Assembly (NCBI RefSeq): GCF_963675165.1
Contig: NC_087393.1
Coordinates: forward strand, 5,552,202-5,616,201
Length of the DNA: 64,000 nt
Source: Halichondria panicea
Taxonomy: Eukaryota > Porifera > Demospongiae > Suberitida > Halichondriidae
Direction: 5' to 3'
Translations under genes and position numbers: made by a program
Shown: one piece after another, positions 1-64,000 of the stretch
Position numbering within the stretch: position 1 is the stretch's first letter
Layout: the number at the start of each line of letters is the position of its first letter
Notes under the pieces: model-generated
Seen by the model: the letters and a program-made list of their open reading frames with translations, nothing else
Database searches by the model: none
Told to the model about the DNA's origin: nothing

Positions 1-1802
1 TCTTTGAGGAGTGTGAGACGTACTGGGCACCGTCCTCACAGGCTAACGAACTCTATGAGCAGCTGGCAACAAGGAAGTACCGGGAGATACTCAGAGAACA
101 AATACAGTATGAAGAAATATTGCTTGCATCGATAATAACAAGGCTGCTAAAAGGAGGCTATAGAATGTTGCAGGCCTGTACACAGTGGGGGGGGGTGTGC
201 TACAATCACCATGGTAATGTATGTATCATGAAATCATACTGTTCTCCAGGATCACCGAGTTCCTAGGGAGTGGAGCATTTGGAACAGTCAACAAGGGACT
301 GTGGCAGAGCCCGGGGGGAGCCATGGAGGTGGCCATCAAGACAAACCAGAGCAAAGACGAGGAAGACAAAGTCAAGTTTCTCCAGGAGGCGGCCATCATG
401 GGTCAGTTCAGACATCCCAACGTGGTCAAGCTGTATGGAGTAGTCACTGTGGGGGAACCAGTGAGTTATTTGTTTACTTTAAACTTTGCACATTTGAATC
501 ACTACCTGTTTGAAAAACTGATGTATAGGTGATGATTGTTTTGGATTTACTGTCAAATGGAGACTTGCGAAACTTTCTCATAAAGATACAACCGGAGTAA
601 GTGCTGTTAAAACTAATTGCATACAGCTGTCAATGTGCCTTCGTGCATGATAACAGGCCAGGAGAGATGGTTCCTTCAAACACTCCTAAACTATTGTTGA
701 AGTTCTGTCAGCAAATCTCGAGTGGAATGGACTATCTTGCCAGGAAAGCATTTGTGCACAGAGATCTTGCAGCCAGGAACATACTGGTGTCAGAGGACAA
801 AGTGTGCAAGGTGGGGAACTATATGTAGTGTTACCATCTTTGTAATCGTTAGTGAATTTACAGATCAGTGATTTTGGCATGTCACGTGATCTGATGGACG
901 AGAGTTACTATGTGTCCCAGGGAGGCAAGATACCAGTCAAGTGGACAGCCCCAGAGGTAAGAGCTCCATTGCTAAAGCTAGGGTGGGTCATGCTCTGTTG
1001 TTGTTGCTACAGGCACTCCACTACAAGAAGTATTCGGTGGCCAGTGATGTGTGGAGCTTTGGTTGTGTCATGTACGAGATATGGAGTCTGGGGCACAAAC
1101 CATTTGAGGCTTTCTCTAATGTGGAGGTATAATTGAATGGCTACTACGTACTAAATTACCAGCTTAACTATTGTTTTAAATATACAGACGATCAAGATGG
1201 TAGACAAGGGAGTTCGGTTGGCACCTCCACCTGGGTGCCCTCGAGAGCTATACAAACTCATGGTTGAGTGCTGGTGAGTGGCTCTTTGTACTCCTAGTTC
1301 AACTCACTTAAGGCCTAGTATTATTATGGCGTTGAATCAATGCAACTATATTATTATTGATATTTTGCAATTGTTATTAGTGGCAGGTCTGTAAGATTAG
1401 AGAGGCCAATCAGATTATGTGTTAAAATTCAACATTTTGTCAGGGCCATAATTTGTCAGTTTTCGGCCTTAAACCATAGGGAATAAAATCTATAGTATCG
1501 TCACAGAACTCTATAGCTACAGAGCCAATTTTCTAGCGACCATAACTACAGTCCTGTTAGTGCATTGCAAGTGATGATACTCGTGCTCTGCACACTGCAG
1601 GCATTCTGAGACGTCTAGACGTCCCTCGTTCCACCAGCTGGTGGAGATGCTCTCACAGGCGGACTTTGAACTGCTCCTCTGGAATAAGACTGACAGTGGA
1701 GTGGGGCCGCAGGTGACGGTGGTGGGGGCGTCATTGGAGGCAGCAAAGAACTTGTACACTGACTTGCAGAATGCGTATATTAAGCAACCAAACAAAGATT
1801 AA
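1..1802 (+). CDS. RTK gene A, 3' part (juxtamembrane, kinase, tail); 5' end outside window
   Basis: Receptor tyrosine kinase that would phosphorylate tyrosines on itself and partners at the plasma membrane. Exons: <1-106, 250-460, 529-596, 657-810, 864-956, 1013-1126, 1188-1273, 1601-1802. The first fragment is the conserved juxtamembrane exon ([12 protein letters not shown]...[10 protein letters not shown]). The kinase has the glycine loop LGSGAFGTV, lysine in VAIKT, the RTK-type catalytic loop [13 protein letters not shown], twin activation-loop tyrosines (ESYYVSQGG), WTAPE and [17 protein letters not shown]. All catalytic residues are present. The tail ends in [18 protein letters not shown] before the TAA stop. 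Exon lengths match gene B exactly (211, 68, 154, 93, 114, 86, 202 nt) and the sequence is nearly the same, so A and B are recent tandem copies. The ectodomain and membrane helix lie upstream of the window. Confidence 0.9.
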
Positions 1803-2029
1803 ATTTATGTTTGTGTCCATGTGTTATTTTTATTTGTTTGTTGTGTGTACATTCTATATACATTGTCCTAATCATTGCACCCCCATATTTTGCATTATTG
1901 TCAATGAAACCTTACAATGTGCATGGTCTAATATTGTGTGGCTATAGCAACGAGAAGGTGCTAACTTATTTCCTGAGTGTAGATCTATAGCTAGCTGTCT
2001 GTACAAAGTTGTCATCTCAAGTTAGAGAG
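1803..2029. other. A–B intergenic spacer (3' UTR of A plus promoter of B)
   Basis: This 227-bp spacer closely matches the B–C spacer at 5847-6076, with the same run of landmarks up to the sequence just before the signal-peptide ATG. It therefore holds the 3' UTR of one gene and the promoter and leader of the next, and the duplication unit included both. No TATA box is obvious. Confidence 0.6.
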
Positions 2030-5000
2030 ATGTCCACCATTACAGTCTACCTTTTGCTCTCACTGTCTGTGCTGTGCACTATCACTGGGAAAGGTATACG
2101 GTAAAAGATCAAGTGTGCTCACCGCACTTCAGTGTATGCATGTAGATCTAGATGCAATATTAATTATGATATGCAAGACTATGTAAATTCAAATGCATCA
2201 TAATTTATGTAATTATCCTTGTGGTCTGCAGGTCAGAGCTGCCTTGATGGGTTTTCTTCAGTCTCCGCCTGTACATCATCATCATGTCCCTTCCAGGGGG
2301 AATCTGGTAACTCCCGGCAACTACGACTCTTTCCTTCCATGAGGATTACTTGTAATGGGACGCTAGTGGGATTGTCTGTAGCAGGAAAGACTCGAAATGG
2401 AGGAGCTTACCCTATTCTGCAGATTTGGAGACTCAATGGCTCCGCGTCCAATGAATATGAGAGAATCAGTGAATACACATTCCCAAACGTTGGATGCACT
2501 CAGCAACCTAACAATGTCTGGCAGTGTACAGTCAGTCCATCCATTGACGTTGAGGTGGGAGACATCATTGGAATCAATCTCCCTCGCAATCATATGAACT
2601 TCGCAGCATTTGGAATTTACTTTACCCCATCATCTTTTACCAGCTACATACTAGGCAGTACATCAAACACAACATTCTCAGTACCTGGATCTACTACTGC
2701 CAGTGCTCAACCTGTGCTTACTCTGGACATTCTGAAACAAGGTATCAATAATTATTATGATGATTTAGATTTAATACTGTTCTATACAGATACTGAGACC
2801 ACTACTCCTGAGCTGACAACACAGGCCCCAACTACTCAATTGGAAACAGAAGGTCCTGCTACTCAGCCCGCAACACAGGCCCCAACTACTCAACCAGAAA
2901 ACCAAACTATTTCACAAGGTGCTGGGCAGTCAGGTAGAGGTACAGGGATAGCTGGTCTGTTGGTTGGTGGTGTGGTTGGTGTGCTACTGTTAGTGCTGAT
3001 TGTTGTAATTGTTGTCATATTTCTGTTGTGGAACCGAAAGAGAAGTAGATATAACACGAACAATACCAAACGTCGTGGTACACATATTGAGAACATGACG
3101 TATGATGATGTTAACACTGCTCATGTGAATGATTCTGTTTTCCTACCAATGGATAATGTCAACTATGATTGTCACAGTAAGTTCATGCAGCTCCTTCAAT
3201 TTGTGCATACCTTGCTTTGCGTATTGCAAGAAAGCAAATACCTTTCACAGTAGCTACTTATTGTAATATCACGCACTAACAGACATGATTATGGAGAACT
3301 GTGGTGACTATGACGAGATAAATGATAATGTACCCGTGGGAGATTACGAAACAACGATTGATCCGAATGACTATTGCTCCACCCCTCTACCACCTCTCTC
3401 TGCTTATAAGGACCCCATGGCAGGTTTGGAATACGAGACCCCAGTCTCCACTCTGGGAAAGGTGTGTTGTATAATGTAGAATCATGTTATTTTCTTTGTC
3501 GGTGATTATATGAAAACTTCCTTGTTGAAAGTAAACCTGTGAAATGATAGTGTGCTGATGAGGTATTGTTTGCAGGGGGTCAGCCCCCCCGGAGAGTGGG
3601 GGTTGGTGGTGCCGTCACAGGAGCAGAGGAGCAAGGCCTCAACTCAGAATGGTGTCTCTGGGAAAGACCTCTATGCTGCCATCAAAACAGTGAGCTCATA
3701 TAATTATACCTTCATAGAGCGGTGTGCATGGAATGTCAATATTTACACATTTACGTGTTAATCCACTGCTTCATACCACCGGACAGTCAAATACATGTTT
3801 TTATCTCACCTTTATTATTAGCATATGCTAATTGCTCAAAATTATCTTCTTTTATCAGTACAAAGTGCAGTATTTTCACTATTCACTAGATGTGAAAGTT
3901 CACGCACGCATATGCTGCATATTGTCACCCTAATTTATAGAGAATGGTTTTCGTTTACAATGGAAACTGGAGGTTTTAGTTTATCATACCATACCCATTC
4001 TGCATATAGCAACACCACCCACACACACATGCCCACACCACCCACACACACATGCCCACACCACCCACACACATGCCCACACACACATGCCCACACCACC
4101 CACACACATTCCCACACCACACACACACGCCCACACCACCCACACACACAGTCTCAGTACAGCTATGCGGGACCAGCTCCTAAGTTCTTTGAGGAGTGTG
4201 AAACGTATTGGGCACCGTCCTCACAGGCTAACGAACTCTATAAGCAGCTGGCAGCAAGGAAGTACCGGGAGATACTCAGAGAACAAATACAGTACGGAGT
4301 AACATTGCTTGCATCGTTAACACAAGGCCTGAATTAAATGAGGCTAGAGAATGTTCCAGGCCTGTACACAGTGGGGGGGGGGGGGGGAGTGCTACAATCA
4401 CCATGGTATGTATCATGAAATCATATTGTTCTCCAGGATCACCGAGTTCCTAGGGAGTGGAGCATTTGGAACAGTCAACAAGGGACTGTGGCAGAGCCCG
4501 GGGGGAGCCATGGAGGTGGCCATCAAAACCAACCAGAGCAAAGATGAGGAAGAAAAAGTCAAGTTCCTCCAGGAGGCGGCCATCATGGGACAGTTTAGAC
4601 ATCCCAACGTTGTCAAGCTGTACGGAGTGGTCACTGTGGGGGAACCAGTGAGTTACTTGCTTAAGGCCTTTGAAATTGGCACATTTGAATCACTACCTGT
4701 TATGTATAGGTGATGATTGTTTTGGATTTGCTGTCAAATGGAGACTTGCAAAACTTTCTCATAAAGATGCAACCAGAGTAAGTGCAGTTCAAACTATAAT
4801 TGCATACAGCTGTCAATGTGCCTCCGTGCATGATAGCAGGCCAGGAGAGATGGTTCCTTCAAACACTCCTAAACTATTGTTGAAGTTCTGCCAGCAAATC
4901 TCGAGTGGAATGGACTATCTCGCCAGGAAAGCATTTGTGCACAGAGATCTTGCAGCCAGGAACATACTGGTGTCAGAGGACAAAGTGTGCAAGGTGGGGA

Positions 5001-5846
5001 ACTATATGTAGTGTTGAAATCTATCTTTGTAACCGTCGAATTAACAGATCAGTGATTTTGGTATGTCACGTGATCTGATGGACGAGAGTTACTATGTGTC
5101 CCAGGGAGGCAAGATACCAGTCAAGTGGACAGCCCTTGAGGTGAGTGTACAACAGATCAGTGTTCCTTTGAAATGTTGTTGCTACAGGCGCTCCATTACA
5201 GTAAATACTCGACAGCCAGTGATGTGTGGAGCTTTGGTTGTGTCATGTACGAGATATGGAGTCTGGGACACAAACCATTTGAAGCTTTCTCTAATGTGGA
5301 GGTATATAAATTAATGGAATTACTAAATAACCAGCTTGATAATTACTACAGACGATCAAGATGGTAGACAAGGGAGTTCGACTGCCACCACCACCTGGGT
5401 GCCCTCGAGAGCTGTACAAGCTCATGGTTGAGTGTTGGTGAGTGCTTCTTGTACTTCTACTATTATATATGCGGGAATATGCCCTAACATATAAAAAAAG
5501 TTGTACAAGTATTTCTATGGAGAGTTGAACCAATGTAAACAGTTTTTATTGAATCTGTTATTGTAGTGCACATGCAAGAGTGATAAATTATTGGCCTAGC
5601 GCATGCACGACTGTGCATTTCAAATGATGATCTGCACACTGCAGGCATTCTGAGACGTCTAGACGTCCCTCGTTCCACCAGCTGGTGGAGATGCTCTCAC
5701 AGGCGGACTTTGAACTGCTCCTCTGGAATAAGACTGACAGTGGAGTGGGGCCGCAGGTGACGGTGGTGGGGGCGTCATTGGAGGCAGCAAAGAACTTGTA
5801 CACTGACTTGCAGAATGCGTATATTAAGCAACCAAACAAAGATTAA
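2030..5846 (+). CDS. RTK gene B, complete, 773 aa
   Basis: Single-pass RTK. Exons: 2030-2093, 2232-2741, 2790-3176, 3283-3461, 3576-3689, 4152-4291, 4437-4647, 4710-4777, 4840-4993, 5048-5140, 5188-5301, 5352-5437, 5645-5846. Residues 1-21 are a signal peptide. About 22-190 hold the shared ectodomain ([22 protein letters not shown]). A Thr/Pro stalk follows (repeats of TTQAP), then a membrane helix at about 244-271 ([20 protein letters not shown]) and basic WNRKRSR. The cytoplasmic part has acidic tyrosine motifs (YDEI, YETP, LYAAIKT), the juxtamembrane exon, and a kinase from about residue 466. Glycine loop, VAIK lysine, HRDLAARN and DFG are intact, but the APE motif reads ALE (WTALE, 5129-5140). 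The start is the first ATG before a hydrophobic leader and is shared with gene C. The 48-nt intron 2742-2789 is in frame, so a retained form is possible. Confidence 0.88.
4011..4151. repeat. CA-rich minisatellite in gene B intron
   Basis: Tandem variants of a C-C-C-A-C-A-C-C-A unit fill the 3' half of the 462-bp intron before the juxtamembrane exon and run right up to the splice acceptor at 4150-4151. It replaces the usual pyrimidine tract. The His/Thr-rich open frame across it is an artefact of the repeat. Confidence 0.9.
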
Positions 5847-6076
5847 ATTTATTTTCGTGTGTATGTGTTATTTTTATTTTGTTGTGTGTATATACAATGT
5901 CCTAATCATTGCACCCTTATTTGCATTTGTGGATATTGTCAATGAAACCATACAATGCATGCATGGTCTAATTGTGTGGCTAGATAAGCAATGAGAAGGT
6001 GATCCGATCACTTAATTCCTGAGTGTAGATTCTTTAGCTAGCTATCTATACAAAGTTGTCATCTTAAGTTAGAGAG
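5847..6076. other. B–C intergenic spacer, duplicate of A–B spacer
   Basis: This 230-bp spacer shares near-identical sequence with 1803-2029, including the T-rich start after the stop codon and the AGTTAGAGAG just before the ATG. It holds the end of B and the promoter of C. No further element is recognised. Confidence 0.55.
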
Positions 6077-9000
6077 ATGTCCACCATTACAGTCTACCTT
6101 TTGCTCTCACTGTCTGTGCTGAGCACCATCAATGGACAAGGTATGCAACTTATATAGACTAGATCTAGATGCAATTTAAATGCATCATCTTCTTGTGGTC
6201 TGCAGGTCAGAGCTGCCTTGATGGATTTGCTTCAGTGACTAACAACACCTGTACATCATCATCATGCCCCTTCCAGGGGTTAACTGGTAACTCACGGCAA
6301 CTACAACTCTTCCCTTCCATGAGGATTACTTGTAATGGGATGCTAGTGGGATTGTCTGTAGCAGGAGAGACTCGAAAGGCAGGAAATAGCAATTACCCTA
6401 TTCTGCAGATTTGGAGACCCACTGGCCCCATGTCCAATGACTATGAGAAAATCAGTGAATACATGTACACATTCCCAAACGTTGGATGCACCCAGACTAA
6501 CAATGTCTGGCAGTGTACAGTCAGTCCATCCATTGACGTTGAGGTGGGAGACATCATTGGAATCAATCTCCCTCGCAATCATATGAACTTCGCAGCATTT
6601 GGAATTTACTTTACCCCATCATCTTTTACCAGCTACATACTAGGCAGTACAACAGCCTCAACATTCTCAGTACCTGGATCTACTACTGCCAGTGCTCAAC
6701 CTGTGCTTACTCTGAACATTCAGGAACAAGGTATTAATATTATATCATCGATATATATTTGATGCTGTTTCTATACATACAGTCACTGAGGCCACTACTC
6801 TTGAACCGACAACACAGGCCTCAACTACTGAACAAGGTGAGTCAGACGTATTGCAGCATATCCACACCTACACCCTTCTCAACCTCAACCCCCACTCCTA
6901 ATCCCTGACCATTATTCCTCCTGCAGCGTCCCCTTCTACACCTTCTAGTGATCCCCCAGCAGCCACTGGAGATGGCTCTACAGGTTCACCCCCAGAGGAC
7001 ACCTCCGTCTCTTCTGTTGCAACCAGTACTAGTACCAGTACTAATGGAGATGTCTCCACAACTCCACCCCAGGATGACACTTATGTCTCTTCTGTTGCAG
7101 CCACGAGTGCTCATACCGGTACTCCCTCTATGATACAGGTTGATGCAACTACCACTACCGCCAGTGCTAGCGGAGCTAGTTCAAAGAATCAGACTGGAAC
7201 AGAAGCCGTTGTAATTGTCCTAATACTCTTACTGCTCCTTGCTCTAGGAACTGTGACTGTTGTTCTGATTCTATATTGGAGGAAACACAGACGCAATGCG
7301 AGGATAAAGACTCTACAATTTCAAGGCACTGGGTCTACTAGGAGCAATGCAATTGGAATGAGAATATTAACCACTGACTCCAAAATAGAACCATTACTGG
7401 AACGAAAGTCTCGTAAGTAGTGCAGTCATAATATCAGCTTAAGGAATGTATCTCTCATTTTACAGTTGATGAGTTGGAGACGGATAAGCTGCACTATGAC
7501 TACGTGGTGGACAGCCAGTATTCAATGATTACCACCAGTCAAATGTACGAGGCCCCAGGCCCAGACCTGTCCAGTGAACCAGAGTATCAGTACGCCACTG
7601 TTGAAGCTACTACCCCCTCACGACTGAACCAGGTGACCATCATTATACGGCATTGCTTTTATGGGATTACTGTGTACACAGCATATTGTGTACTTCAGCC
7701 TCACATGCTCTGATTTCAGGTGGCTATGTATACAGCATTTGCTTTTTTAGAATAACATTGTTTGTAAACTATGCTACAGAACCGTACTGGTCCAGTAGCA
7801 GACCGTGCGGTGGACTGGGGTGTGGTCGTACCCTCGCTGGAACAGAGACAGCTGTACAACACTATGAGGTATGAATGCTCACCCTTGAGCGAAAGTGAAA
7901 GCATCTACGATGTTATCAAGTCGGTGAGTGCTGTTGTTGACTATCAATACACATACACAATTCTCCATTGTGTATCTCTTATGGTAAACATTTGTAGCAC
8001 CTGATTACAAACAATGATATTGTCATAGCGATTGTATTGATGGAGCAGTCATAACAATATAATCTGATGATGTACTTCATTAGATGTGTCTTCCTTATAG
8101 AACACACTGCAACAGGAGCAGTTGTCCTTCTTTGAAGAGGCGGACGTCTACTGGGCGCCTTCATCAGACGCTAAAGAGCTGTATAAGCAACTCTCCTTGA
8201 AGAGATACCGGGAAATCCTCAGACAGAGTGTCCAGTAAGATCCCCATAGTACAAGCATCGTATTACTGACTGTATTTGGCAGGATTGTCGATGTGTTAGG
8301 CAGTGGAGCGTTTGGTACTGTTAGTCAGGGTGTGTGGCAGAGCCCGGGGGGAGCCATGGAGGTGGCCATTAAGACCAACCAGAGCAAAGAGGAGGGAGAC
8401 AGAATCAAGTTCCTCCAGGAGGCGGCCATCATGGGTCAGTTTAGACATCCCAATATCGTGAAGCTGATAGGAGTGGTCACATTGGGAGAGCCGGTGAGTC
8501 TGCTAAACAGTGCATTTATTTATGTATATTCACGTACATATTCATAATTAGGTGATGATAGTTCTTGAGCTTCTATCAAATGGTGATCTGCACAAGTTTC
8601 TAAACAAAATGAGACCACGGTTGGTGATTTATAATTTCTATTCATTACTGACTGTCATGGTGATCGCATTGCCCCAGGCCGAATGGAATGGTACCTTCCA
8701 GCACTCCCAAGCTCTTATTGGGCTTCTGCAAGCAAGTATCTTGTGGGATGAAGTACTTGGCTGAGAAAGGTTTTGTTCACAGGGACCTAGCAGCTCGAAA
8801 TGTCCTCCTGTCCCAGGACAAATGTTGCAAGGTTAGACAATTAATTACATTGTGGGTATCTTTTTGTGATACAGATCAGTGATTTTGGTATGTCACGTGA
8901 TCTGATGGACGAGAGTTACTATGTGTCTCAGGGAGGCAAGATACCAGTCAAGTGGACAGCCCCAGAGGTGAGTGTACTAACAGATCAGTGTTCCTTTGAA

Positions 9001-9612
9001 ATGTTGTTGCTACAGGCGCTCTATTACAGTAAATACTCGACAGCCAGTGATGTGTGGAGCTTTGGTTGTGTCATGTACGAGATATGGAGTCTGGGGCACA
9101 AACCATTTGAAGCTTTCTCTAACAACGAAGTAAATAGAACATTCATGCAGCATTAATTAAAAATACATAACAATGTTAACAGTTGATAATTGTAATAATT
9201 ATACTAGACGTTGCGGAAGGTTGAGAAGGGTCTTCGACTGCCCCCTCCTCCCGGCTGCTCTAGAGAGCTGTACAAAGTTATGATAGCATGTTGGTGAGTT
9301 GATATATACACAGGGAGAGCAAAAATAGCAATTAAGTGTTGTCTGCTGAGCTTAACTGTGCAGTATGAATGCAGTCTGTGTTGTCTTTACTGCAGGAATC
9401 CTGACTCCTCTGAGCGTCCATCCTTCCCCCAGCTGGTAGAGAAGCTCTCTCATGCTGACTTTGAGTTGCTTCTCTGGAAGAGTGAGGATATTGGGGTGGG
9501 GCCTAAAGTCTCGTTGGTGGGGTCTCCACTGAAGGCTGGACAACATCTCTACAGAGACTTGCAATTGACTTACTTGACATCTCCGAATGTAGTTTTGGAT
9601 TGGTTTGCTTAA
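6077..9612 (+). CDS. RTK gene C, complete, 838 aa
   Basis: Exons: 6077-6140, 6206-6730, 6783-6836, 6927-7412, 7466-7632, 7780-7923, 8101-8234, 8283-8493, 8552-8619, 8678-8831, 8875-8967, 9016-9129, 9208-9293, 9396-9612. The signal peptide and ectodomain ([22 protein letters not shown]) are close copies of B's. The stalk is different: a long Ser/Thr/Pro segment with two related [18 protein letters not shown] blocks. The membrane helix is at about 307-331 ([20 protein letters not shown]). Cytoplasmic tyrosines include HYDYV, QMYEAP, YQYATV and SIYDVIKS. The juxtamembrane exon reads [13 protein letters not shown]...KRYREI. The kinase (from about 525) keeps [26 protein letters not shown] and WTAPE. 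The intron donor at 8620 is GTTGGT, somewhat weak. B and C differ most in stalk and cytoplasmic linker, so parts of the gene have evolved at different rates. Confidence 0.88.
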
Positions 9613-9912
9613 AATTTTTTCACATTGTTTTTGATTTGTTTGTACGTTTGACTAGTTTCTACAGCTGCAAATATATTTCCCACTTTTTTGTAATCCTCTT
9701 TATAAGGAATAACTCCTCTGGATTCGAATTCTGCCTGCATATGCATGCTAATTTAAATGCAAAAATGCAATTAATTTATGAAGCCTCATTCAAAGCCTAG
9801 GCTAATTCTCCAGTTGCCCAAGTCTCAAGTAATGTTGTAGGCAGGGCATTTCCCTTTTATCATAAACAGCTAGCTATAGTCTAGCTATACTGTACTATAC
9901 TATAGCAAGAAA

Positions 9913-12900
9913 ATGAATGAGCTGGTGATCTTGTCCCAGTGTGCCGTGGCTGCAGTCCTCCTGCTAGCCAGTGTGAATGTGAATGGACTTGAAACAGCTC
10001 AAGGTGAGATGTGTGGAATGAACCAGTGCATGATGCATCATAGATCTAGATCTACATTTCTATCTCCTGAGCTACAATCTCCTTGGAGCATGTGTAAATA
10101 ATAGGAATTATGATATCTTGCCAGTTTGTGTAGTCGGTGATAAATAATACTCGGCCTAGCCGTTTAATAAGTTTTCTACTTATTCTGCAGGTTTTCCAAC
10201 TGTTGACTCAATTCGCATAAGAGCCAGCAGATTAAACACGTCACCCTCCCAGCTGCCTGACTTTACAGAGTACTCCGACCCTCGACAGTCACAAGCATTG
10301 TATCCTACAATAGGGTTCACCTGCAGTGGCACGATAGAGAGAATACTATTCATTGGAAGAGTGTCCGCTACTGACTCAGCTGATGGTACTGCAACTACTG
10401 CAACTACTCCATCCTTTCAGATGTGGAGACAAGCGACGGGTGATGATCTAATGGAACTGGGTGTCGATTATGTACAAGTCAACATTGTACAGAGTATGCA
10501 AGTTCCAGTGGATGGGTCAGAGATAGGTGTGTTTGAAGTCAGTGTTGATACTCCATCCTCAGGAATGGGATTTGGCGCGGGTGAGATGCTTGGCTCTCGT
10601 GCTAGTACATCGTCTCCTGGTACTATTACCAATCCGAGAATTGCTCCGCTCTATTTACCACATCCCGGTGGTAATATTGTTCTTGGGTCCTTACATACAC
10701 AAACATTCTTCACAATGGTGGAAACAGTTAGGAGCTTGCCTCTGATTGCAGTTGAGTCAGGTAAAGTTGTTTTTTTTATTAATTCAATTCTCATTATCTT
10801 CTCTCCCCCAGATTCTCCCCACTGTGTACACGGAGCTCTACAGATGTCAGTGTTGAACAGTTTAGTGACTAGAATGGCATCTAATGTGGAGCAAATCCGA
10901 GTTGTGCCAGAACTGAGCTTCAACTGTAATGTCTCCTTCTCCAGTATTTACATTGGAGCAAACTTTGTCCAACCAGCAGAAACAGATGATAAAGACTTGC
11001 AACTAGTGATCTGGAACTGCATAAACTCTAATTGTGAGCGACTATATTCCACTGCAATAGGGAGGGAGCAATTGTCTCTAGATACTCCGAGTGTGTACAA
11101 AGCTGTGTTTAACTATGAGCTGAGAGTGACTGAAGGAAGAGATTACGTATTTGGTATTGATCAACCGGCTGGTGCTAGTGTATTAATACAGTATCAACAA
11201 GACTTTGGGCCAATCAACTATCACAAAGAATACTCACAAGTCAGTACTATTCAATATGATAATTCAAGCTTCTCACAGAGTCGAGCTCTACCTCTCATAC
11301 ATCCAGAGTACAGTAAGTTACTTATTAGCATGCCCTCAGTATTGCTTTATGATCACTAAACAGGTGATGGGGAAAGTTGCAGCAGTATTGGTAGTTTTAT
11401 CAATCTCGAAACTTTGAGAAGAAGAGCTCTTCTAATTCAGCCAATATTCACACCCTCTATCTCCTCCGGATCTCGTAAACGCCAGAAAATGTTGATCAAT
11501 GGATATCAGTACCTCTTCATCAGTTCTCCTTTCCAAACTTCAGGCAGTCTTTCAAGTTTCGTTTTTGCAGCAGCAAATGGATCTCAAACTGGAAATCAAT
11601 ATCCTCAATTTCAAATCTGGAGATGTAATGGTGATAATGAACTTATGAAAGTGTTTGAAACACAAATTGGAGCAGAACTGATATCAAGTGGAATAAACTT
11701 ATACCAGTCCACTCGACAGTTTGAGTACATGGCTGGTGACGTTGTGGGTCTATTTCAACCTCATTCTGAGCAATCTGCACTAGTAGTAGCCTTCCAAATG
11801 CTCAATGATATTGAGTCAAACACTCCGAGCAGCTTCAGAATTCCCAGTGATGCATCTCTGAGTACCTATACATATGACGTAAGTGATTCATCTCGAGAGG
11901 ACCTTAACTATACACCCTTGGTAACCGTGGAGACAACAGCACAAATGCCGTCAAGTGGAAACGTTGATGTACTACAATCCTGTGTTCCCAATACTGTTTT
12001 GCCCACCTCAACCGTATCGTCTGTCACTACTAGCCAAGAAACTGACCCACCATCAACGAATGAGCCTGGGGGTAATGGTGGCTCTCCACTGAGTGTGGTC
12101 ACTATAGCTGGGTCTACTGTGGGCGCTGTGATTGGACTGCTCCTCGTCATGGTGATGGCGTTGGTTGTATTTATTCTAGCGTTGAAATGCAAGAAAAAGA
12201 GAGACAAGTTTGAAATGAGCTCAGTGGAGAATCCCCAATATTCCTCTGGTGGTGGTAAGGATGCACACTTGGGCTTACACACATGTGTGTGTGTGTGTAT
12301 GTGGCCACAATAGAATCACTATATAGGTCTAGCTTGATAAGGCTTTACACACTAATGTAATTGTGCCATTTTTGATCATGCATTGTCATACAAATAACAA
12401 TTATTCCCGTAATCCAGGTCAAAATGGCACCAACTCTGCAACCAACAGCTATGCACAAGATTACGCCATCCCCATCCCAAGGAGTGCTGACAATGCTATA
12501 TACCAGACAGTTGGACAAGCTCCACAGCCGTACGAAGCACCATCTGTTTCCATGGCAATGGCCAATCAGATGAGTGCCGGGGCGTACGAAGTACCGTCCA
12601 TCACCAGGGCAACAACAAATGGAAGAGGAAACGAGTATCAAACAATAGAGCCGGGAAGCCCCACAAGAGTCTATCACACACTGGAACCCACTGTGGTATG
12701 TGTATTTGAATTTTAGCAAAATTAATTAGCTTAATCTTAAATTATTATTGGCTTCTGGTTCTGTCTTGGATTGTATTTACATTTTATGCATAGCTCCAAA
12801 ACACCCAAGGCAATGGTAGATCAGCTGCTGAAGAGATTGAAATGAGTATCATTGTCCCTACTGGCGTGAGTGTTTGTGACTATAGCCGTCCGTCCATTAC

Positions 12901-14898
12901 CTCACCCCTGATCTCTATTAATAGGATCAGAGAAATAATTTGAGGGCTGCTAATGAGCGAGATATCTACGCATCATTGAAAATTATTCAGGTATGATGAT
13001 GAGGAAACACTAAACTCTTTAAATACAAGAAATTCTATTTCAGTCCACCACCAGTAGTACTACTAGAACCTCGTTCTTTGAAGAAACTGAAGTGTTCTGG
13101 AGACCAGCCTCCAGTCAAACACAAATATACGAGCAGCTGGCCAGTAGGAAATACCGAGAGATACCAAGACACAAGATTCAGTAAGTTTGTAATACTGGTT
13201 GGTAGAAACGATCGTTTTATTAATTGCTTTGTTGCTTCATTTCCCTAACCGTTTCTCTACCATGGTTTACATTTTTGCATCATACAGGATAATGGAGGAA
13301 ATTGGATCTGGTAACTTTGGTGATGTTCACAAGGGTGTGTGGGAGATGCCCGGAGAGAGCAGGCTAGTGGCTGTCAAGACAATGAAACATGGCACTAATA
13401 GCACAGACCAAGTCATGTTCCTCCAGGAGGCTGCAGTGAATGGCCAGTTCAGACATCCCAACGTGGTCAAACTGTACGGAGTGGTCACTGTGGGGGAACC
13501 GGTGAGTGGAGACATGATAGTCGCGTGTTCAACCACACCTACCTACTTGTTTTGAAAGGTTGTAACTTTAGTTATATCTTGAAATTCTAAAAGCCTGAAG
13601 TGAGATCATTCAAAATTAATGATGGTTTAAAATCAATTACAGATCTGTTAGAATGTTCATAATAATTCATTTCTCTGTGGTAGGTCATGATTGTCTTGGA
13701 GCTGATGGAACATGGGGACCTTCTCTCATATCTCAAGAACCACTTCACTGGGTACAAGAATTGTTTTTGTTGTTAGTTTTAACTGTCAGTTTGTCAAGTA
13801 TCACTATAATGTATTTGCTGTGCATGACGTGCGTCCCTCTTATTGCACTCCTCCCTCAGGTCGGTGTTACCTGACTGGCCACATCTGTTGCTAGGTTACT
13901 GTCGGCACATTGCAGCTGGTATGGACTACCTCTCTAAGAAAGGGTTCGTCCATCGTGACCTAGCAGCAAGGAATGTTCTCCTGTCTGCAGAGGGCACTTG
14001 CAAAGTAAGTTCTTGTGATCAATACTTGACAACTCTGGATTTGTAATCAGTAATGTCGTTGTGATGTCTATTGGCAACCACTCTGGTGTGAATTTTTTGC
14101 AGATAACTGATTTTGGAATGTCTCGAGAGATTGAAAATTTCTATGTGGCAAAGGGGGGCGTGGTTCCAGTCAAGTGGACAGCACCTGAGGCACTCAATTA
14201 CAAGACCTTCTCGACAGCCAGTGATGTGTGGAGCTTTGGTTGTGTCATGTACGAGATATGGAGTCTGGGGCACAAACCATTTGAAAAGAACAGAAATATC
14301 GAGGTCAGTATATTGTGTATAAAATCTTAGTGCAGTGTATGATGGTAGTTTTGCATAGGTGCTAAAGTTGGTTGAGGAGGGATATCGACTTCCACCACCT
14401 CCTGGTTGCCCTCGTGCAGTGTACCAGGTCATGATACAATGTTGGTACGTCACCCATTGTGTGTGTGTGTGTGTGTGTGTGCAGTGTTGTAGAGAAGCAC
14501 TTGTTCTCAAGAAAGCTTATTGTGTTTAGAATGTAATATGAAAGTTGTGCAATCATTGTTCTTTAAACGTGTTCTAATAATTGTTGTGTTTAGATTGTAC
14601 TACTTGTGAGCAGGATTTATTCTAGCCTCATTCCCAGGCCGAGTTGTCTCTAAAATAACGCTAGCTTTATTGCTACTCTCCCTTGCCATTGTGCAGGCAC
14701 CCAGAGGCCAGCTCCAGACCATCCTTCATGGAGCTACTAGCCTCCTTGTTGAAACCAGTAGAAGAGCTACTGACAATGGAGGTGGTGCGTGCAGACAACG
14801 CTAGAGCTGCTGTCATTGGGGCTCCCCTCAAGCACAGCAAGAATCTATATCTGGACCTTCAGAACGTTTATAAGTGTACAGAGGACAATACAGATTAG
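9913..14898 (+). CDS. RTK gene D, complete, 1173 aa, three degenerate ectodomain repeats
   Basis: Exons: 9913-10003, 10191-10760, 10812-11312, 11364-12254, 12418-12695, 12794-12865, 12925-12990, 13044-13180, 13288-13501, 13684-13751, 13860-14004, 14103-14303, 14359-14444, 14697-14898. After a signal peptide of about 30 residues, three successive exons each hold a diverged copy of the shared ectodomain: FTCSG/FQMWRQ, FNCNV/LVIWNC and [16 protein letters not shown] Thr/Ser stalk precedes the membrane helix ([20 protein letters not shown], near 640-660). The cytoplasmic part has NPQY just after the helix, then PYEAP, AYEVP, EYQTIE, VYHTLEP and IYASLKII. The kinase (from about 870) has [25 protein letters not shown] and WTAPE. 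Its activation loop has a single tyrosine (ENFYVAKGG). One kinase exon (14103-14303) fuses two exons that are separate in A-C. The end is stop TAG at 14898. Confidence 0.85.
14461..14481. repeat. GT dinucleotide microsatellite in D's last intron
   Basis: A pure run of about ten GT units lies just after the splice donor of the GCPRAVY exon. The same intron also carries, near 14620, the dispersed TAGCCTC..CCCAGGCCG motif seen elsewhere in the window. Confidence 0.9.
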
Positions 14899-15139
14899 TT
14901 AAAAAAATGTTGTGAGCACATCCCCTTATTTTTTTATATTCCACAAATCAGAAAGAGGGGTGGGGCTGGTGTTACAACAAGTGGGTGGTGCCATCCTGCC
15001 ACTGGTCTGGCAGAGATCACACACATGGCTTTGCCAAGAAGATTGATTGATAGATGATCTCATAGATAGATAATAGCAGAGGAAGAACTGTTCATACTTT
15101 TGCTGCATGTGAATGTCTATGAGCTAGTGTGTGAGAGAA

Positions 15140-15205
15140 GTTGCCAGGAGTCAAGGCTAACAGAGGAATGAAGATGCCAGGAGTCAAGACTAACAGAGGA
15201 ATGAA
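15140..15205 (+). repeat. 33-bp tandem duplication over the start of gene E
   Basis: The segment TGCCAGGAGTCAAG..AACAGAGGAATGAAG occurs twice back to back (15141 and 15173 phase). The duplication creates an extra in-frame ATG at 15168 upstream of the original-looking start at 15201, so it extends the predicted N-terminus by 11 residues. Confidence 0.8.
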
Positions 15206-18200
15206 GTTGCTGCTTCTCTGCACTATGTATCTGCAGCTCACTCATGGAGAAGGTATCAAAAATGTGTACAGATTTTGTAGTCAGGTTGTATACAAGGATT
15301 GCTATGAAATTCATAAAACCTCCATTTAATTCAGCAATTGTACTGCATTTTAATAGCCACTGGTGAACTGTATAGATGTACTGCTTGTATATATGACGTA
15401 TTACATGCAAGATCTTAGTGCAATAAAGCTGTAATAGTGTCGTCCAAGATTGTGTATGCATCCATAGTGATGATGAACAATGTGAATAGCTCACAATAGT
15501 CCGTGTGTAACCAACCACTGCATATACTTCACTCATTCTCTGATGGCTCACTGTGATGCCATTCTGTTCTATGGGACAATTACATTAGCAAATCAATTAA
15601 TTGCAATTCTTTGGCAAGTGCAGTGAGTCATCAAGAGGAGGGGTAAAAGCTTCTATTCAACACCCTGGTTTTGTGGTTGTCTGCATTTCTGACCCCTCAC
15701 CATGCTAAGGCACTTCAATAACAGCTGGTACTAGTAACTGTGTTGTCTGCAGGTATCAAGTGTGACAGCCTAGCCGTCCCGCAACATGGAAGTGTGGAGG
15801 TACATGGAGGGTTGAGCAGGGACACTCAAGTAGGGGCCGTGGCAGTGTACAGCTGCAACGTTGATCACGTTCTGGTGGGTGTGGTCAATCGCACATGTAC
15901 CATGGACAGTTCATGGACTGGAGCCCCACCCACTTGTGGTTAGTAAACCTGGTCACGCCCCCAAACCACTAGCTCCCGTTCTTTTTTTTACTGCATCACT
16001 TATTTCTTGGTGTGTAGTTGCTGCTTGCCCACCTCCACCACCACTGGCAAAAGGGCGTATGTTGCGGACATGGACATCAAGTGATCCATTAGGTACTGTA
16101 GCTGTCTATGGCTGTGTGGAGGGCTTCACCACGGCTACTGGGAGACCTACTATTAGTATCAATTGTGGCAAAGACAGGCAGTGGGGAGAGCTGCCCGTGT
16201 GTGAAGGTATGTGTAATAAAGGTAGCTGTGTTTGACTGTGGTAACATTGGATACAGTTGTGAGATGTGAGGAATTGAAGTCACCTGATAATGGACTTGTG
16301 TACTTGACCAATGAAACGTTAGTCGGCTCTGTAGCCTACTATAACTGCAGCCATGGTTACCAGATTAGTGGTAACAGTGCTCGTACCTGCTCTGGTGATG
16401 GACAATGGTCTGGCAATGCAACACTGTGTAAGAGTGATAATTATGGGCCCACACATGTATAGGCACATTTATACAGGCACTGCTAGTGGCACTGATATAG
16501 GCACTTCTACAGGCACTACAGGCACTGATACAGGCACTACTACAGGCACTACTACAGGCACTGATACAAGCACTACTACAGGCACTGCTACAGGCACTGA
16601 TACAAGCACTTCTACAGGCACTGATACAAGCACTGATACAAGCACTTCTACAGGCACTGATGCAGGTGGTGTTTCCACCGCTCCAAGAACTGCACTGACT
16701 TGGCTCTACCAGGCTGTCATATCCGTCATATGTGTCCTTACAATGATCGTTCTCATCATGGTGGCAACTATCGCCGTACTTTGTGTTAAGAGGAGGAAAT
16801 ATAAAACAATGCAGATGACCATGGACCTGACAACTCTGAACGATACTTCACTCAACAATCCAGTATACGAAGGCGAGACAAAACTGTGATATTTAAGGCA
16901 TATAATTATTGTTCTAATTTAGGTAATCAAAGGCTGTCGTTCCATCTGTCGGGTTCGAATGTCAATATGAGTCAATACCAGATCCAAGATTCCATTCGTG
17001 GTTCCAGTGAGTCCATTTATGAACAGCTCTCTGAGCAAGGGACGCTAAGACCACCACCAGCATCTCTACCACGCCCCAGCCTTCACTACGCACCATCTCT
17101 ACCACCCCCCAACCTTCACTACGAGATGGCCTCACTTGTAACACCGTCTTCTCTGCAGTCAGTGGATTACCTGTACGATGTGTGGGCGGATAGCGGGCAT
17201 CACTATGACACTGCTAGCAACTACAAGTCAAGTCTGTACGATCTACCAGCGTCACCCTATGAGATACCCACACCCACAGTGCGTGAAATTGCCATACAAT
17301 AATAATAATTATAGGTAGTTGGTATCTTATGCTGCACCCCCCTTGTCTTTTATAAGGCCATAATATTGTTTTGTGCGTACAGAGCAAAGTGTCCATGGCT
17401 GATATCTATGGTAGTCTATACAACATTCTTCATGATCATGTGACCTCTCCCTCGTCATCACCTGCTGGTTCACCACTCAAGCTCTGCAGAAAGGTACGGA
17501 ACAGTTAATTATTCTCTAGCAGCCATTCCTGTCACGATGTAGCTTATATTCAAGTGTACGCCTTTCCTTACATATTGCTCATTTTCCACACACAGAAGTC
17601 AACAGGTTTTTTATGTACACATAGTGGCAGTTGTACGGGTTATGATAATTACCCGTATGGTAACTATTATACAGCCTATACATTACAATCTCTGCTATCT
17701 AACTTATAGAGCCAGTCACGATCTTCCCTGGACCAAGTGTTCTTTACTGAGAGTGATGTGTACTGGAGACCAGCCACCAACTCTGCCAGTCTCTATGAGC
17801 AGCTGGCTAGGAACAGATACAGGGAAATACTCAGAGAACAAATACAGTAAGTGACACAATGATGTGATTCTGTTGCATTGCTTGCTTTGACTGCACACAA
17901 CTTAAGTAGGATTGTCCATTTAAAATCTTTGCCATGCAGAGTGACTGTACACTTGGGCTCTGGCCAGTTTGGTATGGTGAACAAAGGTTTGTGGCAATCT
18001 CCAGTGGGTGTGAAGGAGGTAGCTATCAAGACTCTCAAGACCACCTCCAATGAGGAAGACAAAGTCAAGTTCCTCCAGGAGGCGGCCATTAATGGACAGT
18101 TCCAGCATCCCAACGTGGTCAAGTTGTACGGGGTGGTCACCATGGGAGACCCTGTGAGTGGGCAGAGGGAAATGTGATATTTTGCTGATCAACGGTTTAG

Positions 18201-19475
18201 GGATTCTTTAAGCTTCTGTTTTCACTCCAGGTGATGATTGTACTGGAGATTCTCGTGAATGGAGACCTTCGAAACTATCTTATCAAACTACGGCCAGAGT
18301 AAGTCTTCACTTTCACTTCTATCAATCTAACAACCACTACCCCTCAGGCCAGGAGAGCTAGTGCCATCAAACACTCCACAGATGCTGCTCCAGTTCTGTA
18401 CTGACGTAGCCGCTGGGATGGTGTACCTCTCTAGCAAAGCATTCGTACACAGGGACCTAGCTGCCAGGAACATACTGCTCACTAAAGGCAAGACATGCAA
18501 GGTAAGGGAGGATATGGTGCAACCAACTGTCACTATATATACTGATTGGTCACAATGTTACTATATATACAGATTGGTCACAATGTTACTATATATACAG
18601 ATAGGTGATTATCTAACTAACTTTGTTAATCTACAGATTGGTGATTTTGGCCTCTCGAGAGATTTGGAGGATGAGAGTTACTACATATCTCACGGAGGGG
18701 AAATCCCTGTCAAGTGGACAGCCCCAGAGGTGAGCACATAAGCCATTGCTAGAGTTAGGGTGGGTCATGTTCTGTTGTTGTTGCTACAGGCGCTCCATTA
18801 CAAGAAATACTCGACAGCCAGTGATGTGTGGAGCTTTGGTTGTGTAATGTACGAGATATGGAGTCTGGGGCACAAACCATTCAGAGGGTGTTCCAACACC
18901 GAGGTGTGCTACACATGCGCTAGCTAAGTCTCTGTAATTGTTATACCTCAGGGCATAGCAACAGGAGGCGTAACAGTTTGAACCCTGACAGTGTTTAGTA
19001 TAGCTACTGTGTCCCCTTCATTGATGAATAGTCTCCATTGTATAGATAGTTGTCTTTACAGTATTTTACTATTTTACCGTTTGTGATCTACTTGCAGGCG
19101 GTGAATTTGCTTGACCGTGGGTTTCGACTTCCTCCTCCACCTGGCTCTGCCAGAGAGGTGTACCAGATCATGATACAATGCTGGTAAGTAACTCTAGTAT
19201 GCTCTAAAGTGCCCCTTCAATAAACCTAACATGTCTACATGTACAAAAATATTTTGGTAAATAAGTTTACCCACAAAATCACATTCTGTAGGCATCCTGC
19301 TACATTTCACAGACCAACATTTACTGAGCTGTATCAGAGGGTCTGTGTCGACATGTCCCCCCTCCCACAAGAGACCACACCCAGTGAAGCCGCACCCCAT
19401 CACCTGACTGTGCTCGGAGGATCACTGGAGACTGGCAAAGACTTGTATCCCGACCTGCAGAACTTGTACACTTGA
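15168..19475 (+). CDS. RTK gene E, complete, 847 aa, sushi (CCP) ectodomain
   Basis: Exons: 15168-15252, 15753-15938, 16018-16206, 16257-16427, 16477-16872, 16923-17278, 17383-17493, 17710-17846, 17940-18153, 18231-18298, 18348-18501, 18637-18729, 18790-18903, 19098-19183, 19292-19475. The start could instead be 15201 ([12 protein letters not shown]). Three one-exon, phase 1-1 sushi domains follow, each with four Cys and the late Trp (for example [41 protein letters not shown]). A Gly-Thr-rich repeat forms the stalk, then a membrane helix at about 283-308. NPVY sits after the helix, followed by several Tyr-rich motifs (IYEQL, LHYAP, PYEIP, LYNIL). The kinase has [25 protein letters not shown] and WTAPE. 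The intron 16873-16922 must use a GC donor to keep frame. Sushi domains bind proteins or glycans in other receptors; the ligand here is unknown. Confidence 0.85.
16471..16670 (+). repeat. Coding minisatellite, Gly-Thr stalk of gene E
   Basis: Imperfect 12- and 18-nt units of ACAGGCACTGAT / ACAAGCACT encode runs of TGTDTST type. The array starts at the splice acceptor (16476) and ends at about 16665, before the membrane helix. It would give a flexible, probably heavily O-glycosylated spacer. Copy number is likely to vary between alleles. Confidence 0.85.
18532..18606. repeat. 28-bp intronic tandem repeat in gene E
   Basis: Two full units and one partial unit of ACTATATATACNGATTGGTC.. lie in the intron before the DFG exon. 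Each unit ends with an acceptor-like TATACAG followed by ATTGGT/ATAGGTGAT, resembling the true acceptor and exon start at 18636-18645. The array probably arose by duplication of the acceptor region. Confidence 0.75.
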
Positions 19476-19806
19476 CAAGGCAATTGCTAAATAACATTTT
19501 GCATTATACTTGAAAAAATACTCTTATCTTATGTTTCCATTTCATTTTCAATTCACAGCTAGTATACAATATGTAAGTACATGTAGACCAATGTTGTAAT
19601 TAAGCTTTGTGGTTAAGTTGTACACCCACTCACATTGAGGAAGCCCATCAACCGGGGGAGGGGCTTGTATGAGCTCAGGTCTCAGGGGAATTCTTTGCAG
19701 ATAAATGTTTTTCATTTCCAGCTAGACTAGCTATAGCTCTCTCACCTGTGCTGCTGTAACTGCACTACTAATAGTCCGATTGTGTAGTGTTTAGAGCATT
19801 GAAGAT
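19476..19806. other. E–F intergenic spacer with promoter region of F
   Basis: From about 19613 this 331-bp spacer matches the upstream region of gene G (22917-23093), including a GAGGAAGCCCA...GGGGAGGGGC...GAGCTCAGGTCTCAGGGGAA block about 130 bp before the ATG. Retention of this block next to both signal exons makes it a candidate promoter element. No TATA box is evident. Confidence 0.5.
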
Positions 19807-21715
19807 ATGGCTGCCTTATTGAAGTACCTGGTATTTCTAACACTGGCAGCTACTGTAGTCCTGCAGGTGCAAGCCCAGACAGGTGAGGTCATTGACTTGG
19901 TACTCTACTAGCTACTGCACTCTATTCTCATGCAGGAGTCCATTGCCTCAGATGCTTCAGTGGTGTGTGTGATGCAACCACCAGTCAACTATTCAGCTTG
20001 GTGAATGATTCTGACCTCCGTTGCTGCGAATGTTTTGAATCCCTCTCTGTCAGTTTATGTGCAGATGACCTCAACTCGACTGTTTCTGCTATTGAGAACA
20101 CATTTAGTAGCTCATCACTGGAACAATGTTGCAGTAATGTGAGTACTACAGTGACTACAGAATCCTATGTGCTTAGCACTGTTGATGAAGTTACTAGCCA
20201 TACTGAAGAAGAGCTTGAAACAGCGAATATAGATAATGAAATAGGAGCAGGAGAGTACATTATACCGTCTTTTCGATTTGATCGTAATGATTGCATCAGG
20301 TCTATACTAGTGAGGCCAGTTGAGGGGATCCAGTCCAGTGGAAACAACATACTCACATTCGCACTTTACAGAACATATCAAAATGGTGGTACATTCACGT
20401 CCCAGCTATATGAGTTGAAAACAAGTTTCTCAGTGACTTTAGTACAGCAGGAATCATCTAATATAGCTACTGCAATGTTGCCAGAGGAACCAGTGTGTGT
20501 GGAAACAGGAGATACTCTTGGATTCTCAATTCCACCAATGTCCGACTTCAAGTTGGGAATTGTGCTATCAGATGGTACAAATGACTTCTTTACGCACAAT
20601 ATAACGGACATTGCAATCGAGCAACCTTGCCAACAACTGAACGGATTTTATGAGGTTGTACGCTCGGATCAGTTTGGGTTTCTTGGCACTTTGTATAATC
20701 CCTTAATCAAAGTGGAATTGGGTGAGTAAGAATCATAGACAATTATAAGCAACTATCTATTTCTCATATCAGGTCCACTGGATATGCAGCCTACATCTGT
20801 CCCCACGACAACCCCTCCCACTTCTGCCCCCTCGTCTGACCCCCCACAGAGCACCACCTCCTCTCCCTCACCACCTGAGCAGCCAGATTTAGCTCTACCA
20901 CTCTACGCCATCATAGCCATTGGAGCTGGGAGTGGTGTGTGTGTCTTGTTACTGTTGGTCATCTTACTACTTGCTGTCTGTCTGTGTGTCAGGAGAAGCC
21001 GGCGAAGAAGCAGCTCCCACAGTGAGTTATGAGTATGTCTGTACACTTGGTATGTGTCTCAGCACGGTTATAAGTATAGAAGGCTGCATGGTTGCATGGG
21101 CAATGGGTTCAGATGCAGCAATTGCAACTGCAGCAAATTTGTTGAAACACCCTTAATTAAAGTACACACAATGTATAGCCATGCAGTCTGTGTATTATAT
21201 AGTTCCCTGTGTCATTATTCTGTTGTGTCTTATTAAGCGTTTTGCTAGCACACGTACACGTAAACAAAACACACACACACACACACACACGCACGCACGC
21301 ACGCACACACGCACGCACGCACGCACACACGCACGCACGCACGCACACACGCACACACACAGGAGAGGAGGTGATTGAGCTAAACTCTGTAAGGCAACCG
21401 ACTGACAGTATGTCCAGGAATCCATTGTACATGTCCAACACACATGCATCCATCAACTATGAGGGAGAGCATGAATATTCTTACATTGATCCAGAAGATA
21501 TTCTAGCAAGAAATCCGATTGTTGAGATTGAAACAGACCGAGTAGCCACTTCAAGCAACATTGCTTATTCTATAGCAAGGAGATCTGGAGACAGCTCAGA
21601 AATGGCCACATCAGCACCATTGACCAGAGAAGAAATGCACTCTGATCAAGTACCTACTGCTGACAACATTTGTTATGAGTCAGCTATTCCACGAGAAAAT
21701 GGACTCAATAGCTAA
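19807..21715 (+). CDS. Gene F: kinase-less receptor, 487 aa, paralogue of G
   Basis: Exons: 19807-19882, 19936-20721, 20773-21021, 21363-21715. The signal peptide (MAALLKYLVFLTLAATVVL) is followed by a Cys-rich start (HCLRCFSGVC, RCCECF), then a diverged copy of the shared ectodomain (RNDCIRSILV, FALYRTY, CVETGDTLGF). After a Pro/Thr stalk comes a membrane helix (GVCVLLLLVILLLAVCLCV, about 337-355) and RRSRRR. I count four residue differences from G over exon 2. The last exon is not found in G. It encodes a 117-residue tail with NPLY, NYEGEHEYSYIDPE, IAYSIA and ICYESA, and ends at TAA. No kinase exons occur before gene G starts. F could be a decoy, a co-receptor or a docking platform. The introns are good GT–AG, so it does not look like a decayed pseudogene. 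Confidence 0.8.
21272..21360. repeat. CA/CG microsatellite in last intron of F
   Basis: A run of ACAC and ACGC tetramers in blocks directly precedes the splice acceptor at 21361-21362. It supports no coding function; open frames over it on both strands are low-complexity artefacts. Confidence 0.9.
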
Positions 21716-23093
21716 CTGAAGCACTTGTACTCCCTTAAAATTATTTAAATCTATGCTTAATGACCCTGTAGTATACTTAGCATGCTTTGAATAGGTATAT
21801 AGTTACACTATTATTATTATTATAATAACTTATTAGCTTCTGCTATTTTATTGTATCCTGGCTTTGCGGAATTGTTAAAAAAAAAACCCAGTTAGAGTAA
21901 GTATCTCCACGTTGACTATTATTATACTTTCTTTAATTTTGCTTAGATTAGTGGTTAGTAAAGTCATATTGTATCAAATTGTGTCATTCTCCTAAAGCTA
22001 GCTATATATACACCATGCAATGGGACCATTATATACTAATATATAGTATTACTGTACTCATTACCTTTAATTTCTTCTATACTTTAGGAACATCTACACT
22101 ATAATTATAGCCTAGGGTATATGGATGTGTGTGTATGTGTGTGTATGTTGCCACAATAGAATACCTTTTTTAGTCTGGCTTGACAATCTTTAGATGCATT
22201 TTGTCACTTTTGATTAGCTAGATAACGGCTATGCCAGTTTACTACTTGTGCAAGTTAAAATAACAACAGGTAAACAACGATTGGAAGATGAACACGTGTA
22301 CAGCTGTTTGCATAGACCTTGCAAAATACAACATGTAAATCATTCACTGTATTCCACAAAACCACCATGCAATGTTGCTATGCAAACAAATAGCATTGGG
22401 TACATTCACATTCATAAAAAGTGAGCAATGGTGCATGACTTCAAGAAATAGACTACATGGAGAGTCATAGAACCAGGAGGATTTGAAGTAGAGAATGATC
22501 TACCAACGCCTTATGCTGAGACTTGTGCTGTATGAAAAATTGTTACGCTAAAGAGCCTACTAACTTGCTCACTGCGGTATACCGGTTTTGACCATCAAGT
22601 CCGAACATATTTCTCTACTAGATTAGCACCAAACAATATTTTGTGATCTGTTAGTGTTTAAGGTACTTTGTACTAACAGTTTCTTTAGCCCGTATTTTTC
22701 GAGGGTCTACTCAAAAAGTACCTGTTATACAAGTTCTAGAAACCATCATTGCTCAGGACTGCATGTTGTTTGCATAGCAACATTGTATGGTGATTTTGTG
22801 GTTTTGTGGTAATGCATGCAGTGAGCTGATTTAGTATTTTGCAAGGTCTATGCAAACAGCTGTATTAAGTATCATACACTGGAATCAATCTACTACATGT
22901 ACATGATAATGACAGATTGTTTTGTACACCCACGCATATTGAGGAAGCCCACCAACATCAACTGGGGAGGGGCTTGTATGAGCTCAGGTCTCAGGGGAAT
23001 ATGCATCTGACCATTCTTGCAGAATTTTCAACTGTACAACCAATAGTCCAGTAGTGTAGTGTTTAGAGCCTTGAAAATAACGTCCTTGAAGAT
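21716..23093. other. F–G intergenic region
   Basis: No gene is seen in this 1.4-kb stretch. It contains a TA-flanked inverted-repeat element (22301-22862) and, immediately downstream of it (from about 22917), the duplicated promoter-like block shared with gene F. The remainder is AT-rich without recognisable signals. Confidence 0.6.
22301..22862. mobile_element. MITE-like element with ~90-bp terminal inverted repeats
   Basis: The left end (CAGCTGTTTGCATAGACCTTG..., 22301-22387) is repeated in inverse orientation at 22768-22862, with small gaps. Each end is flanked by TA (22299-22300 and 22863-22864). Length is 562 bp and there is no open frame of note. Long terminal inverted repeats with TA duplication fit a non-autonomous Tc1/mariner-type element; this family assignment is inferred only from the TA. 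Confidence 0.7.
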
Positions 23094-28758
<5,665 letters not shown>

Positions 28759-28882
28759 TGCAGGGGCAGGACATGCATTGTGTGTGTTTGCAAAGTATAT
28801 ATTATATATATTTTTTTATGTATGCTCTCTATATGACTGTGTGTGAATGAGCTATAATTATCATTTTCCTTATAACATAAAT

Positions 28883-28942
28883 TAGCCTCGACTCCAGCCC
28901 CTTGAATAGTGGCCTTTCTCAGCGGCCTGGAATCTAGGCTAA
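28883..28942. repeat. Short foldback of the TAGCCT..CCAGG family
   Basis: The arms TAGCCTCGACTCCAG and CTGGAATCTAGGCTA are imperfect inverse copies separated by about 30 bp. The same core is found near 14620, 25390 and 53925-54060. It is probably a tiny non-autonomous mobile element or its remnant. Confidence 0.55.
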
Positions 28943-29251
28943 ACATAAATGTAATGTAAAATGGTATTTTTTACTGTGCATGCGCAAGTCATTCTTAGTG
29001 GTTTGTGGGATCATGTGGGATGCAAGGTTTTCCCATGGCTGGATTCACATGGTTAGCCACAGTCAGGCAAAGCCATCTGTTCGCAGCCCCACACCACTCG
29101 CTGGAGGACACATCCCACTGCACCGTAACAAAGTGCCATACAACTACTAGACCTACAAAAAGCAAGAGTGCTAAACTGACAATTGCTGTGAACAAATAAA
29201 ACCACTAGACTAGCCCCCAAGCTTCATCTGTAAGGCTTCCGGTAGATAGAG

Positions 29252-29258
29252 TATAAAA
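29252..29258 (+). promoter_or_regulatory. TATA box of gene H
   Basis: TATAAAA lies 51 bp upstream of the ATG at 29303, which would place the transcription start near 29282 and give a leader of about 20 nt. The short leader agrees with the compact layout. Confidence 0.55.
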
Positions 29259-29302
29259 CCACCACTTACAGTCACTGTGTATACAGACTAAATTAGTTCA
29301 AG

Positions 29303-32300
29303 ATGACCTCTCTGCTAAGAACGGCAGTGTACTTACTACTGTTAACAGAGCTGTTTCTAGGTAAGTTATGTAGTCTAGCTTAATTGCTAGCATGAATCTC
29401 ATTCTCAGTTAGAGCTAGCTGCAGTATTGTGTGGCTTTGTTGCTGTGTCTATGTAAGCTATGAATAACTATAACACTAACTTTTACTTGTCTCTATACAG
29501 CTAACCATGGTGCAGCTCAAACTACAGCTGAAGTGATTCCTCAATGCTCTACTGGATTCCCAGCCGTTGACTCTCTCCAACCAAGTGCAGATCTCACTGA
29601 GATAGCTCCAGATTCCGGGACACAAGATGGAATACAAGTCATTGCTCCAGGAATAAAGTTTGAGTGCAATGGGCAAATCACAGAATGGAATGCTCTAGTC
29701 ACTGTTGAAGATTACAACACCGGTCTAATACTTACCCACCTATTATATCTCCAAGTTTGGAGGCCAAGTCAAGATTTTGATGGAAAATTTGATCTAGTTG
29801 GGTCTAACCTGTTAAAGTATCGCCCTCGAACTGAAACAGTGACACCTGATAATTCCAACATCACATTCGCAACGCTCACTAGTCAAATTTCTGAAAACGA
29901 ACAAATTCAATTCCAACCAGATGATGTACTGGGCTGGTACAGTCCACAAGCACAAAGACTTACACAAGGTTTTGGTGTAGCCTTGCATAGCAACGAATCA
30001 AGCTCAGAACTGCTTATCAAAGTGTTATCAAACGATCCCTGTGAGCTGTATACATGCGATGAAGAAGTCCAACAACAATCGTCTCTCCCACTCATTACTC
30101 TGCAGTATGGTGAGTTGATAAACATTTTAATTAAACACTCAATAATCCATTTTTCTTACAGAACCAACTAATGCCTCGTCCAGTGTTTCCCCTAATAATC
30201 TGACGTGCACAGAAGAAATCTCTCTCCCTGCATCATGTGTTGACTCCACTACCCCCGGCAACACCTCACCACCCACACCACTACCAACCATGCCGAGGGC
30301 TACCACTACACCCACCTATCTCTATATTGTTGCTGGTGTGGTACCTGGTGCTGTCATCATCCTTGTGGCCATTGTCGTGTTTATAGTGTGCCTCAAGTGC
30401 CACAAGAGTGAGAGGAAATGTAGCAACTGCTTCAATAGCATCACCAAGAGTGAGCATAACCCAAACTATTCTTCTACCTACGCTGATCCTGGTATGTGTG
30501 CATGATACTGCTGTATGCATAGTTGAATGTATGCATGATAATGTGGCTGTATGGTTGAATGCGTGCGCATGATGATAATGGTTGGATAGTTATAATGACT
30601 GTGGTTGTTAGATGATGCTAGGCTAAAGGTTGGAGTTGTTTGCATAACTCAATGCTAAGGTTGGTCTGTTATTTGATAATCTTTTGCAAGCGGTGATAAT
30701 TTACTACTATTAAGTGTTTCTGTTTGAAGTGTCTTAAGGTGCCCTAACCTTGAGTAAAGGTCTTAATTAATGCGTTAAATCGTTTCAATCATAATTATGC
30801 TAGAGTGTCAATAGACGCTTGTAAAGAGTGAACAAGGTTTGAGTGAATGGAGAACACAATGCAATGCTGTCACAGTTTAGCCTAGGTATCTTTAAATCCT
30901 TATAAAGAGCGTTGTATTAGATACTATCAAAATGGACTTCCTTCAAAATACCCTCCGCCCTTCCCTCGCTGATAAGTCTCTGATAAGAAAAGGCTGACTA
31001 TTTGTCATGCATTAGCTGTCATGGAATGATTCCCCTATACTCTATCTCTCTGAGCTTTCATTGTCGTAATTGCTTGCTTTCAATATGCAGTGTGTATTGC
31101 GCATAATTAGTAGTTAAGTGGTTTGTACAACTTATATACGCACTGTCCTGTGAGGCAGTACATGAAACATTACTTGTTGAATGGTGGATAATGTTCACAT
31201 CCTGAACCCTAAGGAAGAGGTCCTTGAACATAATTAAATATCAGGGCATCCACTTAACTCTACCATTGTCTGCCAGTAGCTGCTCTCTAGCTCACTTTCT
31301 ATTATTACTGGAATATTTTGTTAGCTAGTACACAAAGCCCGTTGTTGTGGCTCATGTTATGATAATTATTCTTGTTCTTTCAGATGACTTTATTCGACTG
31401 CGTCAACCACCAACGAAACTTCCTCCTCAGAATAGCATGTTCTTTAACAACACAGGGGATTCCCCCATCCCCCATACACCTGTGGGATTTACAGAATACG
31501 AGACTGACGGCCATAACCACACCACCACGTACCAAGCCAACGGAGAGAACCATATCTACCACGAGTTAGTCAAGACGCCGGAACCACCACCTCTGCCAGA
31601 TAGGACATCTTTCGGCTCTTTCAAGAAGACTGCCTCTCTGAGATTTTCCATTCATTCTATAAATCAGTTCCCGTACACTATGCCCAACACGCCAGCCCCC
31701 AGCTGCCCCTACATAGAGGCAGTGCCCACCGTGGGAGGAGGTCAACCATACACACCTCAGGACACACCAGTGAGTCACCACACTCTGCCATTCTACTGCT
31801 CATTCTAGTGCTATAGTTGTTGCATCACCACTGGGGGAACTATGCTGTTGGCTTTTGATACAATATAATTATTGTTAGTGTTTCGATGTGTTAATGTTAT
31901 GCCTACCTGTGTTGACATTTGTTAAGCATAAACGCATGGATTGCAAGTTATGTCTTGTCACTATGTTTGGCTGTGTGGGGCCAAACCTTGCTAGCTGTTG
32001 TAATGGTTGACTGGGCAGGCATGTTGGTTGTGAACACATGCTAACAAGTGTCTAGTGATGTCTGTCGAGGGTGTATTGCCTACACTGCATTAGATTCCCC
32101 CACCGTTCTACTCATTGTGTCATAAGATGGTTTTGCATGAGATTATCTTATCTCTGTGTAAGATCACACACTACAACACTTCTTTTTATTAATACGGAAA
32201 AATGAAAGTTGTAGTGTCATTGGAACAATAGCTAACTGTTTCTCAATAAATCTCCCCACTACAATAAGTAACCACTGAGCAAAATAGTCCGTGTGTGTAA

Positions 32301-35300
32301 CGTAGTACCCTCCATGCACAACCACCTGACTATGTCACACCATGTCACATGACCTCCCCCCGCCCACACAGCCGAGCAGTGCCAGTGATGTGTCTCAAGG
32401 GAAGTTAACAATGAGAAAACTGTTCCATTCTCTGGACGATGAGGGACTCAGAGTACCCACTGCAGTAAGTACACCAGCCCACACAATATTATTATAGATA
32501 TTACAATACTTAGAATTCAAGTTTTTGTTTGTACTGTTTCATAATTTGCAACTGATAATCGGATACGTATGATCAATTAATTATTCCCAAAATGGTTATT
32601 TGTTTGTTGACTGGCGTCCATGAGCTGTGTGTAGGAGGAGGTCAACATGTTGTTGAGGAGTGTTGGATCATGATTGCCTATTGTCGTCTTGGAAGTGTTA
32701 GCAAACACAGTAGCTCATAACCACGCACGGCAATAGCCATCATTATACTCTCATTAATTACAAGAATATGATTGCTAGTTATGTGGTTAAAGAACACAGT
32801 GTTGCTATGGCAACCGACACATCTGAGGGACTAGCTTGGCAATATGTATATACAATTATTCTCTTTCATGTTTACAAGTGTTGACTTTGTCTTGCAGGAG
32901 GAGAGAGAGTTGTATGATGATACACGAGTGGAGGAGCTCTACTCAAAGCTACACCGCCCTGGCACCAAGGTACAGGCTAGGGGGAGGTGCTCTCATTGTA
33001 CACATGTCCCTGGATAGGGGGAGGTGCTCTCATTGTACACATGTCCCTGGCTAGGGGGAGGTGCTCTCATTGTACACATGTCCCTGGCTAGGGGGAGGTG
33101 CTCTCATTGTACACATGTCCCTGGCTAGGGGGAGGTGCTCTCGTTGTACACATGTCCCTGGGGTATAGTAGAATTGCATTATGCAATTAGTATAATAAAA
33201 TTGTAGTATGAGCTGACAAGAGTTACTAAACTGCCCTTGCACACATGCACACAGGTTCGTGACAGCAGAGACGATACTTTCTTTGATCAGTCTGACATAT
33301 ACTGGGAACCCTCCCACTCGTCCTCAGAGCTGTTCAATCAGCTGGCAAAGAGAAAATATAGAGAGATCAAGAGATCTGATATTAGGTAAGAGGATGGTAC
33401 ACACTGGCTGGCCAGGGATGGTAGATACCGAGTGTCTATAACTTTATAGTGGATTGTCTGATTCCTAATAAAAGAATGTATCTGCTATTTTTAGATAGTG
33501 ATGTATGTTTTGAATTTGAAGAATTCAAGGGCTCTATAATGATATGCATGTTGTGTAGACAGCTCTAGGCTCAAGCTCATAGTACACAGAATCCATATAA
33601 GCTCTACCACGGCATGCTGTGTGTGGGGGGATCGTGGCTCATTTAATGGTTCACTGGTCTCTTTCAAACGTGCTCCACAAAGCGTGAAGCACTAGGCAGG
33701 TTGTATTACCATGTAGCGTGTATTCCCACACACGTGGTGTATATGGAGGGGCCTGTGGTGGGGGGAGGGAGAGTGGGGTAATGGAGTGTAGACTGTCTGT
33801 CAACAAGAAGGGTAGTTTATGTGGCATATGCGTCAGCTTTGTTAGCTAATGGACTCATGATCGAACTCTTGAGGTGATTGAGTATAATTATGTGTAGCAG
33901 CTCATCCGCTCAACGCTTGCATGCATTGGCTGATTGTATTACTGATGGCTAAACTTCACTTTGTCGCATGCCATATTAATAGCTACAGACCTACCAACAC
34001 AAACGGTAGTTGTACCTTGCTGACCACTCCCCCTGCCTCTATAGAACTCTAGATGCACTGGGAGGAGGTCACTTCAGTTCAGTGCACCGTGGTGTCTGGG
34101 AGGTTCCTGGGGGGAGCGTGGAGGTGGCCGTCAAGAGACTCAAATCAAAAGCCTCTGAGACAGACAAAGTCAAGTTCCTCCAGGAGGCGGCCATCATGGG
34201 CCAGTTCCTACATCCCAACGTCATTAAACTACAAGGAGTGGTCACCATCGGAGAACCAGTGAGTCCAATACAGTAGCTTTATTGATCACCATTTAAGGAG
34301 ATTAGAGCCAATTAAAATACCTACTGCAGTGGTAGCTGTTGCATGCATGCATAGTAGCTAGCTATGTACATGTAAGTACTTGAAGCTAAGACCCCTACAC
34401 ACAATTTTCACACACCACTGACACTCATATTAAGCGTGGAATACCTCCTCTCCCCTCAGGTCATGATTGTTCTGGAGGTCATGCCCAAAGGTGATCTCAA
34501 GAATTTTGTCAGAAGTTTGAGGTAATTATTGGCTCATTAAACATGTCATGAGAACATCACATGCTTGAGCTTAATAATCTCATATTTATATGTTCACATA
34601 TAATAATGTGTTGTTGAATAATTGAGGGAGTACAATATTATCTTTAAACGGCCATAGCTTTACTGATAAAAAGATTTTCTAGAAGCTTATGGAGAGGCCT
34701 TCAGATGATGTGTTAAAATCAAATCTATTTTTTGAGCCTCTGTTTTTGACAAAATACTGTAGCAGTCTCAACTTCCCTAGACACACAAATTAGGCTCACC
34801 TTCTCATTGCAGATCAAAGCCCAAACCTGACGACCTCCCCAACATGTTCGTGCGGTTCTGTCGAGAGGTTGCATTTGGTATGAACTACTTGTCCAACAAA
34901 GGCTACGTGCACAGAGACCTGGCAGCCAGGAACATACTGCTCACTGAGGACCTCACTTGCAAGGTACGTGAAATTACGTATTATAAGTTCAAGCATCTGA
35001 CTGTATAATTACATAGATACGTAGAGCAAATAATAAGTGTTTAGAAAATTTCCATACATGCTCAGACTTTAAAAAGTTGAATAGCTATATCTATCCACAC
35101 AAGGCTATAATTATGAACATTCACTGATTCTTGTCGCTAAAATTAATAGATTGCTGATTTTGGAATGGCTCGGGATCTTGACGTGGACCATATCTATCAA
35201 TCTCAGGGAGGGAAGATCCCCATTAAGTGGACTGCTCCTGAGGGCCTCAAGCACAGACAATACAGCTCAGCCAGTGATGTGTGGGCCTATGGCATGTGCC

Positions 35301-35963
35301 TGTTTGAGATATGGACTCTAGGACGCAAACCCTACGAGGGCACATCCACTGATGAGGTAAGGAGCACTGCATATTGGAGTGGCAGAGTCCATAGTTACCC
35401 TAAACTGTATACTTTTGCTGAATGAAGGCCTGCATGGGGGTACGTGGTGGTGGCCTGTTGCTATGGTATTATGCCCCATTACACACGTTATACCTTTATT
35501 TCCTGCAGCTTATGAACTTTATGGAGAGCTTTCACTGTCAGACCCCTCCCCCTGGGACCCCCCGCGAAGTCTACAGACTCATGGTCCAATGCTGGTGAGT
35601 GTTGCTACACAAGGCTTGGCATGACATTATCTTGTATGTGGGCCTGGGGACATGAAATGCCCATAGATCTAGTAGTGTAGCTATTCTGACTTGTTAATGG
35701 GAACTGGCTGATAGTAATGTCCGTCCCTATCTCCCCTCAGGCATCCAGTACCAACCTCACGACCTCGTTTCTCTGAGGTATGCACATTCCTCAACTCAAC
35801 GGACGAGGTCCTCTTGAACTGGAGTATTGCTGACAAGGCAATCGGTGCAAGAGTGATGGAGATCGGAGCCTCCCTATCTGAGGGTAACAATCTGTACCTT
35901 GACCTCCAGTACATGTACTCCAGCAGCAATCAAGACACTAGTGTCAACATCACTGATGTGTGA
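29303..35963 (+). CDS. RTK gene H, complete, 873 aa
   Basis: Exons: 29303-29360, 29501-30109, 30162-30491, 31384-31769, 32372-32464, 32898-32969, 33255-33385, 34045-34258, 34460-34521, 34813-34963, 35150-35356, 35509-35594, 35741-35963. Signal peptide [19 protein letters not shown], then one clear copy of the shared ectodomain ([26 protein letters not shown]). Thr/Pro stalk, then membrane helix at about 276-300 ([19 protein letters not shown]). NPNY follows the helix; further on are YHELV, a PEPPPLP stretch and LYDDT. The juxtamembrane exon reads [13 protein letters not shown]...KYREI. The glycine loop is GGGHFSSV (third Gly replaced by Ser); [17 protein letters not shown] and WTAPE are intact, and the activation loop has one Tyr (DHIYQSQGG). 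The DFG and SDVW exons are fused, as in D. This gene has the longest introns of the array. Confidence 0.85.
30492..31383. other. Long intron of gene H
   Basis: An 892-bp intron between the membrane exon and the first cytoplasmic exon. It is AT-rich. No exon-like open frame or clear repeat was recognised in it. Confidence 0.5.
32977..33161. repeat. 37-bp minisatellite, five copies, in gene H intron
   Basis: Five head-to-tail copies of a 37-bp unit (CTAGGGGGAGGTGCTCTC...) at 32977, 33014, 33051, 33088 and 33125. They are almost identical, with first-position and one internal change. The array begins eight bases after the donor of exon 32898-32969. Confidence 0.95.
33386..34044. other. Intron of gene H before the glycine-loop exon
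   Basis: This 659-bp intron has a purine-rich GGGG/GAGAG patch near 33750-33780 but no recognised gene or repeat family. Confidence 0.45.
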
Positions 35964-37136
35964 TGCATATACATGTATCACTTATGTTACTTTTATACAT
36001 AGTTAATTGCTTCATTTTTAGATCACTTATCAAGCTCATGCAATCATAATCATGCATGTATACTTTTCATTGTGTGTGTGTGTGTGTGTGCGTGTGCGTG
36101 CGTGTGTGTGGTGTGTGCAAATAACCATGATTTCTCTTATAATTTTATTATAAATATACACAATTCTTGCTTAATCGAATTCTCTATCTTAAAAGTGATG
36201 ATGATTATTATCTACTGAATTGAACCATCGAAGGCCACTATACACATTCCAAATTAATGATATTCATATTCCAATTCTTCTACAAGTATGGGGGTGGAGC
36301 TGCTCTTGCACATGCAGTAAATATATCATAATGAGCTAGGAAGAGGAGATTAAATTACCAGCAGCAGCAAGTAACCAGCTGTGCTGTCTAGTAGCTAGGT
36401 CAGGTACTGTTTCATGGCCAAATGCTGTGTTTTTGTGCAATGCGTACGCTAGCTTAGGTATGTATATATGCCGGGATGTTTAGAACAGTGCTGTACGGTA
36501 CATGGCATTTAATATGACACATCAGATAGCAATCAAACTCTGTACCTTGATGTATAATTATACATACATCGTTTCATAGGGCGGCCCAACTCCGTGCCAA
36601 GTTGTTGTGTGTACTGTGGGTATTCTGTTGATATTGCACAGCAGCTGTAACTATTCAGCCTAATGAGTGTGGAGGGATAACTATTAAAGGATGATAGATA
36701 TAATTGCGTGGTGTCAGTTATCATTCTCTTGTTTTCATTTCTGTACAGAATCAACCCATCAGTTGACTATGGTGGTGTGTGGTGTCACTGATGGTATCTC
36801 CTAGCAACCGGGTGGTATGTGTAATGCATGGTATTTCTGATTGATCGACACTGCATTCCAGTACTAAATTGTCCTCTATAACATTTTGTGGCGGCCACGT
36901 TGCAATACTAGTAGATCTTATTCATCTCATTCCCTAGTAAGTGACGAGTCATATTCATCATGTGTTGTAACCAGCAGTGTTCCTATAAGGTATGTAGGAT
37001 GCACATGTATGGTAGTGTAGACCTCATGGTTCTCATTAGCACTGACACACCTCCCCTAGCTAGGGTGTATTGCTACATGGTAGCTAGCTAGCTCAGTACA
37101 AGGTTATAGTGCATGTTATAGATTATAAGCTCAGCC
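35964..37136. other. H–I intergenic region
   Basis: A 1.17-kb gap. It contains a GT/GC microsatellite (about 36074-36113) in the presumed 3' UTR of H. The rest is AT-rich, with no supported gene, RNA or promoter motif. Confidence 0.5.
36074..36113. repeat. GT-rich microsatellite downstream of gene H
   Basis: A run of TGTGTG interrupted by GTGCGTGCG units. Simple repeat with no coding role. Confidence 0.85.
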
Positions 37137-39419
37137 ATGAGCTGTTTAAAGATGCTTTCTTTGGTTGCCATTGTTCTCACAACTCTGCAGCTCTCTTCAG
37201 GTGGGTTATTATACTAGCCAGCATCATGTCATGTACCATGGTCAACTAGAGATCAGCTTATTTACTGCGGTACTTGTTAGCCGGAATGTTATTCCAATTT
37301 AAGAGGTTATGATCGATGAGTTGCGAGAAACAACTGACTTAATTTATTTAGCCTGGTGGTACGTACATGTACCTCAAGGCTGTACGTACTACTGGATCGT
37401 AATAATAGAAACCTAGAATATATAGCTTATAATTATTATAGATATCCAATAATTGTACTCTATAAATAATTACATTGTTGTTACTGACTGCAGCTCAGGA
37501 CTGTGTCCGTGCTAACTCTGATGGAGCGGACAGTTTGCCTAGCTTTTCAGACCCAGGAGGAAATGCCCCTCGAATTGAAGTGAATCCGATCCAAGCCATT
37601 ATTAAAAGCTACGAGTTCCACTGCTGTGGGAAAGTTGGTGGTTGGGCTGCGTATGTGGAGCCTGGTGGTGGTGGTCATACTACTGCGTACTCAATAAAGT
37701 TCCAGATATGGAGGCCTATGGGGAACAACATGTTTATGAAAATTGGAGAGAATTCATTTCCTTCACTAACTCTGGGTGATGCTAGTCTCATTGAAGAAGC
37801 ACTAACCAACAGTGAACAACTTGACTTCCAACAAGGAGATGTAGTCGGCTACTATCTTGAAGACAGCAGCAACCAAAATGGAGGTGTGCAATTTGATACC
37901 GGGTTCACTTCTGAAGAGCTATGGTATGCGACTGGTAACCCTGACCTACAAACTGAGTGCTTACTGGAAGTGGGCAATGCAGGGGACCTCAGCATGTCTG
38001 CAAGCCTTGGACCAATCATCTCAATATCACTTAGTGAGTATAACCCATTGGCTTACATATAACTTTGCACATAAACATCACTATGTCTGTGTGATCAAAT
38101 TACTAGTGTACAGATGTGTATTCCAATGTATAATGAGTTACTGATACTTCCCTCACTATAGCAACCACTATTAATGATAACTGCCCCTCCACCTTCACCT
38201 CGACCATGTTCTGCCCCACTCCCACCTCCATCCCCACTGGACCTGGTACTCCAGTGGTTGTAGATGGTGAGTATGTTGAAAACATGCTCTGCTATAAAAC
38301 AGCCTTGTGTGATTTTGCGTGTGTATTATTATAGTGTTTGATAATAATGAAGGAAATTACCTGCTCATTAGAAGTGTGTCTAAATATATATTGTTTTGCA
38401 GACTGTCTGATGGCAACAGATGGCACCCACCCTCTACCAAACTTTGTCAGACCTGGTGGTGGGGGAGAGCCACGGTTTGAGGTGACACCAGTACAGGTCA
38501 TTATACCTAGCTACCAGTTCGACTGTTACGGACAAATCACCGAGTGGAAAGCATTTGTGGAAAGAAGTGGACGTGGACATTTTGGCGATCAGCCTTATTC
38601 CATTACTTTCCAAGTGTGGAGACCAAGCTCACCCCCTGATGGTCAATACACTATTGTTGGTCTTAATGATTTCTCACCCATTTTACTGGCTGATCCTGAT
38701 GTTGATAATGGCGTTAACCAAGGAATAGTGACTGGGGTACCACTAGAGAGTGAGAGGATTGAGGTCCAACCAGGAGATGTGGTCGGGTTCTATTTTTCAA
38801 GTAGTCGAGATGACGATAATGGTATCCAGTTTGCTAAACCTAGTGACAATGCAAGTCCGTATGCAGCAGAGACTGTTTGGTTTGGTTCTACTCGTTGTTC
38901 TACACTCGACCCACCTTGTGTGTATTCGGCTGGTGATTTCAGCGCCATGACTAACCTTGCTCCACTTATCACTGTGACAGTTAGTAAGTGACAATGTCTG
39001 TTTGTGTCATTCTTCATTCATTCATTCTGCTCAAATATCTATCCTCTCTTACAGTGAGCACTCCGACCATCCCATCCTCCATCCTACTGCCACAAGTCCC
39101 CTCCTCCACTAATGGTGTGTAAAACAGTCACTGTATTGTTCAAATTTGGCAAATTTTGTGAAACTCTTTTCGTGATCAGTATATTAATTAGCTACTGCCC
39201 TTTTAGCAAAATGATTCTTAACTCCCCAATTTTTGTTTTTTGCAGTGAATGCTCAGACCAGTTCATTCGCACCTCCCCCCTCAAGCACACCCCCTGTTGT
39301 CATGCCTCCTGTCTCCACACCCACCGCTGCTGCACCCCCCACTTCAACCCCCACCGTGATCTCTACGCCCCCTGTCTCCACATCCTCTGGTGTGGCTTTA
39401 TCCTCTATTGATTGCGATG
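37137..39419 (+). CDS. Gene I: two-domain extracellular protein or 5' part of a larger RTK
   Basis: Exons: 37137-37200, 37494-38033, 38162-38266, 38402-38983, 39055-39114, 39246-39419. The signal peptide (MSCLKMLSLVAIVLTTLQL) is followed by two copies of the shared ectodomain. Copy 1 has FHCCGKVGGW, FQIWRP and FQQGDVVGYY; copy 2 has FDCYGQITEW, FQVWRP and [10 protein letters not shown]. They are separated by a short Thr/Pro/Cys linker (exon 38162-38266) and followed by two more Pro/Thr linker exons. The last exon ends SSIDCD in phase 1 at a good donor (39420). No membrane helix, kinase or convincing terminal exon is seen after it. It may continue into one of the downstream domain cassettes or into N, or end in an exon I cannot recognise. 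The 3' end is therefore uncertain. Confidence 0.65.
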
Positions 39420-41133
39420 GTGAGTCACACTACTAGTTAAGTCAGCCTTAGTTTAAGGGAGGTACTATACATGCTCGAATAGTGGCCAGGGGATTCCATG
39501 TATTGAGAACTGCCTTACAGCAGGGAACTTTTTACAAAGCATTATTTAGGCCTCTGTTTACTAAGCAACTTTCGCCTTCAGTTTAGGCCTCTATTAGGGC
39601 ATAATTTGAGCATTCGGATGTTTGCACAATTAAGCCAATACTATGCCTCTGGTTACTGTACATTCTTGTCAATGTTTCTTTGATTAGAGATTGCGATATT
39701 GAGTATATGAAGTTGTTTAATGCACAACGCATAGCCGTCAGTACAATCATCACGTCAGTACAATCATCACGCTATCAACTTCTCTTGAGATGCATACAGT
39801 TCTGGTAACTGGATTTATTCTATAGTGTACTTTGTTTGGTGTCAAGTGTACAGCTGTGATACATACAGCTGTGTTTATGGTTGTGGTTGGTGCAGTACAG
39901 TGATAGTGTTAGAGTGTACAATTCGACAACTCACAAGAAACAACTTTCAGTTTGTGTGGATACTATGGACATGCACACTGCAGGCAGTGTATAACATGTG
40001 GGAGCAACAGTAGTAAGAGGAGATGAATCCCAATGTCATAGCTTGCCTTCCATGCATTTAGTGCACTGTGTCAGCATATACATGTACAGTTATTGTTAGT
40101 ACTCTTCCCCCATGCCATTCATGTGATGCTCACTGAAAGCTATACTTGTAGATCTACTTGGTAATAACTTCCTTTGGTGAGCTGAGCACCAACAGCCCCC
40201 ATGCAATCATTTAGTGTATCTATGTCACAGATTGTATTTAGCAAAAGAAATATATAGCTTATAAGGATTTCTCCGTGCAGTTTCTACTTGAATGATTGTG
40301 TCAGCCTATAGCGTGTGTGTATAGGTGGATTTTGATGTTCGACACTATCAGGCTATTGGTACTTTCAACATGACTTCTATTACCGTATCTCTTTGCTCAG
40401 CTACAAGTCTTGATGCTACATTTGCTATATCACACTCTTATCTACTCTTGTCAGTACCTATTGTAACGTTTACAACCTCCGTTGTTGTGTGCAGATGATT
40501 ATGTGTGCTCAACTGCTATGCTTCCTTAATTGTCAGAAGTAACCAACTTTTAGCTTTGTGTACATGTACACCTAGCTCTATGGACATGTACGTATGAATG
40601 CAACCTGTACATTCCTGTATGGTGGTATGGAGCATGTCAACAATGTGTGTGGAAGATCCCTAGTACACACCTTGCATGGTTGTTTGATTGGAGTGTGCAT
40701 GGGTATTAACTATGTGTACTGCTTGATATAAAATTGTAGGGAATCTGTTGCAAGGAAACTGTTATAGTGCACCTCTGTGTACTAGTACTACTCTGAGGCT
40801 ATATAATGATAGGTGTAGAAAATCAAATTCATAGCTAATGGCGGTTGAAATGGCTCCAGTGTATGTATCCAAGAGATCATTTTATGACTGCAGTGATGGT
40901 AAAGCCTCTCTACCAGATTCTGTGATACTTAGAAGTAATGGAAGCCACCACAATTACAGACAGACACATCATAGCACATTCTTTCAGTTAGTGTTTGGTT
41001 TCTTAATCAATTCCCTACTGTTGATATAGTATAGTGCGTTATGATGACTTCTGTCCTTATAAGGCGCATTAGAAGTAGCTAGCTTATAATAGTAGCTATG
41101 ATATTCAGACACTAGCTGTGACAGTCGAACAAG
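39420..41133. other. Non-coding stretch with first copy of the cassette duplication unit
   Basis: No supported gene. From about 40033 the sequence is the first of four related units (others from about 41883, 42858 and 45999), with landmarks such as ATTTAGTGCACTGTGTCAGC, CGACACTATCAGGC and GGACATGTACGTATGAAT in the same order. It ends in the promoter-like region of cassette J. Confidence 0.65.
41055..41064 (+). promoter_or_regulatory. TATA-like / CArG-type motif upstream of cassette J
   Basis: CCTTATAAGG, an exact CC(A/T)6GG match, lies 79 bp before the ATG of J. Related CCTTATAAAG sequences lie at about the same distance before K (45155) and L (47034). It could act as a TATA-like element or a serum-response-factor site. 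Its conserved position suggests each cassette has its own promoter. Confidence 0.4.
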
Positions 41134-41852
41134 ATGTATGCCAAACTTTGCTTGCTGTTTATCTCCTGCTTCCTGTCTTGCTCTCAGACTAATGGTAGGT
41201 GGATGGTAGTGTGTGTGTGTGGATGGGTAAATCATGCAGCAATTCCTTTAAAGCTCAGCAATGTCTTCGTGCAACCAATGGTGACAGAGATCTACCAAGC
41301 TTTGTCAGACGAGGAGGTAGGGGAGAGCCACGGTTCGAGGCTGAGTCAATCCAAGCCATCATCACTAGCTATAGGTTCAACTGCTGTGGAGTGGTGACTC
41401 AATGGAGAGCATTTGTCCACAATAGTAATGATGATCACAGGAATGCCTATGACATCTCCTTCCAAGTGTGGAGACCCAACTCCCCCTCACCCGTGGACAC
41501 TGATGGCTGCTACACTATGCAAGGCACTAACTATTTCCCATCCATTCCACTGGGTGATCCTGACACTGACAGAGGAATAGTGACTGGGATACCACCAGAT
41601 AGTGAGATGATTGAGGTCCAACCAGGAGATGTGGTCGGGTTCTATCTGGAGAATACAATTAATCATGATAATGATGGTATCCAGTTTGCTAGAGATACGA
41701 GTCCGTACACTGATGAGACAGTTTGGTTTGCTACTGGTTCACTGACTCCTCGCCCTGAGGCAGCTTGCATGTATCCTGTCGGCACATCTGGTCTACTCAG
41801 TATCTCCACTAACCTAGCTCCACTCATCACAGCAACTGTGTGTGAGTCATAG
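41134..41852 (+). CDS. Cassette J: signal peptide plus one shared ectodomain (219 aa if read to stop)
   Basis: Exon 1 (41134-41194) encodes the signal peptide MYAKLCLLFISCFLSCSQTN. A 59-bp intron with acceptor TTTAAAG leads to exon 2 from 41254, one copy of the shared domain ([26 protein letters not shown]). The domain ends either at a phase-1 donor (41841/41842, GTGAGT) or, read through, at TAG after only Cys-Glu-Ser (41852). No membrane helix or kinase follows. It is either a secreted single-domain protein or an alternative 5' end for the kinase gene downstream. It is nearly the same as K and L. Confidence 0.7.
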
Positions 41853-43217
41853 CTGTATGGACAATATGGGTATACATTCATGCAATGTCAGCTTCCAAGC
41901 ATTTAGTGCACTGTGTCAGCATATACATGTACAGTTCTTGTTAGTACTCCCCCCATGCCATTCATGTGATGCTCACTGAAAGCTATACTTGTAGATCTAC
42001 TTGGTAATAACTTCCTTTGGTGAGCTGAGCACCAACAGCCCCCATGCAATCATTTAGTGTATCTATGTCACAGATTGTATTTAGCAAAAGAAATATATAG
42101 CTTATAAGGATTTCTCCATGCATTCTACTTGAATGATTGTGTCAGCCTATAGCGTGTGTGTATAGGTGATGATTATTGTTTGATTTTGATGTCATAGTTT
42201 TCGACACTATCAGGCTATAGATACTTTCAACATGACTTCTATTACCGTATCTCTTTGCTCAGCTACAATTCTTGATGCTACATTTGCTATATCACACTCT
42301 TATCTACTCTTGTCAGTACCTATTGTAACGTTTAAGTACGTTGAAACCCCCGTTGTTGTGTGCAGATGATTATGTGTGCTCAACTGCTACGCTTCCTTTA
42401 ATTGTCGAAGTAACCAACTTTCAGCTTTGTGTGTGCATGTACACCTAGCTCTATGGACATGTACGTATGAATGCAACCTGTACATTCCTGTGTGGTGGTA
42501 TGGAGCATGTCAACAATGTGTGTGTGTGGGAGATCCCTAGTACACCGTGCATGGTTGTGGTTGAGTGTGGGTATGTACTGCTTGATATAAATTGTAGGGA
42601 ATCTGTTGCAAGGAAACTGTTATAGTGCACCTCTGTGTACTGCTGGGGATCACAGTACTACTCTGAAGCTATATAATGATAGGTGTACAAAATCAGATTC
42701 ATAGCTAATGGCGGTTGAAATGGCTCCATGGAGTGTATCCAAGAGATTGTCTTATATCCAGTGCATAATGGTGAAGCCTCTCTACCAGACTCTGTGATAC
42801 TTAGAAGCCACCATGTAGCTGTATGGCATGGGCGTACAAATGTCATTTAATGCATTCCAATGTCGTAGCTTCCATACATTTAGTGCACTGTATGTTAGCA
42901 TAATTATACATGTATACAGTTCTGTTGTTAGTACTTCCCATGCCATTCTAACTTGGTAATAACTTCCTTTGGTGAGCTGAGCCCCAAAAGCCCCCAATCT
43001 GTGTATAAATGTCACAGATTGTAAGTACTATTAAATTTTTAGCAAAAGAAATAACAACAATAGTTTGTTAACTTGTAGGCTCAGTTTCTACTTAGACTCT
43101 TGCATGATTGTATAAGTCAACCATATAACTGTGGTTTTCTTTGATAGGTGTATTTGTTTGTTGTTGTTGTTGTTTTGATAGTTTCGACACTATCAGGATA
43201 TACGATTTCTATTACCG

Positions 43218-43634
43218 CAGGGGCGTAGCCAAGGGGGGTGCTAGGGGTGCTCGAGCACCCCCAACCAGTCTGAGTCAAGTATACAAATCACAGAGAAATG
43301 TATCTGATTATCCAGCTGAGCACCCCTTCTCTTCCAGATCTTGCTGCTGTTAGCTAGCTAGTATAGCAAGGAAAACGATTCAGTCTCTAAACTGTGAGGT
43401 ATTTTGGCTTAAATCTATAAACTAGTTCTCTTTTGTGATCGTGGCCAGCTTCTCTATGTAAATAAACGTTCAGCCACGCCCAACTTGGCAGATAAGTTAA
43501 TTATGACGCCATTAATAAGAGGTGTGGCTTCCGGTCAACCAAATTTCGGCGCTGCGTGGCTAAAAATCGGGCGCTTTGCGCCCTCTTTCATCTGTGATAG
43601 CACCCCTTTCTCCAAAATCCTGGCTACGCCCCTG
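43218..43634. mobile_element. hAT-like MITE, 417 bp
   Basis: The terminal inverted repeats CAGGGGCGTAGCCA (left) and TGGCTACGCCCCTG (right) are perfect over 14 bp. Paralogous units at 40381, 42243 and about 46410 show the uninterrupted site ATTACCGTATCTCTTTG (or a one-base variant), while here TACCG and TACCA flank the element, so a target duplication of about 5 bp is visible. There is no transposase frame. The termini resemble those of the hAT element at 59153-61728. Confidence 0.85.
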
Positions 43635-44121
43635 TACCATATCTCTTTGTTCAGCTACAAGTCTTGATGCTACATTTGCTATATTTATCATACTCTTATC
43701 TCTCAGTACCTATATTGATTATTGTAAACGTTATGCAACCCTGTATGTGTTGGTGTGGTGTGCAGTTTAATGTGAGTGCGTAATTTGAAAACTCAACTGC
43801 TGTGCTTTTTTTTTTATTGTCAGAAGTAACCAACTTTCAGCTTTGTGTACATGTACACCTAGCTCTATGGACATGTACGTATGAATACAGCCTGTACATT
43901 CCTGTATGGTGGTATGGAGCATGTCAACAATGTGTGTGTGGAAGATCAACCTATAGTACACCTTATATAGATAATGTTTGCCATAAATACTGCAATCTGA
44001 TTGGTTAGAGGAAGTGTTCTAGAAAATCATGTACTTACTTAGACAATCAGACAACACTTATACAATCATGTAGCAAAGATTAGATAGAGCATTCAAGCTA
44101 GATACTCATGGTTGCTATGAT

Positions 44122-44249
44122 CTAGACACTGTTTAGGTGATTTAGAAGTCCTCAGGGCTAGTAGAACCCTCACTGCGTTTGGAATACTACAACCTTGTAC
44201 TAACCTTTGGGCTTCTAAATCATGTAGAAACTTCCTAAACAGTGTCTAA
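44122..44249. repeat. Foldback repeat
   Basis: TAGACACTGTTTAGG...TTTAGAAG at the left is repeated inversely as CTTCTAAATCAT...CCTAAACAGTGTCTA at the right, with an interior of about 60 bp. It is probably a small non-autonomous element inserted in the third duplication unit, since the other units lack it. Confidence 0.65.
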
Positions 44250-45234
44250 CTATTATGTACATGGCTATTGTGGTTGATAGCATTGAGTGGATATTAATTG
44301 TTTATAGGGAGTCAATAATTCTGTTAAACTGTTATAGTGTACTCTCTTCTAGTCTTCTCTTGCTTGCTTTGTCTGAGGCTATAATGATCAAAATCAGATT
44401 CATAGCTAACAGTGGTTGAAATGGTTCCAGTGTATCCAAGAGATTGTCTTATGGCCAGTGATGGTGAAACCTCTCTATCAGAATCTGTGATACCAGGGAG
44501 GAAGTAATGGAAGCCACCACCATTTCGGACAGATGTATCACAATTATAAGCACATCCTTTCGTTAGTGTTTTGTTTCAGAATCAATTTCATACTACTGTT
44601 ATAGTAGTGTTAGTGTTTGTGATGACTTCATAATAATAGTCCTTATATAAAGGCGCATGATCATTAGATAAAGTAGCTAGCTATTACCGTATAGCAGGTA
44701 ATTTTCGTGGGGGCAAAATGTTCGTGGATTTCGTGGTTAGCGACCTTACCTACCTTTACCTGCAGTGCAAGCAGAAAATATTACAAACGAAATGTCTCAA
44801 TTGCGTGCATTGATGTCATTAATGTGTGTACTGCATGGAAACTGTTATAGTGCACGTCTCTTCTAGTCTGCACTTGCTAAGTATTGTATACTGCTAATTA
44901 TTCATTAGATGAACACCATTTCATTAGTGTATTGTGTCAGTGTTGACTAATGGTTGTCAGTCAGACTATAACATGTATGCTTTTCTTTCGGTGAAAATCA
45001 GGTTGTTGGTTTTACATTCAATATGACTTCCTGGCATACAATGTTTTTGCAGATGATAGATTTGTATAGATTGTGGGCATGTTCTCAGTAAACCATTAGG
45101 TATGCTCGCCCATGCATAAATTAATTTATCATTGTTAATTCATATAATGATGGCCCTTATAAAGATGGTCATGAGATTCTAAAATCTCAAAGCAGTAAGT
45201 TATAGTAGAGCTATAGCTGTGACAGTCAAACAAG

Positions 45235-45953
45235 ATGTATGCCAAACTTTGCTTGCTGTTTATCTCCTGCTTCCTGTCTTGCTCTCTGGCTAATGGTAGG
45301 TGGATGGTAGTGTGTGTGTGGATGAGTAAATCATGTACAGCAATTCCTTTAAAGCTCAGCAATGTCTTCGTGCAACCAATGGTAACAGAGATCTACCAAA
45401 CTTTGTCAGACCAGGAGGTGGGGGAGAGCCACAGTTTAGAGACAACCCAATCCAGGCCATCATCACTAGCTACAGGTTCGACTGCTGTGGAGTGGTCACT
45501 GAGTGGAGAGCCTTTGTGGAGGGCAGTGGTGATAATCGACGTAATGCATACACCATCTCCTTCCAAGTGTGGAGACCCAACTCCCCCTCACCCATGGACA
45601 CTGATGGCTGCTACACTATGCAAGGCAATAACCATTTCTCACCCATTCCACTGGCTGATCGCGACACTGATGACAGAGGAATAGTGACTGGGATACCACT
45701 AGAGAATGAGAGGGTTGAGGTCCAACCAGGAGATGTGGTTGGGTTCTATCTTGAGAGTAGTGACAATGGTGATGATGGTATCCAGTTTGCTAGAGATATG
45801 AGTCCTTACACTGATGAGAGAGTTTGGTTTGCTACTGATTCACTGACTTCTCGCCCTGAGGCAACTTGCATGTATCCTGTCGGCACATCTGGTCTACTCA
45901 GTTCCTCCACTAACCTAGCTCCACTCATCACAGCAACTGTTTGTAAGTCATAG
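45235..45953 (+). CDS. Cassette K: signal peptide plus one shared ectodomain (219 aa if read to stop)
   Basis: Exon 1 (45235-45295) encodes MYAKLCLLFISCFLSCSLAN; exon 2 starts at 45355. The domain has [16 protein letters not shown] and [10 protein letters not shown]. The exon ends at a phase-1 donor (45942/45943, GTAAGT) or reads into TAG after Cys-Lys-Ser (45953). Structure and alternatives are as for J. The promoter-like CCCTTATAAAG is 80 bp upstream of the ATG. Confidence 0.7.
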
Positions 45954-47117
45954 CTGTATTATCAAGATGGGTACACAAATGCATCCCATGCAATGTCAGC
46001 TTCCAAGCATTTAGTGCACTGTGTCAGCATATACATGTACAGTTCTTGTTAGTACTCCCCCCATGCCATTCATGTGATGCTCACTGAAAGCTATACTTGT
46101 AGATCTACTTGGTAGTAACTTCCTTTGGTGAGCTGAGCACCAACAGCCCCCAATCAGCTAGTGTATACCTAATATAATTTTATGTCGCAGTATTAACTGT
46201 TTAGCAAAAGAAATAACATACTTATAACAACAGTCAGTGTTCTTTTGTTAACTTAATTAGGCTTTCTCCAGTTTATGCTTAGACTCTGCATGATTGTAAG
46301 TCAGCCTATATAGCGTGTGGTGTGGTACGGTACATGATAATTGTTGCGTTTGTTTGATGTATAGTTTTCAACACTATCAGGCTATAGATACTTTCAACAT
46401 AACTTCTATTACCATATCTTTTTGCTCAACTACAAGTTTTGATGCTACATTTGCTATATCACACTCTTATCTACTCTTGTCAGTACCTATTGTAACCTTT
46501 AAGTACGTTGCAACCCCTGTTGTTGTGTGCAGATGATTGTGTGTGGGCAACTGCTATGCTTCCTTTAATTGTCAGAAGTAACCAACTTTCAGCTTTGTGT
46601 GCATGTACACCTAGCTGTATGGACATGTACGTATGAATACAACCTGTACATTCCTGTATGGTGGTATGGAGCATGTCAACAATGTGTGTGTGGGAGATCC
46701 CTATAGTACACCGTGCATGGCTGTTGTGGTTGAGTGTGGGTATTAATTATGAGTACTGCTTGATATAAAATTGTAGGGAATCTGTTGCAAATAATTCTAG
46801 GAAACTGTTATAGTACACTTCTCCTTCTATTGTATACTGCTGGGGATCACAGTACTACTCTAAGGCTATATAATGATAGGTGTAAAAAATCAAATTTATA
46901 GCTATAATGGCGGTTGAAGTGGCTCCAGTGTATGTATCCAAGAGATCATCTTATGACCGGTGATGGTGAAGCCTCTCTATCAGAATCTGTGATATATATA
47001 CTGTTGATAGTAGTGCGTTATGATGACTTCTGTCCTTATAAAGAAATGATTATTAGAAGTAGCTAGCTTATAATAGTAGCTATGATATTCAGACACTAGC
47101 TGTGACAGTCGAACAAG
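45954..47117. other. Non-coding spacer, fourth duplication unit
   Basis: From about 45999 this 1.16-kb spacer repeats the order of landmarks seen in the spacers before J and K, ending in the CCTTATAAAG and GACAGTCGAACAAG sequences before the ATG of L. No gene is seen. Confidence 0.6.
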
Positions 47118-47958
47118 ATGTATGCCAAACTTTGCTTGCTGTTTATCTCCTGCTTCCTGTCTTTCTTTGTGGCTAATGGTAGGTGGATGGTAGTGTGTGT
47201 GGATGGGTAAATCATGCAGCAATTCCTTTAAAGCTCAGCAATGTCTTCGTGCAACCAATGGTAACAGAGATCTACCAAACTTTGTCAGACCAGGAGGTGG
47301 GAAAGAGCCACGGTTTGAAGATAATCCAATCCAAGCCATCATCACTAGCTATAAGTTCGACTGTTGTGGAGTGGTCACTGAGTGGACAGCCTTAGTGGAG
47401 AAAAATGATGAACCTGATGCATACACCATCTCCTTCCAAGTGTGGAGACCCAACTCCCCCTCACCCGTGGACACTGATGGCTGCTATACTATGCAAGGCA
47501 CTAATGATTTCTCACCCATTTCACTGGGTGATCGTGACACTGCCAGAGGAATAGTGACTGGGGTACCACAAGTGAGTGAGAGGATTGAGGTCCAACCAGG
47601 AGATGTGGTCGGGTTCTATCTGGAGAGTAGTGACAGTAGTGATGATGGTATCCAGTTTGCTGGAAATGGAGACAACTCTAGTCCGTACACTGATGAGACA
47701 GTTTGGTTTGCTACTGGTTCACTGAGTTCTCGCTCTGAGGCAACTTGCATGTATCCTGTCGGCACATCTGGTCTACTCAGTTCCTCCACTAACCTAGCTC
47801 CACTCATCACAGCAGCTGTGTGTGAGTCGTTTGTGAAAACCATGGATATACAATGTCATGTGGTCCATGTTAAGTGTACAATTAGCCAAATAGCTAGATT
47901 TCCAATGCGCATTCTCTCCCAAATAAGCAAAAACCCACTTCCTGTGTTTTTGGCTTAA
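47118..47958 (+). CDS. Cassette L: signal peptide plus one shared ectodomain (261 aa if read to stop)
   Basis: Exon 1 (47118-47178) encodes MYAKLCLLFISCFLSFFVAN; exon 2 starts at 47234 with [16 protein letters not shown] and [11 protein letters not shown] phase-1 GTGAGT donor lies at 47821/47822. Without splicing, the frame runs 45 residues further to TAA at 47958 through sequence that does not resemble the family, so splicing at the donor seems more likely. It sits 64 bp before the signal exon of gene N. Confidence 0.65.
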
Positions 47959-48021
47959 ATATCCCACAACAATTGGCTAGCTCAGATATCATGTCAGTAG
48001 CTCATAGGAAAACGAACAACC

Positions 48022-51000
48022 ATGCAAACAAGTAATCTAGTTCTGTGTCTTAGTTTCTTATGTCTGACATCAAATGGTGAGTTGAGTTGAAAATAAGGCT
48101 TCTAGCTATATAAGCTGTAGCATTTCTAGTTATAGGTGCTCCATGCAATGCAGCTCAGTTCCTAAGCAGTCTCCTAATATTCTTGCAACTACCATTATAC
48201 CTTATAGCCCAAGAATGTCTTCTGGCTAGTGATGGAACCAGATCTCTACCAAACTTTGTCAGACCAGGAGGTAGGGAAGAGCCACGGTTTGAAGATAATC
48301 CAATCCAAGCCATCATCACTAGCTATAAGTTCAACTGTTGTGGAGTAGTCACTGAGTGGAGAGCCTTTGTGGAGGGAAGTGGTCGTGGGCACGTTGCTGA
48401 TCAGCCCTACACCATCTCCTTCCAAGTGTGGAGACCCAACTCCCCCTCACCCGTGGACACTGATGGCTGCTACACTATGCAAGGCACTAACCATTTCTCA
48501 CCCATTCCACTGGCTGATAGAATAGTGACTGGGGTACCACCAGATAGTGAGAGGATTGAGGTCCAACCAGGAGATGTGGTCGGGTTCTATCTTAAGAGTA
48601 GTAGAGAAGATGATGATGGTATTCAGTTTGCTAGAGATCAAGATAATGAATCAGAATATGATAGTGAATCAGTTTGGTACGCTACTGGTGATGTCACTAG
48701 TGGTGGTCAAACTTGTCTATTTCCAGTCGGCACAGGAAGAACTCTCAGTTTGTTTACTAACTTAGCTCCACTCATCACTGCAACTGTTTGTGAGTCAAAA
48801 ATCAATCACAAATCCCTCAAAAGATGCGCTCATGCAATTTGTCATTTTGTATTAAAGCAAAACTTAACATGTGATTTCTTTCCTCCTCTACAGCATCCAT
48901 GGCTTGCCCGGTGTCATCAACTGCCACAACTTCCACAATGATGGTGCAACGAACTCCCCTGGGTACTCCCGCCCCCACCCCCACTCCTTCCCCCTCCACC
49001 ACCTCCACTTCTGACTCCACTTCCGACTCTACCTCCACCACTGACTCCACCTCCACCACCACCACTGAGTCCACCTCCGAGCCCCCTCCTGACACTAATG
49101 CTGCTACAACCACACAAGCTCCCCCTGCTCAGACTAGTGGAAACAGTGGCCTAATCGTAGGGTTTGTGGTGGCTCTACTAGTCATTATTGTAATTGCTGT
49201 GTCGGCCATTGTGATTGTTGTGGTCATCATGAAGAGGAGGCAGAGCAAGCAAGGCAGTATGGACACCACCGCATGGTCCAACCCAAGCTATGAAGATCGT
49301 GAGTTGCTACATTGATTAGTGCTTTGTTAACATTACATATTTACTATTCAACTTTACTGTTAATTGGCTCTAGGCCGTGATATTCATTTCACACAACAGT
49401 TGGTACTAACTATTGTGAAGCTCTAGCAGTAAGCACTAAAGCCCCTCTCTATAGTGATAGTGCAAAGCCCCTCTCTCTAGTGCAAGCCTGGCCTGTTATT
49501 AACTTTCCCATGCATGCTATTTGCATGCTATCATTTCCTGGCACAATTTTCAAACAACCTTGGCAACGTCAATCACAACAGTGAATGCCTCTATCTGCCT
49601 GCATGCAAGAGCCTAGTGTTGCCATTGGTAATGACTATACAATCTCACACGCTCACACACACAGCTGCGAACATTACCAAACCAACAAAGAAATCGAAGC
49701 AGAAGCCTAAAGCCAAGCCACTGGTGCTCAACGTGAATGGAGACAACTCAGTGTACGATGTTATAGGGGGTGACTATGAGGGAATCCCCCCAGCACTGGA
49801 CTACACCTACCCCACACCCTCACCCACTGTGAAATATAATCGTAAATCGGAAGAAGTGTTTGTTTCTGATGGAAAGGGAGGAGCAGCGTATCACGATCAG
49901 GGACCCGATGTTGGGAATGTGTATGACTATTGTGGCAATGGATCAGTTTATCACACGTTGGAGTCCAGTGGTCAGTACGAGGACCAGGAGGAGTCTAATC
50001 AATACGAGGCTCCAACTCTACCAAAGTTTAGGGTAAGTACTTGGCTTTGTACAGACATTCTTGTAATTGACACCAAATACATGTAAGCTGGATTCCCTTT
50101 GAAGCATTGTGTTGTCACCATCTTTAGCTGCACTGTTAGTAGGTGGTAATTGTCTCTAATCAAATGTTGTGTTCTAGTGAACACATTGCTAATTGTGTCA
50201 TTCAATCTCATCTGTTCCGTTTATCAGAAGAGCACTCTCAAGAACAGTCCATTTGATGGCCATGGCACCTACGTACCCACACTGGTGAGCAGCTGTACCT
50301 AGCAAAGCCACTGGAAATACGTGTTTATGGAAATGTGTTTAAAAATATGTGTACTGATATCTTGATTCCACATTCTGCACACATGTGTTAATGTATCTAC
50401 CCCCATGCATGCATGCAGGCACAGCGCCAGATCATGGGGGCTCACTATGAGTTGCAGGAAGGAACTGAAAGTGTAAGCCTCGATGATAATATTAGTGTAA
50501 CTGTACCAGTGATTGAGACAATTACTCACGGTGTTATGTGTTGACTGTGTGTGTGTGATTGTTGTGATGGTCTCCTTGGGTGACCTAATGTGTAGTGTGG
50601 GAGACAGTCTGCACTTCTGGCAGACACGGGTAGTAACATAATGAAACACAACATCTGCAGTGAAATAGCACGATTGTGATCTTCATTGTGTAGTTGACAT
50701 GCCACTAATTTGTATTTCTATGATCTACAGACACAAACATACAACACTCTCAACTTCTTTGTGGAGGATCAGGTATTCTGGGCCCCTGCTGACACAGCTA
50801 ATGACCTCTATCAGCAACTGGCTAGTAAGAAGTACCGGGAGATCCCTCGCACGGAAGTCACGTGAGTCCAGTCCCTCTATTTCTGTATAGTAATTATTGT
50901 TATGTATTTATTATTTGATTACTCATTCCCCCATCCACACATATACGTATTTAGTATCCTGGAGCAGTTGGGCTCTGGTCAGTTTGGACAAGTGTGTAAG

Positions 51001-53408
51001 GGCATATGGTCCATCTCTGGCAACTCTCTACAGCTGGCTGTAAAGACGCTCAAACCAGACGCTCCCTCAGGAGACAAAGTCAAGTTCCTCCAGGAGGCGG
51101 CCATCATGGGCCAGTTCCTGCATCCCAACGTGGTCAAGCTGTACGGAGTGGTCACTGTGGGGGAACCAGTGAGTGGGGCTGGCATGATAGTCGTGTATTC
51201 AACCACATGTTTTGAAAGGCCGTAACTTTAGTTATGATGGTCCAATGTCAGATTTTCTGAAAGCCTGAAGTGAGATTTTTCAAATGATGGGTTAAAATCA
51301 AAGGTCTATTTTGGGGGTGATTTCGGCAAAAAACCATGGTCTATAGGTGGGGGAAAAATCCAAAATTTGATCCGATTATAAAATCTGAGCTGAACATACC
51401 TTCTGAAAGAGCTCGCTGAGAGCTTTCAGAAAAGCATAAATTTTTTGAAATTGGACCAACTAATCAAAAGTTATGGGCAATTAGCTATAGAGTGTCCAGA
51501 CTTATTGTATGATGTCATGCATGCGATAAGTCCAACTATCCGTATATGAGGTTGTTCTGTTTACTACTGCAATAGTGGCCCCATCCCGTGTGGTCTGGCC
51601 AAGCACTGTGGTTGAGTGCATAATGACCAGTAGCTACATATGGCCACCTATTGTGTGGGACTACACTATGTTTAAGTAGCTAGGCCCATATAACAACACA
51701 CTTTAGTTCTGTCTTCTTAAAATAGGCTTCGTCCATTGCCAACAACTAGTGTAAGTAAGAAGCTGTGTATGGCCCACACACCACTATGTTTGGTTCTCTA
51801 TTTGTATTCATTCTATTGTCCATGTGTTGCATGGTATGAGTGAGTGTTGCTTGTGTACAGGTGATGATATGCCTCGAGATTATGTCTAATGGAGATCTCA
51901 GAAGTTACCTCAGAAGCATTGATGCTGGGTAAGTGAGTGTTCATCATTATTGTGGTCAACCTCTAGCCAGATATCCCATAGCTCAACCTGTGTTTCAATA
52001 CGCCACCTCTTTATTGCAACCACTGTGTTGGTCTACCCAACGATTATCCCGGCTATGTAGTAGGGTTCACTGTACTTATACGCATTATTGTAGTCTTATG
52101 TCACCCCATAATTATAGTCTTGTTTAGTAAATCACTATAGCTATACATTGTAATGTCTCTCCATTCAGTTCCAGCTCTTCAAGAAGCTCGCACGATCTTC
52201 AACTCTTGTTTCTGAGATTTGCCAAGGAGATAGCTGCTGGGATGGAGTATCTCTCAACCAAAGCGTTTGTGCATCGTGACCTAGCTGCCAGGAATGTGCT
52301 CATCAATGAAGCTCTGTCATGCAAGGTACACACATTAGTACAAACAACTGTTATTGGCAGCTCTAAACCTGTTGCTAAAAAACAACCGTTGCTAGTAGCA
52401 ACAGTTAAGTGGTTTTGGCTACCGCCTGCTATTCTGCATTGAGCAACTATAGAGCATATTGTGTAGAGATAACATAAACACTGTATTATGCTGACAGTGC
52501 AATCGCATACTGTGTACACATTTATTGCTAGCACTTCAATTATTTCATATTGCCGGGATAGATTGGAGACTTTGGAATGGCCAGAGATCTGATGGATGAT
52601 ACCTACTACACTTCAAAGGGAGGCAAGATCCCTGTCAAGTGGACTGCACCAGAGGTACATAGCCTCTCATATAATGAACCTGCCAAAAGTGGTCCATAGC
52701 TACTGTTAAGTCTTAGTGCACCATTGCTTAAGATAATTGAACGCCCAGAAGAGAAGAAAAGTTGTATTTATTAACTAGCTCTTAGGAAGCCCTATCAGAT
52801 AGTGTCTTATGATCAGCATTTTTATGTATTTAACTACCGGTATATCCATACACTCATGCAGGCTCTCTTGTACAAGAAGTACTCTACAGACAGTGATGTA
52901 TGGAGCTACGCAATGGTGCTGTTTGAGATATGGTCTGTTGGTCAGAAACCATTCTCCATGCATACCAACAACGAGGTCCTCAAGCTCATACAGAGTGGGC
53001 ACCTCCAGGCCCCACCCCCGGGATGCCCCCGGGAAATATACAAACTCATGGTCGACTGCTGGTAAGTGGAGTAGTAAACACATTTTTACTTTTAGTTTTT
53101 GTAAATAATCAGCCAACATAAATTATGATTGAGTACGTATGTCAAGACTTGGTAAAAAGTACAGCCATGTAGATTTCAGTGTAGATTGTCTGTTTTGTCA
53201 TTTCCATAGGAACCCTGAACATCAGTACCGACCTAAGTTTGGTGAGATCAGCTCTCAGCTCCGTGCCCCTGCCACTAAGCTGCTCTACTGGTCTGCTCAA
53301 GACAGCAAGCTCTCAGAAGGGGCGGCTGTACTCGGAGCATCGCTGGAGGAGGGATACAAGCTGCACGACGATTTGAGAGAGAAATACAAACAATATGAAT
53401 CCATTTGA
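48022..53408 (+). CDS. RTK gene N, complete, 860 aa; only membrane/kinase exons downstream of the cassettes
   Basis: Exons: 48022-48076, 48208-48789, 48894-49298, 49665-50032, 50228-50284, 50419-50472, 50731-50861, 50955-51168, 51861-51928, 52169-52325, 52562-52654, 52862-53061, 53210-53408. Signal peptide [18 protein letters not shown], one shared ectodomain ([26 protein letters not shown]), a long Ser/Thr/Pro stalk (about 215-295) and a membrane helix at about 299-325 ([20 protein letters not shown]). NPSY lies just after the helix, then SVYDVI, YHTLES, QYEAP and HYELQ. The juxtamembrane exon reads [14 protein letters not shown]...KKYREI. The kinase has [33 protein letters not shown] and WTAPE. 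The SDVW and following exons are fused (52862-53061). The domain exon ends in phase 1, so the constant part from 48894 could also accept J, K, L or I. Confidence 0.86.
51219..51478. mobile_element. Putative MITE in gene N intron
   Basis: In the 692-bp intron of N, GCCGTAACTTTAGTTATGAT..GGTCCAA at the left is matched inversely by TTGGACCAACTAATCAAAAGTTATGGGC at the right. The interior has the dispersed motif AAATGATGGGTTAAAATCAA. Related pieces occur in introns of D (13555-13640), G (about 25850-25930) and H (about 34655-34730). Boundaries and target duplication are not secure. Confidence 0.5.
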
Positions 53409-53924
53409 ACACTTATACATAAGTGCTTTGTTTATCTGTAATATAATATGTTTAACCGTCATTGCACTGTTGCCTTGTATATAGACCCCACACCTACTTA
53501 ACTTATGCTCACTTTTTATCTCACACAAATTCTCATGCTTATAATAATATTATTGTGCGGCATTATCGAGTCAAAGTGAACAGAGTTCCCAGCTACAAAA
53601 TAAAATGAAAGCACCACTGCCGCACGGGTGCATGCTGATGCCTCGGTGGAGGTGTCAAAGTTACATAAGCTAATGCCTCGGTGGAGGTGTCAAAGCTGTA
53701 CTAAGTCTTAGCTTGAATGAATGCACCGCAGGTGCTGATGCCTTGGTGGAGATGCCAAAGCTACATAACATAAAGCTACTATAAATAGCTTTTATGCACA
53801 TGTGATAAATAATTTAATTTTTTTGCTGCATGCAAAAACTCAGAGAGTGGGTAATGATCGACCATGATTGTTGTTAAAAACGATCGATGCCAAAAGTTCA
53901 AGGCATTAGCAGAGCCTAGCCTAG

Positions 53925-54060
53925 CCTCGATCCCAGGCCGCACTTCACTTATAGGGAGTGGCCAGAGCCGAGTTTTCGCTTTTATAACGGTTATAAAAGC
54001 GAAAACTCGATCCAGGCCGCACTTCCCACTCCCTAAGTGAAGTGCGGCCTGGGATCGAGG
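53925..54060. repeat. Nested palindrome (foldback element)
   Basis: Outer arms (53925-53960 and 54027-54060) carry CCTCGATCCCAGGCCGCACT and continuation as inverse copies, differing by a 2-nt indel. The centre (53970-54008) is a second, perfect 19-bp inverted repeat around GAGTTTTCGCTTTTATAAC with a one-base loop. A third, direct copy of the arm core (CGATCCAGGCCGCACTTCC) lies between them. Confidence 0.9.
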
Positions 54061-54344
54061 CCACCTCTTGCAGCTACCAATAGAGCGTTCTACTTCTAGT
54101 GCAGAGCTAACTACTAAGTAGAGTAGCAACACTCGGTAAACAAGTTTGGCTACGTGCTCTTCTGAAAAGGCTGCAATGGCATTCCAAGTAAGCAAAACTA
54201 GGCATAACTCGAGAACGAAGCATTATTTTGCAAATCCACGAATTAAAATCCAAGTAAACATGACTAGAAGCCTATAGAAGCTCTTACTTGCACTTGATTC
54301 ATCCTTGAGCAGCTGTAACAGTCTACACACACAGACACACAAAC

Positions 54345-54377
54345 CATAGATTGAAGAGTTAGACTCTTCAATCTATG
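54345..54377. repeat. Perfect 15-bp hairpin
   Basis: CATAGATTGAAGAGT and its exact inverse complement are separated by TAG. There is no T-tract or coding context to suggest a function; it may be a tiny foldback. Confidence 0.8.
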
Positions 54378-54404
54378 CACAAACACACTACCGTATACCT
54401 CGCT

Positions 54405-54416
54405 TGCGCATGCGCA
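54405..54416. promoter_or_regulatory. Palindromic NRF1-type motif
   Basis: TGCGCATGCGCA is a perfect palindrome that matches the known NRF1 consensus YGCGCAYGCGCR. It sits inside a larger imperfect palindrome (CCTCG...CGAGG). No gene start is nearby, so a promoter role is doubtful. Confidence 0.3.
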
Positions 54417-55718
54417 CCGAGGCATAATCACCGTGCATGATCGAGAGCTGTGCAGTATTGGATCTTTATACCAGTTATACAGTTATACAACATAGGTATT
54501 TGCTTGCTATTATACCAGCTATACTGTATAATATACTGTATAATCTAAGTATATTTATGAATTAACCGAGCCTTTTGTATCCAGCTGTCTCCTGTTAGTT
54601 TATGAGTCGTATAGTACTATAATAATATGATTACTATACCTGCTACACCAAAACAGGAGTAAAAAAACAAAGGCAAATGCAGCAATAACTCGAAGTTTGC
54701 GACTAATCTTAAGTTTCTCTCATTGTTTCTAGTATGATTATGCCACTCAGTTTCTAGTTTCACTGGGTATTTTTAGCATCCTTTACTACTATAGTATATA
54801 TATATGGAGTGCTAAAATCGTTTGCAGTCTTTTGACTTGGCTGAATAGCTACTCTTCTCTGCAAGTTTCCGTATATCTCTCCATGCACGCACATTTCCTC
54901 CGTAAAACATTATGATGCGTGTCCAACCTCCTCTGCCCTAACTCTATATCCTTATCCCTAACTCCTATACAGCTAACTCTATCCCTATCCCTAACCCCTC
55001 CTAAACCTAACTATTACATACCCTGTTGGTGCATACATGTTATACCTTATTACGTAATATTTACTACAATTTAAACCATAATTTGCTGCTGTCAAGTTGT
55101 ACTTTTGGACTCTAGCATTTAGCCTCACTATTGTTAACATTTCCTCTCTTTGTTCATGTGAGCCCCACCCAGGGCCTCCATCACTGTATTTTGTGCTCCT
55201 GCAGCCATTTTGTACTCACTTTGCTCTCTATCTAAGAATTGTTGGCACAGCAATAGTGAAGTCAATTTGCATGAATGCTTGCTATAGTTTAGCTACAGTA
55301 TTTCAATTGCATATAGCGGAATAGAACCTGTTTCTATTTAGATCTAGCCTGTCTAGTATCACTTATCTAACTATTTGTCTATACCGAGAAAGGGCTCAAA
55401 CATACCCCTACCCTAACCTCAAGTAATCATTACAGTTATACAAGTTATACATTTCACAAATATATTGTATAGTGTATAACTGTGTATAATTGTTCAACAT
55501 TCATTGTATAATTGATGTATATTTCTGTATAATTATACAAGTTATACAACACATTCGGAATGAAAACAAAAAATAAATATTTTTTACTATAATATTATTA
55601 TTATGTCGGCACCACTATACAGTTATACCTATTATTGTATATTTGAGTATAGTTGGTAGAAATTTTCACCACTATACAGTTATACAATATAGTGGTTGTA
55701 TAGTTGTGTATAGCTGTA

Positions 55719-55842
55719 TAAAGATCCAATCCTGCACCCTTATGGCATGATGCTGACTGCTGAGGAAAAGGATGACCTGATAAAGATCCAATCCTGCACC
55801 CTTATGGCATGATGCTGACTGCTGAGGAAAAGGATGACCTGT
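55719..55842. repeat. 62-bp tandem duplication
   Basis: Two head-to-tail, essentially identical 62-bp copies begin TAAAGATCCAATCCTGCACC and end in GGATGACCTG. The minus-strand open frame over them is a by-product of the duplication. Confidence 0.9.
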
Positions 55843-56290
55843 TTTTAGGTACAATTCCATGCCTGTAAGGCCTAGTTTCGAATACCCGCCTCAACCTAAA
55901 AGCTTGTAGGTAGACTATGTAAGGCCACTACAATGTAGCACTAAACTGAAACAGGAACGCACTAAACAACGGAAATGAAACCAATAATGACCTCGCAAGG
56001 ACCACGCCCGTTTATATATATAAAGCTTTACAGTATGACTTTACATTTACACAAAGTGAATAGATTGTTGTGCTTCAGAAATTAAACATACAGACAGGAA
56101 GTTCCTAGAAGGAACACCTGACTAGATCTACATAAAATGTATACATAATTATACAGTTATACAGAGCAACAGGGACAGACTAGGTGATAAGTGCTGTTTA
56201 GTGGCCCTACAAGTGCCTGCTCCGGTCCTGCTCAACTGATTTGAGCCCTGCCCTTCCCAAAATCCTAGCTACGTCCATATATCTACTGCA

Positions 56291-58949
56291 ATGGAAACTG
56301 GAATCAAAGGTATTGCTACATACTTGGTTGACTATAAGTATGTACTCTAGTCTACAAGTTTTAAACCCTTAGTGTAAGTCTTATGTATGTGCTGGTGTAT
56401 ATACTTGGCACACTACTCATTACATGTCATTGAATGTGTGTCCTTTGCATGCAGTAGAGACATCAAGGCGATGCACACCGCTGGGCCAAAGATGTCAGCT
56501 CCATCTCAACCTCTTCATTGTTGCCTTCATGCAACTACTACTGGCCATCATATTTTCCACTCCTATCTCATCATTCTACCTCTTTGTGACAAGTCAACCT
56601 CCATCCTCTAACAACACTGACGAGATTGTGAGTGGCTCAGTTGATTGTTCGAAACCTCCCTCAGGCTCCCTGTCACACACACCACACTCACCACACTCAC
56701 CACCCACACCACACTCACCACCCTCACCCACCACCCACACACATGCAGGTGGATTGGCAGGGCCTGGGGCAATCAGACACCTTCTACTCCTGGGTCATAA
56801 CACTCCTTGGAATAGCCATCCTCTCCACTTCTCTGGTTCTAATGTGTCTACCATTCCTTTCATTTTTTCGAGTTTTGATGGTGTTCAATTTTCTCATCCT
56901 TATCACAAGTGGTCTCACCTATGCATTAGCGTTCAGACCCTGGGTCATCTTGGCTTCATATTGTATTCGTGGTGTTGGATTCAGCATGTCCGAAGTGTTG
57001 GTGATAGGTTACATCAGTGTCACTCCCAGATTACTGCCTCGGGTGGACAACAAGAGAAGAATAAAATCTACGTTCAGTGTCAAGGACAGATATCTTGCAA
57101 TTACCCTCATGTTTCGAGCAATTGGGTGGCCCATAGGACTAGGTTAGTTGAAATGTACGGTGACTGTACACTATAGTTAGTGTTTTCAAATACACTCTTC
57201 AAAGTTGCACAAGTTTCTAAATTGCAATTTCATGATTGCAGGTATTGCAGCGCTGATGGCACAGTACAGGGACACAGTGGACCAGTTTCGATGGCCAGGG
57301 TGGGCTAACGCAACAGTTAGTATTCTGTATGCATTTATCTTCTTCATCACGTTTCGTAAAGTGGAGAGTGGTACTGCCAAAGCTGGAGAAGGGAGATCTA
57401 CTACAACATGGTGTCACTGTCAGTGTGTGTTCTTCAAGGACCATCTTTCTACAGACAAAATGAAGTCAACGCTCAAGAAAATACGACTAAGAAATGTCTT
57501 AGTAAGTATCCCTAAACACAACGAAGCATAATCCATAAAGAAAATTGACAGGCTATATATACCACGTACATGTGCTGTGCGTCCTAGTGTAATTAACCAT
57601 GCAGCTATAGAAATACAATTTTCAATGTCTTCTTTCCCAATGTATAGGTGTGCGTGTACCTGGCTTTGTCTGGGCACCTAATGACGTCCACTGGCTCTAT
57701 CCTCGGCACCCTCGTACCTCCCATCCTTAGTGACCACTTTGGATTTGATATTGACTTCATCTCTTACTTTACACTCGGTGTCTTGGCTACTTCATTCGTT
57801 GGTGCTATAATACTGTGAGAACAATGGAGCTGATCTAATAGACTAGCGTGCATGTTCGTCTGATGCAGTATAACACCATACTTGTCTAAGACATTGTCTT
57901 CCATGTTGTGCTAGAATGTATGCACCTGAATGCACAATAATTGCTCTATTTTCCCTACATAATTTATATAGGATTGTCCTAAAATGCCTGAGGGTGAACA
58001 ATCGTTATTTGTTTGCTGTGGTACTTGCAGCTAGTATATGCGGGACTGTTCTGGCATCTGATTGGCAGGCTATTGGCGAGGATCCATGTACATTGTCAGG
58101 TTTCAATTCAAGCCAGCATTTTGAACCACCTGAAGCTCTGTCTGAGCTAAGAGATGTGTGCTTGTCTCAGAATGGAGATTGTTACTGGAACCAAGATTCA
58201 GAGCTGACAGGAACTTATTGCTCTCTTTGTCGGCCAATATGTCGCTCAACTTCCATGACCATCAACCTTGCTCAGTTCTGTGTAGCAGTGGTCCTGATTC
58301 ACCTGTCCGGACTAATTGGTTGGACGGCCATTTTGGGAGTGGCCACAGACTACACCCCTCATCACCTTCGGGTGAGTACACTAGCTTGTCTAATTCACCT
58401 GGTTCCCATGCACCGGGCCTCATAATGTGTACTTACAATGATGTTTGTCAAATTACTGGTTTTTCTGTAGAGTGTGGTTGTTGCACTAATGTTCATGATG
58501 GATGGTGCTTCATGGCTGCTAACACCTCTGTGGAGTAAGTTGCATGACAATGCTAATAATTATAAAGATTAGTGGCAAGTCTCTTTAGTGATATGTCTTA
58601 GTGGTGTTCCCTTAATGGCGTCCACCATGGAAGCTGGGCATAATAAAATTAGTATGCAGCCAGTCCCAAATCCTAGCCCTCAATATAATGCAAGTTTCAA
58701 CTCATGTTAAATAACAAGCCCACCTAATTATCTAACATACAACCACTGTTGAGAAAGCACTGATGTCGATGCTCCCGTATTCTAACACTACCCCCTCACA
58801 CACATGCAGGTATCTCCATATATAACCTGGTAGGCAGACGGACGTTTGCACCAATGTCAGTGTGGAGTGGGATGCAGCTGGTCAGTCTCATCGGACTACT
58901 GCTGCTCTACAAACTGTTGGGACCTATCAAGAAGCCACAAATGACTTAA
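56291..58949 (+). CDS. Gene O: 12-helix MFS-like transporter, 538 aa
   Basis: Exons: 56291-56309, 56455-56627, 56749-57142, 57242-57501, 57648-57814, 57972-58371, 58471-58534, 58810-58949. Hydropathy by eye gives about 12 membrane segments, split six and six by a long charged loop (exon 57242-57501, rich in Lys/Arg), the layout of major facilitator superfamily carriers. A loop before the tenth helix has six cysteines (EDPC, DVC, GDC, TYC, SLC, PIC), as in carriers with a folded extracellular loop such as the SLCO group. I do not recognise a family-specific signature, so the substrate is unknown. The 7-codon first exon is supported because its ATG and donor are kept in copy Q. The protein ends GPIKKPQMT. 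A degenerate transposon end lies just upstream of the ATG. Confidence 0.72.
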
Positions 58950-59152
58950 ATTTATGCCTGATTTTTTATTTCTTCAACAATTGGTGCAATAATTAAATGA
59001 TGTGTCACAAATTTGTCAAGATGAGATGACGTGTAAAAAAATAATGCAAATTGCTTAAGAATTGTGTGAGTTTTTGCATAATTATTATTATTTTCGGTTA
59101 ATGATTAGATGGGCGTGACCGTCTAATCGACAGGTGCAAGGCCAAGGGAAAC
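58950..59152. other. Spacer between gene O and the hAT element
   Basis: Holds the AT-rich presumed 3' UTR of O (several ATTAAA/AATAAT stretches) and about 60 bp of ordinary flank before the transposon terminus. No other feature seen. Confidence 0.5.
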
Positions 59153-61728
59153 CATAGGGGTAGGAAGATGTTTTACCTAAGGGGGGCAAACAATATGTTA
59201 TACCAATATCACTGAGACACAATTTAAAATTCTCCAAAATATCTTTGTCTTCTAGAATTAACAGAAATAAAATCCTTCGCTATAGCTAATAAATCTATCC
59301 TGTCTGTCCTATGTTTGTGTACATAAAGCAAAAAAAGATTGTTAAGTCTACATTCAGTCATTGTGCTCCTCAAGAATGTTTTGAGCCTTCGCAGTGCTGA
59401 AAACGATCTTTCGGCTGAAGCTGTTGTTACAGGGAAGGTAAAGTACAATGAGAGTAGCATAAACACTTCAGACAGCATTTTCTTGTAAATATGATTGCTA
59501 TTAATCGCTTGAGCTATAGTCCTTATATTTGTCACAGTTGTTACTTGTGGAGTAGCTTGCTTAACCATATCAGCAACTAGTGCAAGATGTGTACACAAAC
59601 GTTTCAAATCAAAGTCCTTCTCAAGGAAACTTTTTACGGAGGGAGGAAGGATCTCAATATCATATGGTCTTCCATTTGCAGCATTCAGCAGGAGTATTTC
59701 AATTTCTTTTATAATTTTCATATCTTTCTGATCAAATCTTCTATCGATCTCACCTCCAGCAAGTTCTAGTACTTCATAATACGCACGTCTAAACCTTGAC
59801 TTAGGGTCTGTGTATTGGTGTGCAGTACTTCCAGTATTATACCTCTTGGGTAATTTCCTTTGGCGAGGCAATTTGGGCTCTTCAGTGAAATGCTTGCTTT
59901 CCTCACATACTGAACTATAAAACTGATCAAATTTAGATTCAGTCCGAAGAGCTTTTAGGTGGGATGCAAGTAGACTAGCACCTGTAGTTGCTTCCTGAAT
60001 TGTTAGGTCCACTGCTTGCAAGTTAATGGACAACTGCTCAGAAGCAGAAAATACCAAGTAAGCAAGTTTCAGTGCAAAGTACGTGTCAAAGCATTCCATA
60101 CGCCCAAGTAGACCGTTGGCTTTTGCTGCGTACTCATCATGGCCTTTCTGAATAATTTCCAAAGCATCAATCAACACCTGATAATTTCTCAAGATAGAAT
60201 TTATAGCAGTATGACGAACAGTCCAGCGTGTGGGACAAAGCACTCTCAGTGATGGAGTACTCCCATCTCCTTGTAGAGCAATATCTTTACGGAGTGAATC
60301 GAACAAGGATAGCCGCTTGGGAGAAAAGCGTATGAGCTGTACAAGATTGTATATGAAATCCATTACATTCCTGACCAGTTCAGATTTGTTTGTAACATCT
60401 TTGAGGACGAGATTAAGATTATGAGCTAAGCAATGAACATACAATGCCTCAGGAACTTCAGATTTCATTAGGGCTTGTACACCATTTCTTATCCCACTCA
60501 TTGTAGAAGCACCGTCGTATGCTTGACCTCGTATTGAACACAAAGGTAAGGTACATCTAATTAGAATGTCCTTGATAGCAGAGAAAACAGTACAGGCTTT
60601 AGTATCAGGTAATTGAAACAATCCTAATCCATCTTCATGAACATTTAGATCTTCATCAATCCAGCGAACAGAGAGACACATTTGCTCTTGGTGGGATACG
60701 TCAGTGGCTTCATCAGCTAAGATTGAATAAAAACGACTCTCTTTCACATGTGACAGTATATCTCTAAGTACAAACTGCCCCATTTTGGTAATAATTTCAT
60801 TCACAATCTCGGGCGAAAGATAATCACGCTGTTTAAGCCATCTCAGCATTTTTTTATCTTCTTCAGCCCTAAGTAGAAGAAGTTGGGCTAGATTTCCTTC
60901 AGGATCATCACCGTCATGTTTTCCACGAAGAGGCAATCCTTGTCTTACAAGGAACTTAATGGTAGAGAGTAGTTTCATAAGCATTGTTCTATGATAAAGT
61001 TGATCAGTTGCAAGCTGTGTGCTCAGCAGAGTGTCTACCCTCACACCTGTAGATCTCTTCAGCACAACTTCTTTATGCATGTTACTATCTTCGTGAGCAC
61101 GAAACCTGTCTATGGCTTTCTTAAAATTGTTGAAACCATCTTCCACGAATGCTGGCTGATACTTCCTTGTAGGAGTCACACTCAGCAAATTGTTTGCCTT
61201 AGCAGCTCTGCACAAATAGCAAAATATTTTCCTATTTTCTGAACACACAGTTATCCATGGGTAGAGCTCATACCATCTCGTCAAAATAGGTCTCTCATCC
61301 TTCACAGCTGGTAGCTGAGGTTGAAAAGGAATGTTAATGTCTTTACACCCCTGGCAATTGCAAGCAGCTTGGGTACTCGAAGCTTCAGACTCTATGGGTA
61401 TAAAACATTCTCATTAAATCATGTCACTACATAGCTGTAAGGCTAGAGAGCATTGTCAATTTGAGCAAGCTGTTTAAGCTAGATAGCTACATTTAAGCTT
61501 ATACTGGGGCTATAATTCACTTACCTGCTTGATCCAAAGAAGCACTGGTAGTACTACTGTCAGACAGACTTGAAAAAGTAATCTTGGCCTGATACATTGT
61601 TATTTTTGCCACATGCTCACAATATTTTTTCAATTAGAGAGCAGTGCTGGCTAAGGGGGGCGAAAAAGCAAAATATTTGGCTGAGGGGGGCAACTGCCCC
61701 CCTTGCCCCCCTGGTTCCTACGCCTATG
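59153..61728 (-). mobile_element. hAT-family DNA transposon, ~2.58 kb, apparently complete
   Basis: The left terminus CATAGGGGTAGGAA is matched inversely by TTCCTACGCCTATG on the right (one mismatch in 14). GAAAC occurs directly outside both ends, suggesting a short target duplication, though not the 8 bp of typical hAT. The element carries an intact transposase gene on the minus strand, plus GGGGGGCAA-rich subterminal stretches at both ends. It sits between two duplicated transporter genes and ends 7 bp before the start codon of the second. Confidence 0.8.
59224..61597 (-). CDS. hAT transposase (TTF-type zinc finger, hAT dimerisation domain), 746 aa
   Basis: Two exons on the minus strand: 61597-61525 and 61391-59224, joined in phase 1 across a 133-bp GT–AG intron. 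Exon 1 encodes MYQAKITFSSLSDSSTTSAS. The N-terminal third has Cys/His spacing of a TTF-type finger (WITVCSENRKIFCYLC ... NNFKKAIDRFRAHEDSNMH). The middle has RNase H-like core motifs (ILADEATDVS, AYDGASTMSG). The C-terminus has the hAT dimerisation signature (ASAERSFSALRRLKTFL). No stop or frameshift interrupts it, so the copy may be young and could still encode active enzyme. Related host ZMYM/TTF proteins exist in animals, but the terminal repeats argue for a transposon. Confidence 0.88.
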
Positions 61729-61735
61729 GAAACTA

Positions 61736-64000
61736 ATGGAAACTGAACCAGCTATCAAAGGTATTGCGACTTGGTTGACTAGTACAGTACTCTGTCCGTA
61801 GTTTCTTATTAACCCTTAGTGTATGTATGTGCTGGTGTATATACTTGGCACACTACTCATTACATGTCATTGAATGTGTGTCCTTTGCATGCAGTAGAGA
61901 CATCAAGGCGATGCACACCGCTGGGCCGAAGATGTCAGCTCCATCTCAACCTCTTCATTGTTGCCTTCATGCAACTACCACTGGCCATCATGTTTGCCAC
62001 TCCTATCTCATCATTCTACCTCTTTGTGACAAGTCAACCTCCATCCTCTAACAACACTGACGAGATTGTGAGTGGCTCAGTTGATTGTTCGAAACCTCCC
62101 TCAGGCTCCCTGTCACACACACCACACTCACCACCCACACCACACTCACCACCCTCACCCACCACCCACACACATGCAGGTGGATTGGCAGGGCCTGGGG
62201 CAATCAGACACCTTCTACTCCTGGGTCATAACACTCCTTGGAATAGCCATCCTCTCCACTTCTCTGGTTCTAATGTGTCTACCATTCCTTTCATTTTTTC
62301 GAGTTTTGATAGTGTTCAATTTTCTCATCCTCATCACAAGTGGTCTCACCTATGCATTAGCGTTCAGACCCTGGGTCATCTTGGCTTCATATTGTATTCG
62401 TGGTGTTGGATTCAGCATGTCCGAAGTGTTGCTGATAGGTTACATCAGTGTCACTCCCAGATTACTGCCTCGGGTGGACAACAAGAGAAGAATAAAATCT
62501 ACGTTCAGTGTCAAGGACAGATATCTTGCAATTACCCTCATATTTCGAGCAATTGGGTGGCCCATAGGACTAGGTTAGTTGAAATGTACGGTGACTGTAC
62601 ACTCTTCAAAGTTGCACAAGTTTCTAAATTGCAATTTCATGATTGCAGGTATTTCAGCGCTGATGGCACAGTACAGGGACACAGTGGACCAGTTTCGATG
62701 GCCAGGGTGGGCTAACGCAACAGTTAGTATTCTGTATGCATTTATCTTCTTCATCACGTTTCGTAAAGTGGAGAGTGGTACTGCCAAAGCTGGAGAAGGG
62801 AGATCTACTACAACATGGTGTCACTGTCAGTGTGTGTTCTTCAAGGACCATCTTTCTACAGACAAAATGAAGTCAACGCTCAAGAAAATACGACTAAGAA
62901 ATGTCTTAGTAAGTATCCCTAAACACAACGAAGCATAATCCACAAAGAAAATTGACTGGCTATATATACCACGTACGTGTGCTGTGCATGCAGTCCTAGT
63001 GTAATTAACCATGCAGCTATAGAAATACAATTTTCAATGTCTTCTTTCCCAATGTATAGGTGTGCGTGTACCTGGCTTTCTCTGGGCACCTAATGACGTC
63101 CACTGGCTCTATCCTCGGCACCCTTGTACCTCTTATCCTTAGTGACCACTTTGGATTCGATATTGACTTCATCTCTTACTTCACACTCGGTGTCTTGGCT
63201 ACTTCATTCGTTGGTGCTATAATACTGTGAGAACAATGGAGCTGATCTAATAGACTAGCGTGCATGTTCGTCTGATGCAGTATAACACCATACTTGTCTA
63301 AGACATTGTCTTCCATGTTGTGCTAGAATGTATGCACCTGAATGCACAATAATTGCTCTATTTTCCCTACATAATTTATATAGGATTGTCCTAAAATGCC
63401 TGAGGGTGAACAATCGTTATTTGTTTGCTGTGGTACTTGCAGCTAGTATATGCGGGACTGTTCTGGCATCTGATTGGCAGGCTATTGGCGAGGATCCATG
63501 TACATTGTCAGGTTTCAATTCAAGCCAGCATTTTGAACCACCTGAAGCTCTGTCTGAGCTAAGAGATGTGTGCTTGTCTCAGAATGGAGATTGTTACTGG
63601 AACCAAGATTCAGAGCTGACAGGAACTTATTGCTCTCTTTGTCGGCCAGTATGTCGCTCAACTTCCATGACCATCAACCTTGCTCAGTTCTGTGTAGCAG
63701 TGGTCCTGATTCACCTGTCCGGACTAATTGGTTGGACGGCCATTTTGGGAGTGGCCACAGACTACACCCCTCATCACCTTCGGGTGAGTACACTAGGTTG
63801 TCTAATTCATCAGGTTCCCATGCACCGGGCCTCATAACGTGTACTTACAATGATGTTTGTCAAATTACTGGTTTTTCTGTAGAGTGTGGTTGTTGGACTA
63901 ATGTTTATGATGGATGGTGCTTCATGGCTGCTAACACCTCTGTGGAGTAAGTTGCATGACAATGCTAATAATTATAAAGATTAGTGGCAAGTCTCTTTAG
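61736..64000 (+). CDS. Gene Q: second MFS-like transporter copy, 3' end outside window
   Basis: Exons: 61736-61760, 61895-62067, 62180-62573, 62649-62908, 63060-63226, 63384-63783, 63883-63946; the last exon lies beyond the window. Exon lengths from the second onward match gene O exactly (173, 394, 260, 167, 400, 64 nt) and the protein differs at only a few positions, so this is a recent tandem duplicate. Exon 1 encodes METEPAIK against METGIK in O. The hAT element ends 7 bp before this ATG, so Q's immediate promoter is transposon sequence. Confidence 0.72.

Follow-up and report, generated by a model that had tools for sequence, protein, structure and literature searches.

The Halichondria panicea genome raises the question of whether a receptor tyrosine kinase can draw its ectodomain from a row of upstream cassettes. 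The window analysed, 64,000 nucleotides of contig NC_087393.1, holds a kinase gene, N, preceded by gene I and by three cassettes, J, K and L, all on the + strand. If such cassettes serve the kinase, individual cells of an animal could, through the promoter they use, connect one kinase to different ectodomains. Cell-surface receptors would then also have gained tandem 5′ cassettes independently once more, besides protocadherins and sDscam. We know of no earlier receptor tyrosine kinase with such an array, and none was found in a search of the published literature judged from listings.

Gene N is, by its sequence, a receptor tyrosine kinase with a signal peptide, a single transmembrane (TM) helix and a tyrosine kinase domain with catalytic motifs. 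Its signal-peptide exon (48022..48076) lies ~200 bp beyond the donor of L and is unlike the signal peptide of J, K and L. There follow an ectodomain exon (48208..48789; donor GTGAGT at 48790), an exon for a Ser/Thr/Pro stalk and the membrane helix (48894..49298), whose acceptor is among the strongest scored, and juxtamembrane and tyrosine kinase exons (49665..53408) with the stop at 53406-53408. The kinase matches PF07714 in two exons (E 3.9e-17 and 2e-18), PDB matches to the N-lobe exon are headed by EGF and Eph receptors, and the motifs HRDLAARN and DFG can be read in the sequence. An earlier note on this DNA had taken N as the sole carrier of membrane and kinase exons within 16 kb; indeed, the window beyond 37 kb showed no other kinase exons.

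Each of the three cassettes consists, by direct reading and by script, of one signal-peptide exon and one ectodomain exon (~195 residues) with phase-1 ends and an intact donor. These exons were read at 41134..41194 and 41254..41841 in J (donor GTGAGT at 41842), at 45235..45295 and 45355..45942 in K (GTAAGT at 45943) and at 47118..47178 and 47234..47821 in L (GTGAGT at 47822). Gene I (37137..39419) is longer: its signal-peptide exon (37137-37200) is followed by domain I1, a linker, domain I2 and two Pro/Thr-rich linker exons (37494-38033, 38162-38266, 38402-38983, 39055-39114 and 39246-39419), and it ends at a strong donor, GTGAGT at 39420. From the coordinates, the exons given here for I, J, K and L and, in N, the ectodomain and stalk/TM exons are all multiples of 3 in length and phase 1-1, the signal-peptide exons excepted. 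Together with an ORF scan, these readings confirm what the earlier note had described: signal-peptide and domain exons in I, J, K and L without a membrane helix or kinase, domain exons in phase 1 at both ends, and GTGAGT- or GTAAGT-like donors at these four ends and in N. No membrane-helix-like ORF was found, at the threshold used, in the intervals from I to J (1715 bp), J to K (3394 bp), K to L (1176 bp) and L to N (201 bp). The evidence supports J, K and L as probable functional TM-less cassettes with their own signal peptides, lying upstream of one TM/kinase region and compatible with it in phase.

The domains of N, L and I1 had no match in a Pfam scan; J, K and I2 are 45-74% identical members of the same family. 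Twelve domains run against NCBIfam gave one weak match, in one domain. A PDB sequence search with the ectodomain found no relative at E <= 1, and no relative was confirmed on viral contigs. The first structure model of the ectodomain was poor (pLDDT 46.9) and the second moderate (pLDDT 64.9, pTM 0.72) and nearly all beta; with the predicted model, Foldseek found no match at E <= 0.001, the best being a PHR domain at 1.3e-3. Homology to the immunoglobulin and fibronectin domains of Dscam was considered and dropped on the Pfam result for N, L and I1 and the PDB search. Cadherin repeats were likewise absent from the Pfam results for N, L and I1 and, judging by the 45-74% identity, probably from J, K and I2.

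Evidently, J, K and L arose by tandem copying of a 3′-truncated receptor-gene unit made up of 5′ flank, signal peptide and ectodomain. J and K match beyond the donor and into the next upstream module at 85% over 1800 bp, and because they have this post-donor sequence in common, the truncated layout predates the J-K copying. The upstream module of J (40047..41133), with a TATA-like CCTTATAA at 41055, is repeated before L and partly in the J-K interval; the eight genome matches found for it are all inside C17:5592248-5599318. The layout of J, K and L is unusual by comparison with a sister cluster at a distance of 0.95 Mb (4.60-4.65 Mb), where each of the 10 domain units of this kind comes with a stalk/TM exon; 4 of the 10 are broken, C4631 and C4643 in the helix and C4604 and C4608 in the domain. 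L015, a distant gene with a J-type signal peptide, also has its own TM exon. Since most units of this ectodomain family at other loci come with a TM, J, K and L most likely lost theirs. In the paralogue of gene I in L018, the third linker continues into a TM, whereas gene I has no such continuation.

The reading frames of J, K and L have been kept since copying: all indels in the domain exons are multiples of three and core residues are conserved. Pairwise comparison of these exons gave 0/2, 0/3 and 0/3 indels that break the frame, in contrast to 13 of 18 in the J/K post-donor stretch. Eleven other family members share 42 invariant columns; J/K/L show variation in 4 of these, against a mean of 14.9 changes in a neutral simulation (P 0.001). 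The cassettes might still be relics of unequal crossing-over without a product of their own, as dN/dS values near 1 among J, K and L (0.75, 1.18 and 0.91) and decayed module copies between J and K would suggest. That reading is very unlikely given three copies free of stops and frameshifts and core columns conserved beyond neutral expectation. Conservation of the donors does not prove their use: the inherited donors are too young and their divergence is too low.

Several known loci share parts of this layout. UGT1A-type loci have alternative first parts with their own promoters and shared 3′ exons, but their first exons lack an acceptor and they encode enzymes rather than receptors. In FGFR IIIb/IIIc, parts of the ectodomain of a receptor tyrosine kinase can be exchanged, as is proposed for N, but there the parts are mutually exclusive internal exons without their own promoter or signal peptide. 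Vertebrate clustered protocadherins, whose variable exons have no acceptor and so cannot be included internally, resemble the locus in placing tandem variable 5′ units before one shared 3′ region. In protocadherins, a single variable exon encodes the ectodomain, the TM and the proximal cytoplasmic part (PMC4660814). The protocadherin layout proposed in the earlier note does not fit: each cassette is made up of two exons, no TM was found in them, and the domain exon is preceded by an AG acceptor that is weak yet in the correct phase.

By analogy, the closest published layout is that of chelicerate sDscam. Its tandem 5′ cassettes are generally of two exons (sDscam alpha) or four, each preceded by a promoter that belongs to the duplication unit; the N-terminal domain(s) come from the cassette, which is spliced to common exons encoding the TM (PMC4835542). 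In-frame skipping or repetition of exons is possible, and junctions are mostly intra-cassette, with an estimated 10-40% of isoforms non-canonical in most genes and some bearing extra domains (PMC4835542). The sponge locus likewise has tandem two-exon cassettes (leader plus one domain), skippable in frame, upstream of shared TM exons. The differences are that sDscams are immunoglobulin cell-adhesion molecules without a kinase and with proven transcripts, whereas the transcripts of the locus here are predicted, its cassettes number only three, and N has a complete unit of its own.

In the favoured mechanism, each cassette would be an alternative 5′ end, with transcription starting in the 5′ flank that belongs to it. 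Once the two cassette exons are joined, the phase-1 donor would be spliced into the exons of N, either at 48894, the stalk/TM acceptor, so that the ectodomain is exchanged, or at 48208, the N domain acceptor, so that one is added. The outcome would be one kinase with several ectodomains on offer. We consider the chances evenly balanced that J, K and L are spliced into N in some mode. Doubtful, though worth entertaining, is an exclusive junction to 48894 as the main mode, in which a receptor tyrosine kinase would take its ectodomain from one of several tandem 5′ cassettes, each with a promoter, signal peptide and binding domain of its own and all spliced to a common stalk, membrane and kinase region. 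The locus would then be an sDscam-like diversity locus, its cassettes related to kinase-less receptors and captured before the kinase. We infer that the flanks act as promoters, that the cassettes are spliced into N and that the products serve to recognise varied ligands or self.

The motif CCTTATAA stands 79, 80 and 84 bp upstream of the start codons of J, K and L, respectively, in agreement with the earlier report of a shared motif at ~80 bp; this is modest evidence. J and L have it in common through recent duplication (4.4% difference); in the K flank, the BLAST match to the other flanks is lost upstream of about -21 and the motif is kept at the same spacing. The suggestion of one promoter per cassette thus has two grounds, the matched spacing and the duplicated flank, and the K flank is only partly shared.

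Ranked among all GTs, the donors of J, K and L stand at percentiles 98.2, 98.4 and 98.2 and that of N, which was part of the training set, at 99.1; the donor of gene I ties for the best score. Acceptor 48894 falls in the top percentile of AGs, 48208 at 97.6 and the cassette acceptors at 57.4, on a rough matrix that gives -10.4 to one of its training acceptors once this is withheld. In-frame splicing to 48894, as first suggested, is possible by phase, but the cassette donors are equally in frame with the later domain acceptors 41254, 45355, 47234 and 48208. They must also compete, because each acceptor already has a nearer donor. Introns from J and I to 48894 would span 7.1 and 9.5 kb, against 0.69 kb for the longest in N. 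These lengths, the dN/dS near 1, the other partial copies in the cluster that are apparently now stand-alone kinase-less genes, and stops 4-6 codons beyond the donors of J, K and I count against splicing into N.

The same stops, at most 4 codons on in J (..VCES*) and K (..VCKS*) and 6 in I (..GESHY*), mean that reading past an unused donor would yield tidy secreted proteins. J, K, L and I may be separate genes for such small ectodomain proteins (soluble or decoy receptors), a serious though less likely rival reading to which the signal peptides, the lack of a TM, the selected frames of J/K/L and the stand-alone partial copies all lend weight; good donors retained at the exon ends speak against it. 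Even then, partial copying in a kinase-receptor cluster would yield soluble or kinase-less partners. Transcripts from I could also join the I1, I2, J, K, L and N domains to the TM and kinase of N, with inner signal-peptide exons skipped or seldom used. All joins would keep the frame, gene D of this cluster is a receptor tyrosine kinase that carries three such domains, and the linker that closes gene I has a donor tied for the highest score. Such a long receptor is nonetheless unlikely: the signal-peptide exons are intact and, with their intron, less diverged (2.5-4.3%) than the domain exons (8.6-11.9%) among J, K and L, and the cassette acceptors are weak.

Poly(A) signals were rejected as a way to recognise separate 3′ ends: AATAAA is absent within 500 bp of the read-through stop in I, J, K and L (0/4), and equally so in six of eight complete kinase genes. 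The ~200 bp between L and N is also indecisive as an argument for linkage, four other genes starting 227-331 bp after the previous stop. More can be said of the read-through of L, whose first stop comes only at 47958, 63 bp before the ATG of N. The shortest other stop-to-ATG gap in the cluster is 227 bp among six measurable (the other two being 1.2 and 1.4 kb; two pairs in which no signal-peptide start was picked were left out). With no near stop and so short a gap, L is disfavoured as a secreted protein and is the best candidate for splicing into N. Its intron to 48208 would be 386 bp, normal for gene N.

The cassettes J, K and L, each a signal-peptide (SP) exon and one ectodomain exon, and gene I, an SP gene with two ectodomains (I1, I2) that ends in a donor, stand out from their family by having no transmembrane (TM) exon of their own. 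The exon coordinates, phases, donors and −80 motif that the earlier note claimed for this array were all confirmed in the sequence. So was the lack of a membrane helix: between I and the stalk exon of N, the receptor tyrosine kinase (RTK) gene downstream of the cassettes, no membrane-helix-like ORF was found. N carries the kinase catalytic motifs, and its SP exon, which begins 200 bp past L, differs from the others.

The surrounding stretch, C17:5552202-5616201, is a tandem series of RTK genes; letters outside I–N are our own labels, assigned in order. Eight kinase genes in the window have an N-lobe exon, and for six of them (B, C, D, G, H and N) a shared ectodomain profile is matched upstream, inside the window. 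The closest preceding match for gene A falls outside the window, and gene E has no upstream match within it. Gene D (10187-12128) is a multi-domain RTK, with three ectodomain copies ahead of one TM and kinase. Pfam gave no match to the ectodomain family in segments of N, L, I1, H, D and F and only sub-threshold matches for B, and no sequence relative was found in the PDB at E ≤ 1. A structure model of moderate confidence predicts beta structure nearly throughout and matched no solved fold at E ≤ 0.001. Across the one assembly compared (131.5 Mb, 39 contigs), one kinase exon gave 67 matches at E ≤ 0.001, and the N domain gave 48, all on C17 and some of them fragments of a single domain. Since the matching kinase exon was found on C17 only at 5.498–5.619 Mb, the receptors encoded by ectodomain clusters outside that interval seem to lack this kinase. 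One such cluster, C17:4603001-4653000 (L033–L037), is an array of 10 units from this ectodomain family, which are receptors with no kinase and have tails in which N-x-A-Y motifs abound; at 4638297 an SP exon is followed by a TM exon with no domain in between.

Membrane exons are the rule among these relatives. All 10 units examined in the 4.60–4.65 Mb cluster have their own stalk/TM exon after the domain, four of them being broken in the helix (C4631, C4643) or the domain frame (C4604, C4608), and most are followed by matches to a Tyr-containing tail. A further 14 units, from among the stronger N-domain matches, were surveyed with ~1.5 kb of downstream sequence. A plausible TM was present in nine (L015, L018, L021, L023, L025, L028, L030, L031 and L032), doubtful in two (L026, L027) and not found within ~1.5 kb in three (L019, L020, L024), of which L024 is the first domain of a two-domain gene in L018. 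L015 combines a J-type signal peptide with a TM exon of its own.

Upstream of the window, at C17:5528557-5540614 (L038, L039), three ectodomain-plus-TM units precede a single kinase. Units 1 and 2 each seem to close with a Tyr-rich tail and a stop of their own (..NICYGS..NVAYGSTVR*, across putative exon joins); these are apparently kinase-less sister receptors born of tandem duplication. Units 2 and 3 are preceded by an orphan copy of a last kinase exon. Gene F (19807-21715) likewise has an ectodomain, a TM and a Tyr-rich tail with a stop, similar to the L038 tails, but no kinase; over 1.4 kb it matches the 5′ half of G, the complete RTK gene next in line, at 93% identity. Duplication of a 5′ half ahead of an RTK is therefore recurrent in the cluster, and what is special about J, K and L is the missing membrane anchor.

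Self-comparison of the array gave a repeat order of upstream module (~1.1 kb), SP exon, domain exon, ~50 bp and next module. The module is complete before J, nearly complete both in the J–K interval and ahead of L, and fragmentary before K, whose own flank gave no BLAST match to that of J upstream of about −21. Decayed partial copies without SP or domain exons occupy 42858-44682, between J and K; visual inspection showed that an element with inverted repeats, at about 43219-43634, splits them. A genome search, which passes over very common words, returned eight module matches, all within this locus. J and K share the module-SP-domain arrangement and its continuation beyond the donor; the similarity of L to both ends directly 3′ of the donor. 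A codon tree places the cassettes with the kinase-less units of the 4.6 Mb cluster and apart from N (the branches between them have UFBoot values of 91, 82 and 81), and their mean synonymous distance is 0.27–0.30 to that cluster versus 0.32–0.37 to N. Both results suggest that the cassettes are akin to a kinase-less receptor and did not arise as copies of N, tentatively so because the outgroup is distant and one kinase-less unit, C4643, has a branching point almost as deep as that of N.

The domain exons of J, K and L differ pairwise by 8.6–11.9%, with every indel a multiple of three, whereas the J/K stretch past the donor differs by 9.9% and 13 of its 18 indels are not. Only 4 of the 42 columns invariant in 11 other family members vary among the cassettes, against 50 of 149 elsewhere (Fisher P 0.0017). 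Under neutrality, a simple simulation (star tree, K as ancestor) predicted 14.9 changes at these core columns (P 0.001) and a stop-free outcome in only 5% of runs. Values of dN/dS among the three (0.75, 1.18 and 0.91) are not low, so core constraint coexists with fast change elsewhere. On the moderate-confidence model, changes affect 38 of 100 positions outside predicted strands versus 15 of 86 inside (P 0.002). The SP exon and intron differ by 2.5–4.3%, a divergence significantly below that of the domain exon in both pairs tested, J–K and J–L, the latter test also including 114 aligned upstream bases. As the truncation is older than the J–K copying, selection acted on truncated units.

Because every donor and acceptor is in phase, three outcomes are possible: a cassette donor would be spliced (1) exclusively, to the stalk/TM acceptor at 48894, or (2) additively, to N's ectodomain acceptor at 48208 or to the domain exon of a cassette further on; or (3) cassettes would stay unspliced, reach a stop past the donor and yield a secreted product. 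Secretion fits the stops that J, K and I meet, and the long introns that exclusive splicing would demand for J and I point the same way; we regard secretion as possible, if less likely than not. For splicing into N by either route count cassette donor scores near that of N's donor, a very strong acceptor at 48894 beside weak cassette acceptors (a weakness partly ancestral, TTTAAAG being found also in three 4.6 Mb units), and a mere 63 bp from L's read-through stop to N's ATG. Splicing into N, by (1) or (2), is to our minds evenly poised, and exclusive splicing to 48894 is unlikely to be the main mode; for L the additive route is favoured, since it needs an intron of just 386 bp and the 48208 acceptor is a decent one.

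The earlier note likened the array to clustered protocadherins, an analogy that fails on two tested features: their variable exons contain the TM and have no acceptor, and the cassettes match neither. Chelicerate sDscam is the better match, in layout and not as membership. As reported in PMC4835542, sDscam 5′ cassettes generally comprise two or four exons, each cassette with its own promoter; among the distinct junctions recorded, which number at least 264, 249 link neighbours inside single cassettes; an estimated 10–40% of isoforms in most genes are non-canonical; and some combined cassettes add extra Ig domains. This mixture of within-cassette and combined-cassette junctions would be the counterpart of outcomes (1) and (2) together. 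In the accessible portions of the open-licence literature, no earlier description of such a layout for an RTK was found.

About 500 bp past N's stop, at 53924-54061, lies a 138 bp inverted repeat that is self-complementary, with about 80% of its bases paired. Two gene copies, near-identical by eye, lie at 56373-58538 and 61813-63950; segments 56632-57147 and 57874-58425 of the first gave no Pfam match. Between the copies, on the minus strand at 59224-61410, is an open hAT-type transposase-like ORF of 728 codons with DUF4371 and Dimer_Tnp_hAT domains.
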